A stretch of DNA of 64,000 bases from a virus: the IMG/VR virus record IMGVR_UViG_3300028920_000054, positions 26,362 to 90,361 of that record; one strand, given 5' to 3'. Position numbers and translations under genes: made by a program. Under the pieces are notes generated by a model, which had not been told where the DNA came from, made no database searches, and was given only the letters and a program-made list of their open reading frames with translations. Shown here one piece after another: positions 1 to 64,000 of the stretch; position 1 is the first letter of the stretch, and each line of letters begins with the position of its first letter.

Positions 1-1
1 G

Positions 2-343
2 AAAAAAGCCTTCCACCCAGATATTGTCTTTCTTCCTTCACCGACAGACGTTCACCAAGACCATTCAGTTGTTGCTCGGGAAGGTGTAAGGGCTTTTATG
101 GATTGTTCGGTTCTTGGATACGAAGCGCCACGAAATGAACCGCAGACACACCACACAATGTTTTACGAAATAACCGAAGGGCAGTTGGATAAAAAGGTAA
201 ATGCTATAAATTGTTACGTGAGTCAGTTGGAAGGAAGGCCACAGATGGGCGAAGACTTTATAAGAAGCCTTGCCAAGATACGTGGTGCTCAGATAGGAAA
301 AAAGTATGCAGAAGCGTTTACCGTATATAGGTATATCAATTGA
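2..343 (+). CDS. PIG-L (LmbE-like) deacetylase, C-terminal part
   Basis: The frame is open from the window edge, so the N-terminus and the usual first metal motif (HPDD-type) lie outside. The visible part has the family pattern PSPTDVHQDH followed by an alanine/arginine-rich helix, which is the second metal-binding region of PIG-L zinc deacetylases. These remove N-acetyl groups from GlcNAc-type sugars. It is the first visible gene of a tightly overlapped glycan-modification operon, and its TGA shares bases with the TTG start of the next gene. An in-frame ATG at 98 is internal to the motif region and is not the start. Substrate unknown. Confidence 0.75.
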   Translation, partial: KKAFHPDIVFLPSPTDVHQDHSVVAREGVRAFMDCSVLGYEAPRNEPQTHHTMFYEITEGQLDKKVNAINCYVSQLEGRPQMGEDFIRSLAKIRGAQIGKKYAEAFTVYRYIN

Positions 344-912
344 AGTTTTCAGACCTTAAAGAACCGATAAGATTGTATGCCGGTGATATTCCCTTGTGGC
401 GAAAGGACAATATTGTTGGGCTATCCTTAACCAGAGACGATGGGCGGCACATAAAACACGATATAACAATTCCATTTCCATTAGACGATGGTTCGGTTGA
501 CAGATTTGAATCGGAAAGCGTATTTGAATATATAAAACCAACTAAACTACACAGCGTTATCAATGAGATACACAGGATATTAAGGGTCGGTGGACTCTTT
601 AGATTGTCGGTTCCAGACTATAGAAGCCCAATAATGTACGACAGGTGTTTGAAGTGTGACGGTAAAATTTACGAAGACCCGTTTGGAGGAAAGGGTGTTG
701 TGTGGTTTCCAACTATTGAATCAATGGTATGGTTGTTGGAAAAGACACAGTTTAAAAATGTGGAATACCTACACTATTATCTTCTAGATGGAACACCCGT
801 TGCGAAAAAGATAGACCATTCACTTGGCAAGATACAGCGAACACCGGATTTTGATATCAGAGTAAAAGATACGGGACTACCGCTTTCTTTGGTGGTGGAT
901 TTGGTGAAATAA
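340..912 (+). CDS. Truncated class I methyltransferase-like protein
   Basis: The 190-residue product begins at a TTG that overlaps the preceding stop (TTGA). Around residues 75-95 it has the pattern EIHRILRVGGLFRLSVPDY, typical of the motif IV-V region of SAM-dependent methyltransferases near sugar genes. The glycine-rich motif I (GxGxG) normally found near the N-terminus is absent, so this is a short or divergent member and may not bind SAM conventionally. Its position between a deacetylase and a radical-SAM-like gene suggests sugar or surface-polymer tailoring, but activity is not assured. Confidence 0.5.
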   Translation: MKFSDLKEPIRLYAGDIPLWRKDNIVGLSLTRDDGRHIKHDITIPFPLDDGSVDRFESESVFEYIKPTKLHSVINEIHRILRVGGLFRLSVPDYRSPIMYDRCLKCDGKIYEDPFGGKGVVWFPTIESMVWLLEKTQFKNVEYLHYYLLDGTPVAKKIDHSLGKIQRTPDFDIRVKDTGLPLSLVVDLVK

Positions 913-1211
913 TGGATACAATCGGTGGTTTGATAGACAAGTTGATAACTGTAGATACAAAGATGTGGAACAACCAAGAACTTCTTTACGAAATTAGAAG
1001 AATGTCTTTTGAAGAATTTAAAGAAAGATATATAGACGACAAAGACGGAACGTTTGATTTGTGGAATACACTTAAAAAATGTTGTGACCTTAACGTTCAA
1101 CGGAGCGACCTGATAGACGAAATAGACGAAACCATTGTAACGCTTGCACGAAAAACAGTATATGGTGAAGCGACAGACGGTTTTGTTCAAAAAAAGCACA
1201 AAACATATTAA
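912..1211 (+). CDS. Small helical protein of the glycan island
   Basis: This 99-residue protein starts at an ATG overlapping the previous TAA by one base. The N-terminus (MDTIGGLIDKL) and the charged, helix-favouring composition resemble small proteins often found beside polysaccharide genes. I recognise no catalytic motif, signal peptide or membrane segment. Its tight spacing argues that it is translated with the sugar genes. Function unknown. Confidence 0.6.
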   Translation: MDTIGGLIDKLITVDTKMWNNQELLYEIRRMSFEEFKERYIDDKDGTFDLWNTLKKCCDLNVQRSDLIDEIDETIVTLARKTVYGEATDGFVQKKHKTY

Positions 1212-1212
1212 T

Positions 1213-1902
1213 ATGATTACAAAAGTAGAAGACTTCAGAATACAGTTAAGCAACGTATGTAATATGAACCACAAGAAGTGTCCGGTAAGCGTGTACACCG
1301 AAAGAAAACACCTTCCGCTTAAATACGTTACGCAGATAATATATGAACTTTCAGAACTTGGATACGTTGGGTCAATAGGATTTCACTGTTATAATGAACC
1401 GACAATAGACCCACGGCTTTACTACATAATGAACTATACAAGAAAGATGCTTCCAAGGTCAACTATAATAATATGGACAAACGGAAAGATTCTTACCAAA
1501 GAACTGCTTCTTGACTTTTCCGAAATAGGCAATATAAAGTATTTTGTTTCAAGATATGACAATAGTATAACAAAGTCAATGTTCGACGATGTGGGTATAA
1601 GCGATGTTTCGTGGCTTGGGGTAGATGAAAACAAAATGGACGACAGGCTTTGTTGGTACGATAGAGATTGCAATCAACACAATACTCCGTGTACCGCACC
1701 GTATAGACAACTTTCGATTGATTACATGGGAAATGTTGTGATTTGCTGTATGGATTGGAAGTCATCTGTTGTGTTCGGTAATATAAAGGATAGTTCACTT
1801 ATTTATATTTTGAGTTCTGAAGAAATGAAACGAACGTCAAACGAACTTGCTGTGGGAATAAGAAGACATCCGCTGTGCAAAAGGTGTAGGACAAGAAGAT
1901 GA
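1213..1902 (+). CDS. Radical-SAM/SPASM-like protein with an altered cluster motif
   Basis: I chose the ATG at 1213 (229 residues) because it follows the upstream stop directly. An in-frame start at 1144 would overlap the previous gene by 68 bp. The first beta strand leads into Cys16-x3-His20-x2-Cys23-Pro. This is the CX3CX2C signature that binds the radical-SAM [4Fe-4S] cluster, except that the middle cysteine is histidine (CAC codon at 1270-1272). A GFHCYNEP stretch resembles the SAM-binding GGEP motif. A C-terminal cysteine set (CTAPY, VICCMDW, CKRC) fits a SPASM-type auxiliary cluster domain. A neighbouring aminotransferase and sulfotransferase suggest modification of a sugar or peptide; the substrate is unknown. 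Confidence 0.65.
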   Translation: MITKVEDFRIQLSNVCNMNHKKCPVSVYTERKHLPLKYVTQIIYELSELGYVGSIGFHCYNEPTIDPRLYYIMNYTRKMLPRSTIIIWTNGKILTKELLLDFSEIGNIKYFVSRYDNSITKSMFDDVGISDVSWLGVDENKMDDRLCWYDRDCNQHNTPCTAPYRQLSIDYMGNVVICCMDWKSSVVFGNIKDSSLIYILSSEEMKRTSNELAVGIRRHPLCKRCRTRR

Positions 1903-2981
1903 AAAGTCATGGCACATTAATACCAATTTATAAACAGTACCTTCCAAATGTTAGCTGTGTATTGGATGCAATAAATTCCACGTGGATTTCTTCTTCGATG
2001 GGAAAGTATAAAGACTTAGCGATAGAAGAACTCAGACGGATAACTGGTTGCAAATATGTCATTCTAACTTCAAGCGGAACTACTGCAATGCACCTTGTTG
2101 CAAAGTCATTAAGATACAAGCACCCAGACATAAATACGTTGGTTATCCCAGACAATGTTTATGTTGCAGCAATAAATCCGTTTTTATATGATGGGGAATA
2201 CTGGAATCTCAAACTATCTAACACGGACGAATCAACGTGGAACATGGTGGATGAAATACCCGAAGAACGATGCGCTGTATTGATCGTTCATAACATTGGC
2301 AATGTAATTAATGTGCCGGAACTAAAAAGAAAGCACCCAAGCGCTGTATTTGTAGAAGATAATTGTGAAGGATTTTTGGGTGAATACGAAGGAAAACCAA
2401 CAGATTCAGAGTCTTTGTGTTCGGCAATTTCTTTTTACGGAAACAAAACCTTGTCAAGCGGAGAAGGAGGGGCTTTTGTTACAAATGACAAAGACATTTT
2501 TGAATACGCATATCGGCTTCATTCACAGGGGGAAACAGAAAAGAGATTTGTATATGACATGCTTGGATACAACTACAGGATGACGAATGTGGCGGCAGCA
2601 ATTCTGTGTGGACAGATAGAAAGCATTGATAACATACTAGAAATGAAGGGGCGCATTTTTGACAGATATAGGTCTGAACTTGGGCATCTATCACAGGAAA
2701 TAGACCCAAACACCAAAAATGCAAACTGGATGTTCGGTGTCAGGATAAAGGGAAGTTCTTACGAAACCACAAAAAAATATTTTGAAAAGCACCATATAGA
2801 AACAAGGCCAATGTTTTACCCACTAATGACACATACACACCTTCCGATACGTGAGTGTGGAGAAGCTGCCAAAATCCTTTCAAAAGAATGTGTCTTACTA
2901 CCCAGCTATCCAGAACTTTTAACCGAAGACGTAAAACACATCATAAGAACTGTTAAAGAATATAAGGCGACAATATCTTGA
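1899..2981 (+). CDS. DegT/DnrJ/EryC1 sugar aminotransferase (perosamine synthase-like)
   Basis: This full-length (360 aa) PLP-dependent aminotransferase starts in an ATGA overlap. The N-terminal IPIYKQYLPN...STWISS pattern, the phosphate-binding SSGTTAMHL, VEDNCE, and SFYGNKTLSSGEGG with PLP lysine K183 are all diagnostic of the DegT family. The N-terminal pattern is closest to GDP-perosamine synthases, which aminate GDP-4-keto-6-deoxy-mannose. That compound is the product of the Gmd encoded about 1 kb downstream, so the two could act in sequence. Family assignment is firm; the exact sugar is inference. Confidence 0.85.
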   Translation: MKSHGTLIPIYKQYLPNVSCVLDAINSTWISSSMGKYKDLAIEELRRITGCKYVILTSSGTTAMHLVAKSLRYKHPDINTLVIPDNVYVAAINPFLYDGEYWNLKLSNTDESTWNMVDEIPEERCAVLIVHNIGNVINVPELKRKHPSAVFVEDNCEGFLGEYEGKPTDSESLCSAISFYGNKTLSSGEGGAFVTNDKDIFEYAYRLHSQGETEKRFVYDMLGYNYRMTNVAAAILCGQIESIDNILEMKGRIFDRYRSELGHLSQEIDPNTKNANWMFGVRIKGSSYETTKKYFEKHHIETRPMFYPLMTHTHLPIRECGEAAKILSKECVLLPSYPELLTEDVKHIIRTVKEYKATIS

Positions 2982-3562
2982 ATATCTTAGTGGCAGGAAT
3001 GCACAAAAGCGGAAGTACCGCACTTTTTAACATAATCAGGTTTTGTTTTGAAGATGTTTATTCGTCTTGGTGTGGTTATTATAACGAAAAAAACGAAGCA
3101 AAAACACACCTTTTAAAAACACACGCATACAGCAAAGAACTTAGGGACTGGGCAGATATTATTTTTACAACAAAGCGGGACATGAAGGATTCTATTTCGT
3201 CTGCAAAAAGATTTCTAACTACAGAAAATATTCCATACGACTTCAATGAATATCTCAAACTTAATACGAAATATTATAACGACTGGAAAGAATATTCAGA
3301 TTACGAATTTGTGTATGAACGATACATAGAAGACCCAATAAAAATAATAACCGAAATTTCATCAGTACTTGGTGTTTCAATAGATGCTGAAAAGGTTTAT
3401 TCAATGCTCATGGAGTTGATATCCGATAAAAGCCTTATCTTCGGAGATTATACAAACCATATTATAACAAGCAAGAATTTGGTTGGGAAAATGATTGTAG
3501 GTGGTTATGCTGATTATCTTACCAAAGAGGAAATAGAAGCAATTGATTCTTATATCCCATAG
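2978..3562 (+). CDS. P-loop sulfotransferase-like protein
   Basis: The 194-residue protein starts at TTG in a TTGA overlap with the aminotransferase stop. The N-terminus MNILVAGMHKSGSTALFN fits the 5'-phosphosulfate loop of PAPS-dependent sulfotransferases. TTKRDMKDSISS around residue 70 fits the 3'-phosphate-binding RDxxD/S motif. It probably transfers sulfate, or binds a related nucleotide, to a glycan made by the operon. It is shorter than typical sulfotransferases. The 3' end overlaps the next gene by 20 bp. Confidence 0.65.
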   Translation: MNILVAGMHKSGSTALFNIIRFCFEDVYSSWCGYYNEKNEAKTHLLKTHAYSKELRDWADIIFTTKRDMKDSISSAKRFLTTENIPYDFNEYLKLNTKYYNDWKEYSDYEFVYERYIEDPIKIITEISSVLGVSIDAEKVYSMLMELISDKSLIFGDYTNHIITSKNLVGKMIVGGYADYLTKEEIEAIDSYIP

Positions 3563-3968
3563 GGGCAATGTTTCGGGAAAGACTGAGGAAGAAAACAACC
3601 CAGACTATATCAATTCTGCGCTTAAGAATTTTGATTGCGAAGTTGACGTTTGGCATTACGATGGTTGGTATCTTGGACACGACAAGCCCGAACATGAAAT
3701 AGAAGAATCCTTTTTAAGGCAAGAAGGGTTGTGGTGTCACGCAAAAACAGAATGGACGCTATACTCCTTAATGGGTTTAGGGGTAAGGTGCTTTTTCCAC
3801 AACACCGATGCGGTTACGTTAACTTCAGATGGTTATTTGTGGACATATCCCGGCAGGACATTAACCCCAAGTTCAATATGCGTCTTGCCCGAAATGCGTG
3901 GTATAACCAAAACAATTATGAGACCATGTGCAGGGTTTTGTAGCGACAGAATAGGAGAATATGTTTGA
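3543..3968 (+). CDS. Glycerophosphodiester phosphodiesterase-like protein
   Basis: The 141-residue product starts at TTG and opens with ILISHRGN, the catalytic HRG of the GDPD TIM-barrel family. It is followed by [20 protein letters not shown] (metal-binding E/D and H), WCHAK and FFHNTDA, all recurrent in short GDPD-like proteins of phage and environmental genomes. It is about half the length of a normal GDPD, so it is a minimal or divergent barrel. Its context is glycan or lipid-headgroup tailoring. Confidence 0.65.
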
Positions 3969-4966
3969 AAGCACTTGTAAGTGGGGTCACAGGACAGGAT
4001 GGTTCGTATCTTACTGAAATTCTTTTAGATAAGGGATACGAAGTTCACGGAATTGTAAGAAGGTCAAGTTCACTAAACACCGCAAGAATAGACCATCTTT
4101 ACAAAGATCAGCACGAAGACACGAAACTTCACCTTCACTTTGGCGACTTGTCTGTGTCTGGTCAATTAATGGAGCTTGTTGGTGACATCAAGCCGGATGA
4201 AATTTATAATCTTGCAGCAATGTCTCACGTAAAAGTTAGCTTTGAAGTACCAGAATATACTGGAGATATAGTTGGACTTGGGACACTAAGGATGCTTGAG
4301 GCGATAAGAAGGGCACACCCGAAAGCAAGGATGTATCAAGCTTCGTCGTCAGAGTTATGGGGGTCTTCACCTCCACCACAGAACGAAGATACTCCGTTTA
4401 GTCCACAAAGCCCATACGCCATAGCAAAGCTATATGCTTACCATATGGTAAAGAATTATCGAGAAGCCTACGGAATCTTTGCAAGTAACGGAATATTGAC
4501 AAATCACGAATCGGCTCGTCGTGGGGAGACTTTCGTAACACGTAAGATTACACGTGCAGCAACAAGGATAAAGTTAGGACTGCAAGACAAATTATACCTT
4601 GGGAACCTTGAAGCTAAGCGTGATTGGAGCCACGCTAAAGATTTTTGTAGCGCAATGGTTCTTATACTCCAACACGAAAAACCAGACGACTTTGTTATAG
4701 CAAGTGGGGTAATGAGAACAGTAAGGGAGTTTTTGGAAGCAGTTTTTACACGATTAGATTTAGACTATAAGGACTATGTTGAAATCGACCAACGCTATTA
4801 CAGGCCAACAGAAGTAGACGCCCTGTGTGGTGATTCTTCAAAGGCAAGAAAGGTTCTAGGGTGGGAACCGAAGATTACATTTGACCAACTTGTTGATGAA
4901 ATGGTTGAATCGGATATGGAGCTTGCTAAGAAGGAATTGGTTTTAAAAGAGGCTGGTTTTGATTAA
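3965..4966 (+). CDS. gmd: GDP-mannose 4,6-dehydratase
   Basis: Converts GDP-D-mannose to GDP-4-keto-6-deoxy-D-mannose. It is a full-length SDR protein (333 aa) with the N-terminal NADP loop [43 protein letters not shown] and the catalytic Y151-x3-K155. [16 protein letters not shown] and RDWSHAKDF are also present, so every hallmark of Gmd is visible. The start is TTG in a TTGA overlap. Together with the fcl-like gene at 5408 it supplies GDP-L-fucose for the fucosyltransferase at 6328. It could also feed the DegT aminotransferase. Confidence 0.96.
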
Positions 4967-5411
4967 ACGATTTAAGGATGAAACCAAACTTGTTGCGAAG
5001 TGGACTGCTAAAATAAGGGGCGGATATTACTTCCACGTTTTTCTATGGCAAGACCAAGACAGTTTCGATGAAAACACCTATGACAAGGTTCCAAATTCTT
5101 GTCTTGGTTGTGTAGATTTTGTTCCATGGACTTTGTTTATAGACAAAGGCACTGAAATACGAGTGGTAAAACCAAAGTTAGGCGAAATACATTTTATAAA
5201 AGAAAAGTGGAATACCGAAATTGTTGCACACGAATTGTGTCACGCATTGATACATAGACTCAGGGTGGTAGAGCCAAGCGTGGAAAAGGTTATAGATCAA
5301 GAAGATGACGCAGAAGAAGATGTGTGCTATTGGTTTGGAAGATTATTTAACGATATTTATAGACTATTGTGGGAAGTAGACCCACCAAAGGGATTTGGAA
5401 AACAACAATGA
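4959..5411 (+). CDS. Small HEXXH zinc peptidase-like protein
   Basis: The 150-residue protein starts at TTG eight bases inside gmd. It carries [12 protein letters not shown] with HELCH at residues 91-95, the zinc/catalytic HEXXH motif of minimal metallopeptidases. A downstream acidic [11 protein letters not shown] may supply the third ligand. There is no signal peptide or membrane segment, so it probably acts in the cytoplasm. Its presence inside a nucleotide-sugar operon is unexpected. The substrate cannot be told. Confidence 0.6.
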
Positions 5412-6331
5412 GAATAGTCGTTACAGGTGGCAGTGGATTCTTAGGCAAATACGTTGTTGAACGGATTGGTGGAATTAGTGCGAATCATTCGGAATATGAT
5501 TTCGTAAGTGCTGAGGACGTAAAGCGGATGTATGATGAATTAAATCCAGATATTGTAATACATCTTGCCGCAAGAGTCGGTGGAATTGGCTTCAATATGG
5601 ACTACCCAGCAGTCCTTTTTTATGAAAACATAATGATGGGAACACAACTATTACACGAAGGATATGTTAGGGGGATAAAAAAGTTTATTAGCATTGGAAC
5701 CACCTGTTCTTATCCAAAGCATACCCCCATCCCGTTTAAGGAGTGCGATATATGGAATGGATATCCAGAAGAAACAAATGCCCCCTATGGTATGGCTAAA
5801 AAAATGCTCCTTGTCCAGTCCCAAGCATATAGAAAACAATATGGTTTTAATTCAATCTTTTTGATACCAACAAATATGTATGGATGCAGAGATAATTTTG
5901 ATTATAATTCATCACACGTTATACCATCACTAATAAGGAAATTCAAGGAACATGATGATGTTATAATATGGGGAGATGGGAGCGCAACTAGGGACTTTAT
6001 ATATGTTGAGGATGCTGTAGATGCAATTGTCCTTGCACTTGAAAAATATAATGGAATTGAACCCATAAACATCGGAACGGGAAAACAAACATCAATAAGT
6101 GAATTAGTAAAAATAATAACAAACATAACGTCATTTAGTGGCGATATACATTGGGACAAATCAAAACCAAATGGACAACCAGTTAGAATGCTAGACACAT
6201 CGGTAGCTAAGACAGAACTTGGATTTGAAGCTAAAACTCAAATTTACGAAGGATTAGAAAAAACAATAGCTTGGTACGAAGATGCTTATAAATGCCTAGC
6301 GCCCAAAGGAGGTACCACCAGCGTAAGTTGA
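5408..6331 (+). CDS. fcl: GDP-L-fucose synthase (3,5-epimerase/4-reductase)
   Basis: Converts GDP-4-keto-6-deoxymannose to GDP-L-fucose using NADPH. The ATG at 5408 overlaps the previous stop (ATGA) and begins [13 protein letters not shown]. Diagnostic features are HLAARVGGIGFN, SIGTTCSYPKH, the catalytic APYGMAKK (Y127/K131), PTNMYGCRDNFD, SSHVIPSLIRKF, and WGDGSATRDFIYVEDA. The length (307 aa) is typical. It pairs with gmd two genes upstream; the peptidase gene lies between them. Confidence 0.95.
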   Translation: MRIVVTGGSGFLGKYVVERIGGISANHSEYDFVSAEDVKRMYDELNPDIVIHLAARVGGIGFNMDYPAVLFYENIMMGTQLLHEGYVRGIKKFISIGTTCSYPKHTPIPFKECDIWNGYPEETNAPYGMAKKMLLVQSQAYRKQYGFNSIFLIPTNMYGCRDNFDYNSSHVIPSLIRKFKEHDDVIIWGDGSATRDFIYVEDAVDAIVLALEKYNGIEPINIGTGKQTSISELVKIITNITSFSGDIHWDKSKPNGQPVRMLDTSVAKTELGFEAKTQIYEGLEKTIAWYEDAYKCLAPKGGTTSVS

Positions 6332-7227
6332 AAACCATAAAGATTAATTTTTCCAATTGGTGGGGGTTCGGAATAGAAGAATGGAGGGCTATGTTCTCTT
6401 TTCTTGATTACAATTTTGTTCTTAGTCTTCATCCAGATTATGTTATATTTTCAAATACAGCAGAAAGAAGTATGCCAACCATCCATTGCGAAAGACGCGT
6501 TAAGAAAATATTCTTCATGGGTGAAATTATAGATGTTGACATGTCTAAATGCGATTGGGCGTTTGGAGATAATTACGTAAACAGCCCAAGGCACTTCAGG
6601 ATGCCATACTATGTTATAAGGATGTTGTATACAGGAACACCACTTGATTCGCTCATAAAAAATATAGACACAGAACAGGTAAAGTATGAAAAGACAAAAT
6701 TCTGTAATTTCCTTTTTTCAAATACAAGAGATGGTGAAACTAGGAATAGATTTTTTAAAGAACTGTCAAAATATAAGAAGGTAGATTCGGCAGGCACTTC
6801 GTTCAATAATATGGGGTTTGTTTTGGGTGGAAGACAGGGAACCAAGGTTGGCGGATATACGAAATATCCTGAAAAAATGAGATTTCTCAGAGATTATAAG
6901 TTCACAATAGCATTTGAAAACAACAGAAGCGATTATAACCCAAATTCAGGATATACGACGGAAAAACTTACAGAGCCAATGCTAGTAAATAGTATCCCAA
7001 TTTACAGGGGCAATCCAAGAATTGGTGAAGAATTTAACACAAACAGCTTTTTTAATTATTATGACTTTCGTTCAGAAAAAGAATTCATAGACTACATAAT
7101 TGAAGTTGATAAAAACGACTATCTGTATGAAGGGATGTTGGAAGAACCGTGGTTGCTTGGGAACAAATTGACAAAACAGCTAGATGTAAAAGCGATTAAG
7201 CGGCAGTTTGAGAAGATATTTAGATAG
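6328..7227 (+). CDS. GT10 family alpha-fucosyltransferase
   Basis: The 299-residue protein carries the GT10 hallmark YKFTIAFENN...YTTEKLTEPML...IPIYRGNP, the donor-binding motif of alpha-1,3/1,4-fucosyltransferases. The N-terminus KTIKINFSNWWGFG is also typical. I place the start at TTG 6328 (TTGA overlap with fcl), following the operon's habit and an AGGAGG at 6307-6312. An in-frame ATG at 6292 lies upstream of that site. It should transfer L-fucose from the GDP-fucose made by the two upstream enzymes to a glycan acceptor. Confidence 0.88.
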   Translation: MKTIKINFSNWWGFGIEEWRAMFSFLDYNFVLSLHPDYVIFSNTAERSMPTIHCERRVKKIFFMGEIIDVDMSKCDWAFGDNYVNSPRHFRMPYYVIRMLYTGTPLDSLIKNIDTEQVKYEKTKFCNFLFSNTRDGETRNRFFKELSKYKKVDSAGTSFNNMGFVLGGRQGTKVGGYTKYPEKMRFLRDYKFTIAFENNRSDYNPNSGYTTEKLTEPMLVNSIPIYRGNPRIGEEFNTNSFFNYYDFRSEKEFIDYIIEVDKNDYLYEGMLEEPWLLGNKLTKQLDVKAIKRQFEKIFR

Positions 7228-7245
7228 GGTGGTAGGGTAAGAACG

Positions 7246-7614
7246 ATGATATATTCGGGAACAAATAGAACAAGAAAATGTCACACGGCATATTATTACT
7301 ATAACACAGACGCAACGGACACAACAAGTTCAACAGAAACGTCTGGAACGACCGAAAACACACCCTTTGGCTACGAAATAAGCGAATTCTGCCACATCAC
7401 ATATATTGAACTAGCGATAAGGGTTGTTGTAGAAAGGCAACGACCCACCTATGCTACTCGGTTAACGTTTATGGCCACCCAAGAGAAACACAACACCGAA
7501 CTTTCTATTATGTTACGCAACACCAGAAAAAGATGTTGGGATAAGCTACTTACAATAAACGAAACAGGAAAAGAACGTGTAAAAAGAATGAGAAGGATGC
7601 AAAGAGCGTGTTAA
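7246..7614 (+). CDS. Hypothetical protein with a Thr/Ser-rich segment
   Basis: This 122-residue protein has a low-complexity Thr/Ser/Glu stretch at residues 22-42 and a strongly basic C-terminus (KERVKRMRRMQRAC). There is no recognisable domain, signal peptide or membrane span. It follows the fucosyltransferase after a short gap with only a weak purine-rich stretch as ribosome-binding site, so translation is less certain than for its neighbours. Confidence 0.45.
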   Translation: MIYSGTNRTRKCHTAYYYYNTDATDTTSSTETSGTTENTPFGYEISEFCHITYIELAIRVVVERQRPTYATRLTFMATQEKHNTELSIMLRNTRKRCWDKLLTINETGKERVKRMRRMQRAC

Positions 7615-7615
7615 A

Positions 7616-8065
7616 ATGAAAAACTTTAGTTGCCCCATGGGGCTAACAAATAAAGATGCGATGTGTGTTGAGTGCAAAGAAGCAAAGCCAGTCAAGGTTG
7701 AAGGTTCTACGTGTGGAGGACCAGCTGGTATCAGTGGCTTTTGGTTAAAATTTCCAGATGGAAAATCATCAAGCATTATACCTGCGTCAGAAGAAACGAT
7801 TGAATCTAAATATTCAGAACTTACGGATGGATTTGGAACATGCACAGAGTGGAACAAGAAAAAGGTAGCGTTTTGTTGCGGATGTGGCGGAGTGATTAGG
7901 TGTATATGCGGCTATAGCACAATGTTTTGTTTATGTGCCATTCAAACAGAACCGTGGAAATCAGCCCACGGAAAATGCCCATTTTGTGGAAGATCGTGCA
8001 CCATTATTCACGCCAAGGGGTTCGCTCGAAGTAATTTTGATGCCACACGATGTGTTTCTCCGTAA
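7616..8065 (+). CDS. Cysteine-rich probable zinc-binding protein
   Basis: This 149-residue protein contains many paired cysteines: CVEC near the N-terminus, then a cluster CCGCGG, CICGY, FCLC and CPFCGRSC in the second half. The spacing suggests two or more zinc ribbons. The family is not recognised. It is the last gene before the intergenic region with a promoter and terminator that leads into the capsid genes. Confidence 0.6.
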   Translation: MKNFSCPMGLTNKDAMCVECKEAKPVKVEGSTCGGPAGISGFWLKFPDGKSSSIIPASEETIESKYSELTDGFGTCTEWNKKKVAFCCGCGGVIRCICGYSTMFCLCAIQTEPWKSAHGKCPFCGRSCTIIHAKGFARSNFDATRCVSP

Positions 8066-8103
8066 TAATAGCGCATAAATGGTACGTCTATGTACGTATT
8101 AAT

Positions 8104-8130
8104 GCTTGACAAAATACGATAGCTAGTGTA
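8104..8130 (+). repeat. 27-bp direct repeat, copy 1
   Basis: Identical over 27 bp to 63779-63805, about 55.7 kb away. It contains a TTGACA -35 box. The other copy lies directly upstream of a tnpB gene, so this may be a captured or residual transposon promoter segment. Similarity ends at 8131. Confidence 0.85.
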
Positions 8131-8134
8131 AGGT
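8106..8134 (+). promoter_or_regulatory. Probable sigma-70-type promoter
   Basis: TTGACA at 8106-8111 and TAAGGT at 8129-8134 are separated by 17 bp, the spacer seen at most promoter candidates in this window. The -10 is weak. Transcription would start near 8141, upstream of a short ORF and a terminator. Confidence 0.5.
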
Positions 8135-8139
8135 GCAAG

Positions 8140-8304
8140 TTGAATAGTGTAGAAAAAACAGAAGTTGCATTAGATAAGGTCAGAGTTCAACACAAGAGAC
8201 TGAAAAGGGAGAAGTTTACGGGTGAAGTTGTTTTCACCATAAAATTAACCTATAATCAGGGAGGTGTACGGACAGAAGAGGTAACGTTAAAACAAAAAGT
8301 TTAG
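8140..8304 (+). CDS. Possible 54-residue small protein
   Basis: This open frame from TTG 8140 to TAG 8302-8304 encodes a basic protein ending FTIKLTYNQGGVRTEEVTLK, with alternating residues suggesting beta strands. An AAGGTG lies 5 bp upstream but overlaps the proposed -10 box, so the transcript would be nearly leaderless. No family is recognised. It lies between a promoter and a terminator. Confidence 0.4.
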   Translation: MNSVEKTEVALDKVRVQHKRLKREKFTGEVVFTIKLTYNQGGVRTEEVTLKQKV

Positions 8305-8342
8305 GACTCTTAAATTAATCTCCCCATTAGGGGACAATGTTT

Positions 8343-8383
8343 AAGCCCAGTTTTCGGAGGAATCCGTTTATTGGGCTTTTTTT
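8343..8383 (+). terminator. Intrinsic terminator before the capsid operon
   Basis: AAGCCCA and TGGGCTT flank a roughly 23-nt loop and run directly into seven or more T residues. It closes the short transcript from the 8106 promoter and lies just upstream of the scaffold gene. Confidence 0.8.
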
Positions 8384-8418
8384 ATTTTAGCTCGGAAGAG
8401 CAACGGAGGCGTGAAGCC

Positions 8419-9291
8419 ATGAAATACAAGACAATAGAAGGCGAAGACGGAAGTGTTGTTGGTGTAGCTGTAAATGAAAAGGGTTTGCCCGTAATGGTTG
8501 GTGATGATGGTGCTGAAGTTGCTATAGATGCAATTCATCTATACAGTAAAATTCCATCACTTCAGGAAGAAGCAAAAAATCACAGACTTAAGGCAAAGGA
8601 ATTTCAGGATGAACTTGATTCGTTCAAAGAAAAATATTCTGGAATAGAAGACCCCTCCAAGGCACTTGAAGCTCTAACTAAAATGCAGGATATTGAAGGT
8701 CAGAAGCTTATAGATTCCAAAGATGCGGAAGCATTAAGGCTTCAGTTGCAGGATGCTCATGATAAGGAACTTTCTGGAATAAAAAAGACCTATGATGAAA
8801 AAATAACAGAGCTTAGTGGGATTATAAACTCTCAACAGGCTGACATATTTGATTCATTAGTGCTTCAGAACTTTAACAATTCACAATGGTTTGCTGGTGA
8901 AAACCCAAAGACACACCTTGTTCCCGAAATCGCTAAAGACCATTTTGGGAAACACTTTAAGGTCGAAAAGAATTCGGCTGGAAAGACAGTGGTTATTGGA
9001 TACCATCTCGGTGGAGAAAGTGATGGACAGAAAATTTTCTCAATAGAAAGGCCAGGAGAAATTGCGGGATTTGATGAAGCAATGTCTATGATTATAGATA
9101 AGCATCCCCAAAGAGACAATATTCTGAGAGCGTCATTTGGTGGTGGGGCTGGCGGTGCTGATAATACGCCTAGTGCAAATAAACTTGAAAAGCTGAAAAA
9201 GGACTATGCGGCAGCACTTGCCAGTAAAAACACGGCACTTGCTAACCGTCTAATACGCCAGATTAATAGCGAAGAATCAAAAAATAAATAA
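8419..9291 (+). CDS. Capsid scaffold protein
   Basis: The 290-residue protein has a long charged coiled-coil segment (about residues 50-135), a globular C-terminal part, and a Gly/Ala-rich linker before a basic helical tail. This architecture is typical of phage scaffolds encoded just before the capsid gene. I chose ATG 8419, which follows GGAGG at 8405-8409. Upstream in-frame codons fall inside the terminator hairpin. It should template procapsid assembly with the major capsid protein encoded 50 bp downstream. Confidence 0.75.
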   Translation: MKYKTIEGEDGSVVGVAVNEKGLPVMVGDDGAEVAIDAIHLYSKIPSLQEEAKNHRLKAKEFQDELDSFKEKYSGIEDPSKALEALTKMQDIEGQKLIDSKDAEALRLQLQDAHDKELSGIKKTYDEKITELSGIINSQQADIFDSLVLQNFNNSQWFAGENPKTHLVPEIAKDHFGKHFKVEKNSAGKTVVIGYHLGGESDGQKIFSIERPGEIAGFDEAMSMIIDKHPQRDNILRASFGGGAGGADNTPSANKLEKLKKDYAAALASKNTALANRLIRQINSEESKNK

Positions 9292-9341
9292 GCAACAAAG
9301 TAAGATTGCCACCGAGCGACCACTAACAAAGGAGAGCAATT

Positions 9342-10316
9342 ATGGCTAACACGAGTGGTAATGGTACAAGTTGGAACCTGCCAAACTATATTGGAACAAT
9401 ATATATGGTGGGGTCTGACAACAAAACCCCCTTTATTAACATGATGGGTGGGTTGGAAGGTGGAAAGGTTCGCTTGGTAGCAGATCAGCAGTTTGCGGTT
9501 TCTCAGCCTTGGGATTTGGCAACGGCTAGTTCGGCGAGTATTTCTGAAACAGCTTCAGCAACCGCATCTACAGCATATCAGTATGTAAGAAGTGCAGACT
9601 ACAACTCAACGCAGATACTTCAGAGACGGGTAAATGTTTCCTACACGAAACTATCTGCTACTGGACAGGTAACTGCCGACACTACAACCAATCTTATAGA
9701 TGCGAGCGAATGGGACCCCGCACAGAACGAGCTTGATTTCCAAATTAACGCAAACCTGAAGCAGATTGCGAAAGATCTTGAATACATATGTTTCAAGGGT
9801 GTATATCAGCAGGCTAGTTCCGCTGCTGTTGCTGGCAAGTCTCGTGGTCTTGAAGCTGTTGCTGCACTTTCCGGCTCTAGCACAGTTGCGGCTGGTAGCG
9901 TTGACCTTTCAAGAGACCTCGTAAACGAACTCTTGAGAACGATGCTTGACAAGGGTGCTGAATTTGAAAATCCCGTCCTGTTCTGTAATGCATTCCAGAA
10001 ACAGCAGATTTCCAATGAATACGGATATGAACCCGAAAGCAGGGATGTTGGTGGTGTGAATATTCAGCAGATTATGACAGACTTCTGCGTCCTTGGTGTA
10101 GTTTATTCTCCACAGGTAACTACAAGCACAGTCGTCATCGCAGATATGGCGTTTTGTCATCCTGTTTGGCTTCCAGTTCCCGGCAAGGGAGTTCTGTTCT
10201 ATGAGGAGCTGTCTAAAACGGGCGCGAGTGAAACGGGGCAGATATTCGGACAGTTCGGCCTGGACTCAGGTCCTAAGGAGTTCATAGGCTCAATTACCGG
10301 TTTAACAACAAGTTAA
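9342..10316 (+). CDS. Major capsid protein (SU10/DUF5309-like)
   Basis: At 324 aa it has the usual length for this HK97-fold group. Visible family patterns are TPFINMMGG near residue 30, QILQRRVNVSYTKLSATGQV in the middle, an N-x3-QI-x-KDLEY helix, and the C-terminal GQIFGQFGLDSGPKEFIGSITGL. An excellent ribosome-binding site (AAAGGAGAG) precedes the ATG. It forms the icosahedral shell together with the scaffold upstream. The tandem 136-residue proteins downstream may be decoration proteins. Confidence 0.88.
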   Translation: MANTSGNGTSWNLPNYIGTIYMVGSDNKTPFINMMGGLEGGKVRLVADQQFAVSQPWDLATASSASISETASATASTAYQYVRSADYNSTQILQRRVNVSYTKLSATGQVTADTTTNLIDASEWDPAQNELDFQINANLKQIAKDLEYICFKGVYQQASSAAVAGKSRGLEAVAALSGSSTVAAGSVDLSRDLVNELLRTMLDKGAEFENPVLFCNAFQKQQISNEYGYEPESRDVGGVNIQQIMTDFCVLGVVYSPQVTTSTVVIADMAFCHPVWLPVPGKGVLFYEELSKTGASETGQIFGQFGLDSGPKEFIGSITGLTTS

Positions 10317-10330
10317 GGTACTTACGATGG

Positions 10331-10355
10331 TTTCTTAAAGTAAAACTTTAAGAAA
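10331..10355 (+). other. Perfect 10-bp stem-loop
   Basis: TTTCTTAAAG and CTTTAAGAAA flank a TAAAA loop exactly between the capsid stop and the HNH start. With AT-only ends and no long T-run it could be a weak terminator, or an mRNA processing or stability element that separates capsid expression from the endonuclease. Confidence 0.7.
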
Positions 10356-10377
10356 ATAAATCCACTTGGATACATTT

Positions 10378-11247
10378 ATGCACAATCTAATTTGTCAGTA
10401 TTGCGGAAAATCTTTTAGTGCAAGAAATTGGTACGCTAAATACTGTAGCCCTAACTGTAAGTCACATGCATATTCAGACAAGCATCGTGACGAAATAAAC
10501 AGTAGGGTTCGTAAAAACAGGGCTGGCAAAGAAGACAGAAAGAAAAATGGTAAATATACGCATAAATGTATCCATTGTGGAATAACGTTTCGATCAACAA
10601 GGCCCACCTGTTTGTCCTGTGGCAAACGAGACAAACTTCATCGGCCAAACGAAAAACAAACAATGGTAGAGTTGACCTGCGAACACTGTGGAAAGGTTTT
10701 CACAAAACCTAAAGCTCAATATGTTCAGGCAACCAAAAACGGTAAAAAGTTAGGGTGCTGTCAACGGCATACACACATATTGCATGGCCGCACTCTTTCT
10801 TTAACTTGCAGCGAATGTGGAAAGACATTTGAACGGGCCAAGTCTACTTACGAACACGACAATAAGGAAGGCGGACATGTGTTTTGCTCACGGGAATGTC
10901 AAGACAAAAACATAGATTACATTCTCAGGGGCGAAGACCACTACCACTATATTGACGGAAAATCAAGTGGGTATCGTGGTAAGGGTTGGAACAAAATTCG
11001 TAAGCGTATCAGAGAACGAGATAAACATACTTGTTATTTGTGTGGTAAGACAAGAGAAGATATTGGCAAGGAACTTGATGTCCACCATTTAATTAGGTTT
11101 GAAGATTTTGAAGATGAAAACGATGCTAACCAAGGGTATAATTTGATTTCACTTTGCCCTTGTTGTCATCACACTGAAGAAATTAATCCTACAATTTTAA
11201 GGATAGTCCCGTTGATTCGGGAGCGTAAGGAACGAATGGCAGCGTAG
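10378..11247 (+). CDS. HNH endonuclease with N-terminal zinc fingers
   Basis: This 289-residue protein begins at ATG 10378 (a TTG at 10366 is an alternative). Residues 1-185 contain repeated CxxC knuckles (CQYCGKSF, CIHCGITF, CEHCGKVF, CSECGKTF, FCSRECQ). The C-terminal HNH domain is RERDKHTCYLCGK, LDVHHLIRFE and NLISLCPCCHH, with catalytic histidines and structural cysteines intact. It lies alone between structural genes that normally adjoin, with the 7-mer TACTTAC on both sides, as expected for a free-standing homing-type nuclease. Confidence 0.88.
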   Translation: MHNLICQYCGKSFSARNWYAKYCSPNCKSHAYSDKHRDEINSRVRKNRAGKEDRKKNGKYTHKCIHCGITFRSTRPTCLSCGKRDKLHRPNEKQTMVELTCEHCGKVFTKPKAQYVQATKNGKKLGCCQRHTHILHGRTLSLTCSECGKTFERAKSTYEHDNKEGGHVFCSRECQDKNIDYILRGEDHYHYIDGKSSGYRGKGWNKIRKRIRERDKHTCYLCGKTREDIGKELDVHHLIRFEDFEDENDANQGYNLISLCPCCHHTEEINPTILRIVPLIRERKERMAA

Positions 11248-11273
11248 ACTGCCTACTTACAGGAGGAAATAAA

Positions 11274-11684
11274 ATGGCAGATGGAAATGTGTTCGATTAC
11301 ACAAGAGTAAGAAGCCCCGACATGAAGGAAGTCATGAAAAACATTGACACGGCATTTTCTGTCGCTCATGCGGAAACTCTTACCACAAGTTATACAGTTT
11401 TAACAACCGATCTTGGTAAGACAATCAGGGTGAACGCTGCCGGAAACCTTACAATGACACTTCCGGCTGTCGGTGCGACTGAAGATGGGGCAAAACTTAC
11501 ATTCGTTAAGCAGGGCGCTGGTAAAATGACGATTCTAGCATCAACCGGTGATAAAGTTGGCGGTTCTGCTGCAACCGGATTTTATGCATCTGAAACTGAT
11601 AATGCCGTTCTTGGATTGGAATATGTGCATGGTGCTACTACATGGGCGATAGTGTCCAAGGAAGGAACCTTTGCGTCAACGTAA
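11274..11684 (+). CDS. Virion protein, tandem paralog A
   Basis: A 136-residue beta-rich protein with an AGGAGG ribosome-binding site. It shares the whole length with the next gene: both start MA.GN.FDYTRVRSPDM, have TLPAVGA..DGA..TF.KQGAG in the middle, and end .EGTF or .VGTFA. The central motif is common in phage decoration and fibre modules. Its position after the capsid gene suggests a head decoration or head-fibre protein. Confidence 0.65.
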   Translation: MADGNVFDYTRVRSPDMKEVMKNIDTAFSVAHAETLTTSYTVLTTDLGKTIRVNAAGNLTMTLPAVGATEDGAKLTFVKQGAGKMTILASTGDKVGGSAATGFYASETDNAVLGLEYVHGATTWAIVSKEGTFAST

Positions 11685-11726
11685 GGAACTAACGACGTTT
11701 AAGCGTCTACTTACAAGGAGAGTATA

Positions 11727-12137
11727 ATGGCTAAGGGAAACATTTTTGATTATACACGAGTTCGCAGTCCTGACATGGATGAGATTATGAAGAATATTGA
11801 TACCGCTTTTGCGGTAGGCAACCCATCCACTGTAACTACTGCATATACCGTTACGAGCGCTGACTTTGGTACTACTATTCGTATCAATTCAGCAAGCACA
11901 GTTACCGTAACACTTCCCGCTGTGGGTGCTTCGGATGATGGAGCGACAATAACCTTCATTAAGCAGGGTGCGGGAGATATTGCTATCACGGCAGGAACGG
12001 GCGACTATATAGATGGAAGTCCTTCTTCTGGCAGCACATATTCGTCAGATACCAAATCGGCACTGAAGATTCAGTATGTCCATGGGATGACCGAGTGGGT
12101 TGTTATTGATGAAGTCGGAACTTTTGCGACAATGTAA
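11727..12137 (+). CDS. Virion protein, tandem paralog B
   Basis: The second copy of the 136-residue family, of identical length and colinear with paralog A. The N-terminal third is almost invariant and the loops around residues 25-45 and 95-115 are divergent. It has its own AAGGAG site after the same TACTTAC leader. The pattern is a fixed duplication with diversified surface loops. Confidence 0.65.
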   Translation: MAKGNIFDYTRVRSPDMDEIMKNIDTAFAVGNPSTVTTAYTVTSADFGTTIRINSASTVTVTLPAVGASDDGATITFIKQGAGDIAITAGTGDYIDGSPSSGSTYSSDTKSALKIQYVHGMTEWVVIDEVGTFATM

Positions 12138-12144
12138 CCAAGGT

Positions 12145-12165
12145 GGGGGAGTCTAGTACTCCCCT
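12145..12165 (+). other. GC-rich hairpin
   Basis: GGGGAG and CTCCCC flank a 7-nt loop between two structural genes. No T-run follows, so an RNA-stability or processing role is more likely than termination. Confidence 0.5.
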
Positions 12166-12181
12166 ATACCGGGAGGACAAT

Positions 12182-12676
12182 ATGAAATTTTATAAAAAAG
12201 ATATACCCGGAGTTTATTTGCCGGGAGTGGTGTGGAACCCAATCACACGCAGAAGGTGGTGCAGCTTTGATGCTGGTGGGGGAGTTGTTGAAACAGATAA
12301 CCCCCAACTTATAGAATACTTGCTAAACCTTGGATATCCACACGATGAAGTTCCTGAAGTAAAGGCGGTTGAACCAGAAACTTCCGATGTTAATGAAGCC
12401 AAGGAACAGGCAGAAGAAGAAATAACCTCTATTGGCCCACTTAAAATGGATGCCATAGTAGAACACAAAAAAGAAGACGAACCTTCAAAATTCAAAACAA
12501 GGTCAGAACTTAACGACTACGTTAAGACCAAATACGGGAAATCGCAACGAGCGATGAACCGAGAAGAACTTATCATATACGCTTCTTCTGAATTTGGTGT
12601 CGAACTTACAGATACGAATTGGATGCAATTACAGAAGAAAGTAAAGGATTTGGAGGAATCGTCTTTGGAAAGCTAA
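12182..12676 (+). CDS. Structural-region protein with Glu/Lys-rich middle
   Basis: The 164-residue product starts at ATG 12182 after GGGAGG. The N-terminal 55 residues look globular (LPGVVWNPITRRRWC...) and the centre is acidic and disordered. The C-terminal segment (RSELNDYVKTKYGKSQRAMNREELIIYA) resembles a SAP/HeH-like helical DNA-binding segment. It probably belongs to the head or neck, but the family is not recognised. Confidence 0.6.
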   Translation: MKFYKKDIPGVYLPGVVWNPITRRRWCSFDAGGGVVETDNPQLIEYLLNLGYPHDEVPEVKAVEPETSDVNEAKEQAEEEITSIGPLKMDAIVEHKKEDEPSKFKTRSELNDYVKTKYGKSQRAMNREELIIYASSEFGVELTDTNWMQLQKKVKDLEESSLES

Positions 12677-12688
12677 AAGGAGTAGGTC

Positions 12689-13075
12689 ATGAGTAGAACA
12701 CCTACAGTAATGAAAAACTTTTCCAAGGACTCAGCGTTTGTTACCTATGAGTCTAGTTCTGGGACTCTTGACTTTACATTGTCCGCAAACTTTGCAACCT
12801 ACTCCAACTTTGAATACGAGTTGTTGGGCGTAGAATTGCATATTGTTGGCACAGCACCAACTACTACAGAAAACTTCACGGTAATAAGAGATGCGACAGC
12901 TGGAAGTCCATACGACGCAAAGCTGTATTCTAAGGATATGGGTGGGGTTAAAGATATAGTGTGGGGACCTGAAGAACCGCTTCTGTTTGCATTAAACGAC
13001 GAAGTTGATATTGCATGGCTTAACTCTGAAGCCAAAACATACGGTCTTTCGGTGCGGTATCGGAGGCTGACATAA
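12689..13075 (+). CDS. Predicted virion structural protein, 128 aa
   Basis: Beta-rich, Ser/Thr-rich sequence with no signal peptide and a good AGGAG site. It shares its last base with the next ATG (TAATG). Position and composition indicate a virion protein. No specific family is recognised. Confidence 0.55.
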   Translation: MSRTPTVMKNFSKDSAFVTYESSSGTLDFTLSANFATYSNFEYELLGVELHIVGTAPTTTENFTVIRDATAGSPYDAKLYSKDMGGVKDIVWGPEEPLLFALNDEVDIAWLNSEAKTYGLSVRYRRLT

Positions 13076-13641
13076 TGGAAATAATAAACGGAATAGACAT
13101 AAACACAGGAGCAACAGCGGCTTCACTTTCAGACATTGCTGCAAACGTTATCGGAATAACAGGCTACGCAACAGAAGCTTCTCTTTCCGAAGGTCTTGCT
13201 GGAATTATAGGTATAACAGGCTACTCAACGGAAGCTTCCGTCTCTGAAGTTGCCTCAAGTGCGATATCAATTAAAACAACAACAGACAAATTAGCCGGAT
13301 CAATTGCCGCAAGTGCCACAACTGCAAGCTGGAACACATCAGAAGCAAACATAGTTTCAATAGGGGCCAATGACACAAAATACAAACTTCATTCTCTCGT
13401 GGTAGACATGAACGCACTTCATGTTGGAGCCACCATTACACTCAGGATGTATTCTCAAATAAATGGGACAGAACGAAAGCTGTACGATGAAGACTATGTT
13501 GTTGGAACAGACCCAGATGGCGTGTGGCTTGTGGATGGAACCGTTGGGATACACGAGGTGCTAAGAGTTTCCGCAGAAAGCAATGCGGCAACAGATGACG
13601 GTGCTTCAATACCATACGATTACATCCTTGAAGAAATGTAA
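13075..13641 (+). CDS. Predicted virion structural protein with internal repeat
   Basis: In this 188-residue protein the N-terminal half repeats IIGITGY.TEAS.SE (around residues 23-60), a helical or trimeric stalk-like pattern. A beta-rich C-terminal domain follows. It is tightly coupled to the preceding gene. Probably a fibre or decoration component; the role is inferred from context. Confidence 0.55.
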   Translation: MEIINGIDINTGATAASLSDIAANVIGITGYATEASLSEGLAGIIGITGYSTEASVSEVASSAISIKTTTDKLAGSIAASATTASWNTSEANIVSIGANDTKYKLHSLVVDMNALHVGATITLRMYSQINGTERKLYDEDYVVGTDPDGVWLVDGTVGIHEVLRVSAESNAATDDGASIPYDYILEEM

Positions 13642-13653
13642 TGGTGATGCACC

Positions 13654-14289
13654 ATGAGCGTAAATTATAACACCAAAAAACTCAAAAAGACAGCAGGGCG
13701 GTTTGGAGATTCCACAAACTATTTAGATATAGATGAAAGTGGGATACTTACCTTGGTTGGTGATGCAGAAAGAAACATAACGCTGCGTCCAGATATTCAA
13801 TACGATGAAATAAATAAGGCGGTAGCTCCATCCCTTGAATACTATGGACCACACACCTACTACTCGCTTCCTGTATGGAATGACGATGGTGAGGAAATTT
13901 TTGCCACACTAAACATACCACAGAGGTGGGATGGAACAACGGCACCACGCATTCATTTACATACGGTACTCACAGGAACAGAGGTTATTGGGCACAAGTA
14001 TAAACTAGAAGTTGCATATTCTGTATCAACTCCGTCTGGTTCTTTGGTAAGTCCTGCGTCGACGATAGCTTCAGCAGAAACAGCAATTGTTGATGGAAAA
14101 ACTTCAGCGTATAGCTGTTATCTTACAGAAGTTGATATCGGAACAGGATTTAGTTGGGATGATACGCTGTCACTTAGAGTGAGAAGGGTGGACGCAACTG
14201 AAGCAACAAACCTTGATAATGAACTCGGGTTGCACGACTTTCACGTAGACTTTAAAAGAAACAGGCTTGGTGGTGATTGGGGTTATTAA
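13654..14289 (+). CDS. Predicted virion structural protein, beta-sandwich type
   Basis: The 211-residue product has a basic N-terminus (NYNTKKLKKTAGRFG) and a long beta-rich body (LPVWNDDGEEIFATLNIPQRWDG, LSLRVRRVD). Such bodies occur in phage proteins carrying jelly-roll receptor or decoration domains. It immediately precedes the lysis cluster. Confidence 0.55.
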   Translation: MSVNYNTKKLKKTAGRFGDSTNYLDIDESGILTLVGDAERNITLRPDIQYDEINKAVAPSLEYYGPHTYYSLPVWNDDGEEIFATLNIPQRWDGTTAPRIHLHTVLTGTEVIGHKYKLEVAYSVSTPSGSLVSPASTIASAETAIVDGKTSAYSCYLTEVDIGTGFSWDDTLSLRVRRVDATEATNLDNELGLHDFHVDFKRNRLGGDWGY

Positions 14290-14324
14290 CTATGTCCATT
14301 CCGGTGGTTATAAAGGGGCACAAA

Positions 14325-14552
14325 ATGACGAGTAAGGTTTTCGGAATAATTTTCGGGACTGTTTTTGCTGGATTGATTGTGTGTTGGATTTCTAGTGTTT
14401 CCCATTCAACCGTTCAAAATAAAGTTGCTATTGCTGAAACACGTCAAGAATTAAGGTCTGAAATGAAAGGAATAGCAAACACGCTTAATATACATTATGG
14501 GCTGTTAAAAGAAATACGGGACGACCAAAAGAAGCGAAACGGTGGGTCATGA
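14325..14552 (+). CDS. Small membrane protein of the lysis cluster
   Basis: A 75-residue protein with one membrane segment (about residues 4-22) and a charged, helix-prone tail. I prefer ATG 14325, which follows AAAGGGG; in-frame starts at 14277 and 14292 lack such a site. One span plus a periplasmic coil next to a lipoprotein and an endolysin suggests an inner-membrane spanin or a pinholin-like protein. The two cannot be separated from sequence alone. Confidence 0.55.
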   Translation: MTSKVFGIIFGTVFAGLIVCWISSVSHSTVQNKVAIAETRQELRSEMKGIANTLNIHYGLLKEIRDDQKKRNGGS

Positions 14553-14989
14553 AGAAATTTGTCACCACAACTATCTTAGTAGCGTTTTTGTTATCGGGGT
14601 GTGTTGCGATGCAGGTTATACCCGAAAGAAATACGTCGCTAGAGATTAAAACCATTGTACTTACAAACGAAGCAACGATGGATTCAAGCGGTGGCAAGGT
14701 CTTGGTATTGGAGGCAGAGGCAGATGGGTGGGCTTATAAGACAATGATATTTATAAGGAACCAAACCGTTTTAGTTGAATATATGCTTCAGACCAATCAA
14801 TATGTTGTGCATGGAACAATGTTGGATAAGGATGGAAATGGCTCTGTTGATGATTGGTACACATTGGTCAACAACGTTAAGATTGAAGTAAGTTCAGAAG
14901 ACATTCAGGAATATTACGACAATAGCTTTTTGAAATTCGTTAGATATGTATCAAAAAACGGAACGCTTAATCGTGGTGAAGCGGCATGA
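14549..14989 (+). CDS. Lipoprotein of the lysis cluster (possible outer spanin)
   Basis: The 146-residue product has a type II signal peptide: a KK pair, a hydrophobic core, then lipobox LLSGC at about residue 18. The mature part is beta-rich with an acidic DKDGNGSVDDW loop that could bind calcium. It overlaps the membrane-protein gene before it (ATGA) and the lysozyme gene after it. It is longer than most outer spanins, so a superinfection-type surface lipoprotein is also possible. Confidence 0.6.
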   Translation: MKKFVTTTILVAFLLSGCVAMQVIPERNTSLEIKTIVLTNEATMDSSGGKVLVLEAEADGWAYKTMIFIRNQTVLVEYMLQTNQYVVHGTMLDKDGNGSVDDWYTLVNNVKIEVSSEDIQEYYDNSFLKFVRYVSKNGTLNRGEAA

Positions 14990-15444
14990 ACTACAAGAAA
15001 GTTAAAGAGTATATTTCTAACAACGAAGGTTGTAAGCAAAAACCCTACATGGATACCAAGGGATATTGGACGATAGGGAAGGGGCACAGGCTATTTGGTA
15101 AACCCTCAGATGAAATGATAAAAAGGGGAATTTCAGAAGAAGAAATAGAGAAATTGTTTCATCAAGACATACTCACAGCACACATGGCGTGTAAGAACGC
15201 ATTTAACGGTTTTGATTCATTCCCTGAAGATGCAAAAATAGTTTTAATGGACATGGCATTTAATATTGGTGAGGGGAGCGACACAAGAAAGACTGGGGTT
15301 GAGGGTTTTGACAACATGCAGAAAGCGGTTGAAGAAAAGAATTGGAACGAAGCGGCATGGCAAATGCTTGATTCAAAATACGCAAAAGAAGACGTGCCTG
15401 AACGGGCAATAAGGAATGCGTTGATACTAAGGAAAGTGATATGA
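14986..15444 (+). CDS. T4-type lysozyme (GH24 endolysin)
   Basis: Cleaves the MurNAc-GlcNAc bond of peptidoglycan. The 152-residue protein has EGCKQKPYMDTKGYWTIGKGH near the N-terminus. The catalytic triad E14, D23 and T29 has exactly the T4 lysozyme spacing (E11/D20/T26). LMDMAFNIGEG and AAWQMLDSKYA match the helical lobe. There is no signal peptide, so it needs a holin. It overlaps its neighbours by 4 bp on each side. Confidence 0.93.
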   Translation: MNYKKVKEYISNNEGCKQKPYMDTKGYWTIGKGHRLFGKPSDEMIKRGISEEEIEKLFHQDILTAHMACKNAFNGFDSFPEDAKIVLMDMAFNIGEGSDTRKTGVEGFDNMQKAVEEKNWNEAAWQMLDSKYAKEDVPERAIRNALILRKVI

Positions 15445-16004
15445 AAAACGACCTTTCTTTATATTTACCAGTTAGAAGTCAGATGCGAACCGGAGACCTA
15501 TTACAGTGGCATTCTAACAGTGTCCTTGGGAAGATGATTCGTGCCAAAACACACAAAGACAGACCAAAATATGAAGTAGAAAACGATATAAACGTAAACC
15601 ATTCATCTCTAGTTATATGCTTGAAGGAAGTAGAATCGGGTGACTTAAGAATACACACGAACGAAGCCATGGAAAAGGGAACAGTTCCCGCTTTTTTGTC
15701 GGTAAGGCTTCAACAGTTTGATGGCCACGTGTGGTGGTATCCACTTAACGATGAAATAGAAGGAACTTTTAACGTAGACAGAGTTAAGATAGGACGAAAT
15801 GCATTTGAATATCTTGGTGTTGGATATGATTATTGGGCAATAGCAAAAAAACTTGTTAACATCAAAACGAGAATAGATATAAGAAAATTATTCTGCAATG
15901 AATATTGTAGCGTATGCTATGGGGTAAGGATGGGTGCTGTAGCACGAAGTCCAAATGCCATGCCTAGATTACACATACACAAAACACCAATAATGATTTT
16001 ATAG
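15441..16004 (+). CDS. NlpC/P60-like (YiiX-type) papain-fold protein
   Basis: The 187-residue protein has an N-terminal SQMRTGDLLQWHS strand, NHSSLVICL with a candidate catalytic histidine, and a late FCNEYCSVCYG with a candidate nucleophilic cysteine. The order (His before Cys, permuted) fits the YiiX/YebB branch of NlpC/P60 hydrolases. It overlaps the lysozyme gene and may act as a second wall or lipid-linked hydrolase during lysis or entry. Confidence 0.6.
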   Translation: MKNDLSLYLPVRSQMRTGDLLQWHSNSVLGKMIRAKTHKDRPKYEVENDINVNHSSLVICLKEVESGDLRIHTNEAMEKGTVPAFLSVRLQQFDGHVWWYPLNDEIEGTFNVDRVKIGRNAFEYLGVGYDYWAIAKKLVNIKTRIDIRKLFCNEYCSVCYGVRMGAVARSPNAMPRLHIHKTPIMIL

Positions 16005-16012
16005 GTGGAGTG

Positions 16013-16234
16013 ATGGAAGAAATAAGTTTTCTACAATGGTTGGCAAACGGTGGGTTGCAGGACTATCTTGAATTGGTAGTTAAAAACAACGCATTTCTTT
16101 TGGGTATTATATATGGCATTCCAAAATACTTTGCTGTGGTTTTAGGGAAACAGGGGGAAAACAAACTGATAGACTTGGTTGGTTTGGGGTGGAATACAGC
16201 GAAGGAATCATGGAAAGAACGTAAAAGCAAATAG
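16013..16234 (+). CDS. Small single-span membrane protein
   Basis: In this 73-residue protein residues 20-45 form a hydrophobic stretch (NNAFLLGIIYGIPKYFAVVLG) followed by a basic tail. The start could be GTG 16010 or ATG 16013, both directly after GGTGGAG. It ends the lysis cluster and is a holin candidate. Confidence 0.55.
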   Translation: MEEISFLQWLANGGLQDYLELVVKNNAFLLGIIYGIPKYFAVVLGKQGENKLIDLVGLGWNTAKESWKERKSK

Positions 16235-16253
16235 TTATGCAGGACATTAATTA

Positions 16254-19200
16254 ATGCAGTGGGTTTTTAAAGTAGGATATAAAAAACTTGTTCCTGATTT
16301 GACAACAAGACTGAAATATTGGTCTGACTGTCAACTAGTGGACATACGCCCTTCAGGGTTTTATCCTACTAAAGCGGGAAAGCACTTCTGCATTATTGAA
16401 GACGGGAAAGATTACTGGAAAGTTAGAAGCACTACCGACTGGAAGTCCACGAAGAAAAGTGTTCTTGACCTGAAAAAATACCTTACAGTTGCAGATGCAA
16501 AGGGGAAGTATCCGTGGGATGCAGGATATAATGAAAACACGGTTCCGAAGAGAAAGCGGGACTGGTTTATTGATTACAAATCACTGTTAGATAAAAAGCA
16601 TATTACTGATTCGCAATTTGATGGAATTTACGATAAATCATGGGAGGAAATAATCGTTCTTGAGGGTGACATTACGCAATTGCTTACTCATGAAGATGCA
16701 AAAACACGCTTGCAATCTATATATTCTGATAAGACCGGAACCGTTGCACAAAACGGAGCTGGTGCAGGAACAGATGGGGCTTTTACTATAGGTGCGACCG
16801 GAGATTACGCAACCCTGACGTTGGCAGAAGCAGATATTGCGGCTCAACTCACTGGGGACTTAACCTTTGAACACCTTAATGAGCAAACCGCCATATCCTC
16901 ATTGGTACAGTTTGACCTTGATACAAATGGACACCTATTAAAAATAACAGCATCACCTGGGGCGGAACACAACGGTGGTGCGTACGGGAATGGAGCAAGA
17001 ATAGACAGGGGAACATATGATGATATCAGATGTCTTGAGACTGTCGAGGGGAGCTTTGATGATTTAGAATTTTCAAATCTAGCTTTTGATGTTTCTGGGG
17101 CTGGGAATGACGGGTTGTTCTTGTCGAATGGAGCTAAAGGGGGAACGTGGACTGTAAACCGTTGTTTGTTTAAGGGGGGGTCTAGTTCTGTTAGTCTACT
17201 AAGGGTTTATTACAATGCAAAAAACGTAATATTGAAAAACAATATTGTTTATGGAAACGATGGAACATATGGGGGAATTGTCCTAGAATCAATTTATGCT
17301 GGAAGCCATCAAGTGTATAACAATACTTGCGTTGGAAATCGTTTTGGAATCAAACAAGATTACGCTTCAGAATCAACAACAACGATGGTTTTTAAAAATA
17401 ATCTTTGTCAAGCCAATACGTCTGATTTCATTGATGATGGGGCTGGCTTTGGAACTACGGGTCACAATATTTCTGAGGACGATACAAGCCCTGACGCTTC
17501 ATACCAAGAAAAAGACCTGCATACAAATTCCATATTTTTAGATTACGATAACAACGATTATCGTCTTAATTCTGCCGGAGATGCTACAAATCTTGCCATA
17601 GTTGATGACGGTGAAGACCTGTCTGTAATATTCACAGATGACATTCAGGGGCAGACACGCTCAACTTGGTACATTGGGGCGAGCGAAATAGTCTCTAGCG
17701 AAGAAACAATAACCATAACACCTTCCATCGACGCCCTTGTTGCTAAAACATTTACCAAAACAGCCTCCCTTGACGCTCTTTTACAATCGGTCAGAACAGA
17801 CACACTTTCAATAGACTCGTTGCTTTATGCAACCAAAACGCAAGAAGTCTCGTTAGATTCGCTTTTGCAAGCAGTTAAAACAGGAGCGCTATCCATTGAT
17901 TCGTTAGTTTCCGTTGCTAGAACAATAACCGTTTCCCTTGACTCTTTATTGGCGGTGGTCGGAACCGATACAGTTTTAATAGATGCTCTTTTACAATCAG
18001 CAAAGACACAGAAAGTTTCCTTGGATGCGCTTTTACAGGCGGTTAAAAGTGGTTCGCTGTCGATTGATGCGTTACTGCAATTAACAAAGACTAAAACGAT
18101 TTCAATGGATACCCTGCTTAGTGCTGTTAAAACGGGTGAAACTTCCCTAGATTCTATGCTTGCAGTCGTTGGGACTAAGACTGTTTCAATAGACACGCTT
18201 ATTCAGGCAGTTAAGGAAGGTGTTCTGTCCATAGATACTTTGATTCAGGCAACAAAAACAACTTCGGCTTCGATAGACTCGTTATTGCAAGACAGCAAAA
18301 GCAATACGGTTTCTTTAGATTCAATGTTACGGGCAGTAAAAAGCGGAACCACTTCACTTGATTCTATTCTTGCTGTAATCGGAACAAAAACTATTTCACT
18401 TGATGCGCTGTTAAGCGCTACAAAAACAGGAACGCTTTCGATAGATTCATTGATACAAGCAGTTGGAACAAAGACGGTTTCAATGGATGCATTGTTGCAA
18501 GAAGTTAAGTCTGGAACATTGTCGTTAGATGTGTTCCTTGAGGCAACACAAACCAAGGAACTTTATTTAGACGCTCTTATAGAAGCAGTAAAGTCTGGTG
18601 TCGTTTCGTTAGATACCATTTTGTCTTCAGGCTTATCTAACACCATTTCGTTAGACGTTCTTTTACAAGCAGTAAAAACCAACACGATATCGCTAGACAC
18701 TTTAATGCTGTTGGCTAAAACGCAGACAGTCTCAATCGACACCATTCTGGCTGTCGCTAACAGCGTTGGAATATCGGTTGACGCACTTTTAGAGGCAAGC
18801 AAGGCGAACACCATTTCACTAGATTCGTTGTTACAGGCAGTAAAGAGTGGCGTGGTTTCCATAGACGCTATATTGGCAGGTGGAACAGGAATAATTCTTT
18901 CACTCGATGCTCTTTTACAAAGCACCAAAACCGGGGTTGTTTCAATAGATTCATTGGTTCAGGTTGCAAAGACAGATTCTACCATGCTTGATTCTATTAT
19001 ATCAATGACAATGGAATCGACTTCTGTGCTTGACGCTTTTATTCAAAAAGCACAGACATCTTATGTTTCGATAGACACGTTGTTGCAGTCTGTCAAAACA
19101 AAAATACTTTCGATTGATGCCCTGTTAAGTCTAGTAAAATCGGTTTCAGTTTCGATAGACAGTCTTTTGATGGCAACCAAAGATGAAGTTCTGTCCATTG

Positions 19201-19976
19201 ATGCCTTGATACAGGCTTCTTATGGCAAGACGCTTGATGTGGACGCACTGTTACAAGCAACCAAAGAAGGAACCACTTCTTTAGATGCGGTTATATTTTT
19301 GGTTGGTGGTCTTTCTGTTTCATTAGACGCACTATTGATGGCAGTAAAGAACGAAACCTTATCGTTGGATACGCTTATACAGATAACCCAAACAGAAACG
19401 GTTTCTATTGACGCTCTTTTAGGTGCAGAAAAGACCGGATTGATTTCGTTGGATTCGTTGCTTAAAATGGCAAAGACCAATTCGGTATCAATAGATTCGT
19501 TGTTGCAGTCTTCAAAAGAAGGTTTTGTTTCGATTGACACAATTATATCTCTTGTTTTTGTAAACAACATGTCTGTTTCTCTAGACAGTATGGTGGCATT
19601 GTTACAAACCAATCAGATTTCCATTGATGCCCTTATTCAAGCCGTTGGAACGGAAACTGTTTCGCTTGATACCTTATTGCAGGCAACAAACACAAGCACC
19701 GCCGTTATGGACGTTCTAATGTCTGCATCAAGAACAGGAACTGCGGTAATAGATTCGCTGATTCAAAAGGGATACACCGGATACGCCCTTATTGATGCGA
19801 TAATAGGCCACTTCCAAAGGGTTAGTCTTGATGTTTCGATAAAGCCTGCCGGATGGGTATTGCCATTCAGGTCGATGGCAGAAGCACCATGGAGAAATAG
19901 GGTAGTTTCATCAGAAGGAAGAAACATGTATGTATCCGCACCGGGTCGGACGAGAATAGTTTATAGTAATAATTAA
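16254..19976 (+). CDS. Giant repeat protein: beta-helix domain plus fifty 14-residue repeats
   Basis: This 1,240-residue protein has four parts. Residues 1-165 are globular and basic. Residues 175-475 look like a right-handed beta-helix (YATLTLAEADI, IDRGTYDDIRC, NNIVYGNDGTYGG, NNTCVGNRFGI). Residues 490-1185 consist of about 50 consecutive 14-residue units with consensus S-[IL]-D-x-L-[LI]-Q-A-V-K-T-x-T-[VL]. The aspartate at unit position 3 is kept in all of them, and all but one or two units are exactly 14 residues. A short C-terminal cap ends VYSNN. DNA copies of the unit differ widely at silent sites, so the array is old and under protein-level selection. Probably a long virion fibre or stalk. 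Confidence 0.85.
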   Translation: MQWVFKVGYKKLVPDLTTRLKYWSDCQLVDIRPSGFYPTKAGKHFCIIEDGKDYWKVRSTTDWKSTKKSVLDLKKYLTVADAKGKYPWDAGYNENTVPKRKRDWFIDYKSLLDKKHITDSQFDGIYDKSWEEIIVLEGDITQLLTHEDAKTRLQSIYSDKTGTVAQNGAGAGTDGAFTIGATGDYATLTLAEADIAAQLTGDLTFEHLNEQTAISSLVQFDLDTNGHLLKITASPGAEHNGGAYGNGARIDRGTYDDIRCLETVEGSFDDLEFSNLAFDVSGAGNDGLFLSNGAKGGTWTVNRCLFKGGSSSVSLLRVYYNAKNVILKNNIVYGNDGTYGGIVLESIYAGSHQVYNNTCVGNRFGIKQDYASESTTTMVFKNNLCQANTSDFIDDGAGFGTTGHNISEDDTSPDASYQEKDLHTNSIFLDYDNNDYRLNSAGDATNLAIVDDGEDLSVIFTDDIQGQTRSTWYIGASEIVSSEETITITPSIDALVAKTFTKTASLDALLQSVRTDTLSIDSLLYATKTQEVSLDSLLQAVKTGALSIDSLVSVARTITVSLDSLLAVVGTDTVLIDALLQSAKTQKVSLDALLQAVKSGSLSIDALLQLTKTKTISMDTLLSAVKTGETSLDSMLAVVGTKTVSIDTLIQAVKEGVLSIDTLIQATKTTSASIDSLLQDSKSNTVSLDSMLRAVKSGTTSLDSILAVIGTKTISLDALLSATKTGTLSIDSLIQAVGTKTVSMDALLQEVKSGTLSLDVFLEATQTKELYLDALIEAVKSGVVSLDTILSSGLSNTISLDVLLQAVKTNTISLDTLMLLAKTQTVSIDTILAVANSVGISVDALLEASKANTISLDSLLQAVKSGVVSIDAILAGGTGIILSLDALLQSTKTGVVSIDSLVQVAKTDSTMLDSIISMTMESTSVLDAFIQKAQTSYVSIDTLLQSVKTKILSIDALLSLVKSVSVSIDSLLMATKDEVLSIDALIQASYGKTLDVDALLQATKEGTTSLDAVIFLVGGLSVSLDALLMAVKNETLSLDTLIQITQTETVSIDALLGAEKTGLISLDSLLKMAKTNSVSIDSLLQSSKEGFVSIDTIISLVFVNNMSVSLDSMVALLQTNQISIDALIQAVGTETVSLDTLLQATNTSTAVMDVLMSASRTGTAVIDSLIQKGYTGYALIDAIIGHFQRVSLDVSIKPAGWVLPFRSMAEAPWRNRVVSSEGRNMYVSAPGRTRIVYSNN

Positions 19977-19996
19977 AGCATTACAGGAGGTTAGCA

Positions 19997-20503
19997 ATGG
20001 CGAGCACCATCCAGATACACGAAATGAGCGGGTTAACAACCGGTACGGACAAAACTTCAGGAACGGTAAGATTTAAACTAGCGGACAACGCTACGGTAGA
20101 TACTTCCAATCCGTTGGTTGTTCCTGCTGCCGGAAGTGATTATTCGTACACAAAACAGCTAAGGGCATATATGGAAGCACCCCCAAGTTCTTCCGTATCA
20201 AACTTAAAATGGTATTCAGACGGATTCAATTCCTTCGGAACCGGAATAACAGTAAATGCCCTGAATAAAGGAACCACGTGGGTTGCTAATTATGAAACGG
20301 AAGCAACCGGAGGGGCAGACCTTTTCAGTTATGCTTCAGGAACACCGCTTGATGGCGACACAACCGATGCGGGACCATTTACATTGTCAGATGACGATTC
20401 TTACATAGGGGATTTGATACTCTTGCAGATGATTGTAGCATCAACAGCCACTAACGGAGTTAAGTCTGCGGAAACATTGACATTTTCATTCGATGAAGTT
20501 TAA
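19997..20503 (+). CDS. Predicted virion structural protein, 168 aa
   Basis: Beta-rich, Thr/Ser/Gly-rich protein starting after AGGAGG. The pattern TIQIHEMSG...TSGTVRFKLADN suggests a beta-sandwich associated with the fibre protein upstream. No family is recognised. Confidence 0.6.
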   Translation: MASTIQIHEMSGLTTGTDKTSGTVRFKLADNATVDTSNPLVVPAAGSDYSYTKQLRAYMEAPPSSSVSNLKWYSDGFNSFGTGITVNALNKGTTWVANYETEATGGADLFSYASGTPLDGDTTDAGPFTLSDDDSYIGDLILLQMIVASTATNGVKSAETLTFSFDEV

Positions 20504-20519
20504 TTAAAGGCCGGGAATT

Positions 20520-20816
20520 ATGCAGAAAAACTATGTTTGGGAAGCTGAAAGGTCAGACGGAACCATTGTTGCAAAAGGTGAAAACCTTGAGGATTGTGTA
20601 AGGTTTTCTCTTATTCCATTTAGTTTCGGATTGCAGAGATTCGATCTGATAGGAATTAAAATGAAACGCAGATTCTGTCGTGGATTTATAAATGCCCTTG
20701 GTGGGGGATACAAAGATTATCTTCACTGCATAGTGTGCGATGGCTTTAGGGTGTGGGTAAGTTATAAAAGTGGAAGGGTTTGGATTTTACCTGAAGACTA
20801 TGAACTTAGGCTGTAG
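20520..20816 (+). CDS. Hypothetical protein, 98 aa
   Basis: A basic, aromatic-rich small protein (KMKRRFCRGFINALGGGYKDY) with three cysteines and no clear zinc motif. It is in the late operon with short gaps on both sides. Function unknown. Confidence 0.5.
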   Translation: MQKNYVWEAERSDGTIVAKGENLEDCVRFSLIPFSFGLQRFDLIGIKMKRRFCRGFINALGGGYKDYLHCIVCDGFRVWVSYKSGRVWILPEDYELRL

Positions 20817-20826
20817 GGGATAGGTT

Positions 20827-21153
20827 ATGGCATTTGGAGCAAAACAATCAAGTGAATTGTATTATGTACTGTTTGACTTTGATGAAGACCTTAATCCTAC
20901 AGATTCAGATGGGACTTCTCTTGCCACGGATAGTCTTGCGTCTATTGCTACAGTATCTGTTGTTGACCAGAATACAGGGTATTCGTTTGCAACCCTTGTG
21001 GACACTTCAAAGAACTCTGTTGATTCTACAAGGGCGTGGGTGTGGGTTAAGGATGGGACTTCAGGGCACAATTATAAAATAACGGTGCTGGTTCTTACGA
21101 ATTCAAATGCAAAGTATGAAATGGATGGAATTTTACCAGTGAGGGATAAGTAA
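20827..21153 (+). CDS. Ig-like beta-rich head/tail-region protein
   Basis: In this 108-residue protein the C-terminal part (WVKDGTSGHNYKITVLVLTNSNAKYEMDGILPV) matches small Ig-like proteins that usually precede the DnaT-like head-completion gene in phages of this type. It shares its last base with the next start. Confidence 0.6.
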   Translation: MAFGAKQSSELYYVLFDFDEDLNPTDSDGTSLATDSLASIATVSVVDQNTGYSFATLVDTSKNSVDSTRAWVWVKDGTSGHNYKITVLVLTNSNAKYEMDGILPVRDK

Positions 21154-21623
21154 TGCCGACTGTAGATTCAACAAACTCATATAGAACTATAGCACAGATA
21201 GACACATATTGTGAAAACCATGGACTCACTGAGTGGGCAGACGCCTCAAACTATGACAAAGAAACTGCCGCCTTAAGGGGCATGGCTTACATAGAATCAA
21301 AAATGTATAAGGGGCAGAAATATTCAAGCACCCAAGACAGAAAATGGCCACGGATAAATGCCACGGATGAAGACAATGTTGTGATAGATTATTCTACGAT
21401 TCCCGATGCTATAGCAAACGCTCAATGCCGTGCGGCCTATGAAGAAATTGTCAGTCCCGGAATTTTGCAACCAAACCTTTCGAGGGATTCGTTTACAAGC
21501 AGAGAAAAAATTGACGTGATAGATATAAGCTATGAACCGGGAAGAAACAAAACGGCATTTCAAGTAATAGATGGATACTTAAGGGGGTATCTGTTGCAAA
21601 CCGGAACGCTAATAAGGTGTTAG
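21153..21623 (+). CDS. Head-completion/connector protein (DnaT-like family)
   Basis: The 156-residue protein follows the PF20557-like pattern: NSYRTIAQIDTYCENHG, a helix AALRGMAYIESKMYKGQKY, WPR, then IPDAIANAQCRAAYE. These proteins are encoded between capsid and neck genes and form the portal-proximal adaptor ring. Despite the family name they are structural. Genes immediately after it are neck and tail-completion proteins, consistent with this role. Confidence 0.75.
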   Translation: MPTVDSTNSYRTIAQIDTYCENHGLTEWADASNYDKETAALRGMAYIESKMYKGQKYSSTQDRKWPRINATDEDNVVIDYSTIPDAIANAQCRAAYEEIVSPGILQPNLSRDSFTSREKIDVIDISYEPGRNKTAFQVIDGYLRGYLLQTGTLIRC

Positions 21624-21632
21624 GAGAAAATC

Positions 21633-21824
21633 ATGGGTATAACTTCAGAAGCAGCCCTTAAAAGGGGTTTGATTGCGGCGAACGAAAGAATAGCATCACT
21701 TGAAAAGTTGGTGAAGTTTTTTGAAGAAAAGGCCATTCAAGAAGAAGCATTAAAAGAAGAAGCACAGAAAAACCTTTACGACTTGGTTAAGAAGATAGAA
21801 AAGAAAGCCAAAAAAGACGAATAA
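21633..21824 (+). CDS. Small coiled-coil protein
   Basis: A 63-residue protein, almost entirely charged helix with heptad spacing (ANERIASLEKLVKFFEEKAIQEE). Good AGGAGA site. It overlaps the next ATG by one base. Probable assembly helper; the role is not known. Confidence 0.55.
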   Translation: MGITSEAALKRGLIAANERIASLEKLVKFFEEKAIQEEALKEEAQKNLYDLVKKIEKKAKKDE

Positions 21825-22180
21825 TGGATTACGATGCCATTGCAACCAAAGCAAACGCTTTAATAGTAAAATATGGTGGAGATGTTGTTCTAACACAGAC
21901 ATCGCTTTCTTCAACATATTCTACGCTTACACATTCGTATACCAAGACCACAAAAACGTATTCGTGTAAGGGCGTTTCAAGGGAACATTCAAAAGGTTTA
22001 TTGCCTGCATCATTGGGAGTTGGTTCGGATGAAGACTTTTTGTTACCTGCGTCTTTGGCAGTAGCTCCGGTTCCAAACGATACGATGACATTTAGCGATG
22101 TAACATACTATATAGATAGGGTAAGGCCGGTGGCCCCCGGTGGAACAACATTGCTTTACAAGGTATGGGTTAAGGGATGA
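21824..22180 (+). CDS. Head closure/neck protein
   Basis: A 118-residue beta-rich protein beginning with a short helix (YDAIATKANALIVKYGGDV). Its position between the adaptor and the gp10-like gene, and its size, match head-closure (stopper) proteins of siphoviruses. It overlaps the next gene by 4 bp. Confidence 0.65.
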   Translation: MDYDAIATKANALIVKYGGDVVLTQTSLSSTYSTLTHSYTKTTKTYSCKGVSREHSKGLLPASLGVGSDEDFLLPASLAVAPVPNDTMTFSDVTYYIDRVRPVAPGGTTLLYKVWVKG

Positions 22181-22650
22181 GAAACTATCCAATAGATACT
22201 AATGCTGCCGGATTTATGAAAACACTTCGGAAAATTGGAGAAGACATAAAGGCAGACGCAAAAAAGATGGTAAATGGCGTTGTTACAAGAACGCTTGATT
22301 CTGAAATTGCAGCATCACCGGTTGACAAAGGAAATTATATCGCAAGTCACAGGGTTGCGGTTAATGCAGAACGGACAGACTTTTATAATGGCGACTTTGG
22401 TGGTGCAAGATATAGCGAAGCAAGGGCACAGGCAGGGGCGAATTATTCAAAGCAGGAGGCGGCTGATTTTGATTGGAATTTTGGTGATAGTTCTGTGTGG
22501 TTTTCTAACCATGTACCACACGCAAGTTACGTTGAGTACGGAAGTCCTTCGTGGAAATATACCGGCCCGTACTTGATTTACGCTCAGGCCGAAGAAAGGG
22601 TTAAGAACATATATATCCCCGAAGAAGCTAAGAAAGTTGGCTGGGAATGA
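22177..22650 (+). CDS. HK97 gp10-like neck/tail-completion protein
   Basis: In this 157-residue protein the pattern of the gp10 family is visible: an N-terminal amphipathic helix, IAASPVDKGNYIASHRVAV (the TPVDTGxLRxS region), NHVPHASYVEYGSPSWKYTGPY, and a final helix. It bridges head and tail. It overlaps the tail-terminator gene by 4 bp. Confidence 0.8.
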   Translation: MRNYPIDTNAAGFMKTLRKIGEDIKADAKKMVNGVVTRTLDSEIAASPVDKGNYIASHRVAVNAERTDFYNGDFGGARYSEARAQAGANYSKQEAADFDWNFGDSSVWFSNHVPHASYVEYGSPSWKYTGPYLIYAQAEERVKNIYIPEEAKKVGWE

Positions 22651-23048
22651 CGATTCAAGAAGTTTACAATGCGCTTGATGCCTATATAAATGTTTCGTGG
22701 ACGACAACTTCCATTCAGGCAGAGAATTATGAATTTGACACCGAAACAACCACTCCATATATTCAACCGCTGTTTGTTCCTGATGTTGTGGCAGAAGGGG
22801 AGGTTGCTGGAAGCAATAGTGCCGGTGTAAGCATAAGATACGGAACGTACATGATTAACGTGTACAGACCAAAGAATGAAGGTCTTGCAACCATAATGGG
22901 GTATTTGAGTACATTAGAAGGATTGTTTTATTACAAAGACATTAAGTGTGTAAATACTGAAAGGCCATATTCGAGAAGGATAGGAATAGAAGGAAATTTT
23001 GTTAGGTGGGTAGTTATAATACCATGGTTTGCATTTGTTAATGAATAG
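22647..23048 (+). CDS. Tail terminator protein
   Basis: A 133-residue DUF4128-like protein: an N-terminal helix (TIQEVYNALDAYI), a beta strand with YIQPLFVP, and GTYMINVYRPKNEG, a core strand-turn of tail terminators. It caps the tail tube and joins it to the neck. Gene order agrees. Confidence 0.75.
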   Translation: MTIQEVYNALDAYINVSWTTTSIQAENYEFDTETTTPYIQPLFVPDVVAEGEVAGSNSAGVSIRYGTYMINVYRPKNEGLATIMGYLSTLEGLFYYKDIKCVNTERPYSRRIGIEGNFVRWVVIIPWFAFVNE

Positions 23049-23061
23049 ACCGGGAGGGTTT

Positions 23062-24186
23062 ATGTTAAGTTTTTGTTTGATGGTTCGGGATGAAGAAGCC
23101 AATTTACCAAGATGCCTTGAAAGCATCAAAAACGTAGCAGATGAAATAATTGTAGTAGATACAGGTTCAACTGATAAGACGAAAGAAATTGCGTTAAGTT
23201 ACGGAGCAAAGATTTATGACCATCCATGGGAAGATGATTTTTCGTTACATCGAAATCAGACCCTTGGATATGCAACCAAAAAGTTTGTGTTTGTAATAGA
23301 TGCAGATGAAGAACTCTTTTTTAACGAAGATGTAGAAAAGTTCAAAAAGTTCCTTAAAAAATTGCCAGATCAGTATAGTACTATTCTTCTTTTGGTAAAG
23401 GATATGGCGGGTGGCAAGAATGTAATGCAGTTCAATTCCGCAAGGCTGTTCAGACGTGGAACGGTGCATTACGAAAACGCAGTCCACAACCAACCCATTG
23501 CGACGGGAAAGGGTGGAATATACGAAGGTTGTTATTTGAGGCATTATGGATATGACCTTACGCCGGAACAAAAAGAAATTAAAAAGCAGCGTATCCTAAA
23601 AATGCTTACACGCAGACTTGAAAAGGACCCAGAAGATTGGGATGCGTACTTTTATCTGTGCCAATGCTATGCCGTAAATGATGAAGTTGAAAAGTCAATT
23701 GAAGCGGGAGAGATTTATATTTCGCATAAAGAAGAAATTACCATAAAAGACTCGATATTCTTTACCATGGTAAGACAGTATATGAAGATGAAAAATGAGA
23801 CCAAGGCATCGGAATGGTTACACATGGGACTAGAAAGGAGACCAGACGATCTTGACCTGAACGTTGCCATGGTTGAATTTGGAGTATGGGCGCAGAATTC
23901 TTTTCTTATAGCAAAGGGAGCACAGCAGTACATTTTAAGTTATGAACAAATGAAGCAAAACCCGATGGCAAAAGGAAATAGGTTTGTGTTTTCGTTCAGC
24001 AATGAGGTTCTTGCATTTTGTCACTACTGGCTTGCGTTGGTAAGGTTAGAAGAAGGAAAACGGGTTCTTGATGGTCTTAAAAATTTACTTCCAATAGTAT
24101 CGGAAGAATGCAGAGAAAAGACCACAAAAAACCTTGCAGAATTTTGGCAAAAGTTGGGAGGTATTTCAATTGAATTTACCTCGTAA
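23062..24186 (+). CDS. GT2 family glycosyltransferase with helical C-terminus
   Basis: The 374-residue protein starts at ATG 23062 after GGGAGG. The GT-A fold signature is complete: SFCLMVRDEEANLPRCLESI, DEIIVVDTGSTDKT and the metal-binding VIDADEEL. The region from residue 185 on is helical with TPR-like spacing, as in SunS-type and bacterial GT2-TPR proteins. It lies between tail-terminator and tail-tube genes, suggesting that it modifies a virion protein or glycan in step with tail assembly. The acceptor is unknown. Confidence 0.85.
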   Translation: MLSFCLMVRDEEANLPRCLESIKNVADEIIVVDTGSTDKTKEIALSYGAKIYDHPWEDDFSLHRNQTLGYATKKFVFVIDADEELFFNEDVEKFKKFLKKLPDQYSTILLLVKDMAGGKNVMQFNSARLFRRGTVHYENAVHNQPIATGKGGIYEGCYLRHYGYDLTPEQKEIKKQRILKMLTRRLEKDPEDWDAYFYLCQCYAVNDEVEKSIEAGEIYISHKEEITIKDSIFFTMVRQYMKMKNETKASEWLHMGLERRPDDLDLNVAMVEFGVWAQNSFLIAKGAQQYILSYEQMKQNPMAKGNRFVFSFSNEVLAFCHYWLALVRLEEGKRVLDGLKNLLPIVSEECREKTTKNLAEFWQKLGGISIEFTS

Positions 24187-24346
24187 CTGCTGCTATGTAT
24201 GCGGAAAACTTTTGTTCATAGGGTTCGCAGAAAACATAGAAATAAAGTGTCGTCGATGTAAGACTTTGTGTAAGTTTACAAAAGACGACTGGAATAATTC
24301 ACACGAGACCCGTGAGGCCCCAAAAGTAGGAGGTAAGGTAATATGA
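24170..24346 (+). CDS. Com-like zinc finger protein
   Basis: The 58-residue protein starts at TTG 24170, which has a GGGAGG site 8 bp upstream; a longer in-frame ATG start at 24134 lies deep in the previous gene. It carries CYVCGKLL...IEIKCRRCKTLCKF, the two CxxC knuckles of the Mu Com family of RNA-binding translational regulators. It overlaps the GT2 stop and, by ATGA, the tail-tube start, so it could control translation of its neighbour. Confidence 0.65.
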   Translation: MNLPRNCCYVCGKLLFIGFAENIEIKCRRCKTLCKFTKDDWNNSHETREAPKVGGKVI

Positions 24347-25731
24347 GTTGTGGGAATATAGGATTAGCAAGAAAGCAACGGGTATTCGTGTGCATAGAAG
24401 ATACTTGTGGGACGTTGAAGTTCCCTACACCTAGTACTGACTTCATTTTGTCTGCCGGTAATGCTGCCATGAATCAGAAGCCTGCGTTTGTAGATTCTCT
24501 TGAACTGCGGGACACGCTTGACGTGTTGGCACAATTCCAGAGTGCTACAGGCCCTGCAACATGGACAATTCCGATGTACCTTAGAATGACAGGTACAGTT
24601 GGAACCACAGAATATCCACAGGGGGATGCATTATTTCAGTCACTTCAGGGAAGCAGGAAATCAGCAACGACTGCTTCTTTGGATGGTGGAGTGATCGCAG
24701 CCGGAACAACTATTGTTTTAAAAGCAATAGATAACGAACAGTTACCTAAGGTTGGTGTCGTTACGATAGGAAGCGAGAAGATTTATTATGACACCCTTAC
24801 TCAGGGACAGAGTAGCACAGCCGCAACACTGACTGGCTTGACGAGGGCATATAATTCAACGGTAGCCGCTGACGCAACCGATGATAGCCTTGTAACGCTG
24901 TCGAGTATTTTTTATCAGCAGGATACTTCTAGTCCATCGGTAAGTATATGGATAGAAGACGATCATTTGATTCGTGGGCTTTCAGGCGCAACTGTCAACA
25001 ACTGTGCTGTTACCATCAACAATGAAGGTGCAGTTATGTTCACGTTCAGTGGTGAAGGAATGGAAATGGTATGGGCGGGAACAAGTGCCCTAGCTTCAGC
25101 TTCTGCCGCAAGCGCCACCACTATTTATGTTGACGATGGAGAAATATTCAAAGCTGGTGCTTATATTTGGAATGAAACTCAGGCTGACAATAACTCAGGT
25201 GCTGGATATGAAATAAGTGCCGTTACGGGAAACATACTTACCCTTGGAACTGTTGGTGGGATAGATTCTGCTTGGGCTACAGACGATGTTGTAAAGGGAT
25301 ACCTTGGAACCGAAACAGCAATAGGTACTGCGGTTGAAAGTAGACTTAGTGACGTATATCTTGACGACGTTGCCACAAAGGTTCGTACCATGGACTTAAC
25401 CGTTTCCGTTCCAAAAACCTACATTACAGATGAAATTGGAACCGATTATCCTGAAGCATATATGGAAGATCAGCGCTCTATTACTGGAAGTCTTGGTCTG
25501 TATTTACGAAAAGCCGATGTTCAGTATTTTTCTCAGGGTTTTGCTGGAACCACAAAGGAACTAGTAATTAATTTCGGTGATACGCAGGGCTACATAATGG
25601 ACTTGGTTATGCCAAAAGCACAGATAGAAGTTCCTGAAATAAGTCAGGACGGCGCTGCACAGGCAATGTCAATAAATTTCAAATCGCTCGGAAATTTTGG
25701 TGAGGACAGCTTGGATATAGTACTGAGATAA
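24343..25731 (+). CDS. Major tail (tube) protein
   Basis: At 462 aa it is longer than most tube proteins. The N-terminal half has DSLELRDTLDVLAQFQSATGPATWTIPMYLR and the C-terminal half SITGSLGLYLRKADVQYF and MPKAQIEVPEISQDGAAQAMSINFKSL, which is the typical tube beta-barrel pattern. An inserted beta-rich domain lies around residues 120-320. It is followed by a structured gap and the tail assembly chaperones, as expected. Confidence 0.8.
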   Translation: MSCGNIGLARKQRVFVCIEDTCGTLKFPTPSTDFILSAGNAAMNQKPAFVDSLELRDTLDVLAQFQSATGPATWTIPMYLRMTGTVGTTEYPQGDALFQSLQGSRKSATTASLDGGVIAAGTTIVLKAIDNEQLPKVGVVTIGSEKIYYDTLTQGQSSTAATLTGLTRAYNSTVAADATDDSLVTLSSIFYQQDTSSPSVSIWIEDDHLIRGLSGATVNNCAVTINNEGAVMFTFSGEGMEMVWAGTSALASASAASATTIYVDDGEIFKAGAYIWNETQADNNSGAGYEISAVTGNILTLGTVGGIDSAWATDDVVKGYLGTETAIGTAVESRLSDVYLDDVATKVRTMDLTVSVPKTYITDEIGTDYPEAYMEDQRSITGSLGLYLRKADVQYFSQGFAGTTKELVINFGDTQGYIMDLVMPKAQIEVPEISQDGAAQAMSINFKSLGNFGEDSLDIVLR

Positions 25732-25740
25732 TTGAATTAT

Positions 25741-25798
25741 GTGTGGGATAAACGCTTAGCGGCGGCAAGATGAATCCCGGCATCTTGCATTCCCACAC
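25741..25798 (+). other. Nested inverted repeat between tail tube and chaperone genes
   Basis: Outer arms GTGTGGGA (25741-25748) and TCCCACAC (25791-25798) enclose inner arms CAAGATG (25766-25772) and CATCTTG (25781-25787). There is no T-run to make a classical terminator. It may limit read-through from the very abundant tube transcript or act as an mRNA stabiliser. Confidence 0.65.
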
Positions 25799-25864
25799 CT
25801 TTATTAACCACTGGGGAAGCACCAATGCTCGTGAAGCAGTGATGCTCTATTTAAGGGGAATGCA

Positions 25865-26245
25865 ATGAAATTAAGGACAAAGAAAACTGTACAATGGATA
25901 ACTTTTTTAAGAGACGGATTTGAAGCAAAGTTTCAAGTATCACCGATGACCGAATCGGAAAACGCCGACTTGTTAAAGGCGTGTCGAAAGTGGATTTGGG
26001 AAAAGAATCAGAGGATAGAAGATACACCAGATTATCAGTCGTTCAAGGCACAGAAGATTAAAAAGACCATCCTTGATTGGGAAGGGGTAGAAAACGAAGA
26101 CGGAACCCCGCTTCAGTGTACTGACGAAAACAAGATGGCCATTTATAAGGGCGACCCAGAAGTAATAAATTGGGTACTTGAACAGGCTGACAAGATTCTC
26201 GAATCCGGTTTAAAGGATGAAGAGGAAGCGAACGAAAATTTATAA
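25865..26245 (+). CDS. Tail assembly chaperone, short form (G)
   Basis: A 126-residue acidic helical protein between tail tube and tape measure, the invariant location of gpG-type chaperones. It ends at TAA 26243-26245. The last sense codons form the slippery heptamer A AAT TTA (26236-26242), so a fraction of ribosomes should shift to -1 and add the downstream domain. Confidence 0.85.
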   Translation: MKLRTKKTVQWITFLRDGFEAKFQVSPMTESENADLLKACRKWIWEKNQRIEDTPDYQSFKAQKIKKTILDWEGVENEDGTPLQCTDENKMAIYKGDPEVINWVLEQADKILESGLKDEEEANENL

Positions 26246-26598
26246 AATGGGCTGAGTGGTACGGTGGCACTGCTAAAAAGAAGGGTGCCTCCTCAACACT
26301 CGATTGCAAGGAATGTAGGGAACTCTATGCTGCTTGGGACGAAGAGCCACCTTGCGATGAATGCCCTAGACCAACTTATTTATTTCCAGACAATTACATT
26401 GCATGGAAATTTTGGAATTGGTTGCATAGATATGGACGTGAATCATCAATTAATGGACTTGCTCCAATTAAGATAGATTCAGCGTTAGATTTATGCAGGG
26501 CACGGGATACTACATGGGAAGATTTTGAAAAGATTCTTCTAATCGAAGACACTTTATACCCAAAACTTATTGAGCCACGAGAGGGTCATGAAAAATGA
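26236..26598 (+). CDS. Tail assembly chaperone, frameshift extension (T of G-T)
   Basis: An open frame in -1 relative to the chaperone, from the slip site to TGA 26596-26598, adds about 119 codons with no start of its own. After the slip it reads ...NL-IKWAEWYGGTAKK, then a zinc-finger-like DCKECRELY...CDECPRP, then a helical domain rich in Trp and Asp. It corresponds to the lambda G-T product that binds the tape measure. It ends 50 bp before the tape measure gene. Confidence 0.85.
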   Translation, partial: KFIKWAEWYGGTAKKKGASSTLDCKECRELYAAWDEEPPCDECPRPTYLFPDNYIAWKFWNWLHRYGRESSINGLAPIKIDSALDLCRARDTTWEDFEKILLIEDTLYPKLIEPREGHEK

Positions 26599-26636
26599 AA
26601 AGCCGAGCAAACCTAAAAAGTAGCTTGGCTTTTTGC
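26597..26636 (+). terminator. Intrinsic terminator before the tape measure gene
   Basis: AGCCGAGC (26601-26608) pairs with GCTTGGCT (26623-26630), with one G-T wobble, and five T residues follow. It overlaps the chaperone stop and probably reduces tape-measure expression relative to the tail tube. Confidence 0.65.
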
Positions 26637-26647
26637 GTGGAGATGCC

Positions 26648-29600
26648 ATGGCAGGCGTAAGATTCAGCATTGATACATCTGGAGTTTCTACCGGGGCAAA
26701 CAAGGCAGTTAAAGAGTTTGAACGGATAGGTGCGGCTGCACTAAAAACTGAAACCCAAATAAAGAAATTAGAGGCATCAATGGGAATCAGTGGGGCTAAG
26801 ATGCAGGGAGCTGCCAAACAGACCGATGCCGCAACAAAGGCTACAAAAAACTATGGGAATGCAGCCAACCTTGCTGCCACTAGTCAAGCAAAACTGGCTA
26901 AAGCCACACAGTCTTCACACGATAAATTAGTAACGTTCGTAAGGTCTGTAGCTTCTACTGCTGCAACGTTAATGATCTTAGATAGAGTTTTAACAAAAGT
27001 TGCAGCGGATATGAAAATAGGAATGGACTTTGAGCAGGAAATGGCACGAGTAAGGGGTGTCATGCGAGCTTCTGTGTCTGAATTTAATGCACTATCAAAA
27101 GCCGCTAGATTGGCAGGAGAATCGACGGTGTGGACTGCATCTGAAGCAGCAAACGCACTAAGATATCTTGCCATGGCTGGATTTTCAGCGAAAGAATCTC
27201 TTTTGTCTCTAAGTGGTGTCTTGAACTTAGCGCTTATCGGAGAACTTGACCTTGGAAGGGCAACTGATATAGCGTCCGACTCTTTGCGTGCTATGAACCT
27301 TGAAGCGGACCAGATGAACAGAGTTGTTGATGTGTTCACCGGAACCATAACAAGGTCTAATACAAACATCGAAATGATGGGCGATGCAATGAAGTTTGCA
27401 GCACCACTTGGTGCTCAATTAGGGTATACAATAGAACAACTTTCGGCAATGATAGGAACGCTATCACAGTCTGGAATCAAGGCTGGAATCGCTGGGCGTG
27501 GCTTGCAGATGGCATTCATAAAAACTTCCGATGCGGCAAAAAAGCTTGGACTGTCTGTGGATGCAAACTTGATAGATGTTATAAAGGCTTTGGCACAGCA
27601 AGAGGTTTCGGCAACAGAAATATCCAAGATGTTTGGAGCACGTGCATTAAAAACAGTTTTAGTGCTTAAGAGCAACATATTCCAATATGAAAGATTTGCC
27701 AATACACTCAAGCACGTTGGTGGGGAAAGCCAAGCATACATCGACCAATTGGATACCATGGAAGTTGCACTTACAAAACTTAATTCCATGATCGCATCCA
27801 TAAAGATAGACATTTATATGCACTATCTTACTTCACTTAAAAATGCCACCAAAGACCTTACAAAGTTTCTAGGCGACAACCGAAAGACAATAGAATTGTC
27901 AATAATAGCAAGCTTTAAACTTGCCAAAATATTGGGCGAAGGTGGTGTGCTTTTTATCGCATACAAACTTTTAACCAAAACCGTTGGGACATCTTCTGTT
28001 GCCTTAAGATGGTGGAATGCTTCTCTTGCTGGAACTATTGCCATATCAAAGTACGCAGTAAAAAGTCTTTTTACGCTAAAGGGAGCGTTTCAGGGACTGT
28101 TTGCTTTCTTGGTCGGATGGGAAATAGGAAAATATCTTCGAGAAAACTTCTTAGAAGCACGGATAGCTGGAGTTGTAGCTGTTGACTTGATAATGAAGGC
28201 ATGGATAAACCTTAAGTATGCAGTGTTGATATCTTGGGAGCTAATAAGCCATACCGTTAAGTCGGTAGCAGATTCGATGGTTGGATTTTTCAACAGTGCG
28301 ATAGAAAAAATAAAATCAGCATTTGGAACAATGCTTGGTTGGATAGCGGATAAGGTTTCTTATGTTACCTTTATGGGAGATGCTGCTAAGTCATTAAAAG
28401 ATGTAGCGGATGGATTAAAGGAAATTTATACCATAGAGGGTCACACAAAAAGCATGATATTCGACGACTCTAGCGCTATGGATAAAAATCAAAAAAGCAT
28501 TAGAGAAACCGTTGATGCAATAAAAAAACTTACAGACGAAAGAAAGGTGGCCCTTTCTGAACATCAGAAAATTATCAATGCTATGGTTGATGAAACGGCA
28601 AAAGTCGATGTGCTTCAAAAGGCTGAAGTTAAACTTATGGCAACAATAGAAGACCACACAAAAGACCTTTGGGCGTTTAGGACAGAGCTTGTAGAAACCA
28701 CAAAAGATTTGCTTAAATACCGTGATGCACTTACCTTAGAACAAAAAGAAAAACTTTACGAAAAATATGCAAAAGAATATCAAGCGCTTTATTATGGAGA
28801 AAAAGAATACAAGTTAATGATGCTTGATGAAGAGGCGGAAGCTGTCAAGGAAATGCTCAGCAAACAAATTACTAGCAAAAAAGCCTTTGCATTGGTTTCT
28901 GCCCAAATAGACGAACTTATATCTAGCAAGAAAAGATTATTAATTATAGCAGACCTAACCCAAGCGGCAAGTTTCTATAAAGACTTAATAGGTTTTGAAG
29001 ACACATATCACGATACAATGATGAAACTTATTGATGAAGAACAAAAAAGGAAAGCCGAACTATATAAAGATGATGTTGCTGCTGCAAAATGGGCAGCACA
29101 GGAAAAAGGAAAACTTGAACAAGACTTATTTGAAAAGAAAACTAAATATATAGCTGAAGGATTCGGAGAACTTGCTTCTGCATTTTCTGATATTGCTGGG
29201 CTTTATGATGATGGCTCTTCCGCAGCAAGGAGATGGCAAGAAGCGTCTAAAGTAATGGAAATGGCACAGAAGGCCGTTGCTGTTGTTAATGCAGTTGCGG
29301 CCATAGCCAATCAGGGATTGGGCGATCCATATACTGCGTTTGCTAGAATTGCGGCAATGACAGCGGCAATGGCTTCTTTACTTTCAACAATTGGCGAATC
29401 GGTAGGTGGCGGCGGTGGGGGTGGTAGTTTGTCAGCATCTTCTCTTACTGCAAGCACCGTTCTTGGTGCTGAAGCTGGTACGGGTAGTGAATCAACCACA
29501 AAATCATGGGAACTTCTTGAAGATACCTACAATATGGAATACAGAGAATTGTCTGGTATTTATAATGAAATGAAGGATTTAAACAAAAATATCAGCGGTC

Positions 29601-32140
29601 TTGTAAGTAGCATATTTAGGACTGGAAGCCTAGATAACTTTCAAGTTTCATCATCTACTATTGGGAGTATGCAAGCTGCATGGGATAAGTTTAATAAGTT
29701 ATCGTATCTTGGATTCGATAAGGTTCTTGATACACTGACCTTTGGGTTTACATCATGGGCAAACAAGATCGTATCTAATTTTGTTGACAGCATCTTTGGT
29801 GGTGGTACAACCAAGAAGGTCACTGGTTCTGGCCTAGCAACTAACGCAGCTACCATAGCATCTCTTCAGGGGGGTGGAGGAATCGGCGCTCAGCAATTTG
29901 TTGATATCAAGAAAACAACTGAAGGTGGGTGGTTCAGTTCCGACAAGACAGAAAGATATACAAGATATTATGAGCTTGACGAAGATGTTTCTCGCCTTTT
30001 AGACCAAGTCTTCCAAAACATTGGTTCTACTCTTATAGAATTAACCACTTCGCTCGGTGCTGACATGGAAAACACGCTTAACTATGTCTTTGAAGGTGGA
30101 AAGCTTGACCTAAAGGGTTTGGATGCAGAAGGTGTAAATAAAGCATTAACTGAATATTTTTCTGCAATTGGTGATACGGCAGCAGGAGCTTTGTTCGGCG
30201 ACCTGATAAACGTTTACCAACAGGTTGGAGAAGGGTTGTTGGAAACGGCAACTAGACTTGTTGTTGATAAGGCTGTTGTTGTTGATACTTTGGGCATGAT
30301 AGGGCAATCGTTCACCGGAACGATACCAGAAATAATAAGTTTTTCAGAATCCATTATAGGTATAGCTGGAGACCTTGAAACTTTTAGGGAAAGCGCTGAA
30401 ACATATTATGACAAGTTCTTCACTGATTCCGAAAAACAACTTCGTATTCAAGATCAATTGACTGCAACCTTCACCGATTTGGATATGGTTTTACCCACCA
30501 CAAGAGATGGCTTCAGGGCTCTCGTAGAAGGTCTTGATTTAACCACAGAAAGTGGAAAAGAGGCTCTAGTTGTTTTGCTTTCAGCATCGGAAGCGGCTGA
30601 TACTTATTATTCAACCATTGAAGATATTACATCTGCAATGTTGTCTTCTACGGAAGATATTATTAGTGCGCATGAATTATCTGATTATGACTTGTTAATT
30701 AAAAACGCCACTGATTGGAGAGACACACAATTGGACGCATGGGCTTCTATTGAAGGCTCTGTGGATGTTGACACCTATGTCGCTGGTATTGATAGAATTG
30801 ATACTGCATTTGGTTATATGCTTGATGACATTGAGCAAGACGTGATTACTACTGCTGCCAACCTGTCAAATTCGCTTGCATCTTCTATAGGTTCACTTAA
30901 ATACGGACAGAGCTATGGATATGCCGAAACGCTTGCAGCAAACCTAGACAACATAGCTTCCATGACAGGTCTTCCGGTTGAATATCAGCAATACCTTGTT
31001 GAACAGGCTACAGAATACTACAATATGCAAATGGCGGCACTTGCAGCATCACAGTCGGCAGCAAGCGCATCCCAAAGCACCGCAAACTATGCCAAGGATG
31101 CAGCCAAAACACAACTGGAAGCACTTAAAGAACTTGAAAAGACCATAGAAACGTGGAAGGATACATATGACGATATTGCCGCACAGGTCTTGGGTTATAA
31201 AACAACTACCGCAAATCCTCAGGATGCAATAGAACGATTAGGAATAGCAAAGGGCGCAATCACAGACCTTCTTGGCGGAATGACTGCTGCGGAATACGTT
31301 GCTTCGTTCGGGTCAGTTGAAGACCAAGCACAAGCTGCAAAAACACTTCAGGAACTTTATGACAACTATCTGTCATTGGCACAGGAAGCATACCAACGCC
31401 CATCCACAGAATATCAACAGATTTACGCTGAAGTCATAGGCGAATTAACAAGCATAATTGGCTACATGGAAGAATACGCAACCCTTGAGTGGGAAGTGGC
31501 TATCGACCAGCTTGACGCACTCAGGGAAATACGTGACGCAATCGAAGCCCTAGAACTCATAGTTAATGTTGATGGTGGAACCGGAGGAGGGGGCGGTGGT
31601 GGCGGTGGTGGTGGCGGTAGCGCCGAAATCGAAATGCCTGAATGGTTAATTGGGCAATGGGAAACAATCACGACAGCTTACCAAAACGCATTAAGAGCCG
31701 GTGAAGTTGGAAAGGTTTATGATGTTTCTGCACAGTGGGGGCCTGGCGCAACCGAAACCTTCTATCCCGGTAATATTATGAACCTCATAGCCCAAGGTGA
31801 ATCAATGTGGTTCACTCCACAGGATAGTATTTGGGACATATTCAAAAAGTACCCAATAATAGCAGAGGGGTGGGAAAAGCAGTTTGGTGGTTATAAGTTA
31901 GGCACTAATTATGTACCTGAAACAGGACTCGCTTACGTACATGAAGGTGAACAAATCATTCCTGCCGGATATGATTACCCTGAACTTGCTGTTGGTGGGG
32001 TAGAGGTAAACTTCAACATTACTATAAACGGAAACGATAAACCAAAGGAAGTCGCAAAAGAAGTCAGGGTTGAAGTCGAAAACTTCATGCGTTCTTCTTT
32101 GGGAAGAAAACTAACACAGCAAACGGCTAGGGGTCGCTAA
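26648..32140 (+). CDS. Tape measure protein (TP901 family)
   Basis: This 1,830-residue protein is the longest gene in the window. ATG 26648 follows GTGGAG. Residues about 120-290 are the TP901 tape-measure core (MARVRGVMRASVSEFNALSK, TASEAANALRYLAMAG). There are helical and membrane-prone segments around residues 430-520, a long coiled coil, a glycine-only linker near residue 1650, and a C-terminal LGTNYVPETGLAYVHEGEQIIP motif common at tape-measure ends. It sets tail length; the size predicts a long tail. Confidence 0.95.
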   Translation: MAGVRFSIDTSGVSTGANKAVKEFERIGAAALKTETQIKKLEASMGISGAKMQGAAKQTDAATKATKNYGNAANLAATSQAKLAKATQSSHDKLVTFVRSVASTAATLMILDRVLTKVAADMKIGMDFEQEMARVRGVMRASVSEFNALSKAARLAGESTVWTASEAANALRYLAMAGFSAKESLLSLSGVLNLALIGELDLGRATDIASDSLRAMNLEADQMNRVVDVFTGTITRSNTNIEMMGDAMKFAAPLGAQLGYTIEQLSAMIGTLSQSGIKAGIAGRGLQMAFIKTSDAAKKLGLSVDANLIDVIKALAQQEVSATEISKMFGARALKTVLVLKSNIFQYERFANTLKHVGGESQAYIDQLDTMEVALTKLNSMIASIKIDIYMHYLTSLKNATKDLTKFLGDNRKTIELSIIASFKLAKILGEGGVLFIAYKLLTKTVGTSSVALRWWNASLAGTIAISKYAVKSLFTLKGAFQGLFAFLVGWEIGKYLRENFLEARIAGVVAVDLIMKAWINLKYAVLISWELISHTVKSVADSMVGFFNSAIEKIKSAFGTMLGWIADKVSYVTFMGDAAKSLKDVADGLKEIYTIEGHTKSMIFDDSSAMDKNQKSIRETVDAIKKLTDERKVALSEHQKIINAMVDETAKVDVLQKAEVKLMATIEDHTKDLWAFRTELVETTKDLLKYRDALTLEQKEKLYEKYAKEYQALYYGEKEYKLMMLDEEAEAVKEMLSKQITSKKAFALVSAQIDELISSKKRLLIIADLTQAASFYKDLIGFEDTYHDTMMKLIDEEQKRKAELYKDDVAAAKWAAQEKGKLEQDLFEKKTKYIAEGFGELASAFSDIAGLYDDGSSAARRWQEASKVMEMAQKAVAVVNAVAAIANQGLGDPYTAFARIAAMTAAMASLLSTIGESVGGGGGGGSLSASSLTASTVLGAEAGTGSESTTKSWELLEDTYNMEYRELSGIYNEMKDLNKNISGLVSSIFRTGSLDNFQVSSSTIGSMQAAWDKFNKLSYLGFDKVLDTLTFGFTSWANKIVSNFVDSIFGGGTTKKVTGSGLATNAATIASLQGGGGIGAQQFVDIKKTTEGGWFSSDKTERYTRYYELDEDVSRLLDQVFQNIGSTLIELTTSLGADMENTLNYVFEGGKLDLKGLDAEGVNKALTEYFSAIGDTAAGALFGDLINVYQQVGEGLLETATRLVVDKAVVVDTLGMIGQSFTGTIPEIISFSESIIGIAGDLETFRESAETYYDKFFTDSEKQLRIQDQLTATFTDLDMVLPTTRDGFRALVEGLDLTTESGKEALVVLLSASEAADTYYSTIEDITSAMLSSTEDIISAHELSDYDLLIKNATDWRDTQLDAWASIEGSVDVDTYVAGIDRIDTAFGYMLDDIEQDVITTAANLSNSLASSIGSLKYGQSYGYAETLAANLDNIASMTGLPVEYQQYLVEQATEYYNMQMAALAASQSAASASQSTANYAKDAAKTQLEALKELEKTIETWKDTYDDIAAQVLGYKTTTANPQDAIERLGIAKGAITDLLGGMTAAEYVASFGSVEDQAQAAKTLQELYDNYLSLAQEAYQRPSTEYQQIYAEVIGELTSIIGYMEEYATLEWEVAIDQLDALREIRDAIEALELIVNVDGGTGGGGGGGGGGGGSAEIEMPEWLIGQWETITTAYQNALRAGEVGKVYDVSAQWGPGATETFYPGNIMNLIAQGESMWFTPQDSIWDIFKKYPIIAEGWEKQFGGYKLGTNYVPETGLAYVHEGEQIIPAGYDYPELAVGGVEVNFNITINGNDKPKEVAKEVRVEVENFMRSSLGRKLTQQTARGR

Positions 32141-32946
32141 TGGCAATATTTACTTCAGGAGATATAATAACAGCATCTGCGGCAAGCATTACTGTACAAT
32201 CAACCGCAACTGGTTTTGCCGCTGTTAATGTGATGAACCACGCAAACCTTAAACGAAGGTGGCGTATGGATTCTGCAAGCATGTCTTCTATAAACCCTGT
32301 AATGTATATTGATATGGGTGTCGCAAAAACGGCTACCGCTGTTATATTAGACGATGTAAACTTTGATACGTGTTCTATATTAGGACACGCTTCAAGCCTT
32401 TCAACAGATTGGTCTGGTGCAACGTTTGCGACAACTGGAATAACAATAAGTAAAGATGCTCAGGTGAACAGATATAAGGCATATATTCCCTTAGTGTCTT
32501 TTAATTATAGATTCTTGGCTATATGCGTTCCAGAAACGGCTACTGCGGTTGGCGACTATACAACAAAGTGGGAAATCGGAAGGGTTGGGATACTTGATTC
32601 AGGAAATGAAATGTCAACGAACATGAGTGAAGGATATGAACGTGGTGCTGAACGAGCATACGAAGACCTTGAACTGAAGTCTGGACACGTTGAAAGGACA
32701 GAACGTGGGCCGATAAGGTGGGTGGGAACACTTATGTTTGGCAAGAGAAGCCTTACTTCTGAATCAGACCTTACGACACTTAACAATACAAATATATCAG
32801 ATACCATAATTTTTTACGAAAACAACTGCATTACAACTGACACATCAAAGGTGTATTTCTGTTTAAGGGACGACAACTATAAAGGAACATACACAATTCA
32901 CGATATTATAACCGGAAGCTCGATAAGACTTAGAGAAAGAATATGA
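32140..32946 (+). CDS. Distal tail/tip protein
   Basis: A 268-residue beta-rich protein overlapping the tape-measure stop by one base and the next start by 4 bp. Its strands resemble the discoidin-like fold of distal tail proteins (YIDMGVAKTATAVILDDVNF, YRFLAICVPE). Position immediately after the tape measure supports a tip hub role. Confidence 0.65.
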   Translation: MAIFTSGDIITASAASITVQSTATGFAAVNVMNHANLKRRWRMDSASMSSINPVMYIDMGVAKTATAVILDDVNFDTCSILGHASSLSTDWSGATFATTGITISKDAQVNRYKAYIPLVSFNYRFLAICVPETATAVGDYTTKWEIGRVGILDSGNEMSTNMSEGYERGAERAYEDLELKSGHVERTERGPIRWVGTLMFGKRSLTSESDLTTLNNTNISDTIIFYENNCITTDTSKVYFCLRDDNYKGTYTIHDIITGSSIRLRERI

Positions 32947-35234
32947 ATCTTTTCTGCGAAATACACAGAAGTTCCGACGTTATATATGTTGCCCTTGAGG
33001 GTGGAACGTTTGATGGCGTTGACTATCGTGGTGATATAATAGAAGACATTGAAGTTTCTAAGTCCATACCTGATGTTTTTTATGGTGTTGAACGAACCGA
33101 ATCAATAACAATCAGACTAGCTAATGTCGATAATGGTGTTGACCCAACGTGGGATGAAATTGCAGCAGAGGAAGACCTTAGAACCTGTTGGGTTGTTTTA
33201 AAAAGAGATTCAAAGCACATTGCTACTGGTAATATAACAAATTACACGCTTGGCATTGAAGCGTCAATAACCATTGAACCACGTGATGATGAAATATTTG
33301 AAACGCTTTTTCCAAAAGGAATTGTTACAACAGACGTTTTTACCGATACAGCGATAAATATAGGAGAAGCAATACCTATAAACTTCGGATACTGTCGCAA
33401 TGTTCCATGCCCGAATATTCAAAACAATACTGCTGACGATCACTATGACTATCTAGTTGGATATGGCGTTGTCGAAGGACTGTGGATAGATCACACAAAC
33501 GGAATGGGTGTAAAATGGGAAGATGGGTCGCTTGCATCTTCAACGCTGTACACTTTTTATGATGGTTCACAAGCATCCCCATTCGCAGGATATGCCTTTA
33601 TTCGATTTACAGGAGAACAGCGTGGTTTTTCTAATGAATTTTTAACCATTTATGCCGATGTAAAAGGACTTGAACTTGGCGGTTCTATAGCCAATAGAAA
33701 TTTTTCAGATATAATAAAGGCAATTGCAAGCAACTCAACTTGGGGACTTGAAGAATCGGTAAACCTGTCTTCTTTTGCAACGGCAGCATCTTCGCTTTCT
33801 ACCGACGCATGGATGTGTGACGTTTCGCTTCATAGACAAACAAAGGTTAGGGATTCAATTGATGACATTCTATTTGCCTGCCATTCATGGTTGTCAAAAA
33901 ACGATTCAGATGAATGGGAGCTTACAGTAGATGGAATAGGTTCATCCGTAGCTTCGTTTGGGGAAAATGACGGATATTACAACAACTGTGATGTTCTTTC
34001 GTATGGCGTAACACCCTCTAACTCAACAATAAAAACAGCATATCTGAATTACGATAATGGAGAAAAGCAGATATCAATAGCAGTGAACTCTACGTTCGGC
34101 GTTGACAAGACCTTTGAAACTGAATGTATCAGTGAAGACGTAACTGCAAAAAAATTACTTTCCTATATATATGGAAGGTCGATTTATGCTGATAAGAAAA
34201 TATCAATATTATGTGGAACAGATGCAACTGACGTAGATTGTGGAAACGTAATTGGTTTAAGTATATTAGATCGTTCGATTACAGACACAACTTACCGTGT
34301 TATTGGAACAACAAAAAAAACCATTCAAACAACACTTAACTGTGAAGCATACGATTCAAGAATTTTCGACAGCCAAACGATAGCAACGCCAACAGCACAA
34401 AGTTCATCAGCCTATGTCGGACTACACGAATTTACTGGAACTGGTTCATTAACTACAAACATTTCAATCACTAACCTGACTGGGAACGGAATAAAAACAT
34501 CGCTACAAGTTGGGGAAGGCTTCGTTTTTGGTGAGGTTGGATATGTAAAATCGGACGGCAAGATATGGAAAGCTTCTGGAATAGACGATGCAAAAATGCC
34601 CGGACGATATATGTCGTTAGCCACCATTGGAGCAGACGATAGTGGGCTGTTCCTCTGGAGGGGGTTTGTAAAAAACAACGCTTGGTCGTGGACAAAAGGA
34701 AGTATATTAAAGCTTGGAACGGAGGGAGCCATAGCACAGCAATCAACGGGCCAAATTGTCGGAATAGCAATAACCGAAACAGAAATAGACTTTAATCCAC
34801 AGTTTATGTTCATGCCGGATACTGCAAGATATATAGCCGTTCCAGAATTAACAGTATCTATTTCATCGCTTGCTTCTTCAAGTGCATCCGCTGTTTACGC
34901 AACACCAATGTCTGATACTATCGAAGTTTCAGTTCAAGCTTTTGCGTCAGTCGGGACTCCATCGTTAGTGGTTTATAATAAACTTTCACCCGTTACACTT
35001 ACAATAGCATCTCCATGCGTGGCTACATATGCATCTCACGGGTTATCGGAAGAACATGAAATTTTCTTTTCCACGTTAGGGACCCTACCAACTGGAATTG
35101 TAGAAGATACTCATTACTTTGTAAAAGATAAAACAGATAACACATTTAATGTTTCGGCTACCGCTGGCGGTGCGGCAATAAATACATCAGGCAGTCAGGG
35201 TGGAACACATAGCCTGTTCTACAAAGCGCCTTAA
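32943..35234 (+). CDS. Tail tip/baseplate hub protein
   Basis: The 763-residue protein is in the tip-hub slot. The N-terminal part (about 1-350) has SITIRLANVDNGVDP and INFGYCRNVPCP, and a middle VRDSIDDILFACHSWLSKNDSDEWEL is typical of phage baseplate hub proteins. The C-terminal 250 residues are beta-rich, ending with a motif frequent in tail proteins (DTHYFVKD-like, TFNVSATAGGAAIN). It links the tail tube to fibres. Confidence 0.7.
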   Translation: MNLFCEIHRSSDVIYVALEGGTFDGVDYRGDIIEDIEVSKSIPDVFYGVERTESITIRLANVDNGVDPTWDEIAAEEDLRTCWVVLKRDSKHIATGNITNYTLGIEASITIEPRDDEIFETLFPKGIVTTDVFTDTAINIGEAIPINFGYCRNVPCPNIQNNTADDHYDYLVGYGVVEGLWIDHTNGMGVKWEDGSLASSTLYTFYDGSQASPFAGYAFIRFTGEQRGFSNEFLTIYADVKGLELGGSIANRNFSDIIKAIASNSTWGLEESVNLSSFATAASSLSTDAWMCDVSLHRQTKVRDSIDDILFACHSWLSKNDSDEWELTVDGIGSSVASFGENDGYYNNCDVLSYGVTPSNSTIKTAYLNYDNGEKQISIAVNSTFGVDKTFETECISEDVTAKKLLSYIYGRSIYADKKISILCGTDATDVDCGNVIGLSILDRSITDTTYRVIGTTKKTIQTTLNCEAYDSRIFDSQTIATPTAQSSSAYVGLHEFTGTGSLTTNISITNLTGNGIKTSLQVGEGFVFGEVGYVKSDGKIWKASGIDDAKMPGRYMSLATIGADDSGLFLWRGFVKNNAWSWTKGSILKLGTEGAIAQQSTGQIVGIAITETEIDFNPQFMFMPDTARYIAVPELTVSISSLASSSASAVYATPMSDTIEVSVQAFASVGTPSLVVYNKLSPVTLTIASPCVATYASHGLSEEHEIFFSTLGTLPTGIVEDTHYFVKDKTDNTFNVSATAGGAAINTSGSQGGTHSLFYKAP

Positions 35235-35243
35235 GGAGAAACC

Positions 35244-35939
35244 ATGTTAGATTTAAAAGAAGAACAAAAATTTAAAAATCTTAAAGATATGTGTCTAGAA
35301 CTTAGAGTGCCACCGCCACCAGATGTGTTTATCCGTATGCAGGTACATGATAAAAACGGGGCGCTGGTTTCGGACAACAAGGAAAGGGCGCACTCTTTTA
35401 CACGAAACTTCTGGAACATGATGTTTGGAATGGCAGGGGACTCTGGGGGGGATGGGGGCTCTACTTTTGGTGCAGGGTATATGTCAAAGAAAACCACAGG
35501 TGGAGTCGTTTTTGGTTCTGCTAGTGGGTATGTGGAACGAAATGACGGCCTTTATGCTAGCTTAGGAGACTCTAGTACTGGAATTGTAATAGGAACTGAC
35601 GATACAGCCTTTAACATAGATCAATACGCTTTGGGGGCACAAATTGTCAACGGGGTTTCCACTGGCCAAATGAGCCACCTAGCGAGCACTTCTATGGGTA
35701 TTCCAAGTTATGCAGCAACTACATGGAAAAGTACCCTCGAAAGAGTTTTTAATAACAATTCAGGAGGGGCAATAGTAGTCAAAGAAACCGGGCTATATTG
35801 GGATGGAACCATGTGGGGGAGTGGAAGTCCACAGATGATTGAGCGAAATGTGCTCGTTGCCACTTCTACCGTTGCTGATGCGGCACAATTAACCGTGACA
35901 TATGAAATAAGCATGGACTTTTCTGTTCCTGACGCATAA
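35244..35939 (+). CDS. Tail tip-associated protein
   Basis: A 231-residue protein with AAGGAG before the ATG. The pattern DVFIRMQVHDKNGALVSDNKERAHSFTRNFWNMMFG is common in small proteins encoded after tail hubs. The remainder is Gly/Ser-rich and beta-forming. A TAAGG-free stop is followed directly by a new promoter, so this is the last gene of the main late transcript. Confidence 0.6.
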   Translation: MLDLKEEQKFKNLKDMCLELRVPPPPDVFIRMQVHDKNGALVSDNKERAHSFTRNFWNMMFGMAGDSGGDGGSTFGAGYMSKKTTGGVVFGSASGYVERNDGLYASLGDSSTGIVIGTDDTAFNIDQYALGAQIVNGVSTGQMSHLASTSMGIPSYAATTWKSTLERVFNNNSGGAIVVKETGLYWDGTMWGSGSPQMIERNVLVATSTVADAAQLTVTYEISMDFSVPDA

Positions 35940-35944
35940 AAGAC

Positions 35945-35973
35945 TTGACATTTCCAATAAAACATGATAGGCT
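35945..35973 (+). promoter_or_regulatory. Sigma-70-type promoter for the secreted beta-helix gene
   Basis: TTGACA (35945-35950), 17 bp, TAGGCT (35968-35973). It begins six bases after the previous stop codon and 48 bp before the next ATG, showing that the next two genes can be expressed independently of the late operon. Confidence 0.65.
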
Positions 35974-35992
35974 AAATCAAAAAGGAAAAAAT

Positions 35993-37249
35993 ATGAAAAG
36001 GCTTATCACACCAATTTTATTTTTTGTTCTATCCACAGGACTTGTTTTCGCAAACGACTATTCCGTTGAAACCAAAACCACTTCTGCAATCAACCACGTG
36101 ATTCGTGAAGCAAGCAATAATGGTGGTGGTTCAGTGTGGCTATCGGGTGTTTATCAAAGCACAGAAAACATCGTAATGAGAAGCAATGTTACGCTCATTG
36201 GATATAATGCGAAGATAAACTGCGAACGAACTTCAGGTTCAGTAATTCAGGGGTCTAATGTAAAGAACGTTAAGATACTTGGAATTGAAATTGACGGTAA
36301 CATGGAATGGCGTGGCGAATGGGACTGCAATAAGGATTATTACGAAGGTCAGTACGTAAGCTATACCGCAGTAAGCGGAAAGGAAGATATCTATAGGGCA
36401 TTAGCAGACAACCACAACAAGAATCCATCCACAGGTTATTGGCAGAAGGGTTCTTCCATGAATGGAATTTTCATCTACGGCACTTCGGGAAGTTCCTTAA
36501 TGGGTGACGTTCTGATAAGGGATGTAACTATAAAGAATATACCAGCATACGGAATAGTGCTAAGGAATGGAACAAACGTAAGAATAGAAGACAGCGACTT
36601 TTCGTATTGTGGAAGTGCAAGTATTTGTTTTTTCAACGAAGTTCATAATGGAAAGGTAACGGGGAACAATTGTTTTCAGTCATATAAAGGTGGAATAAAG
36701 GGAAATAACGGTTCAGGAAACACAATATCATGCAACACCGTAAAGAACGATGAAATAACCACCTGCATAGCAGACGGAATAACCTACTATCCAAAAGGAA
36801 ATAAGGATAATGTTATTTCTAATAACACAATAAGTTACATTAATGACCACCACGGTATTCATGTTGGCGGTGATGGCGTTGTAGTAAGCGGAAACATTGT
36901 ATCTCATTGCAACCGAAGCCATTGGGCCACCGTAAACAACAAAAAGACCAAACCCTGTGGAATATACTTGGATACAAATAACGATTATACTCCGATAGAA
37001 AGTGCCACCATATTTGGCAATGTTATAAACAATGCGTTCTGTGATGGAATTAGACTTAATAACGGTAAAAACATAATTGGCTTTGGCAACGTAGTAACTA
37101 ATTGTGAATATGGACTCAGGCTTTTTGATATACGTGGAGATTCGTGCAGTGATGTGCGGTTTTTCTCAAACGATTTAGGTGGAAATTTACGTGGAAACGT
37201 CATTAATGGTTCAAGTGGAAGAAACGTGGAGATATACGACAATGATTGA
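35993..37249 (+). CDS. Secreted right-handed beta-helix protein
   Basis: The 418-residue protein starts at ATG 35993. It has a clear Sec signal peptide (MKR, hydrophobic core, LVFA cleavage region at about 20). The body is a parallel beta-helix of the pectate-lyase/tailspike type, with repeated N-N-x-I coils (ISNNTISYI, VSGNIVSHC). Around residues 100-155 an insert ending NKNPSTGYWQ resembles a carbohydrate-binding module of type 5/12. A signal peptide is unusual for a virion spike, so it may be a surface-acting depolymerase or exclusion factor. Confidence 0.8.
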   Translation: MKRLITPILFFVLSTGLVFANDYSVETKTTSAINHVIREASNNGGGSVWLSGVYQSTENIVMRSNVTLIGYNAKINCERTSGSVIQGSNVKNVKILGIEIDGNMEWRGEWDCNKDYYEGQYVSYTAVSGKEDIYRALADNHNKNPSTGYWQKGSSMNGIFIYGTSGSSLMGDVLIRDVTIKNIPAYGIVLRNGTNVRIEDSDFSYCGSASICFFNEVHNGKVTGNNCFQSYKGGIKGNNGSGNTISCNTVKNDEITTCIADGITYYPKGNKDNVISNNTISYINDHHGIHVGGDGVVVSGNIVSHCNRSHWATVNNKKTKPCGIYLDTNNDYTPIESATIFGNVINNAFCDGIRLNNGKNIIGFGNVVTNCEYGLRLFDIRGDSCSDVRFFSNDLGGNLRGNVINGSSGRNVEIYDND

Positions 37250-38054
37250 TTGGGAAGCGGCAAGAAAAAAACTAACATTGGAGTATTGTTACGACCATTT
37301 TCCTGATGTGCGGAAGATTGTCGATGAAGAATTTACTGTAGATGCTGTTGTTGAAACATGGTCAACCCATCCACCGGGATTTTATTTTGGTCAGACAGAC
37401 GAATCTACACCAACGGAAGAGCCAATTGTTGAAACAGTGGTTGTAATCGAAGACCCCAAGGTCTACCTCAGCGACTACATTCCAGAACAATATATCCCAA
37501 AGTATTCAAGGGTGCAGATAAATGGATCGGGTGAACCATGGAACTTTCAGGGGCGTGAAGGATATGTATGGTTAAAGCCTATCTACGCTGACATTCTGAG
37601 AGTAGCACTTCCTCGTTTATACAAAAAGTGCCCTCGCCATGTCTTTGAAAATCTTCTTAAGTTGGTTATGGGTGACGCTTCGGCGTGGTCTGGGGGACAC
37701 ACCTACCACAATGACAAAACTTCTTCTACATTTGATATCAATTATTTCACATTTGGGGAAAATCTCACCCACTGTTCGCACGACAAAGACTTACTTGAAA
37801 ATATCTGGCTAGACGATGAACACCAGCGCATCAATCCTAAAATGTTCGATGGGGAAACGAACTACCTTTTCCTCAAGATGATTCACGACATTTTCCCAGA
37901 GTCACGGATTTTGGTCAGTTCAGGGATTAAGGGATATCTATCAAGATATGGATATGTCGGCTTTCTACTTGCTGATGATAATTCTGTTTGGAACCATCAC
38001 TTACACTGCCACATTGAGCTAGGTAAAAGAGTCAACTGGGATTATCGGTTTTAA
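37242..38054 (+). CDS. LAS-type murein peptidase (MepA/M15-like)
   Basis: A 270-residue protein starting at ATG 37242, 8 bp inside the previous gene. Zinc-ligand pattern: H153/H156 then D165 (GGHTYHNDKTSSTFD) and NHHLHCHIEL with HxH at 255-257. This is the HxxxxxxD...HxH arrangement of LAS metallopeptidases that cut peptide cross-links. No signal peptide is visible, though the preceding protein has one. It ends 54 bp before a strong terminator. Confidence 0.72.
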   Translation: MIDWEAARKKLTLEYCYDHFPDVRKIVDEEFTVDAVVETWSTHPPGFYFGQTDESTPTEEPIVETVVVIEDPKVYLSDYIPEQYIPKYSRVQINGSGEPWNFQGREGYVWLKPIYADILRVALPRLYKKCPRHVFENLLKLVMGDASAWSGGHTYHNDKTSSTFDINYFTFGENLTHCSHDKDLLENIWLDDEHQRINPKMFDGETNYLFLKMIHDIFPESRILVSSGIKGYLSRYGYVGFLLADDNSVWNHHLHCHIELGKRVNWDYRF

Positions 38055-38107
38055 CGATTGATGGTAGTTGTCGGCATGTTCTTCCCAACAGAAATATTCT
38101 TCCATCG

Positions 38108-38142
38108 CCCCACTGAGATTATAGCGTCCAGTGGGGTTTTTT
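38108..38142 (+). terminator. Strong intrinsic terminator
   Basis: CCCCACTG (38108-38115) pairs perfectly with CAGTGGGG (38129-38136), followed by six T residues. It ends the structural/late region. Confidence 0.92.
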
Positions 38143-38156
38143 GTCGCAGAAAATGC

Positions 38157-38185
38157 TTGACAAAAGGAATAATTTGTGGTATAAG
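38157..38185 (+). promoter_or_regulatory. Strong sigma-70-type promoter
   Basis: TTGACA (38157-38162), 17 bp, TATAAG (38180-38185), immediately after the terminator. It drives the 38.2-42.8 kb operon of small genes and enzymes. Confidence 0.85.
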
Positions 38186-38210
38186 TAAATTAAAAACAAA
38201 AGGATTAAAT

Positions 38211-38363
38211 ATGATTTGTAGCGAATGCGGAAAAGAGTGTGAAACTGAATTGGTAAATGTTGGATTCGGTAGAAGTGACTGCATGGGTTCTATTGTGTCA
38301 GACAACAGGTTTATGTGGAAAAGTCTTTGTTGTGACGCAGAAGCGGTGGAGGAAGAAGAATGA
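38211..38363 (+). CDS. Small cysteine-rich protein, 50 aa
   Basis: First gene of the 38.2 kb operon. CSECGKEC at residues 3-10 and CCDAE near the end suggest a small zinc knuckle. It ends in a poly-Glu tail and overlaps the next ATG by 4 bp (ATGA). Confidence 0.6.
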   Translation: MICSECGKECETELVNVGFGRSDCMGSIVSDNRFMWKSLCCDAEAVEEEE

Positions 38364-38710
38364 ACCCACAGGGCATAATGGATTCCATGCAGAAGCATAA
38401 CTTGGAACTCCAAAAAAAGAACACCGAAATAGTAACCCTTGCGACAAAAAAAGCCGATGCGCAAAGTGATTACAGAAAAGCCTTAGCGGTAGAAATAGCT
38501 AGGCTTCGGTTAAAGGGTGAAAAGGTAACACTTGTGGAAACAATAGCTAAGGGAAATGATAGCGTTGCAGACCTAAAGGTAAAGTTCGTTATAGCTGAAG
38601 CAGAATATAAGGCGTGTCTCGAAAGCATAAAGGGTTCATTGGCAGCATTGGACACATTACGTTCACTTTTAACCTGGGAGCGAAAAGAAAAGTACAGTCA
38701 AAACATATGA
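38360..38710 (+). CDS. Coiled-coil hypothetical protein, 116 aa
   Basis: Highly charged and helical throughout, with heptads around residues 15-95 and no membrane span. ATGA overlaps on both sides. Possibly an oligomeric adaptor; not recognised. Confidence 0.6.
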   Translation: MNPQGIMDSMQKHNLELQKKNTEIVTLATKKADAQSDYRKALAVEIARLRLKGEKVTLVETIAKGNDSVADLKVKFVIAEAEYKACLESIKGSLAALDTLRSLLTWERKEKYSQNI

Positions 38711-39156
38711 TTAACTGGTTTGTTGCAGAAGAAATGATAAATAGGCATGTTCCTGATAGGGAAGTTGCCAAACAGCTTAAGTGCAGTTGGCAGTCAATAA
38801 AAAAACACAGGCTTGACATGGGGATTAAAGCCAAAGGGTTAGATTATGATATTATGGACTTGCTGATATTTCTTAACTATGAATGCGAGAATTGTGACAA
38901 TATTATTTCAGAAATTATGGATTGTTCTGAAAGTTCAGTTGCAAAAAGAAGGCGATGGTTTGGGTTAAAAAAAAGACACAGGGAATATGCATCTGGGCGA
39001 ACAGGGGTATCATACTACCCAGATGTTCTAAATGAGCTTGAAGCTGAAATTAGAAACGAATTTAACGTAGAAGGGAACTTTAAAGAATGGATTGTGAAAC
39101 ACAAGGCGGAAGTATCAGAATGGAACGCTACGAAGCAGATGCGGTGGACGAAATAA
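38707..39156 (+). CDS. Helix-turn-helix protein
   Basis: The 149-residue protein starts at ATG 38707 (ATGA). REVAKQLKCSWQSIKKHRLDMGI near residue 15 and a second repeat SEIMDCSESSVAKRRRWFGL near residue 70 both have HTH spacing. A sequence-specific DNA-binding role, perhaps regulation of this operon, is plausible. Confidence 0.55.
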   Translation: MINWFVAEEMINRHVPDREVAKQLKCSWQSIKKHRLDMGIKAKGLDYDIMDLLIFLNYECENCDNIISEIMDCSESSVAKRRRWFGLKKRHREYASGRTGVSYYPDVLNELEAEIRNEFNVEGNFKEWIVKHKAEVSEWNATKQMRWTK

Positions 39157-39329
39157 ACCGAGCATACAAGACTGAACAGATAGTAACGTTTTGGATGCGG
39201 AACAAGGATGGAAGTGTTTCTAAGCCCAAAAAGAGGACTATTTTTGAACTCATTGACATGTATATGGTCAACAAGGCGGACGAAAGAATTGTAATAGACT
39301 ATATAGTTTCAGAAGAATTCATAGGCTAA
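39120..39329 (+). CDS. Small hypothetical protein, 69 aa, interrupted by TAA
   Basis: Starts at ATG 39120 inside the previous gene, or at ATG 39087. It has a KKRTIFELIDMYMVNKADERIVIDYIVSEEFIG end. After the TAA the same frame stays open for 57 more codons with protein-like sequence and no start codon, so the gene may be broken by a nonsense change or read through. Confidence 0.5.
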   Translation: MERYEADAVDEINRAYKTEQIVTFWMRNKDGSVSKPKKRTIFELIDMYMVNKADERIVIDYIVSEEFIG

Positions 39330-39503
39330 ACAGACCTTGGCAATATTGATGTCAAAAAAGTAAAGTCTAAAGGTGGGTGGGTTTGGATTGCTGACTACAT
39401 TAAAGAACGAGACGACTACGATTCTATTGCTTCAGATGAGATTAAGCGGTTATATAAAATGGTGAAGGACAGGGATGCAGTAATCGCTGAAATGGGCGGA
39501 TAG
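39330..39503 (+). pseudogene. In-frame continuation after a stop codon
   Basis: The frame of the preceding gene continues from ACA GAC CTT to TAG 39501-39503. It encodes a sequence such as GGWVWIADYIKERDDYDS, with no ATG, GTG or TTG near its beginning. It looks like the severed C-terminus of the 69-residue gene, or a readthrough extension. Confidence 0.5.
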
Positions 39504-39511
39504 GAGGCGGT

Positions 39512-40000
39512 TTGATAACATTTGATTTGGATGGGGTAATAAGGTTTCTTGCATATGAAGTTTTTGGAAGAGAACCAAACGATTGGCACGAAAGACTTGA
39601 CGGGAAAAGCCTTGTCGAAATAGTTAATGGGAACCTTAAACTTTTACAGGATGCACCCCCAACACAATATTACGAAGTTATAAAAGAACTATTCCCCAAT
39701 CCACACATAATGTCTTTCCAAGCTGAGTCTTGGCGAAACCATACGCTTTGGTGGTTAAATAAATACTTCAATAACTATACAATTGACTTTGTTAATCATG
39801 GTACAGATAAAGTAACTGCACTAAAAACAAAACTGATAGTTGAAGATTATCCAGAATTTCCTAAAGAATTCTATAAACGGGTAATCCTAGTGAGGCATAA
39901 GTATAACGAAAACGTAAAAGACGAAGATTGCTATGCAGTGGTTGATTCGGCAGAAGGGTTAAAGGGTGTGCTATGGACATTGAAGAAGCAAAAATACTAA
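39512..40000 (+). CDS. HAD-superfamily phosphatase-like protein
   Basis: The 162-residue protein starts at TTG 39512 behind GGAGG. FDLDGVI at the N-terminus is HAD motif I (nucleophile and acid aspartates). DFVNHGTDKVTALKTK and LIVEDYPEF fit the motif III/IV region with acidic metal ligands. Size and placement resemble phage-encoded 5'-nucleotidase or phosphatase-like HAD proteins. Substrate unknown. Confidence 0.7.
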   Translation: MITFDLDGVIRFLAYEVFGREPNDWHERLDGKSLVEIVNGNLKLLQDAPPTQYYEVIKELFPNPHIMSFQAESWRNHTLWWLNKYFNNYTIDFVNHGTDKVTALKTKLIVEDYPEFPKEFYKRVILVRHKYNENVKDEDCYAVVDSAEGLKGVLWTLKKQKY

Positions 40001-40152
40001 AAGCGAAGCTAGAGATGCATATTCTGTCAGAGTTAAGGGCGTTTGAGGATGCAACCAAATTGTGCGTTGAAGCAATCCATATCCACCGCTATAACCCTTT
40101 TGGTTCTGAACTTGGAGAAGCATATGAGGTTAAGGTTCGGTGTAAGGTATAG
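39973..40152 (+). CDS. Small hypothetical protein, 59 aa
   Basis: ATG 39973 overlaps the HAD gene by 28 bp. The N-terminal helix (MDIEEAKILKAKLEMHILSEL) is followed by a mixed segment. This type of short helical protein with a histidine-rich centre is common in phage accessory operons; not recognised. Confidence 0.5.
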   Translation: MDIEEAKILKAKLEMHILSELRAFEDATKLCVEAIHIHRYNPFGSELGEAYEVKVRCKV

Positions 40153-40160
40153 GGACTAAT

Positions 40161-40448
40161 ATGACAATAGAAGATGAAGGCTTTAAATCACTTCGTGTGG
40201 TTTTGGAACTGGCATATCAGAGGGCTTCTTCTGGTAAAGGGCAAGAACGCCACGCCACTAGCGTAAAGTTTGAAGAACAACCATGGCATGATATTTACAA
40301 GCATCATGGAATTGGTTTCGTTTTAGGTCAAGCAGAAAAGAAGATGATTGAACAATACAAGCTTTCAAACGAACAACGGATAGACGAACTTCTTGACGTT
40401 ATTGTTTATGTTTCGATGGGCATTATAGCGCTAGGAGAAGGCAAGTGA
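40161..40448 (+). CDS. dATP/dGTP diphosphohydrolase N-terminal-like domain protein
   Basis: The 95-residue protein has ERHATSVKFEEQPWHDIYKHHGIGFVLGQAEKK and a helix RIDELLDVIVYVSMG. This matches the PF18909-type domain at the front of some phage nucleotide hydrolases, where helices contribute MazG-like metal binding. Here the domain stands alone, so catalysis is uncertain. It overlaps the next gene by 4 bp. Confidence 0.55.
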   Translation: MTIEDEGFKSLRVVLELAYQRASSGKGQERHATSVKFEEQPWHDIYKHHGIGFVLGQAEKKMIEQYKLSNEQRIDELLDVIVYVSMGIIALGEGK

Positions 40449-40660
40449 CTAACGAAGAAAAAGTATTGGAAGAAGTGTTTGGAAAACTTAGAGAAGACAG
40501 ACCTAAGTGCAATTTTCTGAAATGTTATGCAGGAACGGGCGTTGCAGGAAATGGAATTTGTTTTTTAAAAGGAAATCCAAACAATCCAAACTGTCCAAAG
40601 TTCATAGATGAAGATGAAGAACTTAAAAGGCAAGAAGCGGAATATAGGGGAATTAAATGA
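40445..40660 (+). CDS. Small cysteine-containing protein, 71 aa
   Basis: CNFLKCYAGTGVAGNGICFLKGNPNNPNCPKF has four cysteines that could bind zinc or an Fe-S cluster. The C-terminus is charged. ATGA overlap before and after. Not recognised. Confidence 0.5.
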   Translation: MTNEEKVLEEVFGKLREDRPKCNFLKCYAGTGVAGNGICFLKGNPNNPNCPKFIDEDEELKRQEAEYRGIK

Positions 40661-40800
40661 TATTTAAGAATATGAGCCTTAAGGAAAGAGCGGAAAAATT
40701 TGGAATAGCAACAGACTTCCCAACACCACGAAGACAGCGAAGGGAAGACCTTAAAATGGCTGTACGTGAAGAACGAAGAAGGCGCAAGTGGAATGGATAA
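40657..40800 (+). CDS. Small basic protein, 47 aa
   Basis: Starts at ATG 40657 overlapping the previous stop and ends in REERRRRKWNG. It is strongly basic and may bind nucleic acid. It overlaps the thg1-like start by 8 bp. Confidence 0.5.
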   Translation: MIFKNMSLKERAEKFGIATDFPTPRRQRREDLKMAVREERRRRKWNG

Positions 40801-41479
40801 TCTTGGCGACAGGATGAAGAAAAACTACGAAGATAGGTATAGGTTTTACCTTACACGTAGAGTGCCCGTTATAATTAGACCCGACGGACGAGCCTTCCAC
40901 ACCCTGACAAAGAACTGTGAAAAACCATTTGATAGACAGTTTTGCAATAGAATGGATTATGTCGCCATAAAGTTAATGGAAGGAATGCAGGGTGCAAAAT
41001 GTGCTTATGTGCAATCAGACGAAATTTCAATTCTTTTAACTGATTTTGACACCCTTACCACAGATGCGTGGTTCAATTATAACGTTCAGAAAATGGCTTC
41101 AGTTTCTGCTGGAATGGCATCGGCATTGTTTACACGAGTTATGGAAGACGATGACAATATTGCCACGTTTGATAGTCGAGTGTTCAATGTTCCTAAAGAA
41201 GAAGTTGCCAATTATTTTGTGTGGAGACAAAAGGATTGGATAAGAAATAGCGTATCCATGTTGGCATTATCGTATTATTCCCACAAAGAGCTTCACAAGA
41301 AAAACCAAAAAGATATGCATGAAATGCTTCACATTAAGGGTGTCAATTGGGCAGACATTAGACAAAGATATAAAAATGGTTGTTTTATATATCGTGAACT
41401 TGGCAGTATAGCATATAGATACGATGTTATCTTTACGGAAGAAAGAAACTGCATAGAAAGATGTTTGGGGGTAGAATAA
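40793..41479 (+). CDS. Thg1-like tRNA 3'-5' nucleotidyltransferase
   Basis: The 228-residue protein starts at ATG 40793. It has the Thg1 catalytic blocks IIRPDGRAFHTLTKN (metal Asp) and YVQSDEISILLTD (metal Asp/Glu), and SRVFNVP with RQKDWIRNSVSMLA downstream. Thg1-like proteins add nucleotides in the reverse 3'-5' direction, for G-1 addition or 5'-end repair of tRNAs. No tRNA gene is visible in the window, so host or distal phage tRNAs would be the substrates. Confidence 0.88.
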   Translation: MDNLGDRMKKNYEDRYRFYLTRRVPVIIRPDGRAFHTLTKNCEKPFDRQFCNRMDYVAIKLMEGMQGAKCAYVQSDEISILLTDFDTLTTDAWFNYNVQKMASVSAGMASALFTRVMEDDDNIATFDSRVFNVPKEEVANYFVWRQKDWIRNSVSMLALSYYSHKELHKKNQKDMHEMLHIKGVNWADIRQRYKNGCFIYRELGSIAYRYDVIFTEERNCIERCLGVE

Positions 41480-41547
41480 TGGGCGGTTTATTTGTTTTGA
41501 TATTCTGCGTATTGTTAATATGGTGGTCGTATAAATTAGGGAACTAA
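41479..41547 (+). CDS. 22-residue membrane peptide
   Basis: ATG overlaps the last base of the thg1-like stop. The product is almost one hydrophobic helix (GGLFVLIFCVLLIWW) with a basic end. Translational coupling makes it plausible. Confidence 0.4.
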   Translation: MGGLFVLIFCVLLIWWSYKLGN

Positions 41548-41629
41548 TCGGTAGTCTTGTTAAAAATCACACCAAAACAATCTGTGTCCAATCCGTGTTT
41601 TGAATCAAATCAAAACTAAAGGAGAAAAA

Positions 41630-42814
41630 ATGAGCAATATCATAGAAGACATATTTATAGAGCATCCAGAGTGGACAACAAAACAAATACAAGAGGAAAC
41701 AAGAAGGCGTGGCGCAAAAGATGGCCGTGGATATTCAAAAAGACAGATACGGAGGAGGCTTAGTTCGCTAAAACCAAAAAGACAGGAAGTAGAATTCAAG
41801 GACGATGAAGAATCGTGCAGACTAGCACACATGGCAGGTCTAAAAAAGAACATACCACACGCCTATAGAAAGATACTAGCAAACCTAGTAATGAATGTAG
41901 AAAGTGCCCTAGATCGGCCTAGAGAAGTTTATGTTCCAAGCCGTGGGGATAAGGAAACCATAGTGCAGTTAATTAGCTGTACCCATAGTGGTAAGATAGT
42001 GTTTGATGAATCGGGGGTTCCAACGTTTAACAAAGACATTCTAGCCTACAAAATGGCAGTACTAAAGGCAAAGATAATAAAGCTTGTAACTAAACATGTC
42101 GGGTTAAAAAACGTTGATGAGTTTGTGCTTGCCCTTCTAGGAGACCTTGTTGACGGGTCTGGAATTTACGCAAACCAGGAAATTAATCAAGACCTGAACT
42201 TCTTTGGAGACCAAACATCTTTAATAGTCGCTGCAATATGGGATATAGTGTTGGCAATAAAGATGCTTGGACTTCCGGTAAGAATAGTAGGTGTTAGGGG
42301 AAACCATGGAAGGCAAGGGAAATACGCCCCACCAGACAACAACTTTGATTATTTGGTGTATCAATTACTATATGTCCTTGCACACAACACTGAAGGTGTT
42401 ACCGTTGAATATTCTACAACAACTGAATATAAAAACTTTACAGTAAAGGGGCATAACGTTCATATCAGGCACGAAGCACCACCGCAAACAGAAACACCTG
42501 CTGCTAGAGCGAAGTTCGCAGGGTGGCAATCAATACACGACTACGACATTATTGCGTATGCGCATCTTCACCACCCTGGAACCGGAATCTACTTCGATGC
42601 CGATACCATAATGAACGGTTCCCCAGTAGGGTCTGATGATTTAAGCGAACGCATAGCGAAGGGTTCAAGGCCATCACAAACGATGTTCGGGATACACCCA
42701 AACGTTGGAGTTTCGTTTAGATACAACATCTATTTAGACACGTACACTGAAGGGATTTTTGCTGAAGAAATTATGAATAGATATCCTATGCTTAAATTTA
42801 AGGGTGTTCGGTAA
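41630..42814 (+). CDS. Metallophosphoesterase with N-terminal HTH-like region
   Basis: The 394-residue protein starts at ATG 41630 after AAAGGAG. Residues 1-60 are basic with an HTH-like WTTKQIQEETRRRG pattern. The phosphoesterase core shows LISCTHSGK (motif I, with Cys replacing the usual Asp), LLGDLVDGSG (motif II), VRGNHGRQG (motif III), HIRHE and AYAHLHHPG (motif V). Related phage proteins act as nucleases or nucleotide phosphatases. It is the last gene before the bidirectional terminator. Confidence 0.78.
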   Translation: MSNIIEDIFIEHPEWTTKQIQEETRRRGAKDGRGYSKRQIRRRLSSLKPKRQEVEFKDDEESCRLAHMAGLKKNIPHAYRKILANLVMNVESALDRPREVYVPSRGDKETIVQLISCTHSGKIVFDESGVPTFNKDILAYKMAVLKAKIIKLVTKHVGLKNVDEFVLALLGDLVDGSGIYANQEINQDLNFFGDQTSLIVAAIWDIVLAIKMLGLPVRIVGVRGNHGRQGKYAPPDNNFDYLVYQLLYVLAHNTEGVTVEYSTTTEYKNFTVKGHNVHIRHEAPPQTETPAARAKFAGWQSIHDYDIIAYAHLHHPGTGIYFDADTIMNGSPVGSDDLSERIAKGSRPSQTMFGIHPNVGVSFRYNIYLDTYTEGIFAEEIMNRYPMLKFKGVR

Positions 42815-42819
42815 AAAGC

Positions 42820-42857
42820 AACGCCCTAATTCAATACGAACTAGGGCGTTTTCTTTT
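42820..42857. terminator. Bidirectional intrinsic terminator
   Basis: AACGCCCTA pairs with TAGGGCGTT around a 13-nt loop, with T-rich tracts on the 3' side of each strand. It sits between the convergent 41630 (+) gene and the 17-residue ORF (-). Confidence 0.88.
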
Positions 42858-42859
42858 GC

Positions 42860-42913
42860 CTACTTATTAACGGTGTAGATTACAACGGCTATCAATATTG
42901 CCAATATTTCCAT
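42860..42913 (-). CDS. 17-residue membrane micropeptide
   Basis: Minus-strand ATG at 42913-42911 with a perfect AAGGAGGTGG site 8 bp upstream. The product MEILAILIAVVIYTVNK is a single hydrophobic helix. It has its own promoter and ends right at the terminator, so the unit looks like a deliberate mini-gene. Confidence 0.55.
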   Translation of the reverse strand: MEILAILIAVVIYTVNK

Positions 42914-42932
42914 ATTAACCACCTCCTTTCTG

Positions 42933-42960
42933 TTTATACCATTAATTAATTTTTTACCAA
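42933..42960 (-). promoter_or_regulatory. Extended -10 promoter for the micropeptide
   Basis: On the minus strand TTGGTA (42960-42955), 16 bp, TATAAA (42938-42933) preceded by TGG (extended -10). About 20 bp upstream of the ATG. Confidence 0.6.
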
Positions 42961-43009
42961 TTGCTTGTACTTCCACCAATTAGTGTTGCGGGTCCGGTGC
43001 AACGGTGGG

Positions 43010-43213
43010 TTATAAATCATATCCATCTACATGTTTTCCGTTATCAATGCGCTTGCAAACATAACTACCCATTTGAGCGCAAATATCTCTAACTGCTGAT
43101 ATTGATATCCCGTACCGATCAGCTAAATACGCCTCATAATGGCAACGAGATTTGGCCATTTGGACAATACATTGCCGTTGGCCTTCAGTTAGTCCATATG
43201 CTTCTGGATGCAC
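43010..43213 (-). CDS. Small HTH-like protein, 67 aa
   Basis: GTG start after GAGGAGG. LTEGQRQCIVQMAKS followed by LADRYGISISAVRDICAQMG has helix-turn-helix spacing of the sigma-region-4 type. Possibly an early regulator. It is followed by a hairpin with outer CCACC/GGTGG and inner GTTGC/GCAAC arms. Confidence 0.5.
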   Translation of the reverse strand: MHPEAYGLTEGQRQCIVQMAKSRCHYEAYLADRYGISISAVRDICAQMGSYVCKRIDNGKHVDGYDL

Positions 43214-43243
43214 GTTTCACCTCCTCAATTTATAACATTCTAA

Positions 43244-43489
43244 TCAGCGGCGGACTACCTTGCCATCGCACACCGAACAGTAAGTAAATAATTGCCGCCC
43301 ACAGTGAGGGCATGTGTTATCCCCGTCCGCTGCATTTGTGGGTTCTTTTGCGTGTTCGATAAAGCGTATGGCATGACCCAGCGCAAAGAAGTATTTAGAC
43401 GGAGACTTGCCGTGTTGTTGATGCTTTAGTTCTTTTAAAACCTCAAGAACCCTGTTATCCGACATTTGATTGATTGTAGGTTCGTCCAT
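43244..43489 (-). CDS. Small zinc-ribbon protein, 81 aa
   Basis: ATG at 43489 after GGAGG (a longer frame to 43513 lacks a site). The helical N-terminus is followed by CPHCGRQLFTYCSVCDGK, a CxxC...CxxC zinc ribbon, and a basic end. Function unknown. Confidence 0.6.
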   Translation of the reverse strand: MDEPTINQMSDNRVLEVLKELKHQQHGKSPSKYFFALGHAIRFIEHAKEPTNAADGDNTCPHCGRQLFTYCSVCDGKVVRR

Positions 43490-43602
43490 ATTTCCTCCAA
43501 GCAAAAGAACCATTCATTATTCAGACTTTAGTCAATGCTATTAACTATCACCAACATAAATCATATTCTGCGTTTCACGTTATTATGTTTTGTCAGTGAG
43601 CT

Positions 43603-44022
43603 TCATTTAAACTCCCCCATGATTTCAATATCCCTTGGAGGACATTGCCATCGTTCGGAATGACACAGTTTTCTCAATGCGGCACGATCTTCTTCTTTAG
43701 CCCTGAGATATCCCTTCGTGTAGTACAGATTTTTGACTGCACTGCGGATTTCAGAGGTTAAATCTTTGGGAAGATGCCTTAGAATGTATTTGTAATCCAC
43801 AATGTCTTCCTGTGCTTTTCGTACAGATACCTTCATCTTATTTTTTAGTCTGATTATGTCACGCCTCACTGCAAACCACTTAAAGACTCCACGTGCCATC
43901 AGGATTAACAACGACTCTTTCCTGTCAATTCCGTACAGTTCAGCAAGGTCTTTAGCAATAAGTGAAGGTCTGTTCTGCCTGTACGTCCATATGTTTTCTT
44001 TGCATACGTTTAGTGGATTCAT
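43603..44022 (-). CDS. Hypothetical basic protein, 139 aa
   Basis: Helix-rich and basic. The N-terminal SLIAKDLAELYGIDRKESLLILM may form an HTH. Overlaps the upstream gene stop by 4 bp. A DNA-binding role is possible but not demonstrated. Confidence 0.55.
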   Translation of the reverse strand: MNPLNVCKENIWTYRQNRPSLIAKDLAELYGIDRKESLLILMARGVFKWFAVRRDIIRLKNKMKVSVRKAQEDIVDYKYILRHLPKDLTSEIRSAVKNLYYTKGYLRAKEEDRAALRKLCHSERWQCPPRDIEIMGEFK

Positions 44023-44804
44023 CGTATCCTCCTTAATCCCTTTATTCCAACAAGGATTTCTTCTGATATTACATCAACAAGGGCAATTTTTTCTGCCCCA
44101 ATAGCAATAACCCTACCCTTCTTTCCATTATCTTCACCAATTTTGTGGTGGTTGTTGACAACAAATCTTTTTGCTCCCAATTCTTTTGCAAGAATGGCAC
44201 CGCTAGGATACCTTTTTCCATCGTCAACTACTTCAACAATATCCCCAACCCCTATTTCTTCTTCCTTAAATGGGATTCCGTGCTTTAAAAGCCACGATTC
44301 CCAACACGGATAGTTTTCTCTTGCGAACCTGATTACATCTTCAACGTAAACTTCATTGAAAAACCCGAATTGCTTGACGTAGATATCGAAGTCAGACTTA
44401 GGCGGTTCAAGGGTAAGTATGTATTCACCGGAAATAAGCTTTACACGTGAAGCTGGAAGTGGAGAAACATATTCAAATATGTCGTTTGTATTTTTCTGTG
44501 TAAGTAAGTATGGGAACAACCCCTTGTTAACCGCACCGTTTACGCCTTCCACGCTATCAAATGCTCCGGTAAATTTGTTACCCTTTAAAGCAAAGAAACA
44601 CCACTTGTTTTTCCATATTCCGTCAGAAGGATAAATGTAGGAAATCCATTTTGCCGTTTGTTGTTGTGCCACTGTTGGTGCCCCAGCCACTGGAGCATTT
44701 AAAGCAACCCCTTTTGAGCGTGCCCATATTGTGGTTTTATTGTTTTTGCAAACAAAAAAATACCCCTTATGGTTATAAGTTCCTTCATACAATCCGTCTT
44801 TCAT
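44019..44804 (-). CDS. Hypothetical protein, 261 aa
   Basis: ATG 44804 follows GGGAAGGG. The first third has aromatic and beta-rich sequence (YNHKGYFFVCKNN), and the last third has a GVGDIVEVVDDGKRYPSGA strand pattern like an SH3/KOW-type barrel. Not recognised as a known family. Operon member, overlapping both neighbours. Confidence 0.55.
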   Translation of the reverse strand: MKDGLYEGTYNHKGYFFVCKNNKTTIWARSKGVALNAPVAGAPTVAQQQTAKWISYIYPSDGIWKNKWCFFALKGNKFTGAFDSVEGVNGAVNKGLFPYLLTQKNTNDIFEYVSPLPASRVKLISGEYILTLEPPKSDFDIYVKQFGFFNEVYVEDVIRFARENYPCWESWLLKHGIPFKEEEIGVGDIVEVVDDGKRYPSGAILAKELGAKRFVVNNHHKIGEDNGKKGRVIAIGAEKIALVDVISEEILVGIKGLRRIR

Positions 44805-44995
44805 TTTCCCTTCCCCCTTACATTGTATTTTTTCAGCCAATTAAGTGCTTTTCCGTTATGTCCACTGTCATGTAACCGATAGAATTCTTCAAGCGCATAC
44901 TGTGAATCAAGCTCAAAAGTGTACGGCCTTGTGTCTACCAAAACAGTGACTTCCTTTATTCCCCTGTCTACCACCCCTACGATTGTTAGATTCAT
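44801..44995 (-). CDS. Hypothetical protein, 64 aa
   Basis: N-terminal beta hairpin (NLTIVGVVDRGIKEVTVLVD) with a helical second half (YALEEFYRLHDSGHNGKALNWLKKY). ATGA coupling at both ends. The pattern recalls KTSC-like small proteins, but this is weak. Confidence 0.5.
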   Translation of the reverse strand: MNLTIVGVVDRGIKEVTVLVDTRPYTFELDSQYALEEFYRLHDSGHNGKALNWLKKYNVRGKGK

Positions 44996-45159
44996 AGCAA
45001 CCCCAACCTATTACAAAGGTCATTTAGCCAATACTGTATGTCTTCAACTTCTTCTTTATGGCTTACTTCATCATCTACTTCTGATATATCACGTATCTCT
45101 TTTAGTTTTGCTTGAATTCTTTCCAACATTTCAAACGATTCTTCTATTAACTCGTCCAT
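44992..45159 (-). CDS. Acidic coiled-coil protein, 55 aa
   Basis: ATG 45159; nearly all helix with Glu-rich heptads (ELIEESFEMLERIQAKLKEI). The stop overlaps the next ATG. Not recognised. Confidence 0.5.
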   Translation of the reverse strand: MDELIEESFEMLERIQAKLKEIRDISEVDDEVSHKEEVEDIQYWLNDLCNRLGLL

Positions 45160-45161
45160 TG

Positions 45162-45509
45162 CTACACCCCCAAAGTTATTTTTGCCCTTATAAATTCCTG
45201 TCCTTCCGATGACTTAAGAAAGGAAATAAGACCTTCCCTTGTAATGTTGACACCCTTGGAAATTAAACCCCTGTGGATTGAATCTAAAAATCTTTTTGTG
45301 TGGTTTACTACAGCCTTTGACTGATTCCCATTCTGTGTTTGATGCTCAACGCTGTAGAATAGGTTGGATATGCTTCTTACGTCTATCTTCAACATATCGG
45401 CAACCCTTTGCTGTGTTCCACATTCGTCTATAAGTCGTTTAAGGCAATCGTAGTAACTTTCCCCGTCTTCAATGTACGCTATCAATTCTGTGTCCCAATC
45501 AATTTTCAT
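45162..45509 (-). CDS. HTH protein, 115 aa
   Basis: GTQQRVADMLKIDVRSISNLFY (residues 31-52) is a good lambda-repressor/Cro-type HTH. The C-terminal half is basic with a helical end. Possibly an early transcription regulator. Overlaps the transglycosylase stop by 4 bp. Confidence 0.6.
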   Translation of the reverse strand: MKIDWDTELIAYIEDGESYYDCLKRLIDECGTQQRVADMLKIDVRSISNLFYSVEHQTQNGNQSKAVVNHTKRFLDSIHRGLISKGVNITREGLISFLKSSEGQEFIRAKITLGV

Positions 45510-46156
45510 GCTTCACCTCCGCTTATTTTATATTCGTCCATCATTCCTATGATGTCGTTTGCATACTGTTTTGTTCTTTTGTTCTTAGCACCAACATATC
45601 CCTGAAGGGCGTCAGACACACTTTTTGATTTAGATAGGCGTTGCGACAATATTCTGCACCCTGCATTGATGTTGTTGTCTATGTGATATAGCGAATAGAC
45701 GTTTGGTATTCCCATTTCCCTAAGCATTTTTCTGTGGACAGAAAATCGTACCTGCATCAAACCAATTGCGCCCTTGTTTGACCGAGAAAATATGTTAAAG
45801 CTACTTTCCCTGCTTATTAAATGGATTACTAAATTACTTGGAATGTTATATTTTTTGCAATTATCTTCTATTGATACGGCTATTTCAGTGGCTATTGATG
45901 AGTCTAGTTTAGGTTGTAGTTGGATTATTCTGTCTCTTGTTTTTATAATGGATGCTGTTTTTGTTGCGTCTAATTCAACCAACAACCCAACGATAAGTTT
46001 TTCTTGCACTATAAGCATTTCATTACAGACAGATAGAGATGCTTTTGAATTTTCAAGAACATAGGTATTAAAGATAAGAAGAAATACCATGGTGCATACA
46101 AGTAAAAACAGCACAACTTCTTCTACTGTAGCTTTTCCTGTTCGTCTAAATTTCAT
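45506..46156 (-). CDS. Membrane-anchored lytic transglycosylase (SLT)
   Basis: The 216-residue protein starts at ATG 46156 after AAAGGAA. It has an N-terminal membrane helix (residues 14-33), a linker helix, then the SLT/GEWL domain: ISRESSFNIFSRSNKGAIGLMQVR with the catalytic Glu and GLMQ, NINAGCRILSQRL, and DALQGYVGAKNKRT. It cuts glycan strands with 1,6-anhydro formation. Early-region location and membrane anchoring suggest wall remodelling or exclusion rather than final lysis. Confidence 0.85.
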   Translation of the reverse strand: MKFRRTGKATVEEVVLFLLVCTMVFLLIFNTYVLENSKASLSVCNEMLIVQEKLIVGLLVELDATKTASIIKTRDRIIQLQPKLDSSIATEIAVSIEDNCKKYNIPSNLVIHLISRESSFNIFSRSNKGAIGLMQVRFSVHRKMLREMGIPNVYSLYHIDNNINAGCRILSQRLSKSKSVSDALQGYVGAKNKRTKQYANDIIGMMDEYKISGGEA

Positions 46157-46290
46157 TTCGTTTCCTTTGGCCACGACCACCGGCTCAGTTGATTCCGCAT
46201 CCTTCGTTTTTCAGACGCAATGTCGAGTGTCTTTAAAAAGTACCCGATTATTACCCCTATTATTAGAATTACAGCATAAGATTCGTCCAT
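46153..46290 (-). CDS. Small membrane protein, 45 aa
   Basis: ATG 46290; one hydrophobic helix (SYAVILIIGVIIGYFL) followed by a very basic tail. The stop overlaps the transglycosylase start (ATGA), so the two are translationally coupled and may interact in the membrane. Confidence 0.55.
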   Translation of the reverse strand: MDESYAVILIIGVIIGYFLKTLDIASEKRRMRNQLSRWSWPKETK

Positions 46291-46303
46291 TCAATTAATC
46301 CTT

Positions 46304-46546
46304 TCATGCACTTAGCGGTGTTTCACTAAATTTAGCTTCAATGCTTTTTCTGCCCAATAGTTTAGATGCCGTTACTCTGTGTCTGCCATCACGAATCAAA
46401 TACCCTCCCCCCTTAAGTCTTGCCACCTTTATGGGCGGAACTGAACCACCACGCTCCATATGCTTTATTAAAGAAAGTGTGCTTTCATTTAACGGATGCC
46501 TGTCCATTCTTATATCGTTAACATGAATTAACTTGGTGCTTCTCAT
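46304..46546 (-). CDS. ParB-like N-terminal domain protein
   Basis: The 80-residue protein has KLIHVNDIRMDRHPLNE, VPPIKVARLKGGGYLIRDGRHRVTASKLLG: the ParB/sulfiredoxin-like fold with the GxRHR nucleotide-binding motif (DGRHR). There is no HTH or dimer domain, so it is a stand-alone ParB-N as in many phages, possibly a nuclease or CTP-binding protein. Directly downstream of a clear promoter. Confidence 0.78.
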   Translation of the reverse strand: MRSTKLIHVNDIRMDRHPLNESTLSLIKHMERGGSVPPIKVARLKGGGYLIRDGRHRVTASKLLGRKSIEAKFSETPLSA

Positions 46547-46571
46547 CTCCTGCCTCCATTCTTTTGGTTAA

Positions 46572-46600
46572 ACTATACCACATTAGGGTTGTTAAGTCAA
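46572..46600 (-). promoter_or_regulatory. Sigma-70-type promoter
   Basis: Minus strand TTGACT (46600-46595), 17 bp, TATAGT (46577-46572). Drives the ParB-like gene and probably the operon toward 42.9 kb. The leader shares TTTAACCAAAAGAATGGAGG with the promoter at 50127. Confidence 0.8.
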
Positions 46601-46602
46601 GA

Positions 46603-47226
46603 CTATTTTCCAATTCTTGCCTTTAATTGTTTGACTGTCATCACAACTTCAAGAACAAAGTCATCCAATTCCTTTCTGAGTTTGTCTATGTATTTTTCAT
46701 CACGTGGAATTTCCATTATTAGTGGGTCTAGCCCATCGTAGTAAACCATGAAATTCCAGAAGTCATACTCTGAAATTAGTAGTGAACCCTGGATTTGCTG
46801 ATACTTGCCTGAAAGATCGAGAGCTTTTTCGGGATGAAGAAAGCATTCTACAGCTACCGGACTTTCAGGACAATAGATTTCAAGACCAGAGTTAACCAAA
46901 AGTCCATCAGGAGAAGCACCGTAGCGGCGTTGTTCATCTGGAAAGATTAGCCCTGTCTGAATTACATCAATGTCATTTATATAAGCAAACAAGCTCCTAG
47001 CCTTGCCTTCTTCTTCGTGCCCCCTTTTCATGGCATAGCTCATAAACGTAGAACCTGCCGGTTTACCGGTTATATATTCAACGGCAAGTTGATTTATATA
47101 TCCACGTCTTGATTCGGAGGCTATTCCCTTTTTAGTGGCAACTTTTGCGAATTGAGAAACAGTTGGAACCCCCGCCCTTGCTTGCCACCATTCTGGACTG
47201 TATTGGACACATTCTACAATTTTCAC
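46603..47226 (-). CDS. YqaJ/lambda-exonuclease-like protein lacking the catalytic lysine
   Basis: The 207-residue protein has the lambda-Exo fold motifs: SPEWWQARAG, ASESRRGYINQLA, RGHEEEGKARSLF, YGASPDGLL (metal Asp), GLEIYCP, and KYQQIQGSLLISEYDFWNFMVYY. In lambda Exo the GLE-x-K block supplies Glu129 and Lys131. Here the lysine is tyrosine (TAT). It pairs with the Erf annealase upstream, as recombination modules do. Activity may be altered. Confidence 0.82.
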   Translation of the reverse strand: MKIVECVQYSPEWWQARAGVPTVSQFAKVATKKGIASESRRGYINQLAVEYITGKPAGSTFMSYAMKRGHEEEGKARSLFAYINDIDVIQTGLIFPDEQRRYGASPDGLLVNSGLEIYCPESPVAVECFLHPEKALDLSGKYQQIQGSLLISEYDFWNFMVYYDGLDPLIMEIPRDEKYIDKLRKELDDFVLEVVMTVKQLKARIGK

Positions 47227-48008
47227 TAGCCTTCTTCTCCGGGTTGACGTTCTTTTTTCTTGCCCATGAGGGCTGTTTTCATTGCCTTTTCAAACTTATC
47301 GGCAGGAATTTTTGCAAGAGACTCAAGCTTGATGTGCTCAAGGAACTTCTGAACACCAGCTCTTGCCTTGAGTTCTTTCGTTAATTCTTCTATTTGTTTT
47401 TCGCTGATATAGACAACATCACCTGCGGCATTCCCATCGTCATCGTCACCTGTTGGTATGTTAAAGATCATACAGGTAAGATATCTCCTTCCATACATAA
47501 ACGCAGATGCTTCCCCGTGTATTTGTGTCATCATGGCCTTCCCCGCAATTCCGGTTGTTTGGATTGCCATGTCAACGTGTCGTTTTTCAGTGTGGCCTTG
47601 TTCGTGCATGATATCGACACAAATCCTGATGTGGTTTTCCTTTGGTGTTTCACCTTCGTAAAACATAAGAGAGAAACCCTCTGCGGTATATATCGGTTTG
47701 GCAGACATTAGAACCGCCTTAAGGTCGGCGTAGGTGCTGTGGGTCTGTTCGTTCTTTTCTCTTGCCACAACAAGTTCAATTTTGTTCTGCGCTCGTGTCA
47801 TTGCTGCATTGAATGCTTGTTTTGCGCTTCGGTCAAGAACCTGTTCCTGCATGTCTATGATGCGTTGCATTTTTTCAACATCTGCATCTGGGTTGGTTAC
47901 AAGTCGCTCCAACAAGTCTAAGAACGCATCTTGCTTGTTTGGTGCTGTAACCTCCGCCTGTGTTTCGTCTTTTTTTGTCAATTCCATTTCAACAGTTTCT
48001 TTATTCAT
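47226..48008 (-). CDS. erf: Erf-family single-strand annealing protein
   Basis: The 260-residue protein shows the family core: AFNAAMTRAQNKIELVV, HSTYADLKAVLMSAKPIYTAEGFSLMFYE, GEASAFMYGRRYLTCMIFNI and DDDDGNAAG. It anneals complementary single strands in phage recombination and works with the exonuclease whose gene overlaps its stop by one base. An AAAGGAG site precedes the start. Confidence 0.9.
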   Translation of the reverse strand: MNKETVEMELTKKDETQAEVTAPNKQDAFLDLLERLVTNPDADVEKMQRIIDMQEQVLDRSAKQAFNAAMTRAQNKIELVVAREKNEQTHSTYADLKAVLMSAKPIYTAEGFSLMFYEGETPKENHIRICVDIMHEQGHTEKRHVDMAIQTTGIAGKAMMTQIHGEASAFMYGRRYLTCMIFNIPTGDDDDGNAAGDVVYISEKQIEELTKELKARAGVQKFLEHIKLESLAKIPADKFEKAMKTALMGKKKERQPGEEG

Positions 48009-48034
48009 TTTTAGTTCTCCTTTGGTTTTAATCG

Positions 48035-48991
48035 TTATTTCATTGCTTCCGCTCTTTTTGTAAGCGTATCAGCTACCGAATGTATAGAAGCAAGAGCATT
48101 TCTAGATTCAATAATTGCTTCATCAGATACCACATCTGGAGGTTCTATCCATCGTATCCTATCAGCTAATGCAAGCAATTTTTCCCTGTCTGGCCTTAAG
48201 GCTTCTTCACGAATTGCAGCATCCTTCCTGATCTGTTCTAGCGCATCCCTTTCTTCTGCTTCACGTTCAAGCTTTTCCTTTAATTCTTTTTCAGCTAAGA
48301 GTCGTGCTTCTTCTTTTGCTTTTGCTTCAAATTCGGCACGGTTTTTAGCTTCTTCAGCTTCACGTTTTTCTTTTTCAAACGCTTCTTGTTTTGCCTTCAG
48401 TTCCGCTTCTTTTTCCTCTTGTTCTTTTGCCTTCCTATCAAGCTCTGCTTGTAAATCAGCAAGCCGTGCTTCTTCTTTGAGTCTCAACCCTTCTTTTTCT
48501 TCAAACTCAGCCTTGGCCTTAGTGAAAACAGCATCAAACTCTTCATCTTCCATAAGCGAAACTTCCATGTATGGAAGAACTACGCCATATTTCTGTAGGT
48601 TGTCAACACGCTCCTGATTCTTAATTAATTCCTTTCTTGCCTTTTCTTGTTCTATCGCCTTTTGTTCTTCTTCCCATTCGGTAAGTGGCTTTCTGACTTT
48701 ATCCTTCAGTTCGTCAAGAAAATCTCTTGCTTCCTTCCGGTATCCGTCAATAACCTTCGCCTTTTTCTTCCAATCGTCAACCATATCCTTTCCAAGGTCG
48801 TCTATAATGGTTTTTGAACGGGCTACCTTATGTGCAAGCGACTTTAAATCCTTACGTCCTTGGTCTGTCGAAATGTCTGGAACAAAAGACATCGCCCTTT
48901 TTTCTATTTGTTCTAAAAGATTTCCCATGCCGTCTTCCGTGAAAACAACAGCAACATCAAGTTTTTCTACTACTATCAATGCGTCTTCCAT
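48035..48991 (-). CDS. Long coiled-coil protein of the recombination module
   Basis: The 318-residue protein has a globular N-terminal part (1-110, DUF1351-like spacing), then a very long Glu/Lys/Ala coiled coil (about residues 155-270). This architecture recurs next to Erf/RecT and YqaJ genes in phages, where it is thought to aid recombination or exonuclease loading. Exact role unknown. Confidence 0.65.
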   Translation of the reverse strand: MEDALIVVEKLDVAVVFTEDGMGNLLEQIEKRAMSFVPDISTDQGRKDLKSLAHKVARSKTIIDDLGKDMVDDWKKKAKVIDGYRKEARDFLDELKDKVRKPLTEWEEEQKAIEQEKARKELIKNQERVDNLQKYGVVLPYMEVSLMEDEEFDAVFTKAKAEFEEKEGLRLKEEARLADLQAELDRKAKEQEEKEAELKAKQEAFEKEKREAEEAKNRAEFEAKAKEEARLLAEKELKEKLEREAEERDALEQIRKDAAIREEALRPDREKLLALADRIRWIEPPDVVSDEAIIESRNALASIHSVADTLTKRAEAMK

Positions 48992-49221
48992 TATCCTTCC
49001 TCCTGGTCTTCTTCTACTTTTCCGGTTGCAATTTGTGCTTTCATTTTAAAAAGCGCTGTTTTGAAATCGGTTGCAAAACAATGCCCAAAACCTTCAATGT
49101 AAACACAGCAACTAACCACGTCATCTTCCCTGTGTTTGTATTTTGAAATGCAATAACTTGTGTTACAGTGTCTGTTATCTGCCATCTTCTTTAACTTTTC
49201 GTGTGCATCTCTAATTTTCAT
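48991..49221 (-). CDS. Hypothetical protein, 76 aa
   Basis: Cysteine- and histidine-containing small protein (HCNTSYCISKYKHRED, SCCVYIEGFGHCF) with an acidic tail. It overlaps the coiled-coil gene by one base. Perhaps zinc-binding. Confidence 0.5.
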   Translation of the reverse strand: MKIRDAHEKLKKMADNRHCNTSYCISKYKHREDDVVSCCVYIEGFGHCFATDFKTALFKMKAQIATGKVEEDQEEG

Positions 49222-49223
49222 AA

Positions 49224-49415
49224 TTATCCCCTATATATTATTGTGTTATCTGTTAAATACCCAAATTTCTTTTTCCAAACCCCTTTCGGCCAAGACTTCT
49301 TCTGCAACTCAGATTTTGGTGTTGGAAAATCCCCGTTTCCCCATCCTTCAGATACGTGGTTGTGTTCCCATGCATTCTTTTTTGGATTAAACCTTTGCCA
49401 AACAGTTATCCGCAT
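49224..49415 (-). CDS. Hypothetical protein, 63 aa
   Basis: Trp- and Lys-rich (WQRFNPKKNAWEHNH, KKSWPKGVWKKKFGYL). No domain recognised. It overlaps the methyltransferase stop by 10 bp. Confidence 0.45.
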   Translation of the reverse strand: MRITVWQRFNPKKNAWEHNHVSEGWGNGDFPTPKSELQKKSWPKGVWKKKFGYLTDNTIIYRG

Positions 49416-49834
49416 TTCAATAGCCTGTCATACAAAACAACATGAACCGTTCCAGCCAAGTTCATACACTGATTCGTTGGAATGTAGATTGTATCCTTAC
49501 ACCAAGAAGTGATTTCATCGCCAAGAGTTCCGTCTTCAGGGCCAAAGATATAGAAGGCTTGTTTTGGGTGGACATAATTTCTAAGGTCAATAGCACCTTC
49601 TATCAAGTCAACCGCTACGGTAACACAATTATAAGGAACAATGCTGTGTAAATCATCCACCTGTAAAAGTGGCATATGCCTATGATGTTTCATAGTGTCG
49701 GTTGGTGCTTTCCGATATCGTCTTCCTGAAATGGCAAGCATATAAACACCAAAGTTTCCACAGGCACGAAGGACGCTACCAATGTTATTGTTGTCCTTTG
49801 GTAAATGGAGACCTATGCAAGAATATCCTTTCAT
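49406..49834 (-). CDS. SPOUT (TrmH-type) RNA methyltransferase-like protein
   Basis: The 142-residue product has the three SPOUT motifs: NNIGSVLRACGNFG (motif 1), YIFGPEDGTLG (motif 2) and CMNLAGTVHVVLYDRL (motif 3, knot forming). It lacks an extra N-terminal RNA-binding domain, as in TrmL-type enzymes. It probably 2'-O-methylates tRNA or rRNA, perhaps to protect phage translation. Confidence 0.85.
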   Translation of the reverse strand: MKGYSCIGLHLPKDNNNIGSVLRACGNFGVYMLAISGRRYRKAPTDTMKHHRHMPLLQVDDLHSIVPYNCVTVAVDLIEGAIDLRNYVHPKQAFYIFGPEDGTLGDEITSWCKDTIYIPTNQCMNLAGTVHVVLYDRLLKCG

Positions 49835-49842
49835 TTAAACTC

Positions 49843-50100
49843 CTAATAAATTATCGTTCCACACCCAAGCGAATCGCTGTGTATGGTTCCAACGCTAAAC
49901 CTAGGGTCAAGGTCTTCGTCCACAAATTTGTCGGCACAAGAAATAACAGCTTCAAGAGCATCCGCTATGTCACCTTCAAGGCTAACCCCCGTACAGGTTC
50001 TTCCGTACATTCCTCTGCCTGAATAATCTTCATACAATTCAGCCTCAAAACCGGATTCATTCAGAGCTTCTACAATTGCTTCTGCTAATTCACGTTTCAT
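49843..50100 (-). CDS. Hypothetical protein, 85 aa
   Basis: ATG 50100 after GGAGGTG. An N-terminal helix (KRELAEAIVEALNESGFEAELYED) and an alternating C-terminal half. First gene after a promoter. Not recognised. Confidence 0.55.
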   Translation of the reverse strand: MKRELAEAIVEALNESGFEAELYEDYSGRGMYGRTCTGVSLEGDIADALEAVISCADKFVDEDLDPRFSVGTIHSDSLGCGTIIY

Positions 50101-50126
50101 TTTTACACCTCCATTCTTTTGGTTAA

Positions 50127-50155
50127 ACTGTATCACACAAGGCCGTTAATGTCAA
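50127..50155 (-). promoter_or_regulatory. Sigma-70-type promoter
   Basis: TTGACA (50155-50150), 17 bp, TACAGT (50132-50127) on the minus strand. Leader nearly identical to that at 46.56 kb (TTTAACCAAAAGAATGGAGG). Confidence 0.75.
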
Positions 50156-50157
50156 GC

Positions 50158-50274
50158 CTAATCTTCGTCTTTTTCCATCATCTTCCCTATTTCTTCGTCT
50201 GTCCTGCTTGCGATTATACATAAACACCACACTAGAACCACCAACATGCAAGCTATAAATATTGCTATCCACAT
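50158..50274 (-). CDS. Small membrane protein, 38 aa
   Basis: ATG 50274; residues 2-24 form one hydrophobic helix (WIAIFIACMLVVLVW) and the rest is acidic. Overlaps the previous gene's end by 10 bp. Confidence 0.5.
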   Translation of the reverse strand: MWIAIFIACMLVVLVWCLCIIASRTDEEIGKMMEKDED

Positions 50275-50567
50275 TTTATTTCTTCCTCCTTTGTAATAAT
50301 GTCAAACTCGTTTCTATTTAATGGTTCCCAAATAAAGCCCGTTCTTTGATACCTCTGAGTTTTTTGCCACCACCTTTTGGGTAGCTTAACGATTTCCCTG
50401 AAATACCAATGGTGCGTTCCGCTTAATAGGTCAGCCCATGCCTTGTACATATTGTAGTCATCCGGCATAGATGCCTCATAAAAACCACCATCAGAACGTC
50501 GCCTAATAATTTCATCCAAGTGTCTCTTCCAAATACATTTTTCGTTTACTATTATCCCAAGCCTCAC
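50265..50567 (-). CDS. Hypothetical protein, 100 aa
   Basis: GTG start directly after the upstream TAA (TAAGTG). Trp-rich and basic centre (HHWYFREIVKLPKRWWQK). No family recognised. Confidence 0.5.
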   Translation of the reverse strand: MRLGIIVNEKCIWKRHLDEIIRRRSDGGFYEASMPDDYNMYKAWADLLSGTHHWYFREIVKLPKRWWQKTQRYQRTGFIWEPLNRNEFDIITKEEEIKCG

Positions 50568-50726
50568 TTAGTCACCCCCGACTAACGTTTTTTCTTCTTC
50601 TGTCAATTCTCGAACTTCAACCACATATCCATCACTAGAATACGTTTCGACACAATCATCAACTTCGTCGTCTTCCCTGAATGACGTTATCTTTGTGTTT
50701 GTCTTGGTTGCTATAATTGTTTTCAT
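50568..50726 (-). CDS. Acidic small protein, 52 aa
   Basis: ATG 50726; beta-like N-terminus (KTIIATKTNTKITSF) then many Asp/Glu. Stop adjoins the next GTG, so translation is coupled. Not recognised. Confidence 0.5.
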   Translation of the reverse strand: MKTIIATKTNTKITSFREDDEVDDCVETYSSDGYVVEVRELTEEEKTLVGGD

Positions 50727-50734
50727 GGTCACAC

Positions 50735-51061
50735 CTATATTTCTATGATTTTAATTTCTGGTTCCCTTGCTTTTCTTATTGAGTCTACAAGGTTTTGACC
50801 CGCTTCTTTCATTAGGTCGATCATTTCAATGAAGGATTTCTTGCCCATTTTTTGGTTTACAGAATACACCGTCTTAGATTCACCCATAAATTCAACCGAA
50901 TCCTCGCGCCGATACATTCTTTGTGGCGTATCAACATACTTCTCAAAAACAGTGTCGCCATAGGCTTCAGATATTTCCCACGTAGTTTTAAACCCCTCAA
51001 ATTGCACAATAACGTACTTTCCCTTTACCTTTTTGTAGTGTACCTTCGCTAAATTTTTCAT
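50735..51061 (-). CDS. Hypothetical protein, 108 aa
   Basis: Basic beta-rich N-terminal part (KVHYKKVKGKYVIVQFEG) and helical C-terminus (KKSFIEMIDLMKEAGQNLVDSIRKAREPE). No motif recognised. Tight operon spacing. Confidence 0.5.
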   Translation of the reverse strand: MKNLAKVHYKKVKGKYVIVQFEGFKTTWEISEAYGDTVFEKYVDTPQRMYRREDSVEFMGESKTVYSVNQKMGKKSFIEMIDLMKEAGQNLVDSIRKAREPEIKIIEI

Positions 51062-51063
51062 AG

Positions 51064-51240
51064 TTATTCTCCTTTCTTTATCCTATTTTTAAACGAATTA
51101 ATCTTCCTGGATACCCGCAGTATTTCACTTGAAACATCCACCGCTTCTTCCTTAGCCACTTCCTTCAGGAACAGTTTTTCATATGACATTCGCATCACCG
51201 ATTTCGACAACATTCTGTTTCGTTGTGCTGTAGCCTGCAT
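51064..51240 (-). CDS. Small basic helical protein, 58 aa
   Basis: ATG 51240 after GGGGAGG. Helical and rich in Lys/Arg (SVMRMSYEKLFLKEVAKEE, SRKINSFKNRIKK). Possible nucleic-acid binder. Confidence 0.5.
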   Translation of the reverse strand: MQATAQRNRMLSKSVMRMSYEKLFLKEVAKEEAVDVSSEILRVSRKINSFKNRIKKGE

Positions 51241-51276
51241 TGCTAATCTCCTCCCCTTTTTTATTTTTGGGGTTCC

Positions 51277-51447
51277 CTATCTATGCCTGTAAACATTCAA
51301 TCCGATCACAACACCATCAATTTCCTTATTCCCTTCTGTGCTTGCTATGATAATCGTTTTTCCTGATTTAGAAGGGCCGAAATCTTTCTTGGTATCAACT
51401 TTGATTACCATGATATCCTTTTCCATTTTGATATCTACGTTTTTCAT
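51277..51447 (-). CDS. Small beta-rich protein, 56 aa
   Basis: ATG 51447 after AAGGAGG. DIMVIKVDTKKDFGPSKSGKTIIIASTEG has the pattern of small beta-barrel phage proteins. Directly downstream of a promoter. Confidence 0.55.
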   Translation of the reverse strand: MKNVDIKMEKDIMVIKVDTKKDFGPSKSGKTIIIASTEGNKEIDGVVIGLNVYRHR

Positions 51448-51470
51448 TTTTGCACCTCCTTTTTGATTTA

Positions 51471-51499
51471 AGCATATCATCTTGTTCTGTTAAAGTCAA
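51471..51499 (-). promoter_or_regulatory. Sigma-70-type promoter
   Basis: TTGACT (51499-51494), 17 bp, TATGCT (51476-51471) on the minus strand, followed by AAATCAAAAAGGAGG. Confidence 0.75.
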
Positions 51500-51506
51500 G
51501 CAAAAT

Positions 51507-51926
51507 CTACGCCCTAATGTAAAATGTTTGCCCATCAAATTCAACCGTTCCATAGTCCTGTTTAATTTCTTCGGCAACCCCTTCCCAATCAATGTGATTT
51601 GCTATATACCACGGTAAGTCAGAGGGAATGTCTCCAATATCCTTACATAGTTCTTCGCAGTATTCTTCAAAGTAATCTTCGTTGATAAGGGTAGCACCGC
51701 AATCCCAATCAGGGAAGTTGCTTCCATCGTTGTTTAATTCCTTCAAGATGTCAAGTTCATCCCCGTTTTCTTCAAGCCAGGAATTTAACGCTTCCTTAGC
51801 TTCAGCCTCTTCGTCTGCATCGGCTTCTTCAATGTCTGCAATTAGACCCTCTTCTTCTGCCGTAAGTTCTTCCAATCTTTCAATTATATCCCTGCTGTCA
51901 ATTACATCTTGCGTGTTGTCAATCAT
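51507..51926 (-). CDS. Acidic protein, possible antirestriction-like DNA mimic
   Basis: The 139-residue protein is extremely acidic in its first half (EEEGLIADIEEADADEEAEAKEA). The second half, DYFEEYCEELCKDIGDIPSDLPWYIANHIDWEGVAEEI, ending in a FDGQTFYIR strand, matches a widespread phage/plasmid family seen near antirestriction proteins. A DNA-mimic role is inference from charge and family context. Confidence 0.6.
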   Translation of the reverse strand: MIDNTQDVIDSRDIIERLEELTAEEEGLIADIEEADADEEAEAKEALNSWLEENGDELDILKELNNDGSNFPDWDCGATLINEDYFEEYCEELCKDIGDIPSDLPWYIANHIDWEGVAEEIKQDYGTVEFDGQTFYIRA

Positions 51927-51939
51927 TTCGGTTCTCCTT

Positions 51940-52026
51940 TCAAATCAGTAATAAAGTAAAAAGCATCACCCCAACAAACATCAAAAACCCTGTACATTTT
52001 AACGCTTCGATTAGGTCAGATTTCAT
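51940..52026 (-). CDS. 28-residue membrane peptide
   Basis: ATG 52026 after a G-rich site (AAGGGGG). The second half is one hydrophobic helix (GFLMFVGVMLFTLLLI). Plausible but too short to be certain. Confidence 0.4.
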   Translation of the reverse strand: MKSDLIEALKCTGFLMFVGVMLFTLLLI

Positions 52027-52040
52027 TTTGTAGCCCCCTT

Positions 52041-52070
52041 CGGTTAGAAATAAAACCCCATGGATGGAAG
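52041..52070 (-). repeat. Intergenic motif, divergent copy 1
   Basis: Variant of the TTCTAACCA-GGTTT element with the two halves in altered order, directly after the phosphoribosyltransferase stop. Confidence 0.45.
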
Positions 52071-52071
52071 G

Positions 52072-52485
52072 TTATTTACGCTTTTCAACTTCAATTACCG
52101 GAATGTCAAATGACGTATAATAATGAACAGACTTCCATCCAACCACAATATACTTTATAATATCTCTGTGCTTCTTATCCCACCTTAAAATCGCTCGAAC
52201 CGTAGCACCAGAAGAAACAAAATCGTCAACGATTGCCCCAACTGTCCTCCCATGAAAATATAGCCCCGCCACATCTGAATGCGTTCGTTCTTTGGCTTTC
52301 TTTATTGCAATATGGGTTAGCGGTTTCTTTGACAATGCCAACATAGCGGCGGCTATCGAACAACCACTATATCCCCTTGAAACAAGAGTGTTGACTTCAG
52401 GCGGAAGCTTTTTGAGATACGCTTTCGCTACGGTTCCAATGCTTTTTGATTTATATAGTGTTTCATTATATGATACGTGTTCCAC
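52072..52485 (-). CDS. Type I phosphoribosyltransferase-like protein
   Basis: The 137-residue protein contains VGAIVDDFVSSGATVRAIL, the PRPP-binding loop, and SRGYSGCSIAAAML, the pyrophosphate loop region. It is shorter than most PRTases. Phage copies sit near nucleotide or amidoligase genes; here a class-II amidotransferase lies about 6 kb away. It could act in nucleobase salvage or a novel PRPP-dependent reaction. It has its own promoter. Confidence 0.78.
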   Translation of the reverse strand: MEHVSYNETLYKSKSIGTVAKAYLKKLPPEVNTLVSRGYSGCSIAAAMLALSKKPLTHIAIKKAKERTHSDVAGLYFHGRTVGAIVDDFVSSGATVRAILRWDKKHRDIIKYIVVGWKSVHYYTSFDIPVIEVEKRK

Positions 52486-52505
52486 TTCGCACCTCCTTTG
52501 ATTTT

Positions 52506-52534
52506 AATATATGCTATAATTTATATAGTGTCAA
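52506..52534 (-). promoter_or_regulatory. Sigma-70-type promoter
   Basis: TTGACA (52534-52529), 17 bp, TATATT (52511-52506) on the minus strand, then AAAGGAGG before the phosphoribosyltransferase ATG. Confidence 0.75.
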
Positions 52535-52554
52535 GTAAAATCTTTAACGAAAAC

Positions 52555-52573
52555 AAAACCCATTGGTAAGAAG
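52555..52573 (-). repeat. Intergenic motif, copy 2
   Basis: Reads CTTCTTACCAATGGGTTTT on the minus strand, just after the stop of the 55-residue gene. One mismatch to the TTCTAACCA core. Confidence 0.6.
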
Positions 52574-52574
52574 T

Positions 52575-52742
52575 TTAATTTTCCCCTTCTTCGCCATCAA
52601 TCTCATAATCAAGGCGTGGCTTAATTTCCCTGTAAACTGAATCAACCCCACCACACCGAATCCTGTCCATCCGTTCATAATTTTCAACCAGTTTTTCGAG
52701 CACCATAATGCGCTCTTCCAATCTTTTAATCTTTTCTAACAT
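52575..52742 (-). CDS. Small coiled-coil protein, 55 aa
   Basis: ATG 52742 after GGGGAGG. Heptad helix LEKIKRLEERIMVLEKLVENYERM, then an acidic tail. Not recognised. Confidence 0.55.
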   Translation of the reverse strand: MLEKIKRLEERIMVLEKLVENYERMDRIRCGGVDSVYREIKPRLDYEIDGEEGEN

Positions 52743-52759
52743 AATCACACCTCCCCGTT

Positions 52760-52999
52760 CTATATTCCCTGTTCCTGGATATCCCACGCTTCTTCAGGTT
52801 CCCAGAATTTAACATATTCCCTGTAAATAAGGTCGTTTGAAGCAAGACTTGGATCACCTTCTGCAAAGCCCTGCCACCAGTCTTCCATAATTTCAACTGC
52901 GCTTTCAATCGCTTTGTCCCTTGTCCTGCCAACGAAAACATCACACTGGGGAACGTCATCATAGTTAATCCACCTTCTTGTAATTATCGTTATCTTCAT
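52760..52999 (-). CDS. Hypothetical protein, 79 aa
   Basis: Alpha/beta composition with conserved-looking tryptophans (MEDWWQGFAEGD, KFWEPEEAW). It overlaps the previous stop by 4 bp. Family unknown. Confidence 0.55.
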   Translation of the reverse strand: MKITIITRRWINYDDVPQCDVFVGRTRDKAIESAVEIMEDWWQGFAEGDPSLASNDLIYREYVKFWEPEEAWDIQEQGI

Positions 53000-53190
53000 T
53001 TTTTCACCTCCATTGTGTGCAAAAGCTTACAAATTGTTGTACCCGGATGGCAATCAGCGCAAAGTGTTATATATTTTGGTCTGCCAACGCTTTCGGCTTG
53101 AACCAATCTAACCTTTATAAGATATACTTCTTTGCCATTCGGTTTCTTTTTACATAAATCACACGCTACTGGGTAATCCACTTTAATCAC
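52996..53190 (-). CDS. Small zinc-ribbon protein, 64 aa
   Basis: CDLCKKKPNGKEVYL and ITLCADCHPG provide two CxxC pairs about 30 residues apart. It overlaps both neighbours by 4 bp. Probably a structural zinc site; role unknown. Confidence 0.6.
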   Translation of the reverse strand: MIKVDYPVACDLCKKKPNGKEVYLIKVRLVQAESVGRPKYITLCADCHPGTTICKLLHTMEVKK

Positions 53191-53372
53191 CCCCGTTTTA
53201 AATGTTCGTTAGATATCTTTAAAAATTCGATTGCCTGATTTATTGAATCAAGGGCTAATCGGTAATTAGCTGATGCAAGTACGTTTTCGTTCAGCTTGCT
53301 ATCCAAATCGTCAGATATTTCAAACAAAATGCTAAGTTTTAATTCACCAAGTTGTTTTATGCACTCGTCCAT
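53187..53372 (-). CDS. Helical protein, 61 aa
   Basis: All-helical, balanced charge (KQLGELKLSILFEISDDLDSKL). Not recognised. Confidence 0.5.
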   Translation of the reverse strand: MDECIKQLGELKLSILFEISDDLDSKLNENVLASANYRLALDSINQAIEFLKISNEHLKRG

Positions 53373-53383
53373 TTCATTGCCTC

Positions 53384-53656
53384 CTAATCTGTACCAAATT
53401 GTTCTTGGTATAGTTTTTTGAAAGTCTCGTTATCAACCCTTGAATCCTTTTGGCCCCCATCAATCCAATTGAGATGTTTCCCCGTAGTGGTTCCCCACCG
53501 ATTTTGATGAACCACAAGGCCATTGCTTCCCCTGAATGCCACAAGCGTTTTGTAAGAATAATAAAAATCATTACCCCTTGAATCTGTGAAACACAGGGTA
53601 TGCGCTCCGTAATTGTCACTTGAATATTCTCCATAATTGTGAAATTTTACTTGCAT
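53384..53656 (-). CDS. Conserved phage protein (DUF8033-like), 90 aa
   Basis: SDNYGAHTLCFTDSRGNDFYYSYKTLVAFRG and a WGTTTGKHLNWIDGG block correspond to a small domain recurring in the early regions of unrelated phages, of unknown function. AGGTGC site upstream. Confidence 0.6.
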   Translation of the reverse strand: MQVKFHNYGEYSSDNYGAHTLCFTDSRGNDFYYSYKTLVAFRGSNGLVVHQNRWGTTTGKHLNWIDGGQKDSRVDNETFKKLYQEQFGTD

Positions 53657-53669
53657 TTTGCACCTCCCA

Positions 53670-53849
53670 TCAATAGTTAAACGACAAGTCTAACAAGTTA
53701 GACAGTTCCATTGCTTCTTGTTCCGTTAGTGTGATCGCCTGTGTTCCTTTTTGTATTGCCACAACATCCTTGTCACCCTTAACACGTGGTAATTGACTTT
53801 TTATGGTCAAGGTGACATCTTTTTCGGTATAAATTCTAGTGACTTCCAT
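53670..53849 (-). CDS. Small hypothetical protein, 59 aa
   Basis: ATG 53849 after AAGGGGG. Beta-rich start (EVTRIYTEKDVTLTIKS) and a helical end (LTEQEAMELSNLLDL). Not recognised. Confidence 0.55.
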   Translation of the reverse strand: MEVTRIYTEKDVTLTIKSQLPRVKGDKDVVAIQKGTQAITLTEQEAMELSNLLDLSFNY

Positions 53850-53862
53850 GATACCCCCTTTT

Positions 53863-53886
53863 CAAATAATCCATGGTTAGGAAATC
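53863..53886 (-). repeat. Intergenic motif, copy 3
   Basis: Minus strand TTTCCTAACCATGGATTAT; its TAA is the stop codon of the preceding gene (53877-53879). Confidence 0.65.
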
Positions 53887-54395
53887 CCATCCGTATATTT
53901 ATAAACATCAAAAGTCTTACCGCTTGCTATGCGTTCAAACTTTCCACCGATAAATTCAGCAATGCGATAATAACAATTTGTTCCAATACCACCACTATAC
54001 CCAGGGTTAGCATCACCGTAAACGTGGATACCATAAGGAGCTGGGCCATCGTCAAGACTCCCGTTCCCACCCCTGATATTTTCTATTCCCAAACCCCAAA
54101 GCTTGTATTTCAGAAAATCGTTGAAAATATCAGCAATGACGGTTGATTCCTTATCATACCCACAACCACTACACCTATACCCATCACGGCGTTCATAATG
54201 ACCATCTTGATATTCTACAGAAGCTTCGGCGTTAGGATTTGACCCCCAGGTTCGTGACCGCTTCCATTCGATAGTAATGGTTATAGTCTTGATAGGTTTT
54301 TGGTTCTTCTCTGATTCAATGCGGTCAAGTTCTTTTTTGGCTTCTCGATCCGCTTTCCTTGCTTCTCTTCTTTCCGCTTTTTCTTGTTCCGTCAT
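53877..54395 (-). CDS. Hypothetical protein with zinc knuckle, 172 aa
   Basis: ATG 54395 has GGGAG upstream; a TTG at 54419 is an alternative. Basic coiled N-terminus (EKAERREARKADREAKKEL), then a beta strand, CSGCGYDKEST, and a Gly-rich C-terminal half. Similar proteins occur as uncharacterised members of phage early regions. Confidence 0.55.
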   Translation of the reverse strand: MTEQEKAERREARKADREAKKELDRIESEKNQKPIKTITITIEWKRSRTWGSNPNAEASVEYQDGHYERRDGYRCSGCGYDKESTVIADIFNDFLKYKLWGLGIENIRGGNGSLDDGPAPYGIHVYGDANPGYSGGIGTNCYYRIAEFIGGKFERIASGKTFDVYKYTDGIS

Positions 54396-54399
54396 CGCT

Positions 54400-54606
54400 C
54401 TATTCTCCCTTCGCTTCAAAGTTGTTACAGCAAAAATCAGGCTTTGTTACAATTTCTTCACCCGTTGTTAAATATCCGTCAACATCCATTATTCGCACCA
54501 GCCCCCACCCTTCGCCTGTTAAAAAAGAACAAAAACCATAATCAAAGGTAATGCTACCTATTTTTCTAACTTCCCAATTTTTACATCTTTCGCATTTTTC
54601 GATCAT
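54400..54606 (-). CDS. Cysteine-rich small protein, 68 aa
   Basis: ATG 54606 after AAGGGGG. CERCKNWEVRK at the start and FCCNNFE at the end resemble small phage zinc proteins. First gene after a promoter. Confidence 0.6.
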   Translation of the reverse strand: MIEKCERCKNWEVRKIGSITFDYGFCSFLTGEGWGLVRIMDVDGYLTTGEEIVTKPDFCCNNFEAKGE

Positions 54607-54628
54607 GTTAAACCCCCTTTTTGATTTA

Positions 54629-54657
54629 ATCCTACACCCTGAAATATGCAATGTCAA
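54629..54657 (-). promoter_or_regulatory. Sigma-70-type promoter
   Basis: TTGACA (54657-54652), 17 bp, TAGGAT (54634-54629) on the minus strand. Confidence 0.75.
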
Positions 54658-54675
54658 GCTTTTTCTTTGCTATTT

Positions 54676-54705
54676 GAAAAATAAACAATCATGGTTAGAC
54701 ATGCC
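54676..54705 (-). repeat. Intergenic motif, copy 4
   Basis: Minus strand GTCTAACCATGATTGTTTATT, between the stop at 54755 and the promoter at 54657. Confidence 0.65.
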
Positions 54706-54754
54706 CTTAAAACTTTTATCCCCTATATACACTAATCAATCTAAATTTTGAAGC

Positions 54755-55141
54755 CTATAATCTTTCCGTATTCCATAGAAGGTCTTCGTATAGTTCATCA
54801 CCCAAGAAGCGCTTCAACTTATCGGCCTGTCGTTCGCAAACCTTGAACAGTTTTTCATCTTTCCGACTGTCCGTGTCATATCCATATTCATCGGCCCAAT
54901 CTTCAAAGGAACGCGCATTTTCAACCCCAGAACTATCAGAGGCAAGAGCATCAAGGACACTTTCTGTTGTTGGCTCTCCGCTTATACCATAACCCTGCGA
55001 AAAGTATGTTGTTAGCTGTCTACCTGAACGCTTGAGTGTGACCTTGTAATGGTTGGCGTTTTTCCAGTCCGGTGCATTTTTGTTCTCATCGGCCCACTCA
55101 ACACTGATACTTATTTTGTTTTTCTTTACAAAGTTTTTCAT
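54755..55141 (-). CDS. Conserved phage/plasmid hypothetical protein, 128 aa
   Basis: HYKVTLKRSGRQLTTYFSQG, GEPTTESVLDALASDSSG, ARSFEDWADEYGYDTDSRK and CERQADKLKRFLG are the conserved blocks of a very widespread but uncharacterised mobile-element family. Complete length. GGGGGTACAGGG site upstream. Confidence 0.75.
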   Translation of the reverse strand: MKNFVKKNKISISVEWADENKNAPDWKNANHYKVTLKRSGRQLTTYFSQGYGISGEPTTESVLDALASDSSGVENARSFEDWADEYGYDTDSRKDEKLFKVCERQADKLKRFLGDELYEDLLWNTERL

Positions 55142-55166
55142 TTCCCTGTACCCCCTGTTTGTTTTT

Positions 55167-55199
55167 TTAAAACTAAAACCTTGTGGTTAGAAATGCCCC
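55167..55199 (-). repeat. Intergenic motif, copy 5
   Basis: Minus strand TTTCTAACCACAAGGTTTTA, 10 bp after the upstream gene's stop. One of the clearest copies. Confidence 0.7.
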
Positions 55200-55209
55200 T
55201 CAATACGCT

Positions 55210-55527
55210 CTACCATATAACAAACTTTCTAGTTTCAATAAGCGAAATTAGATCACGTCTATTAAAAAGCGCAATTCCTTCCGAATTCCTAATGTGGGTG
55301 AAATAATCGGAATATACGGGATAGGCATCGTAATTGAGACCGTCAGTGGCCGCATTGCAGTTTTTAAGGTAATCTCCATAATTTCGCTTTGTGTGGGTTA
55401 AAGAGAATTCTTCCCCAGTTTCATCACTTCCAGTTATATCAAAAACCATCTTATTAATTCTTATTTTTCTCCCATTTCTAATTTCACGAACGCTTTTAAT
55501 GTCTAATGCTGCCGCCTTCTTTGGCAT
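55210..55527 (-). CDS. Hypothetical protein, 105 aa
   Basis: Basic N-terminus, then a mixed alpha/beta sequence (EIRNGRKIRINKMVFDITG, EFSLTHTKRNYGDYLKN). AGGAGG site upstream. Family unknown. Confidence 0.5.
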   Translation of the reverse strand: MPKKAAALDIKSVREIRNGRKIRINKMVFDITGSDETGEEFSLTHTKRNYGDYLKNCNAATDGLNYDAYPVYSDYFTHIRNSEGIALFNRRDLISLIETRKFVIW

Positions 55528-55550
55528 TACACACCTCCTTTTTTATTTAC

Positions 55551-55582
55551 TAAAAAACTAAACCCTATGGTTAGAAGAGTAC
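55551..55582 (-). repeat. Intergenic motif, copy 6
   Basis: Minus strand CTTCTAACCATAGGGTTTAG, closest to the consensus. Located 24 bp upstream of the 55527 start. Confidence 0.7.
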
Positions 55583-55687
55583 TTGATACGCCCCTTCACT
55601 CCCATATAATAACAACATCTAAACAACACCCTATCACATCCGAAAATAAAACACCACAAGAAAAAGAAAATTAACAACATAAAAATC

Positions 55688-55779
55688 GTAAGTGGCTGAA
55701 AATTGGAAGGGAAAAGAAGGGTGAGGCCGCTTCCCCGGCGCCCCTAATCTGCAATATAGTAATCTAATCAGCAACTTAC
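55688..55779. other. Structured non-coding segment (long-range stem)
   Basis: GTAAGTGGCTG (55688-55698) pairs with CAGCAACTTAC (55769-55779) with one mismatch, enclosing about 70 nt that include the only GC-rich island of the neighbourhood (GCCGCTTCCCCGGCGCCCC). No ORF of note lies between 55528 and 55822. Candidate small RNA, origin element or regulatory leader; the strand is not determined. Confidence 0.4.
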
Positions 55780-55822
55780 AGCGAAAAATCATCCCATTCG
55801 TTCCCCCCTAAAATCCCGAAAC

Positions 55823-55999
55823 TCACGCCACCAAAGGATCACAGCTTTCCTCAATCGAACCTTTCAGGTCTTTTTGTGGTCGGATATACCCATCCTGGCG
55901 AAGTTTTTCCATTGCTTCGTAGTTTGAAACTATCCTTTTTAGTCTCTCGTTTTCCTGTTTTAGCTTTGAAATTTCTCTTGTCCATCCATTTTCTATCAT
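55823..55999 (-). CDS. Small coiled-coil protein, 58 aa
   Basis: ATG 55999 after AAGGGGG. Helical heptads (TREISKLKQENERLKRIVSNYEAM) then a polar tail. Not recognised. Confidence 0.55.
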   Translation of the reverse strand: MIENGWTREISKLKQENERLKRIVSNYEAMEKLRQDGYIRPQKDLKGSIEESCDPLVA

Positions 56000-56115
56000 T
56001 TTAGCCCCCTTTTGGTCATTTTTTATAAAATCTACAATTTTTTATATTCAATCTTTACGGTAGCTTAGTCAACTTCGCCAACAAGGGATATATCGGTTAA
56101 AAATATCAATGTTTT

Positions 56116-56138
56116 GGTCATTTAATGACCGGCGGTCA
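56116..56138. other. Overlapping palindromes
   Basis: GGTCATTTAATGACC and TGACCGGCGGTCA share the central TGACC, so only one of two hairpins can form at a time. It overlaps the stop codon of the 33-residue gene. Could be a protein-binding site or an RNA switch. Confidence 0.5.
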
Positions 56139-56237
56139 GCGTTCTTTGATCTTCCTGCCACGGTATTTTATTCGCATATCTCCGCCTGACTTTGTTAGAA
56201 ATTCCCGTCCGTCCTTTGCTATGAATTTTATAATCAT
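56136..56237 (-). CDS. 33-residue basic protein
   Basis: ATG 56237 after AAAGGGG. Short beta-hairpin-like, basic (MIIKFIAKDGREFLTKSGGD). Ends inside the palindrome region. Confidence 0.45.
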   Translation of the reverse strand: MIIKFIAKDGREFLTKSGGDMRIKYRGRKIKER

Positions 56238-56276
56238 TTTTAATCCCCTTTCTTTTGGTTTCTTCTTGCCATAGAT

Positions 56277-56453
56277 TTATTTTCCTATTACCTTAAAGTT
56301 TCCCACCTTGTTGCCGTTGCTGTCATACAAAAACCTTTCCCTTATATTGCTTTGTGCAATGTGCTCCACGGCATCTACCAGTATATCCTGTAGCTCGTCT
56401 GCGTTTTCTTGAAACGCTGAATTATCTGTTTTGATATTAATAACTATTTTCAT
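56277..56453 (-). CDS. Small hypothetical protein, 58 aa
   Basis: ATG 56453 lies 10 bp after AAGGAG; an ATG at 56462 is too close. Beta-alpha-beta pattern (KIVINIKTDNSAFQENADELQDIL...NKVGNFKVIG) typical of small phage ferredoxin-like folds. Not recognised. Confidence 0.55.
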   Translation of the reverse strand: MKIVINIKTDNSAFQENADELQDILVDAVEHIAQSNIRERFLYDSNGNKVGNFKVIGK

Positions 56454-56471
56454 GGTCTTCATTCTCCTTTC

Positions 56472-56500
56472 TTAGTAAATCGCTTCAATGTGGTTGACAA
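56472..56500 (-). promoter_or_regulatory. Possible sigma-70-type promoter
   Basis: TTGTCA (56500-56495), 17 bp, TACTAA (56477-56472) on the minus strand. Weaker than the others. Confidence 0.45.
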
Positions 56501-56539
56501 TAATATTTTTCACTGGTTGACGATTGATTGACGATTTTT

Positions 56540-56800
56540 TTATTGTAATCTACCAACCTGTTCACCGCTGAAAAGTTCCTCTTTTGCCTCGATCGCAATG
56601 TCCCTTGCCTGGTTTGCGAGCTTTTCTGTCAATCTTAATCCGGTTATTTCTCCTGAACACATCAACCCTGCAAGCGTAAACAGAATACAGGCTATTGGCC
56701 CAAGTCCAAGATTTTCCGATTCTTGAGCGCAACTTACAATTGATTCGTGTAGCTGGTCAAAGCTCTTTGCTTGTGCTTCTGTAATTTTTTGTTCGTCCAT
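56540..56800 (-). CDS. Hypothetical protein, 86 aa
   Basis: Helical, with a hydrophobic centre (GPIACILFTLAGLMCSG) that might be membrane-associated. AAAGGAG site. Unknown. Confidence 0.5.
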   Translation of the reverse strand: MDEQKITEAQAKSFDQLHESIVSCAQESENLGLGPIACILFTLAGLMCSGEITGLRLTEKLANQARDIAIEAKEELFSGEQVGRLQ

Positions 56801-56824
56801 TATCTTAATCTCCTTTCCATAGGT

Positions 56825-56986
56825 TTATTTTTCAATCTTAACATTTCCACCTTTAATAAAATCCGACCCGCCATAAACATCTGCCATGCTATAGTGTTGT
56901 AAAACATCGGCAGTTATTCTGATATAATCATACTTACCTTCATTCAACGGCAATGTCATATTCCTATATGTTACCCTTTCAAACAT
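56825..56986 (-). CDS. Hypothetical protein, 53 aa
   Basis: ATG 56986 overlaps the upstream stop by 8 bp. Beta-rich (YDYIRITADVLQHYSMADVYGG). Unknown. Confidence 0.5.
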   Translation of the reverse strand: MFERVTYRNMTLPLNEGKYDYIRITADVLQHYSMADVYGGSDFIKGGNVKIEK

Positions 56987-57293
56987 AGTTCCCGATCCCT
57001 GGAAGGTTTTTCAGGTTCATATCTATGCAAACATATTCTTTGCATAAATCCTCAATCTGGTCTTCATCGTAATCAGGCCAATTTTCTTGAACATCCTTTA
57101 TGAGATAATCTTCAAGCTCGCATATATAGTCAAGATTATATTCATAAAGGTCTGAAGTGTAATCGTCCATACCATTTTCAAGAATCTTGACAAGTGAATC
57201 TTTATCAAAATCATTGCCCCAGTCAACTTGTGGTTGGTGGTTTTCTATATATGCAATAATTTCTTTTTCTACTTTTTGGGTTAGCTTTTTCAT
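56979..57293 (-). CDS. Acidic helical protein, 104 aa
   Basis: Very acidic with an aromatic repeat-like series (DYTSDLYEYNLDYICELEDYLIKD). Might mimic nucleic acid, but no family is recognised. AAGGGG site. Confidence 0.5.
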   Translation of the reverse strand: MKKLTQKVEKEIIAYIENHQPQVDWGNDFDKDSLVKILENGMDDYTSDLYEYNLDYICELEDYLIKDVQENWPDYDEDQIEDLCKEYVCIDMNLKNLPGIGNYV

Positions 57294-57331
57294 TTTGCAC
57301 CCCTTTCATTTTCACCCGTTCTTAATCTGTT

Positions 57332-57610
57332 TTAGCTGAACTTCAACCAATCTTTCACGCTATCAATATCACGAAAATCTTTATCAATCAATGACCTTAT
57401 TTTGCAGGTGTCCTGATCCAATTCGTTTATTTTCCAGACAAGTTTCTTGTCTTGTCCAAACATATCACTCCATCTATAAGTTGACCTCACCAAAAACGCA
57501 TTGCCCGTTGCTTTCCCATGTAATACCCGGTAATCTACATCTCCAAAAAACTTTTTATTCTTTCTTGAAAACCAATCCTGCTGTGCTTCCTTTACTTGCG
57601 AAAGTTTCAT
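57332..57610 (-). CDS. Conserved phage hypothetical protein, 92 aa
   Basis: AQQDWFSRKNKKFFGDVDYRVLHGK, FLVRSTYRWSDMFG and DSVKDWLKF are blocks seen in a common uncharacterised phage family. AGGAGG site upstream. Confidence 0.65.
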   Translation of the reverse strand: MKLSQVKEAQQDWFSRKNKKFFGDVDYRVLHGKATGNAFLVRSTYRWSDMFGQDKKLVWKINELDQDTCKIRSLIDKDFRDIDSVKDWLKFS

Positions 57611-57622
57611 TTTGACACCTCC

Positions 57623-57650
57623 TAAAAAATAAATCCTGGTTAGAAAATTA
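57623..57650 (-). repeat. Intergenic motif, copy 7
   Basis: Minus strand TTTTCTAACCAGGATTTATT, immediately after the 57648 stop and 13 bp before the next ATG. Confidence 0.65.
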
Positions 57651-57794
57651 ACTACATTCTTTCATGTAACCGCAAAGCCAGCCTCTCACCCAGTAAATAT
57701 GGCTGAGCGAATAGTAACTGTAGGGACTTTGCGCCTCTGTCCGGTGGTTAATCCATGCCTGTAATCCTTCGTTCATTATCATTAATCTTTTCAT
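57648..57794 (-). CDS. Small hypothetical protein, 48 aa
   Basis: ATG 57794 after AAAGGAG. Tyr/Trp-rich second half (SYYSLSHIYWVRGWLCG). Unknown. Confidence 0.5.
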   Translation of the reverse strand: MKRLMIMNEGLQAWINHRTEAQSPYSYYSLSHIYWVRGWLCGYMKECS

Positions 57795-57837
57795 TGTCTT
57801 TTTCTCCTTTCCATAGGTTCTTTTTATTCTGGCAATC

Positions 57838-58014
57838 CTAGTTTTTTCCAATGAACCAACAGTCCCAACAGACGTGACCCGGCGACTTGGGGTTTAACTT
57901 CCGCATGTATTCAATTTGTTCTTTCATTGCTCGCATTGAATTAATACCGGAGTCCGTCAAGTGCCGTTGTTCCTTTTTGGTCAATACCTTTTTCGCTAAT
58001 TTTGTTCTTATCAT
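57838..58014 (-). CDS. Small basic protein, 58 aa
   Basis: ATG 58014 after AGAGGTG. Basic helical N-terminus and a CWDCW pair near the end that may bind zinc. Downstream of a promoter. Confidence 0.5.
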   Translation of the reverse strand: MIRTKLAKKVLTKKEQRHLTDSGINSMRAMKEQIEYMRKLNPKSPGHVCWDCWFIGKN

Positions 58015-58035
58015 TTTATCACCTCTTTTTATTTG

Positions 58036-58064
58036 ATGTTAGCATAATTCAAAATGTTAATCAA
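58036..58064 (-). promoter_or_regulatory. Possible sigma-70-type promoter
   Basis: TTGATT (58064-58059), 17 bp, TAACAT (58041-58036) on the minus strand. Confidence 0.5.
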
Positions 58065-58149
58065 TGACTAAAAATCACTTAATGCCATCAACAATATCTC
58101 CGCAAGCGATCCATTATCTAGTCAAACATCTTTTGGCCCCTATCCATTG

Positions 58150-58293
58150 TTACACCCTCCAGATTGCAAAGCCATTCGGCATTCTATTTAGTCCTGCACT
58201 TTCCTTGAATCGGTCTATTGCATCACGCTTGTTTATTCCGTATGCATCCATAGCATACACCCAACCAGGAACGCGTATCATATAATGCTTCAT
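58150..58293 (-). CDS. Small hypothetical protein, 47 aa
   Basis: ATG 58293 after GGGGGAGG. Compact sequence HYMIRVPGWVYAMDAYGINKRDAIDRF with a beta strand and a helix; the pattern recalls tiny DRBM-like or 'AYGI-x-KRDA' phage proteins. Function unknown. Confidence 0.55.
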   Translation of the reverse strand: MKHYMIRVPGWVYAMDAYGINKRDAIDRFKESAGLNRMPNGFAIWRV

Positions 58294-58308
58294 TGTCGTA
58301 CCTCCCCC

Positions 58309-58335
58309 GAAAAAGAAAACTATGGTTAGAAAATC
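58309..58335 (-). repeat. Intergenic motif, copy 8
   Basis: Minus strand TTTTCTAACCATAGTTTTC, right after the stop of the 58337 gene and before GGGGGAGG of the next. Confidence 0.7.
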
Positions 58336-58336
58336 T

Positions 58337-58648
58337 TTAAATATAACCTAATACCAAAAGCCATGATGGCGATCCGTCAGACCCGTAACCGTCGGGCTCG
58401 CACCACTTCCCCGTTATACTTTCGCACCCGCAGTCGCTTGACCAGCGTTCAAGCGTTTCGACACTTGGTTCTTTTGAAAATCCGGTTAACATATTACTTC
58501 CTTTGTGTGCCCTTGTTTTAAAAGTTTCACCCTTGACTGTCACCTCTAAGTAATGAGAAAAACCCTTCTGGATAAAGTTGACGCTTGCCTTTTCACCTTT
58601 GCGAAACTCCCTGCCATCTTTTAACTTAACGTCTCTTTTTAGTTTCAT
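58337..58648 (-). CDS. Hypothetical protein, 103 aa
   Basis: Basic beta-rich N-terminus (KLKRDVKLKDGREFRKGEKASVNFI), then a cysteine pair (CGCES). Related in architecture to small early phage proteins. Unknown. Confidence 0.55.
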   Translation of the reverse strand: MKLKRDVKLKDGREFRKGEKASVNFIQKGFSHYLEVTVKGETFKTRAHKGSNMLTGFSKEPSVETLERWSSDCGCESITGKWCEPDGYGSDGSPSWLLVLGYI

Positions 58649-58735
58649 AATACCACCTCACTTTTTAGTTTTTTAATCTATTAATCTATAATCTATTGAC
58701 CCCGGCGATTATAGACTTAATTACTTGCCCACATA

Positions 58736-58765
58736 GGAAAATAATTACCTTGTGGTTAGAAGGGA
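58736..58765 (-). repeat. Intergenic motif, copy 9
   Basis: Minus strand CCCTTCTAACCACAAGGTAA; the TAA of TTCTAA is the stop codon of the amidotransferase gene. Confidence 0.7.
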
Positions 58766-59565
58766 ATCTCTGTTAGCAAATTGCCCTTCCATTGTTTACA
58801 CTCATCTTTAAAATACCTATCATAACATTCCGTACATATACCGTCTTTCATACCTTCTTTATGCACTATAACACCGCAAACATTGCATTCTATATACTCT
58901 TCCGGATCGTCAATCAATGTATCATAATATGGCTCGTTATAGCTGTAATAGTCTTTTTTATTGCCCTTCGAAAATCCCTCCCAAAAGTTTCTGCGCTCTA
59001 TTTTATAGGTTGAATTTGAAAACAATATAGCCCCATCTTTTACCCAGTTACCAAAAGTTATTACGTCTCCGTCTCCGTTCAAAATTACAACCCTGTTACC
59101 TTCAAGGGCCATGTCTAACAAGTTTAAAACCCTAATACTACAAAGTTCATCAAAAGAAAACCGTGACAATGTATCTCTAATAAACTCCATTGTATCAGAA
59201 ATAAACTTGTCTCCAAGTCCCTGAAAAATACCGTTATGCGCTAGCCCGGTATCGCATGATATTTCTAAACTTTGTAAATCAGTTACAGAATTTGACAAAG
59301 GAAAGGGATGAGAATTGCCCGGCTTTATTATGCCACTTGTGGCGATTCTAAAGTGGTACACAATGGGAGTATTTTTTATGTCTTTGACATTCTCGTTAAT
59401 TGATTTTCTCAAAGCCCTAACACCTGAAAATCCTTTTCTGATATGTACCTGGTTATTTTCTGCATACATATAACCACAATAATCTGGATTATTGGCGAAA
59501 CAGTTCTTTAATATGGTTTTTGACGGTTGTTCAATCCCTATCGGTTTATAAGCAATTATACACAT
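58756..59565 (-). CDS. Class-II glutamine amidotransferase-like protein
   Basis: The 269-residue Ntn-hydrolase protein begins Met-Cys2-Ile-Ile-Ala, so Cys2 becomes the nucleophile after Met removal. HFRIATSGIIKPGNSHPF and GLAHNGIF are the glutamine-binding and oxyanion regions of class-II amidotransferases. A C-terminal zinc knuckle CNVCG...CTEC is added. It probably releases ammonia from glutamine for the ligase encoded immediately upstream (1-bp gap), forming a two-protein amidation system. Confidence 0.85.
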   Translation of the reverse strand: MCIIAYKPIGIEQPSKTILKNCFANNPDYCGYMYAENNQVHIRKGFSGVRALRKSINENVKDIKNTPIVYHFRIATSGIIKPGNSHPFPLSNSVTDLQSLEISCDTGLAHNGIFQGLGDKFISDTMEFIRDTLSRFSFDELCSIRVLNLLDMALEGNRVVILNGDGDVITFGNWVKDGAILFSNSTYKIERRNFWEGFSKGNKKDYYSYNEPYYDTLIDDPEEYIECNVCGVIVHKEGMKDGICTECYDRYFKDECKQWKGNLLTEIPF

Positions 59566-59566
59566 A

Positions 59567-60832
59567 TTATAAATTCCTCTCTTTCATATATGTTTTAAGT
59601 TCTTTATTTCCTTTGATGCAATAATCTTTTAAGTCATTCCAAGAAACCCTGGAGCACTCACTAACGGAATGAGATACACAATACCGTACTATGCTATCAG
59701 TTAGCTGAAAAGTAGCTATTAGGGTATTATACTTTAAAGTGCCTTTCCACAGTCTAAATTCTGTAGTTTCATAACCGGAGATATTAACAGCATAATATCG
59801 GCCCGCTTGTTTCTCATAATTCAATCCGTTAATGGTTTTAACATTATTGTTTTTTTGACAATACCCTATATTGTCACGCCGTGAAAAGTTGTAAAGTTCA
59901 GTCCAAAATCGTTCAAAGATTTTCAAAATTTTGAGTTGTGAGATGCAAATTCCGGTTTGAGATTTACCTAAAAAAGAGTTATTGACGTGAATATGTAATC
60001 CACAAGTTGAAACATTGTGTGAAAGGCACCCGTCATTGACAAGTTGCTTTAAAAGTGCCTCCCATTGATACTCTTTTTTGTGATATTCAAGGGTGAAGGG
60101 TTGAGTTACAATCTCAAAGCCATTATTGAGCGATCCATCATCTTTAAATTCAGTTGAATCGTGAACTATGCCAATGGAGTTTTCAGCAGTTTCTCCCCGA
60201 TCGTTATTTCGGCACTCAACTTCCAACTCAACGCCCAGAAACAAAAGTTTGTCGGAATTGCAATGCCTATAAACAGGAGTATCGCCTCGCATTGATGCGA
60301 AAATATGCGCTAATGTCCTATCATAGCGGCCAATTGAACCTTGATTTTCAGGATAGCAATTTTCACAATAATAACAATCGTCATATTCACAATACATTAT
60401 ATAGTCATTGTTTATTGCCTCCCCGCATTGCTCGCAGTATGTAAAGTTCTCGCAAAAGCATTCCTCGCAATAACGTGAATCATAAACTGTTGTCATATAA
60501 TCACAATGATATATTTCATTGCAATCCTCACACATAAAATAGTTTCTATTATAGCAATCCTCGCAGATTATATCGCCTCCCTCGGTTGTATATGTTTCAT
60601 CGGTTGACACTCGTTCCCCACAGTCAGAGCATTCGACAAGGTTTTCATCGATGCAGTCTTGACATAAGGATCGACCATCAATTACTTGTAATTCATTTTC
60701 AAGGTAATAGTCTCCGCACTCCTCACAACTATTATATTGAGTTAATAGGCAATTTAGACATACTGTTCCATCATTAGTTTCATACCCTTTCATTCCTTCT
60801 AAAAACTCCTGGTTACAGTTTATGCACTTCAT
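59567..60832 (-). CDS. Amidoligase with N-terminal zinc-ribbon array
   Basis: In this 421-residue protein residues 1-165 contain about six CxxC pairs in register (CINCNQEF, CEECGDYY, CSDCGERV, CEDCNEIY, CEQCGEA, CENCYPE), a LIM-like ribbon chain. Residues 200-395 are an amidoligase (PF12224-like, glutamine synthetase/GCS fold): LGVELEVE, DGSLNNGFEIVTQPF, STCGLHIHV and TTEFRLWKGTL, with metal/ATP acidic residues intact. Such enzymes form amide bonds on peptides or proteins. The zinc array probably recruits the substrate. Confidence 0.85.
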   Translation of the reverse strand: MKCINCNQEFLEGMKGYETNDGTVCLNCLLTQYNSCEECGDYYLENELQVIDGRSLCQDCIDENLVECSDCGERVSTDETYTTEGGDIICEDCYNRNYFMCEDCNEIYHCDYMTTVYDSRYCEECFCENFTYCEQCGEAINNDYIMYCEYDDCYYCENCYPENQGSIGRYDRTLAHIFASMRGDTPVYRHCNSDKLLFLGVELEVECRNNDRGETAENSIGIVHDSTEFKDDGSLNNGFEIVTQPFTLEYHKKEYQWEALLKQLVNDGCLSHNVSTCGLHIHVNNSFLGKSQTGICISQLKILKIFERFWTELYNFSRRDNIGYCQKNNNVKTINGLNYEKQAGRYYAVNISGYETTEFRLWKGTLKYNTLIATFQLTDSIVRYCVSHSVSECSRVSWNDLKDYCIKGNKELKTYMKERNL

Positions 60833-60861
60833 TGTACGCCTCCTTGAAAATAATTTTTTGA

Positions 60862-61050
60862 TTAAACTGATATCATTCGCCTCAATTGATTACCCGTAAT
60901 TTTTCGGTATGAAGTTTGATAGTACTTTTCACTATTCTTTATAAGCCTTATATACCTTCGGTCCGCTTGGCTTTTATAGTGTCGCTCCTTTGAGATATCA
61001 CCCTTCATGGCCGCTTTAAATTCTTTTCGGTTTTTTTGTGATAGGTACAT
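60862..61050 (-). CDS. Small basic protein, 62 aa
   Basis: Strongly basic helical protein (QKNRKEFKAAMKGDISKERHYKSQADRRYIRL). It overlaps the upstream gene by 46 bp. Perhaps nucleic-acid binding. Confidence 0.5.
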   Translation of the reverse strand: MYLSQKNRKEFKAAMKGDISKERHYKSQADRRYIRLIKNSEKYYQTSYRKITGNQLRRMISV

Positions 61051-61187
61051 GATGCCTCCTGATTAAGTTCGGTTATTCTTTTGTTCCATGCCATAGGTGA
61101 AAGTGTCCCTCCGCTGGCCCTATATGCTAGGTATGTTCCCGATAATACCCAGCTACCGTTTTTCCTTTTTCTGTTTAACTTCGTCAT
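61005..61187 (-). CDS. Small basic protein, 60 aa
   Basis: ATG 61187, 9 bp after AGGAAG. KLNRKRKNGSWVLSGTYLAYRASG...MAWNKRITELN suggests a small DNA-binding fold. Longer in-frame starts enter the previous gene. Unknown. Confidence 0.5.
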   Translation of the reverse strand: MTKLNRKRKNGSWVLSGTYLAYRASGGTLSPMAWNKRITELNQEASCTYHKKTEKNLKRP

Positions 61188-61203
61188 GTCATACGCTTCC
61201 TGT

Positions 61204-61533
61204 TTAAAAAGTTTCATTAAGTAGGTGTTGAACGCAACCCCAAAAGACAACAACACCTCCGCGCCCGTCCATATCGTTTAATACCCTCTCAATTGATTCT
61301 CCTATAAGTTCGTACTCGTCACAACACAGAGAAGTTGCCACTTCTTTTCTTAGTTCTTCTTTTGTCATAGCGTTCACCTCTTTTTCGCTCCACAGTGAAC
61401 AGGTAGTTTCACCTTGGAAAAAATGTGGCCCGTATGCATTAGTACATCCGGTTAGTTTGCGATTATTGATTCCACGAGTGCCGTCAAGGCTGGCGTCAAA
61501 AAACTTACAAGATGTGCATTCTTTTTTGTTCAT
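61204..61533 (-). CDS. Cysteine-rich protein, 109 aa
   Basis: CTSCKFFD...GCTNAYGPHFF...CSLWSEKE is a short four-cysteine zinc domain common in phage early genes. The C-terminal half begins at an internal ATG with its own GAGGTGA site, so two products are possible. First gene behind a TATAAT promoter. Confidence 0.6.
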   Translation of the reverse strand: MNKKECTSCKFFDASLDGTRGINNRKLTGCTNAYGPHFFQGETTCSLWSEKEVNAMTKEELRKEVATSLCCDEYELIGESIERVLNDMDGRGGVVVFWGCVQHLLNETF

Positions 61534-61556
61534 GCTTCTTGCCTCCCTTTGTTTTT

Positions 61557-61585
61557 ATTATAATGTATTGCATACACTATGCCAA
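61557..61585 (-). promoter_or_regulatory. Strong early-type promoter
   Basis: TTGGCA (61585-61580), 17 bp, consensus TATAAT (61562-61557) on the minus strand. It starts the whole leftward early region. Confidence 0.8.
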
Positions 61586-61737
61586 AAACACAAACCACAA
61601 CAAATTCATGCAGTTACACAAAAGCGCAAAGGCACAAGGTTTTCCGGTATAGGCTATTACTTAGGCTAAAAACAGACAAATTCTTTTAAGTTGTTAATTT
61701 GATTAATAAACAAGGTTGGTTATATTTGACCAATGCC

Positions 61738-61752
61738 CGGCTATTTCTAGCC
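61738..61752. other. Short hairpin in the intergenic region
   Basis: GGCTA and TAGCC flank a short AT loop within the 61.59-62.2 kb non-coding segment. Otherwise the stretch 61586-61805 is AT-rich and holds no gene I can support. Confidence 0.4.
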
Positions 61753-61814
61753 ACACAAGCACAAACCGTGCCAAGCTTTGCAGAAAATAAATTTATTTTT
61801 TTATTTGACAGAAA

Positions 61815-61830
61815 TGGCATGATTATTGCT
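61815..61830 (+). promoter_or_regulatory. Sigma-54-like -24/-12 element
   Basis: TGGCATGATTATTGCT has GG and GC elements separated exactly as in TGGCAYR-N4-TTGCW promoters. It ends 8 bp before the 9-bp repeat array. No clear downstream gene on this strand, so it may be fortuitous or may serve a non-coding transcript. Confidence 0.4.
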
Positions 61831-61837
61831 TGGTGCT

Positions 61838-61990
61838 GAAGGTACGATACATGCGGAAGGCTGGGAACTACCGGAAGGTCAAGAAGGTACGGTAGATGCT
61901 GAACATACGGAAGGTAAGGGAGGTGCGCACCATGCGGAAGGTGGGGAAGGGGGGGTAGGTACGAAAGGTTCGGAAGGTGGGGAAGGTGGC
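61838..61990 (+). repeat. Tandem array of seventeen 9-bp units
   Basis: Exactly 153 bp divide into 17 consecutive 9-mers with consensus GAAGGTNCG. Eleven units keep a GAAGG-like core, all in strict 9-bp phase (offsets 0, 18, 36, 45, 72, 81, 99, 108, 126, 135, 144). Lies in an intergenic region between the leftward early operon and a glycosyltransferase gene. Iteron-type origin, protein-binding array or packaging-region element are candidates. Confidence 0.85.
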
Positions 61991-62213
61991 CTCCCCCCAA
62001 TATTTTATTTACAATATACGATTTTGTTGTTGTTTCCCCTGTTTAAATGTGTGGGAGCGACACATATTGTTTATAGGCGTGCCGACTTATAATGGCACGA
62101 TATAAGGAAGGTGTTGGGAGGATTTTGAATTCAGGGAAAAGGTTGGTGTAAAAATATTTTGTGGGTACTATAGGGTTTTGTTAAGAATCCATCCAAAGGA
62201 TTTCACCATGGGT

Positions 62214-63164
62214 TTACCTGCATACTATTTCTTCTATTTGTTTAAGTGTTTCAGTTTTTTCAAACTCAGCCATGGCATGTATTTCTTCGCTGTATTCAAA
62301 ATCTTCAGGTATTGCTTCTGCGAGTTCGTGCAGTTCCTGTTTGCTGTTTATTATAAAGTCGCTGCTTATTGGATATTTGGACAGTCTTATTGTGTTGCAG
62401 CACGATTCGTCAAAAACACATGGAACGCTGAAACTCAGTGCTTCGTAAAACCTGTTGGCTAGATAGTTATAGTTGCTATGGGTGGTTACGTCTTCTAGGT
62501 ATAGGGATGCCTTGAAGTTGTCGATTCTTCTTTTCTTGCCGCTCCACTGCAATGCACCAACAAAAGATGCGTCCAATCCTGCTGCCCTATATTTTTCAGT
62601 GTTCTTTCTCGACGTGGACACGTAAATTCTTTTATCGAAATACTTTTCAAAATAAACGGCTCTGTCTTTTCTGAATGTTCCATAGTATATTATACCGCTT
62701 TTCTTTGGTTCAAAAAGCTCGACAATTTTAGGTATTTTTTTATATATGAGAGAATTAAGATTTACGTTATTCCACTTTGATATTGAATCTTTACTCAAGA
62801 TAAATGGTGGCATTATGCTTTGTGGATAGTTGGCAATTACTTCATATTCAACCCCATTGTTTTTACAAAGAGAATAAAGTGTAACGGGGTCTCCTAAATT
62901 GTATTCGTTTGTTATATAAAAATATTTTGGATTGCCTACTGTTGACAGGTATTCAAGCAACTTTTTGACTTGGACATATCCGCTTGTGTGTACGAATACA
63001 ACTGCATCATATTTATTTCCTGAAAATTCTTCTGTTTGAGTTTCTTCGTCATACATTAAATCAGCGTTAAGATACTGCGATAAGACAAGACTATTCCTAG
63101 CGTGTACGTTTGTTGTTCCTTCGTGTATCTTCGTTCCGTGGGGGTCTATGATTAATATTTTCAT
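62214..63164 (-). CDS. GT-B-type glycosyltransferase
   Basis: The 316-residue protein has IVELFEPKKSGIIYYGTFRKDRAVYF, then HSNYNYLANRFYEALSFSVPCVFDESC, the donor-binding glutamate region (E-x7-E-like, RFYEALSFSVP) of GT4-like glycosyltransferases found in phages. The N-terminus MKILIIDPHGTKIHEG is a typical first Rossmann strand. It could glucosylate DNA, virion protein or a host glycan; the sequence does not decide. It follows the 63167 gene with a 2-bp gap. Confidence 0.75.
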   Translation of the reverse strand: MKILIIDPHGTKIHEGTTNVHARNSLVLSQYLNADLMYDEETQTEEFSGNKYDAVVFVHTSGYVQVKKLLEYLSTVGNPKYFYITNEYNLGDPVTLYSLCKNNGVEYEVIANYPQSIMPPFILSKDSISKWNNVNLNSLIYKKIPKIVELFEPKKSGIIYYGTFRKDRAVYFEKYFDKRIYVSTSRKNTEKYRAAGLDASFVGALQWSGKKRRIDNFKASLYLEDVTTHSNYNYLANRFYEALSFSVPCVFDESCCNTIRLSKYPISSDFIINSKQELHELAEAIPEDFEYSEEIHAMAEFEKTETLKQIEEIVCR

Positions 63165-63166
63165 TT

Positions 63167-63406
63167 TTATCTTTGCTCAGGCTGTTTTATTTCGGCCCAC
63201 ACCTTTAAATCTTTGTCGTCAAAATATTCTGTTTCAAAATAACAATCGTTCCATTCCCCAAAATACGGTTCAACCTGTGGTACGGCAACACACCATTGCT
63301 TTTGTACTTCATTCCACATAGCCATTAACGGCGTTGGATAATTGTTGAAAACTGCCAAAATCATAGTTCCGTCTTTTGGTGCTTTTTGGTCTGTCCAATT
63401 AATCAT
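63167..63406 (-). CDS. DUF551-like small protein, 79 aa
   Basis: INWTDQKAPKDGTMILAVFNN...MAMWNEVQKQWCV and a late VKVWAEI-type strand follow the small DUF551 domain common in phages (W...P.dG..VL pattern). First gene behind a promoter; co-transcribed with the glycosyltransferase. Confidence 0.6.
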   Translation of the reverse strand: MINWTDQKAPKDGTMILAVFNNYPTPLMAMWNEVQKQWCVAVPQVEPYFGEWNDCYFETEYFDDKDLKVWAEIKQPEQR

Positions 63407-63431
63407 ATCGCTTCCACCTTTCTTTTCTTAC

Positions 63432-63460
63432 ACATTACCACACTTCTTGCGAAAAGTCAA
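63432..63460 (-). promoter_or_regulatory. Sigma-70-type promoter
   Basis: TTGACT (63460-63455), 17 bp, TAATGT (63437-63432) on the minus strand. Overlaps the last codons of the upstream gene. Confidence 0.65.
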
Positions 63461-63696
63461 GAAGTTTTCTTGCTTTCTTCAGATTCGGCAATGTTTAACC
63501 CCATATACGTAACACCGGCTTCAAGAATCTTATCTTCAATTATAACCGCTGATGCTATTACTTTTGCACTATTGCCCTTTATGCCAGAAACAGCCAATCC
63601 TTTAAAAAAGCCACGTGCGTATGAAATGGATTCTAGTTCGTCTATACCTTTGAATCGGTCTTTGATAACTTCTCTTACAACATCTAATTCTTTCAT
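63457..63696 (-). CDS. Hypothetical protein, 79 aa
   Basis: Helical with a small-residue-rich centre (YARGFFKGLAVSGIKGNSAKVIASAVIIEDKI). No recognised family. The ribosome-binding site GAGGGTAAA is moderate. Confidence 0.5.
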   Translation of the reverse strand: MKELDVVREVIKDRFKGIDELESISYARGFFKGLAVSGIKGNSAKVIASAVIIEDKILEAGVTYMGLNIAESEESKKTS

Positions 63697-63709
63697 TTTA
63701 CCCTCGGAT

Positions 63710-63730
63710 ACCTTGCCCTCAGGACAAGGT
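63710..63730. other. Hairpin upstream of the 63696 gene
   Basis: ACCTTG and CAAGGT flank a 9-nt loop in the divergent region between the leftward gene and tnpB. Confidence 0.5.
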
Positions 63731-63778
63731 TAATAACATCGGTTTCACCGCAAATTGTCTGACTGTGTATGCCAAGCA

Positions 63779-63805
63779 GCTTGACAAAATACGATAGCTA
63801 GTGTA
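63779..63805 (+). repeat. 27-bp direct repeat, copy 2 (upstream of tnpB)
   Basis: Identical to 8104-8130. It carries TTGACA at 63781-63786, with TACGCT at 63804-63809 after 17 bp as a possible -10; a TATAAT at 63816-63821 is too far for the same -35. Probably the tnpB promoter. Confidence 0.85.
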
Positions 63806-63832
63806 CGCTATTGTATATAATTTGGTTAATAT

Positions 63833-64000
63833 ATGAAACTCATAAGAACTGTAAAACTTAAACTTGATATTCAGGTAGAAACCATTCAACCAACCGTTGA
63901 TGCTTATACACGTGCATTTAATTTTGTGTGTCAACAAGGTTGGAATGATAGTGATTCTAATGGAGTATCTTTGCACAATAAAACCTATTTTACCACTAGA
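63833..64000 (+). CDS. tnpB: TnpB (IS200/IS605-type RNA-guided nuclease), N-terminal fragment
   Basis: The first 56 residues are visible: MKLIRTVKLKLDI followed by PTVDAYTRAFNFVCQQGWN and NGVSLHNKTYFTTR. This is the characteristic start of one TnpB/IS605 OrfB branch. The gene runs off the window, so the RuvC and zinc-finger regions and the 3' guide-RNA end cannot be seen. No tnpA precedes it, so it may be a stand-alone nuclease. Confidence 0.85.
   Translation, partial: MKLIRTVKLKLDIQVETIQPTVDAYTRAFNFVCQQGWNDSDSNGVSLHNKTYFTTR

Follow-up and report, generated by a model that had tools for sequence, protein, structure and literature searches.

What does a viral gene build when its product consists largely of one 14-residue unit repeated 50 times? 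Phage appendages decide the adhesion of the particle, and many of those from the environment are difficult to interpret, their stalk repeats being absent from family libraries. The gene in question (positions 16,254–19,976; like all features below, on the plus strand) lies in a 64,000-nucleotide stretch of the IMG/VR virus record IMGVR_UViG_3300028920_000054, hereafter the window, and the ORF list gives its product as a protein of 1240 residues.

The array and its flanking regions

A motif scan identifies 50 units that tile without gaps from 17,724 to 19,829, the last occupying 19,788–19,829; their common form is S-[LI]-D-[AST]-L-[LI]-Q-x-x-K-T-x-T-[VLI]. Of the 49 spacings, 48 measure 14 residues and one measures 16, between units 44 and 45 (19,530 to 19,578), and Asp stands at unit position 3 in all 50 units, encoded by GAT in 29 and by GAC in 21. 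When the 700-residue array was shuffled 2000 times, the richest phase contained no more than 13 Asp among 50 positions (mean 7.5), and the Asp phase pattern is therefore not due to chance. At fourfold-degenerate third bases, 64.2% of unit-versus-unit comparisons differ (2013/3135), against 67.1% expected for random draws from the array's own third-base usage, and nucleotide identity between units averages 48%. The silent sites of the array are near saturation. The original prediction of 50 consecutive units, nearly all exactly 14 residues long, each with the Asp and not the product of a recent expansion, is thus borne out. Leu, Ser, Thr, Val, and Ala are abundant in the array, which has a high hydrophobic content and no Pro among its 700 residues.

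The repeats are real, and the reading of the protein as an array is refined by two flanking regions, a 490-residue N-terminal region (16,254–17,723) and a short C-terminal tail of 48 residues (19,830–19,973). From about residue 165, the N-terminal region is probably right-handed β-helix-like, as judged by eye in comparison with a relative (L017) that matches Pfam Beta_helix. This part of the window protein has no Pfam match of its own, and tblastn with the N-terminal region returned no match among 50,697 phage records. In relatives, three of the seven N-terminal regions tested pass the Pfam cut-off, as Beta_helix (L017) or Laminin_G_3 (L007 and L045). The last 38 of the 48 tail residues recur with a 9-residue period, at p = 0.002 in comparison with shuffled sequence. 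The same test applied to 484 ORFs was passed by 22, of which 18 are repeat proteins; a tail with this period appears nearly specific to repeat proteins. Across the family, 13 of 33 testable tails have no significant period, and 12 more are too short to test.

A repeat family in environmental contigs

A profile search built from the unit, which the original prediction had proposed as a check, recovers a family. The unit HMM confirms the repeat in 39 IMG/VR contigs picked by DNA-pattern scans, with units mostly of 14 or 15 residues and copy numbers from under 10 to over 100. Judged by sequence, the repeat defines a widespread family, and many members share one architecture, in which a variable N-terminal domain is followed by the array and a C-terminal tail of 9-residue period. 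Genome contigs gave 79 DNA-pattern stretches, of which only two (L105 and L103) match the unit HMM at E ≤ 1e-8, with four further weak matches at E 6e-7 to 0.0047. L105 is a contig of a Patescibacteria MAG that also carries g168, a neighbour gene described below. L103, a 152-residue Paenibacillus ORF with about six near-identical units (score 35), was judged unrelated.

The family is apparently unnamed, in line with the original prediction, which knew of no named repeat of this kind: the array has no acceptable match in Pfam, PHROGs, or PDB sequences. The best Pfam-A match of the window protein is BatD at 18.0 bits, under the cut-off of 24.1, and the best PHROGs match of the window array has an E of 0.11. 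The array of L001 matches phrog_2737, of unknown function, at E 4.6e-7, with no single stretch passing alone; the array of L050 has no match, and in L064 only a collagen-like tail-fibre segment matches. No family member was found in the collection of 50,697 phage records. The sole tblastn match of the window array there, in Aeromonas phage vB_C4, was rejected because it falls in an antisense frame, opposite a gene that contains an unrelated 14-residue repeat of its own, and most of its units include a stop. A weak match in the huge phage LR745206, which has a different 14-residue repeat and no unit-HMM match, was also rejected. In the literature searched, which covers a minority of subscription papers and no bioRxiv preprint, we found no published description of the repeat, none of five literal unit strings, and nothing under 'fiber-tail adaptor'; passages of PMC2248197 deal with other tail-fibre repeats.

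The family unit set comprises 1404 units, including four of L103 and leaving out L013, which has too few. These units are not all independent, because one array stretch is common to L049, L053, and L069, and L043 is contained in L067. Conservation at residues 3, 4, and 6 is partly by construction, because the cutting rule fixes them; in a second calling that frees residue 3 only (n = 1182), this residue is Asp in 1145 units, Asn in 20, and Glu in 5. Positions 2, 5, and 7, which are free under the cutting rule, contain no Pro in 1352 units. Prolines fall at positions 8–15 in 100 of 104 cases, and the extra residue of the 15-residue units lies there too.

Gene neighbourhood

The repeat gene of the window lies between the capsid gene and the head–tail-joining genes. 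The order runs from head scaffolding through the major head protein (9342–10,316; PHROG 1328, E 2.4e-38), two small proteins with virion-structural and tail-fibre PHROG matches, and a lysozyme to the repeat gene, and from there through g168 (19,997–20,503; 168 residues), g98 (20,520–20,816; 98 residues), both conserved at repeat loci, and a 108-residue gp77-like protein (20,827–21,153) to head–tail adaptor Ad1, head closure Hc1, tail completion/Neck1, and tail terminator (21,153–23,048; PHROGs 477, 161, 169, and 179). The tape measure gene (26,633–32,140; PHROGs and Pfam) begins about 6.7 kb past the repeat gene. The major head protein matches 26 phage records; among the matches listed, the annotation is major head or capsid. 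In the window, L008, L062, and L073, the repeat gene lies 3.9–5.9 kb past the major head gene. In L008 a head closure gene, Hc3, comes after it, and this module is not purely one of head genes because two tail-type PHROG genes stand between the major head and repeat genes; in L062 the adaptor precedes the repeat gene. PHROGs named none of five genes tried in L019 and gave one weak tail match for four tried in L028.

Of the 39 contigs hit by the pattern scans, 24 contain the conserved neighbour g168 (13 among the 28 that were new), although many of the pieces are short. Conversely, 24 of 30 loci found via g168 carry the repeat, upstream of g168 in 18 and downstream in 6. Neither g168 nor its L005 homologue has a Pfam or PHROG match, and searching the phage collection with the L005 homologue turned up nothing credible. 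A g98 relative occurs in 14 and a gp77-like gene in 9 of the 39 contigs, counts that are low partly because the contig pieces are short. All 13 aligned gp77-like homologues, the window's included, match PF23148, the family of podophage GP4 fiber-tail adaptor gp77, with E values no higher than 0.1 and a best value of 5e-16; L001 alone reaches 18.7 bits, under the 27-bit cut-off. By homology, the gene at 20,827–21,153 belongs to PF23148, a membership that is in itself no proof of fibre binding. The likeness to GP4 concerns this adaptor gene only; the fibre presumed here consists of a repeat that has no family name.

Predicted fold and proposed role

With an almost ungapped 39-row alignment, AlphaFold2 (AF2) predicts ten units as an all-β structure of ten strands, about 11 residues of strand per unit, at pLDDT 90.3 and pTM 0.78 (pLDDT 82.5–90.3 across five models). 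Prediction of 6–10 units had been suggested as a check, with disorder as the adverse outcome, and the ten units are modelled as a β-solenoid instead. The original prediction offered either a novel solenoid or a rod of capped helices; the model favours the former and predicts no helices. On this model, the stalk unit is most likely a β-strand in a flat β-solenoid. Each unit would consist of a strand from position 13 to position 9 and a short turn at 10–12, with two units per turn, residues 14, 2, 4, and 6 pointing inwards, and a hydrogen bond from the side chain of Asp 3. A solenoid of these units would stack the Asp residues. Over positions 14–9 the β moment exceeds the α moment in 34 of 40 proteins, and over positions 1–11 the two tie, at 20 of 40. 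Similarity between units is highest at lag 2, but lags 1, 3, 4, and 5 are raised too, and the alternation of unit length that two units per turn might produce does not reach significance at short lags. The strict Asp with the 14/15-residue rule offers a compact test of the shortest repeat that still builds a rigid rod, and the array is also a test of AF2 on natural, diverged repeats.

We favour, with moderate confidence, the reading that the gene encodes the length-variable stalk of a tailed-phage head or neck appendage, with β-solenoid units and the tail as anchor, and the family probably forms fibre stalks near the head–tail junction of a virus of bacteria. The variable N-terminal domain, probably a β-helix in the window and LamG-like or other in relatives, would be the outer end and would probably bind sugar; the 14/15-residue repeats would form the stalk, their copy number setting its length; and the C-terminal tail would anchor it close to the head–tail joint by assembling on the gp77-like adaptor and g168, the conserved neighbours.

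The modelled fold is best treated as provisional, because AF2 is reported to over-predict β-solenoids when given repeats, and stacked charges are named as a warning sign (PMC11795689). This reported bias and the helix-like pattern of the 15-residue units lend some probability to a protein of the same role whose unit is a short helix (positions 1–9, Ser/Thr/Asp as N-cap, Gly as C-cap in 15-mers) in a capped-helix rod or strand–helix solenoid. The 15-mers are hydrophobic at 2, 5, 6, and 9, with Leu/Ile at 11 and, in protein-weighted counts, Gly at 10 in 57% and Asp in 20% (Gly is not conserved in 14-mers, at about 12%); position 1 is Ser/Thr in ~59%, and a first AF2 job of 302 residues, at pLDDT 56.8, opens with a short low-confidence helix (Foldseek with this poorer model gave nothing usable). 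In most proteins position 5 carries a hydrophobic residue, which would also suit a helix, but in L064 and L050 it is often charged, which breaks the helix face and spares the 14-2-4-6 alternation, and the ten-unit model is all β at high confidence, so we regard a helical unit as rather unlikely. That the units are a disordered low-complexity linker, kept by codon- or DNA-level repeat expansion, is very improbable: the Leu, Ser, Thr, Val, and Ala richness would suit it, but Asp, period, and hydrophobic positions persist over saturated silent sites, and the hydrophobic content and confident AF2 model speak for a folded protein.

The location of the protein on the virion allows two further readings. 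LamG and β-helix domains are usual in tail fibres, and together with the tail-type genes of L008, the fibre-type matches of the small window neighbours and the collagen-like segment of L064 they would suit a tail fibre or an adhesin of the tail tip that happens to be encoded close to head genes. The window gene precedes Ad1, Hc1, and Neck1 and lies well ahead of the tape measure gene, and the g168 association is conserved; against these observations such an adhesin is unlikely. The closeness to the capsid gene might instead indicate a head decoration, internal or scaffolding protein that does not protrude, which we consider quite improbable, as the LamG and β-helix domains of some members suit an exposed protein and the number of units varies so widely.

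Taking the preferred stalk reading to its full detail, we tentatively propose that environmental phages have a stalk module not described before, a flat β-solenoid of 14/15-residue units with an invariant Asp ladder per face, a length of under 10 to over 100 units, exchangeable carbohydrate-binding tops, and a 9-residue-period tail docked on a neck base of g168 and the gp77-like protein. Together, the unit, the conserved tail, and the conserved neighbour genes would flag a probable appendage locus in phages that have not been cultured.

Among known structures at this site, Alteromonas phage R7M has hairy whiskers at the head–tail interface, which, according to the authors, ORF28 of its head–tail module may encode (PMC8265664). 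Such siphophage collar whiskers are many projections at the head–tail joint, near which the repeat protein would also lie; neither the array nor the L005 g168 query gave a credible match among the phage records. In fold comparisons, Foldseek with the AF2 model found no PDB match at E ≤ 0.001, FapC being the first row. By VIA-align 2, whose list sets the families compared and in which a Z under ~13 for repeats may mean a common arrangement only, SufB/SufD-type chains align over 137–138 of 140 residues at 2.1–2.3 Å (Z 8.9–11.5), and CsgA reaches Z 12.2 but with an rmsd of 8.4. The SufB/SufD core, CsgA, and FapC, examples of flat β-helices and two-strand β-solenoids, are not phage stalks and have no sequence similarity to the array that we could find, and the resemblance rests on a predicted model. 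Triple β-spiral fibres, of adenovirus and reovirus type, are viral stalks with a repeat of ~15 residues and a conserved Gly or Pro at the turn. Their repeat length is similar to that of the array, but the turn residue differs: the window array has no Pro, and the 57% Gly at position 10 of the 15-mers falls to ~12% in 14-mers.

A long array with one fixed aspartate

The repeat gene (16254–19976, + strand) lies in the window, which spans bases 26362–90361 of a 90,361-base source record, and is an open reading frame of 1240 residues. A motif scan placed the start of the array at residue 491 (base 17724) and counted 50 units, with a unit-to-unit spacing of 14 residues in 48 of 49 cases and of 16 in one, and with Asp at position 3 of every unit, as originally predicted. 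Over 2000 shuffles of the array no phase held more than 13 Asp, compared with the 50 observed. High silent-site divergence and no recent expansion had also been claimed, and we found that at fourfold-degenerate codons the third base differs in 64.2% of comparisons versus 67.1% expected at saturation. Given this near saturation, the array is old and its protein pattern is maintained by selection.

We cut 1404 units, not all independent, from 49 proteins; 935 have 14 residues, 417 have 15 and 52 have other lengths. The consensus is [ST]-[LIV]-D-[AS]-x-[LI], and position 14 is often hydrophobic; the rule used for cutting partly dictated residues 3, 4 and 6. Residue 3 was recounted in 1182 units that were flanked by good units on both sides and recognised from positions 2, 4 and 6 alone; it was Asp in 1145, Asn in 20 and Glu in 5. 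Because Asn is tolerated more than Glu, Asp 3 may act through a side-chain hydrogen bond rather than its charge. Pro is absent from positions 2, 5 and 7, which the cut left free, in 1352 of 1352 units, and 100 of 104 prolines fall at positions 8–15. In the 15-residue units, position 10 is dominated by Gly, Asp or Asn and corresponds to the break between strands in the AlphaFold2 (AF2) model described below.

The view that no named repeat has such a pattern held up: profile and sequence searches of Pfam, PHROGs and PDB sequences gave no acceptable match to the array. The divergent relative L001 has a single short match (E 4.6e-7) to phrog_2737, a PHROG of unknown function.

A family of repeat proteins

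L001, the first relative found, has roughly 84 units, counted from 85 motif hits of which one is a split; its spacings are of 15 residues in 46 cases and of 14 in 35. A query with g168, the product of the 168-residue gene downstream of the repeat gene, gave 30 loci; 24 of these have a repeat protein gene, some of them on contigs that are nearly identical. Since this search was biased towards g168, DNA-pattern scans for three spaced units were run. The first matched 35 IMG/VR contigs, of which a profile of the repeat unit (unit HMM) confirmed 31 (E <= 1e-8), and the second gave 12 new pieces, 8 of them confirmed, on 8 further contigs; of the 39 confirmed contigs, 11 had been met in earlier searches and 28 were new. 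g168 occurs in 24 of the 39 (19/31 and 5/8 in the two scans), including 13 of the 28 new contigs. Of the 39, 14 carry a relative of the downstream 98-residue gene (g98) and 9 a gp77-like gene; many pieces are too short to show these genes. Repeat and g168 also occur together on one GTDB contig that was binned as Patescibacteria. Among 50,697 phage records there was no credible match for the window array, three other family arrays (L005, L050, L066) or two g168 proteins. Two repeat proteins are very long, with 2064 residues (L050, 2013–8204) and 2309 residues (L053, 555–7481), and g168 was not found beside either within the contig pieces examined.

Several short-period repeats were set apart. 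In Aeromonas phage vB_C4 (L003, PQ676986.1) the window array matches only an antisense frame of CDS 13628–18208, a large protein with its own unrelated 14-residue repeat near the C-terminal end. Another 14-residue repeat, without a unit HMM match, lies in a 727-residue frame of a 634,780-base uncultured phage record (L153, LR745206.1 197299–201901). A Paenibacillus open reading frame (L103, 1372–1827) has about six near-identical 15-residue units with a weak unit HMM score, and seems to have an unrelated origin and to have expanded recently.

The N-terminal regions vary among the seven proteins tested against Pfam: Beta_helix (L017) and Laminin_G_3 (L007, L045) score above cut-off, L023 has a match short of it, and no match was seen for L005, L011 or L028. 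L064 contains a collagen-like stretch. The window N-terminal part has no Pfam match and by eye resembles the L017 type. In many repeat proteins the array is followed by a short terminal tail, which has a second periodicity. Self-similarity at lags 7–12 is significant in 20 of the 33 tails long enough (12 further tails were too short) and not in 13, and lag 9 is the peak in 19 of the 20, the window included. As a control, lag 9 was examined in the last 40 residues of 484 open reading frames taken from 31 loci and the window; of the 22 that passed (<=2 of 1000 shuffles), 18 are repeat proteins, and other repeat proteins failed, e.g. L011, L014, L021, L023–L026, L040, L041, L050 and L062. The 9-residue-period tail is thus nearly confined to the repeat family, yet not universal in it. 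Neither the family libraries (Pfam, PHROGs) nor the literature searched has a name for the repeat, its tail or its partner g168; a fibre stalk built of repeats is an already known kind of structure.

Predicted fold of the repeat

A first AF2 model, of the C-terminal 302 residues (22 alignment rows with gaps), is mostly strands at pLDDT 56.8, with residues 249–302 below 50. A second, of ten units (39 rows, nearly ungapped), reached pLDDT 90.3 and pTM 0.78 and predicts for each unit a strand some 11 residues long, with a break at positions 10–12. The original prediction had offered a solenoid or a rod of capped helices; the modelled strands resemble flat beta-helices and fit the former rather than the latter. 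SufB/SufD-type flat beta-helices gave Z 8.9–11.5 at 2.1–2.3 Å over 137–138 residues and CsgA gave Z 12.2 at rmsd 8.4, values that for repeats may, by the comparison tool's own warning, reflect a mere common arrangement. Foldseek against the PDB returned no row at E <= 0.001, the top row being FapC (E 3.6e-3), and one such row against a viral library.

The units are diverged, with a mean column identity of 46% or less in the alignments, which favours the predicted beta fold. AF2 is reported in PMC11795689 to be prone to predicting beta-solenoids for repeats, stacked charges being a warning sign; the same work describes four diverged natural repeat families modelled alike by every method, and a less-than-perfect mucin repeat whose model was still considered doubtful. 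The ladder of Asp in the predicted structure would be an odd feature and counts against it. Local sequence patterns are ambiguous: in 40 proteins the beta moment exceeds the alpha moment in 34 over positions 14–9, with a tie over positions 1–11.

Gene neighbourhood and putative role

The role of the repeat protein has better support than its fold. PHROGs place scaffolding, major head, HNH endonuclease (10366–11247, directly after the major head gene), two small virion-structural or fibre-like genes and lysozyme first, then a 187-residue gene without family and the repeat gene. This is followed by g168 (19997–20503, +), g98 (20520–20816, +), the gp77-like gene (20827–21153, +), Ad1, Hc1, Neck1 and tail terminator, and then by glycosyltransferase, minor tail, tail chaperone and tape measure. 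The repeat gene lies 3.9–5.9 kb downstream of a major head gene in the window, L008, L062 and L073. Head closure Hc3 follows the repeat gene in L008, a head-tail adaptor precedes it in L062, and one upstream gene in L025 matches a head structural PHROG; none of five genes tried in L019 was named by PHROGs, and the four tried in L028 yielded a single tail match, and a weak one. Where g168 and the repeat occur together (24 of the g168 loci), 18 loci have the repeat gene on the upstream side of g168 and 6 have it on the downstream side. Function is hinted at most strongly by the 108-residue gp77-like protein and its homologues, 13 of 13 of which match PF23148 (the family of the podophage GP4 fiber-tail adaptor gp77) with E values no higher than 0.1, the best at 5e-16.

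We consider that the repeat protein is probably the length-variable stalk of a head-neck appendage. The exchangeable N-terminal domain would form the outer part, the array a stalk of variable length, and the C-terminal tail would dock on g168 and the gp77-like adaptor. The repeat protein could instead be a tail fibre, which we think unlikely; two genes with tail-type matches separate the head gene from the repeat gene in L008, and gp77-like genes are few among the pattern-hit contigs, and both observations slightly lower our confidence in the head-neck assignment and slightly raise that in a tail fibre. A head-neck appendage may be likened in its working, not by shared membership, to the hairy whiskers at the head-tail joint of an Alteromonas siphophage, which a head-tail-module gene may encode according to PMC8265664.

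The window also has a sugar-gene cluster (340–7611), in which PHROGs matched two nucleotide-sugar epimerases, an aminotransferase and a methyltransferase, besides the glycosyltransferase gene at 23029; these genes possibly serve glycosylation of virion proteins. In L001 a 414-residue gene (4691–5935), with homologues in L005, L021, L022 and L028, separates g168 from the g98 homologue and by eye reads like a glycosyltransferase fused to a methyltransferase.

Follow-up and report, generated by a model that had tools for sequence, protein, structure and literature searches.

Two adjacent genes of a phage genome raise the question of whether their products act as one enzyme and, if so, on which substrate. 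They encode an Amidoligase_2 protein and a class-II glutamine amidotransferase, and both genes and products are named AL and GAT throughout. The stretch of DNA analyzed (the window, 64,000 nt) corresponds to positions 26362-90361 of a phage contig 90,361 bases long. An earlier note on this DNA had described a class-II amidotransferase with an intact Cys2 located 1 bp from an amidoligase, and both open reading frames were found as described. AL, assigned to the GS/GCS-fold carboxylate-amine ligases (Amidoligase_2, PF12224), occupies 59567-60832 on the minus strand (421 aa). GAT follows at 58756-59565 on the same strand (269 aa), with the N-terminus Met-Cys and Cys2 as nucleophile. Both are embedded in a series of small genes. 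One base separates the AL stop codon TAA (59567-59569) from the GAT ATG (59565). AL is preceded by a strong Shine-Dalgarno sequence, AGGAGG (60839-60844, minus strand), and a similar element, GAGAGG, lies at 59576-59581 on the minus strand. This GAT ribosome site lies within the 3' end of AL, so that translation of the two genes is likely coupled.

Elsewhere in the window, the plus strand encodes a GDP-fucose/fucosylation set at 3965-7227, consisting of a GDP-mannose 4,6-dehydratase, a fucose-synthase-like epimerase, and a GT10 fucosyltransferase. A 1240-aa protein with a long run of short SLDSLLQAVKTG-type repeats is encoded at 16254-19976 (plus strand). A Thg1-like tRNAHis guanylyltransferase (Pfam, 91 bits) lies at 40766-41479 (plus strand), and no tRNA genes were found in the 64,000-nt window.

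AL scores 34.0 bits against Pfam Amidoligase_2 (curated cut-off 22) and is a member of that family. Its catalytic domain (residues 196-421; 59570-60247, minus strand) contains GVELE200-204, D232, E240, HIH280-282, R319, R345, and EFR358-360. The motif set described by Iyer et al. in 2008 (PMC2588565) comprises GhExE, two acidic strands, [HD]x[NH], two arginines, and Ex[RK]x2D, and AL matches all of it except one Asp, the last of Ex[RK]x2D. GVELE at 200-204 corresponds to the GhExE of core strand 1 in GS-fold ligases, while D232/E240 and H280xH282 provide the acidic and histidine motifs of carboxylate-amine/ammonia ligases. The two active-site arginines, before or on strand 5, were assigned from motif order, without structural superposition, to R319 (68/68 AL sequences) and R345 (59/68). 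On strand 6, ExR is present in all 68 ALs and the final Asp is replaced by Lys or Arg in AL; PafA likewise deviates from this motif (PMC2588565). Among 161 AL sequences, E202, E204, D232, E240, G278, H280, E358, and R360 are kept in 158-159, and position 282 is His or Asn. The AL model (mean pLDDT 87.8, pTM 0.65) matched YbdK (2e-5) and glutamine synthetase (3e-5) in Foldseek searches of the PDB, followed by Dop and PafA. TM-scores for the AL and GAT models were a modest 0.3-0.5, which indicates the fold class and not close kinship. The AL profile gave no direct sequence link to solved structures, and only the HxH region aligned with E. coli YbdK.

GAT alone stayed under the Pfam cut-offs, with 13 bits to GATase_4. 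A profile built from eight GAT relatives reached structures of the GlmS glutaminase (1xff) and PurF with E-values down to 1e-10. Its predicted Ntn-hydrolase domain (residues 1-190; 58996-59565, minus strand) contains C2, H71/R73/T76, HPF86-88, HNG110-112, and D124. Judged by sequence, these residues correspond to the class-II signature of an N-terminal Cys, HxR..T, HPF, HNG, and a substrate-binding Asp. C2 is present in 137/137 aligned sequences; H71, R73, H110, N111, and G112 in 143/143; and D124 in 134/143. The GAT model (mean pLDDT 85.5) matched GFAT-1/GlmS at 4e-7 and then EgtC at 1e-4. Sequence reading and CxxC counts in relatives further place a zinc ribbon at the C-terminus (C227, C230, C244, C247; 58825-58887, minus strand).

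The earlier note had made its proposal depend on two observations, namely that the ATP/metal residues survive alignment and that the two genes co-occur in relatives. Neither check overturned the proposal. Catalytic residues of AL (except the one Asp) and GAT are retained in approximately 140-160 relatives. For co-occurrence, profile-guided IMG/VR scans yielded 394 AL and 231 GAT relatives, and 80 loci per set were examined; the AL- and GAT-anchored sets were chosen independently, and some contigs are near-identical. A GAT lies within 1 kb in 72/80 AL-anchored loci, 70 in the order AL>GAT and 2 reversed. Of the remaining eight, closer inspection revealed a divergent GAT in two, and a third is truncated by the contig edge, which corrects the linkage to 74/79 testable ALs. 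In the GAT-anchored loci, AL is present in 78/80, in 59 of them at most 1 kb away. The genes are adjacent in the Methylophilales phages MEP401/402, the Caudoviricetes phage MW202733, and mycobacteriophage Marvin (gp105/106), and 1.1 kb apart in a Christensenellales phage; the unannotated fecal contigs MT839723 and MT835576 hold both. The AL of a C. difficile phage has neither zinc modules nor an adjoining GAT. A candidate AL-GAT fusion in locus L173 was rejected as likely read-through or misassembly, since its single open reading frame retains an internal Met-Cys and the Cys of GAT would have to be free at the N-terminus.

That some ALs occur without GAT would fit independent neighbors lacking any joint function, but this explanation is barely credible. 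Linkage exceeds 90% by independent anchoring, across very different phage lineages and bacterial cassettes, and AL and GAT divergence is correlated. The distance matrices of 130 thinned pairs gave r=0.354, against a mean of 0.0 (SD 0.024, maximum 0.083) in 2000 shuffles, a test of shared history and not of contact in which relatedness is only partly removed. Chance neighborhood is excluded, because the pair recurs at hundreds of loci and its catalytic residues stay invariant. From their intact active sites and strong co-occurrence, AL and GAT probably form a functional unit, as the earlier note had assumed. No third gene recurs in the phage loci besides generic terminase, integrase, and resolvase genes, no relatives of the window neighbor genes were found in any AL/GAT locus, and the pair gave no PADLOC hit to known defense families. 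The suggested co-conservation with the phosphoribosyltransferase at 52072 was not borne out (0/41 related records); as that search had no positive control, this count is only moderate evidence of absence.

At the AL N-terminus, CxxC-pair counts, the model, and Foldseek together delimit five tandem treble-clef/LIM-like modules at residues 3-156 (60365-60826, minus strand). The earlier note had placed about six ribbons on AL. The zinc array itself stands, but the count of six on AL was rejected, since five CxxC...CxxC modules are carried by AL and the sixth sits on the GAT C-terminus. Phage relatives of AL carry 0-7 modules (none in 41/157), and genomic bacterial ALs carry three in 80/82. The modeled array matched the LIM tandem domains of LMO2 and PINCH at approximately 1e-2. 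Its Pfam LIM score of 18.3 bits lies below the cut-off of 22.9, and the finger spacers are about 7 residues against the 2-residue spacer of LIM. The predicted array is thus LIM-like through its fold only. Separately, by-eye inspection revealed AL C-terminal extensions resembling SH3-type DUF4314 repeats in loci L019, L027, L031, and L020-L022, and locus L187 has a DUF4314 domain encoded in the interval from AL to GAT.

Docking of the ribbons onto either a nucleic acid or a host protein had been proposed. Because the array resembles LIM, a protein-docking fold, a protein partner is favored, and the nucleic-acid half of the proposal is disfavored. Zinc ribbons and treble clefs can bind nucleic acids, and the phage has RNA-modifying genes (Thg1-like, SpoU), so that AL could modify DNA, tRNA, or a nucleic-acid-bound protein. 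We consider this improbable, given the LIM structural neighbors, the richness of the modules in Asp and Glu, and the phosphoribosyltransferase that is not co-conserved. The likeliest role of the modeled LIM-like, Asp/Glu-rich array of variable number is that of the docking part.

As a unit of exactly two genes, one for a GS-type ligase and one for an enzyme of the glutaminase fold, the pair is most simply read as a glutamine-dependent amide ligase, with a logic like that of MurT/GatD. The lack of any constant third partner fits an enzyme of two subunits well and a writer/eraser pair alone poorly. We therefore propose, tentatively and at somewhat less than even odds, that AL and GAT each contribute one subunit to a single phage-made enzyme of this kind. 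Judging from the intact residues, GAT Cys2 would split glutamine into glutamate and ammonia. AL would phosphorylate a carboxylate with ATP/Mg, as GS/GCS-superfamily ligases do, and attack by the ammonia would yield the amide. Docking, either of the substrate or of a partner protein from the host, may meanwhile fall to the five LIM-like AL modules and the GAT ribbon. As target, a cytosolic molecule of the host is most likely, whether a peptide, a protein, or a peptidoglycan precursor. Since the GS superfamily mostly uses glutamate gamma-carboxylates, the best candidate for the carboxylate is a Glu in such a molecule. Peptide amidation in particular, as put forward in the earlier note, is still something we infer.

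Several observations count against an amide ligase. Many GS-fold relatives join amines other than ammonia, some clostridial phage ALs, free of zinc modules, have no GAT, and the GAT fold also matches EgtC, with a gamma-glutamyl cyclotransferase (GGCT) beside or fused to some pairs. The last two features make an EgtA/EgtC-type system a serious rival. Here, AL would couple an amine to the gamma-carboxylate of Glu or of a peptide ending in Glu, and GAT would remove or edit the glutamyl group. The AL superfamily usually activates the glutamate gamma-carboxylate (PMC2588565), and the conserved R73 and D124 of GAT are consistent with binding of a glutamyl group whose amino-acid end is free. GGCT, which also cleaves gamma-glutamyl bonds, accompanies AL/GAT in a minority of loci, once fused naturally to GAT in a protein with a zinc ribbon at its C-terminus (L047:7358-8710), next to which lie an AL bearing a zinc array and another ligase-like gene. 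On the other hand, the usual unit has two genes only and lacks other pathway enzymes, which implies a futile cycle unless a further step exists, and GAT ranks nearer to GFAT/GlmS than to EgtC. This alternative is possible but doubtful. GGCT was also considered as a GAT substitute in AL-only loci and rejected on inspection, as both GGCT-bearing AL-only loci also hold a divergent GAT. A search of the 90-kb window record found no GGCT.

Compatible with either mechanism is the idea that the pair acts on peptidoglycan precursors and that the altered wall blocks rival phages (superinfection exclusion). Such a proposal has been published for AL/GAT/ATP-grasp/GGCT cassettes (PMC5498523, PMC10580990, PMC11318856), and MurT/GatD, a glutamine-dependent lipid II amidase, bears a zinc ribbon on its ligase subunit (PMC6113224). 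However, the GGCT of the phiEco32/LUZ24 cassette was not found in the window record, so long a LIM-like array points to docking on a macromolecule, and the literature search found no wall results for any such pair. A wall target is accordingly conceivable, though rather unlikely.

Bacterial loci extend the distribution of the pair beyond phages. A genome scan returned 458 relatives, of which the best 80 come almost exclusively from Clostridia, with several per genome; the AL + GAT pair is present in 78 of these 80, with gaps of mostly a few bp and often within mobile cassettes. Neighbors of the genomic pairs include DUF960, DUF6809, DUF4314, DUF1643, excisionase-type HTH proteins, and serine recombinases. 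In the Clostridia loci (L170-L249), a small serine recombinase is often encoded directly after GAT, approximately 2.1-2.3 kb from the AL start. One genome of Butyricicoccus pullicaecorum holds a 2.5-kb unit (DUF960-AL-GAT-tiny ORF) four times, with 86-88% identical DNA (L182:2786-5318, L199:7647-10183, L212:24-2534, and L217:24-2520). These units have sharp ends, unrelated flanks, and a terminator-like hairpin at the left end. AL omega is 0.02-0.06 in Butyricicoccus and approximately 0.02-0.08 across multi-copy Clostridia cassettes, pointing to strong purifying selection. The repeated Butyricicoccus copies, their unrelated flanks, and the low AL omega together define a mobile cassette maintained by selection.

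Tiny peptides with good ribosome sites directly follow GAT in loci L171, L174, L175, L187, L192, L198, L203, L207, L213, L221, L244, and L248. One form (P1) is hydrophobic, 31-37 aa long, and frequently ends in Glu (MKEFFAGMAFTLILEGVAAVVIAAEKIKEAIEE); another (P2) has about 26 aa and a C-terminal KRK or similar. The Butyricicoccus units (L182, L199, L212, L217) encode MGLGTILVVIGEIIDLLEDEDE. Such peptides are enriched after GAT relative to control genes in genomes (14/71 versus 6/490) and in phages (12/139 versus 13/930), both comparisons being uncorrected for kinship. Ruminococcus and Butyricicoccus cassettes have one or two post-GAT peptides, the second, Lys/Arg-ended, in Ruminococcus. There is a slim chance that AL/GAT performs peptide conjugation or amidation for mobile elements, in which the Ruminococcus/Butyricicoccus peptides would be joined or amidated, the array would pick the target, and window-type phages would use another substrate. 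Such a system, if real, would resemble Pup or RiPP systems yet belong to no known kind. Small post-GAT peptides are confined to some relatives, and no open reading frame for a Pup-like small protein with a C-terminal Glu was found within 350 nt downstream of the window GAT.

Parts of this picture have precedents. Ligases of the AL kind beside a GATase-like thiol peptidase or GGCT were named in 2008 (PMC2588565), and AL/GAT pairs were predicted in Iyer 2009, according to citing papers. Phage AL/GAT or AL/GGCT has since been described, with the cell-wall/superinfection idea repeated (PMC5498523, PMC10580990, PMC11318856), and PMC10580990 and PMC5498523 already present phage AL/GAT pairs, Marvin being included as cited there. 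The novelty that the earlier note claimed for phage versions with a long zinc array was thus overstated, since pairs are published and relatives commonly carry arrays of 0-7 modules. The pairing was known before; the zinc docking array and its spread are much less so. A search covering few subscription journals found no paper on the AL zinc array, and the literature search found no experiment on phage AL/GAT or AL/GGCT. The idea has been a prediction since 2008-2009, and it concerns a two-gene unit that hundreds of phages and mobile elements of gut bacteria carry under strong selection. With its minimal set of two genes, its modular docking array (0-7 modules), and its multi-copy cassettes, the unit is experimentally tractable and offers a route to the target. 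Should AL/GAT prove to place an amide on a wall precursor or a protein of the host, this would account for a common class of phage accessory genes.

Among known systems, the closest counterparts are the OM43 phages MEP401/402 and Marvin (gp105/gp106), which carry the same two genes in the order AL>GAT with intact active sites, at approximately 20-30% identity to the window pair. Marvin also shares the AL zinc ribbons and the GAT C-terminal ribbon, whereas the MEP ALs lack the full array, compared with five modules in the window AL. The podovirus "peptidoglycan modification cassette" (phiEco32, LUZ24, PSA-HP1; Iyer, Hardies) has the same AL + GATase core but adds an ATP-grasp protein, a second AL, and the GGCT that was not found in the window record. 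YbdK, GS, and PafA/Dop, of the GS/GCS carboxylate-amine ligase superfamily, share the AL fold class and all main catalytic motifs; the window AL differs in its zinc array, its dedicated GAT partner, and the missing final Asp of Ex[RK]x2D. EgtA/EgtC of ergothioneine biosynthesis likewise pairs a GCS-type ligase with a class-II GATase-fold enzyme, but EgtC hydrolyzes a gamma-glutamyl bond and supplies no ammonia, and that system has further pathway enzymes. The lipid II amidotransferase MurT/GatD resembles the proposed AL/GAT enzyme in being a two-gene, glutamine-dependent amide ligase with a zinc ribbon on the ligase (PMC6113224), although it uses other ligase (Mur) and glutaminase folds and a single ribbon.
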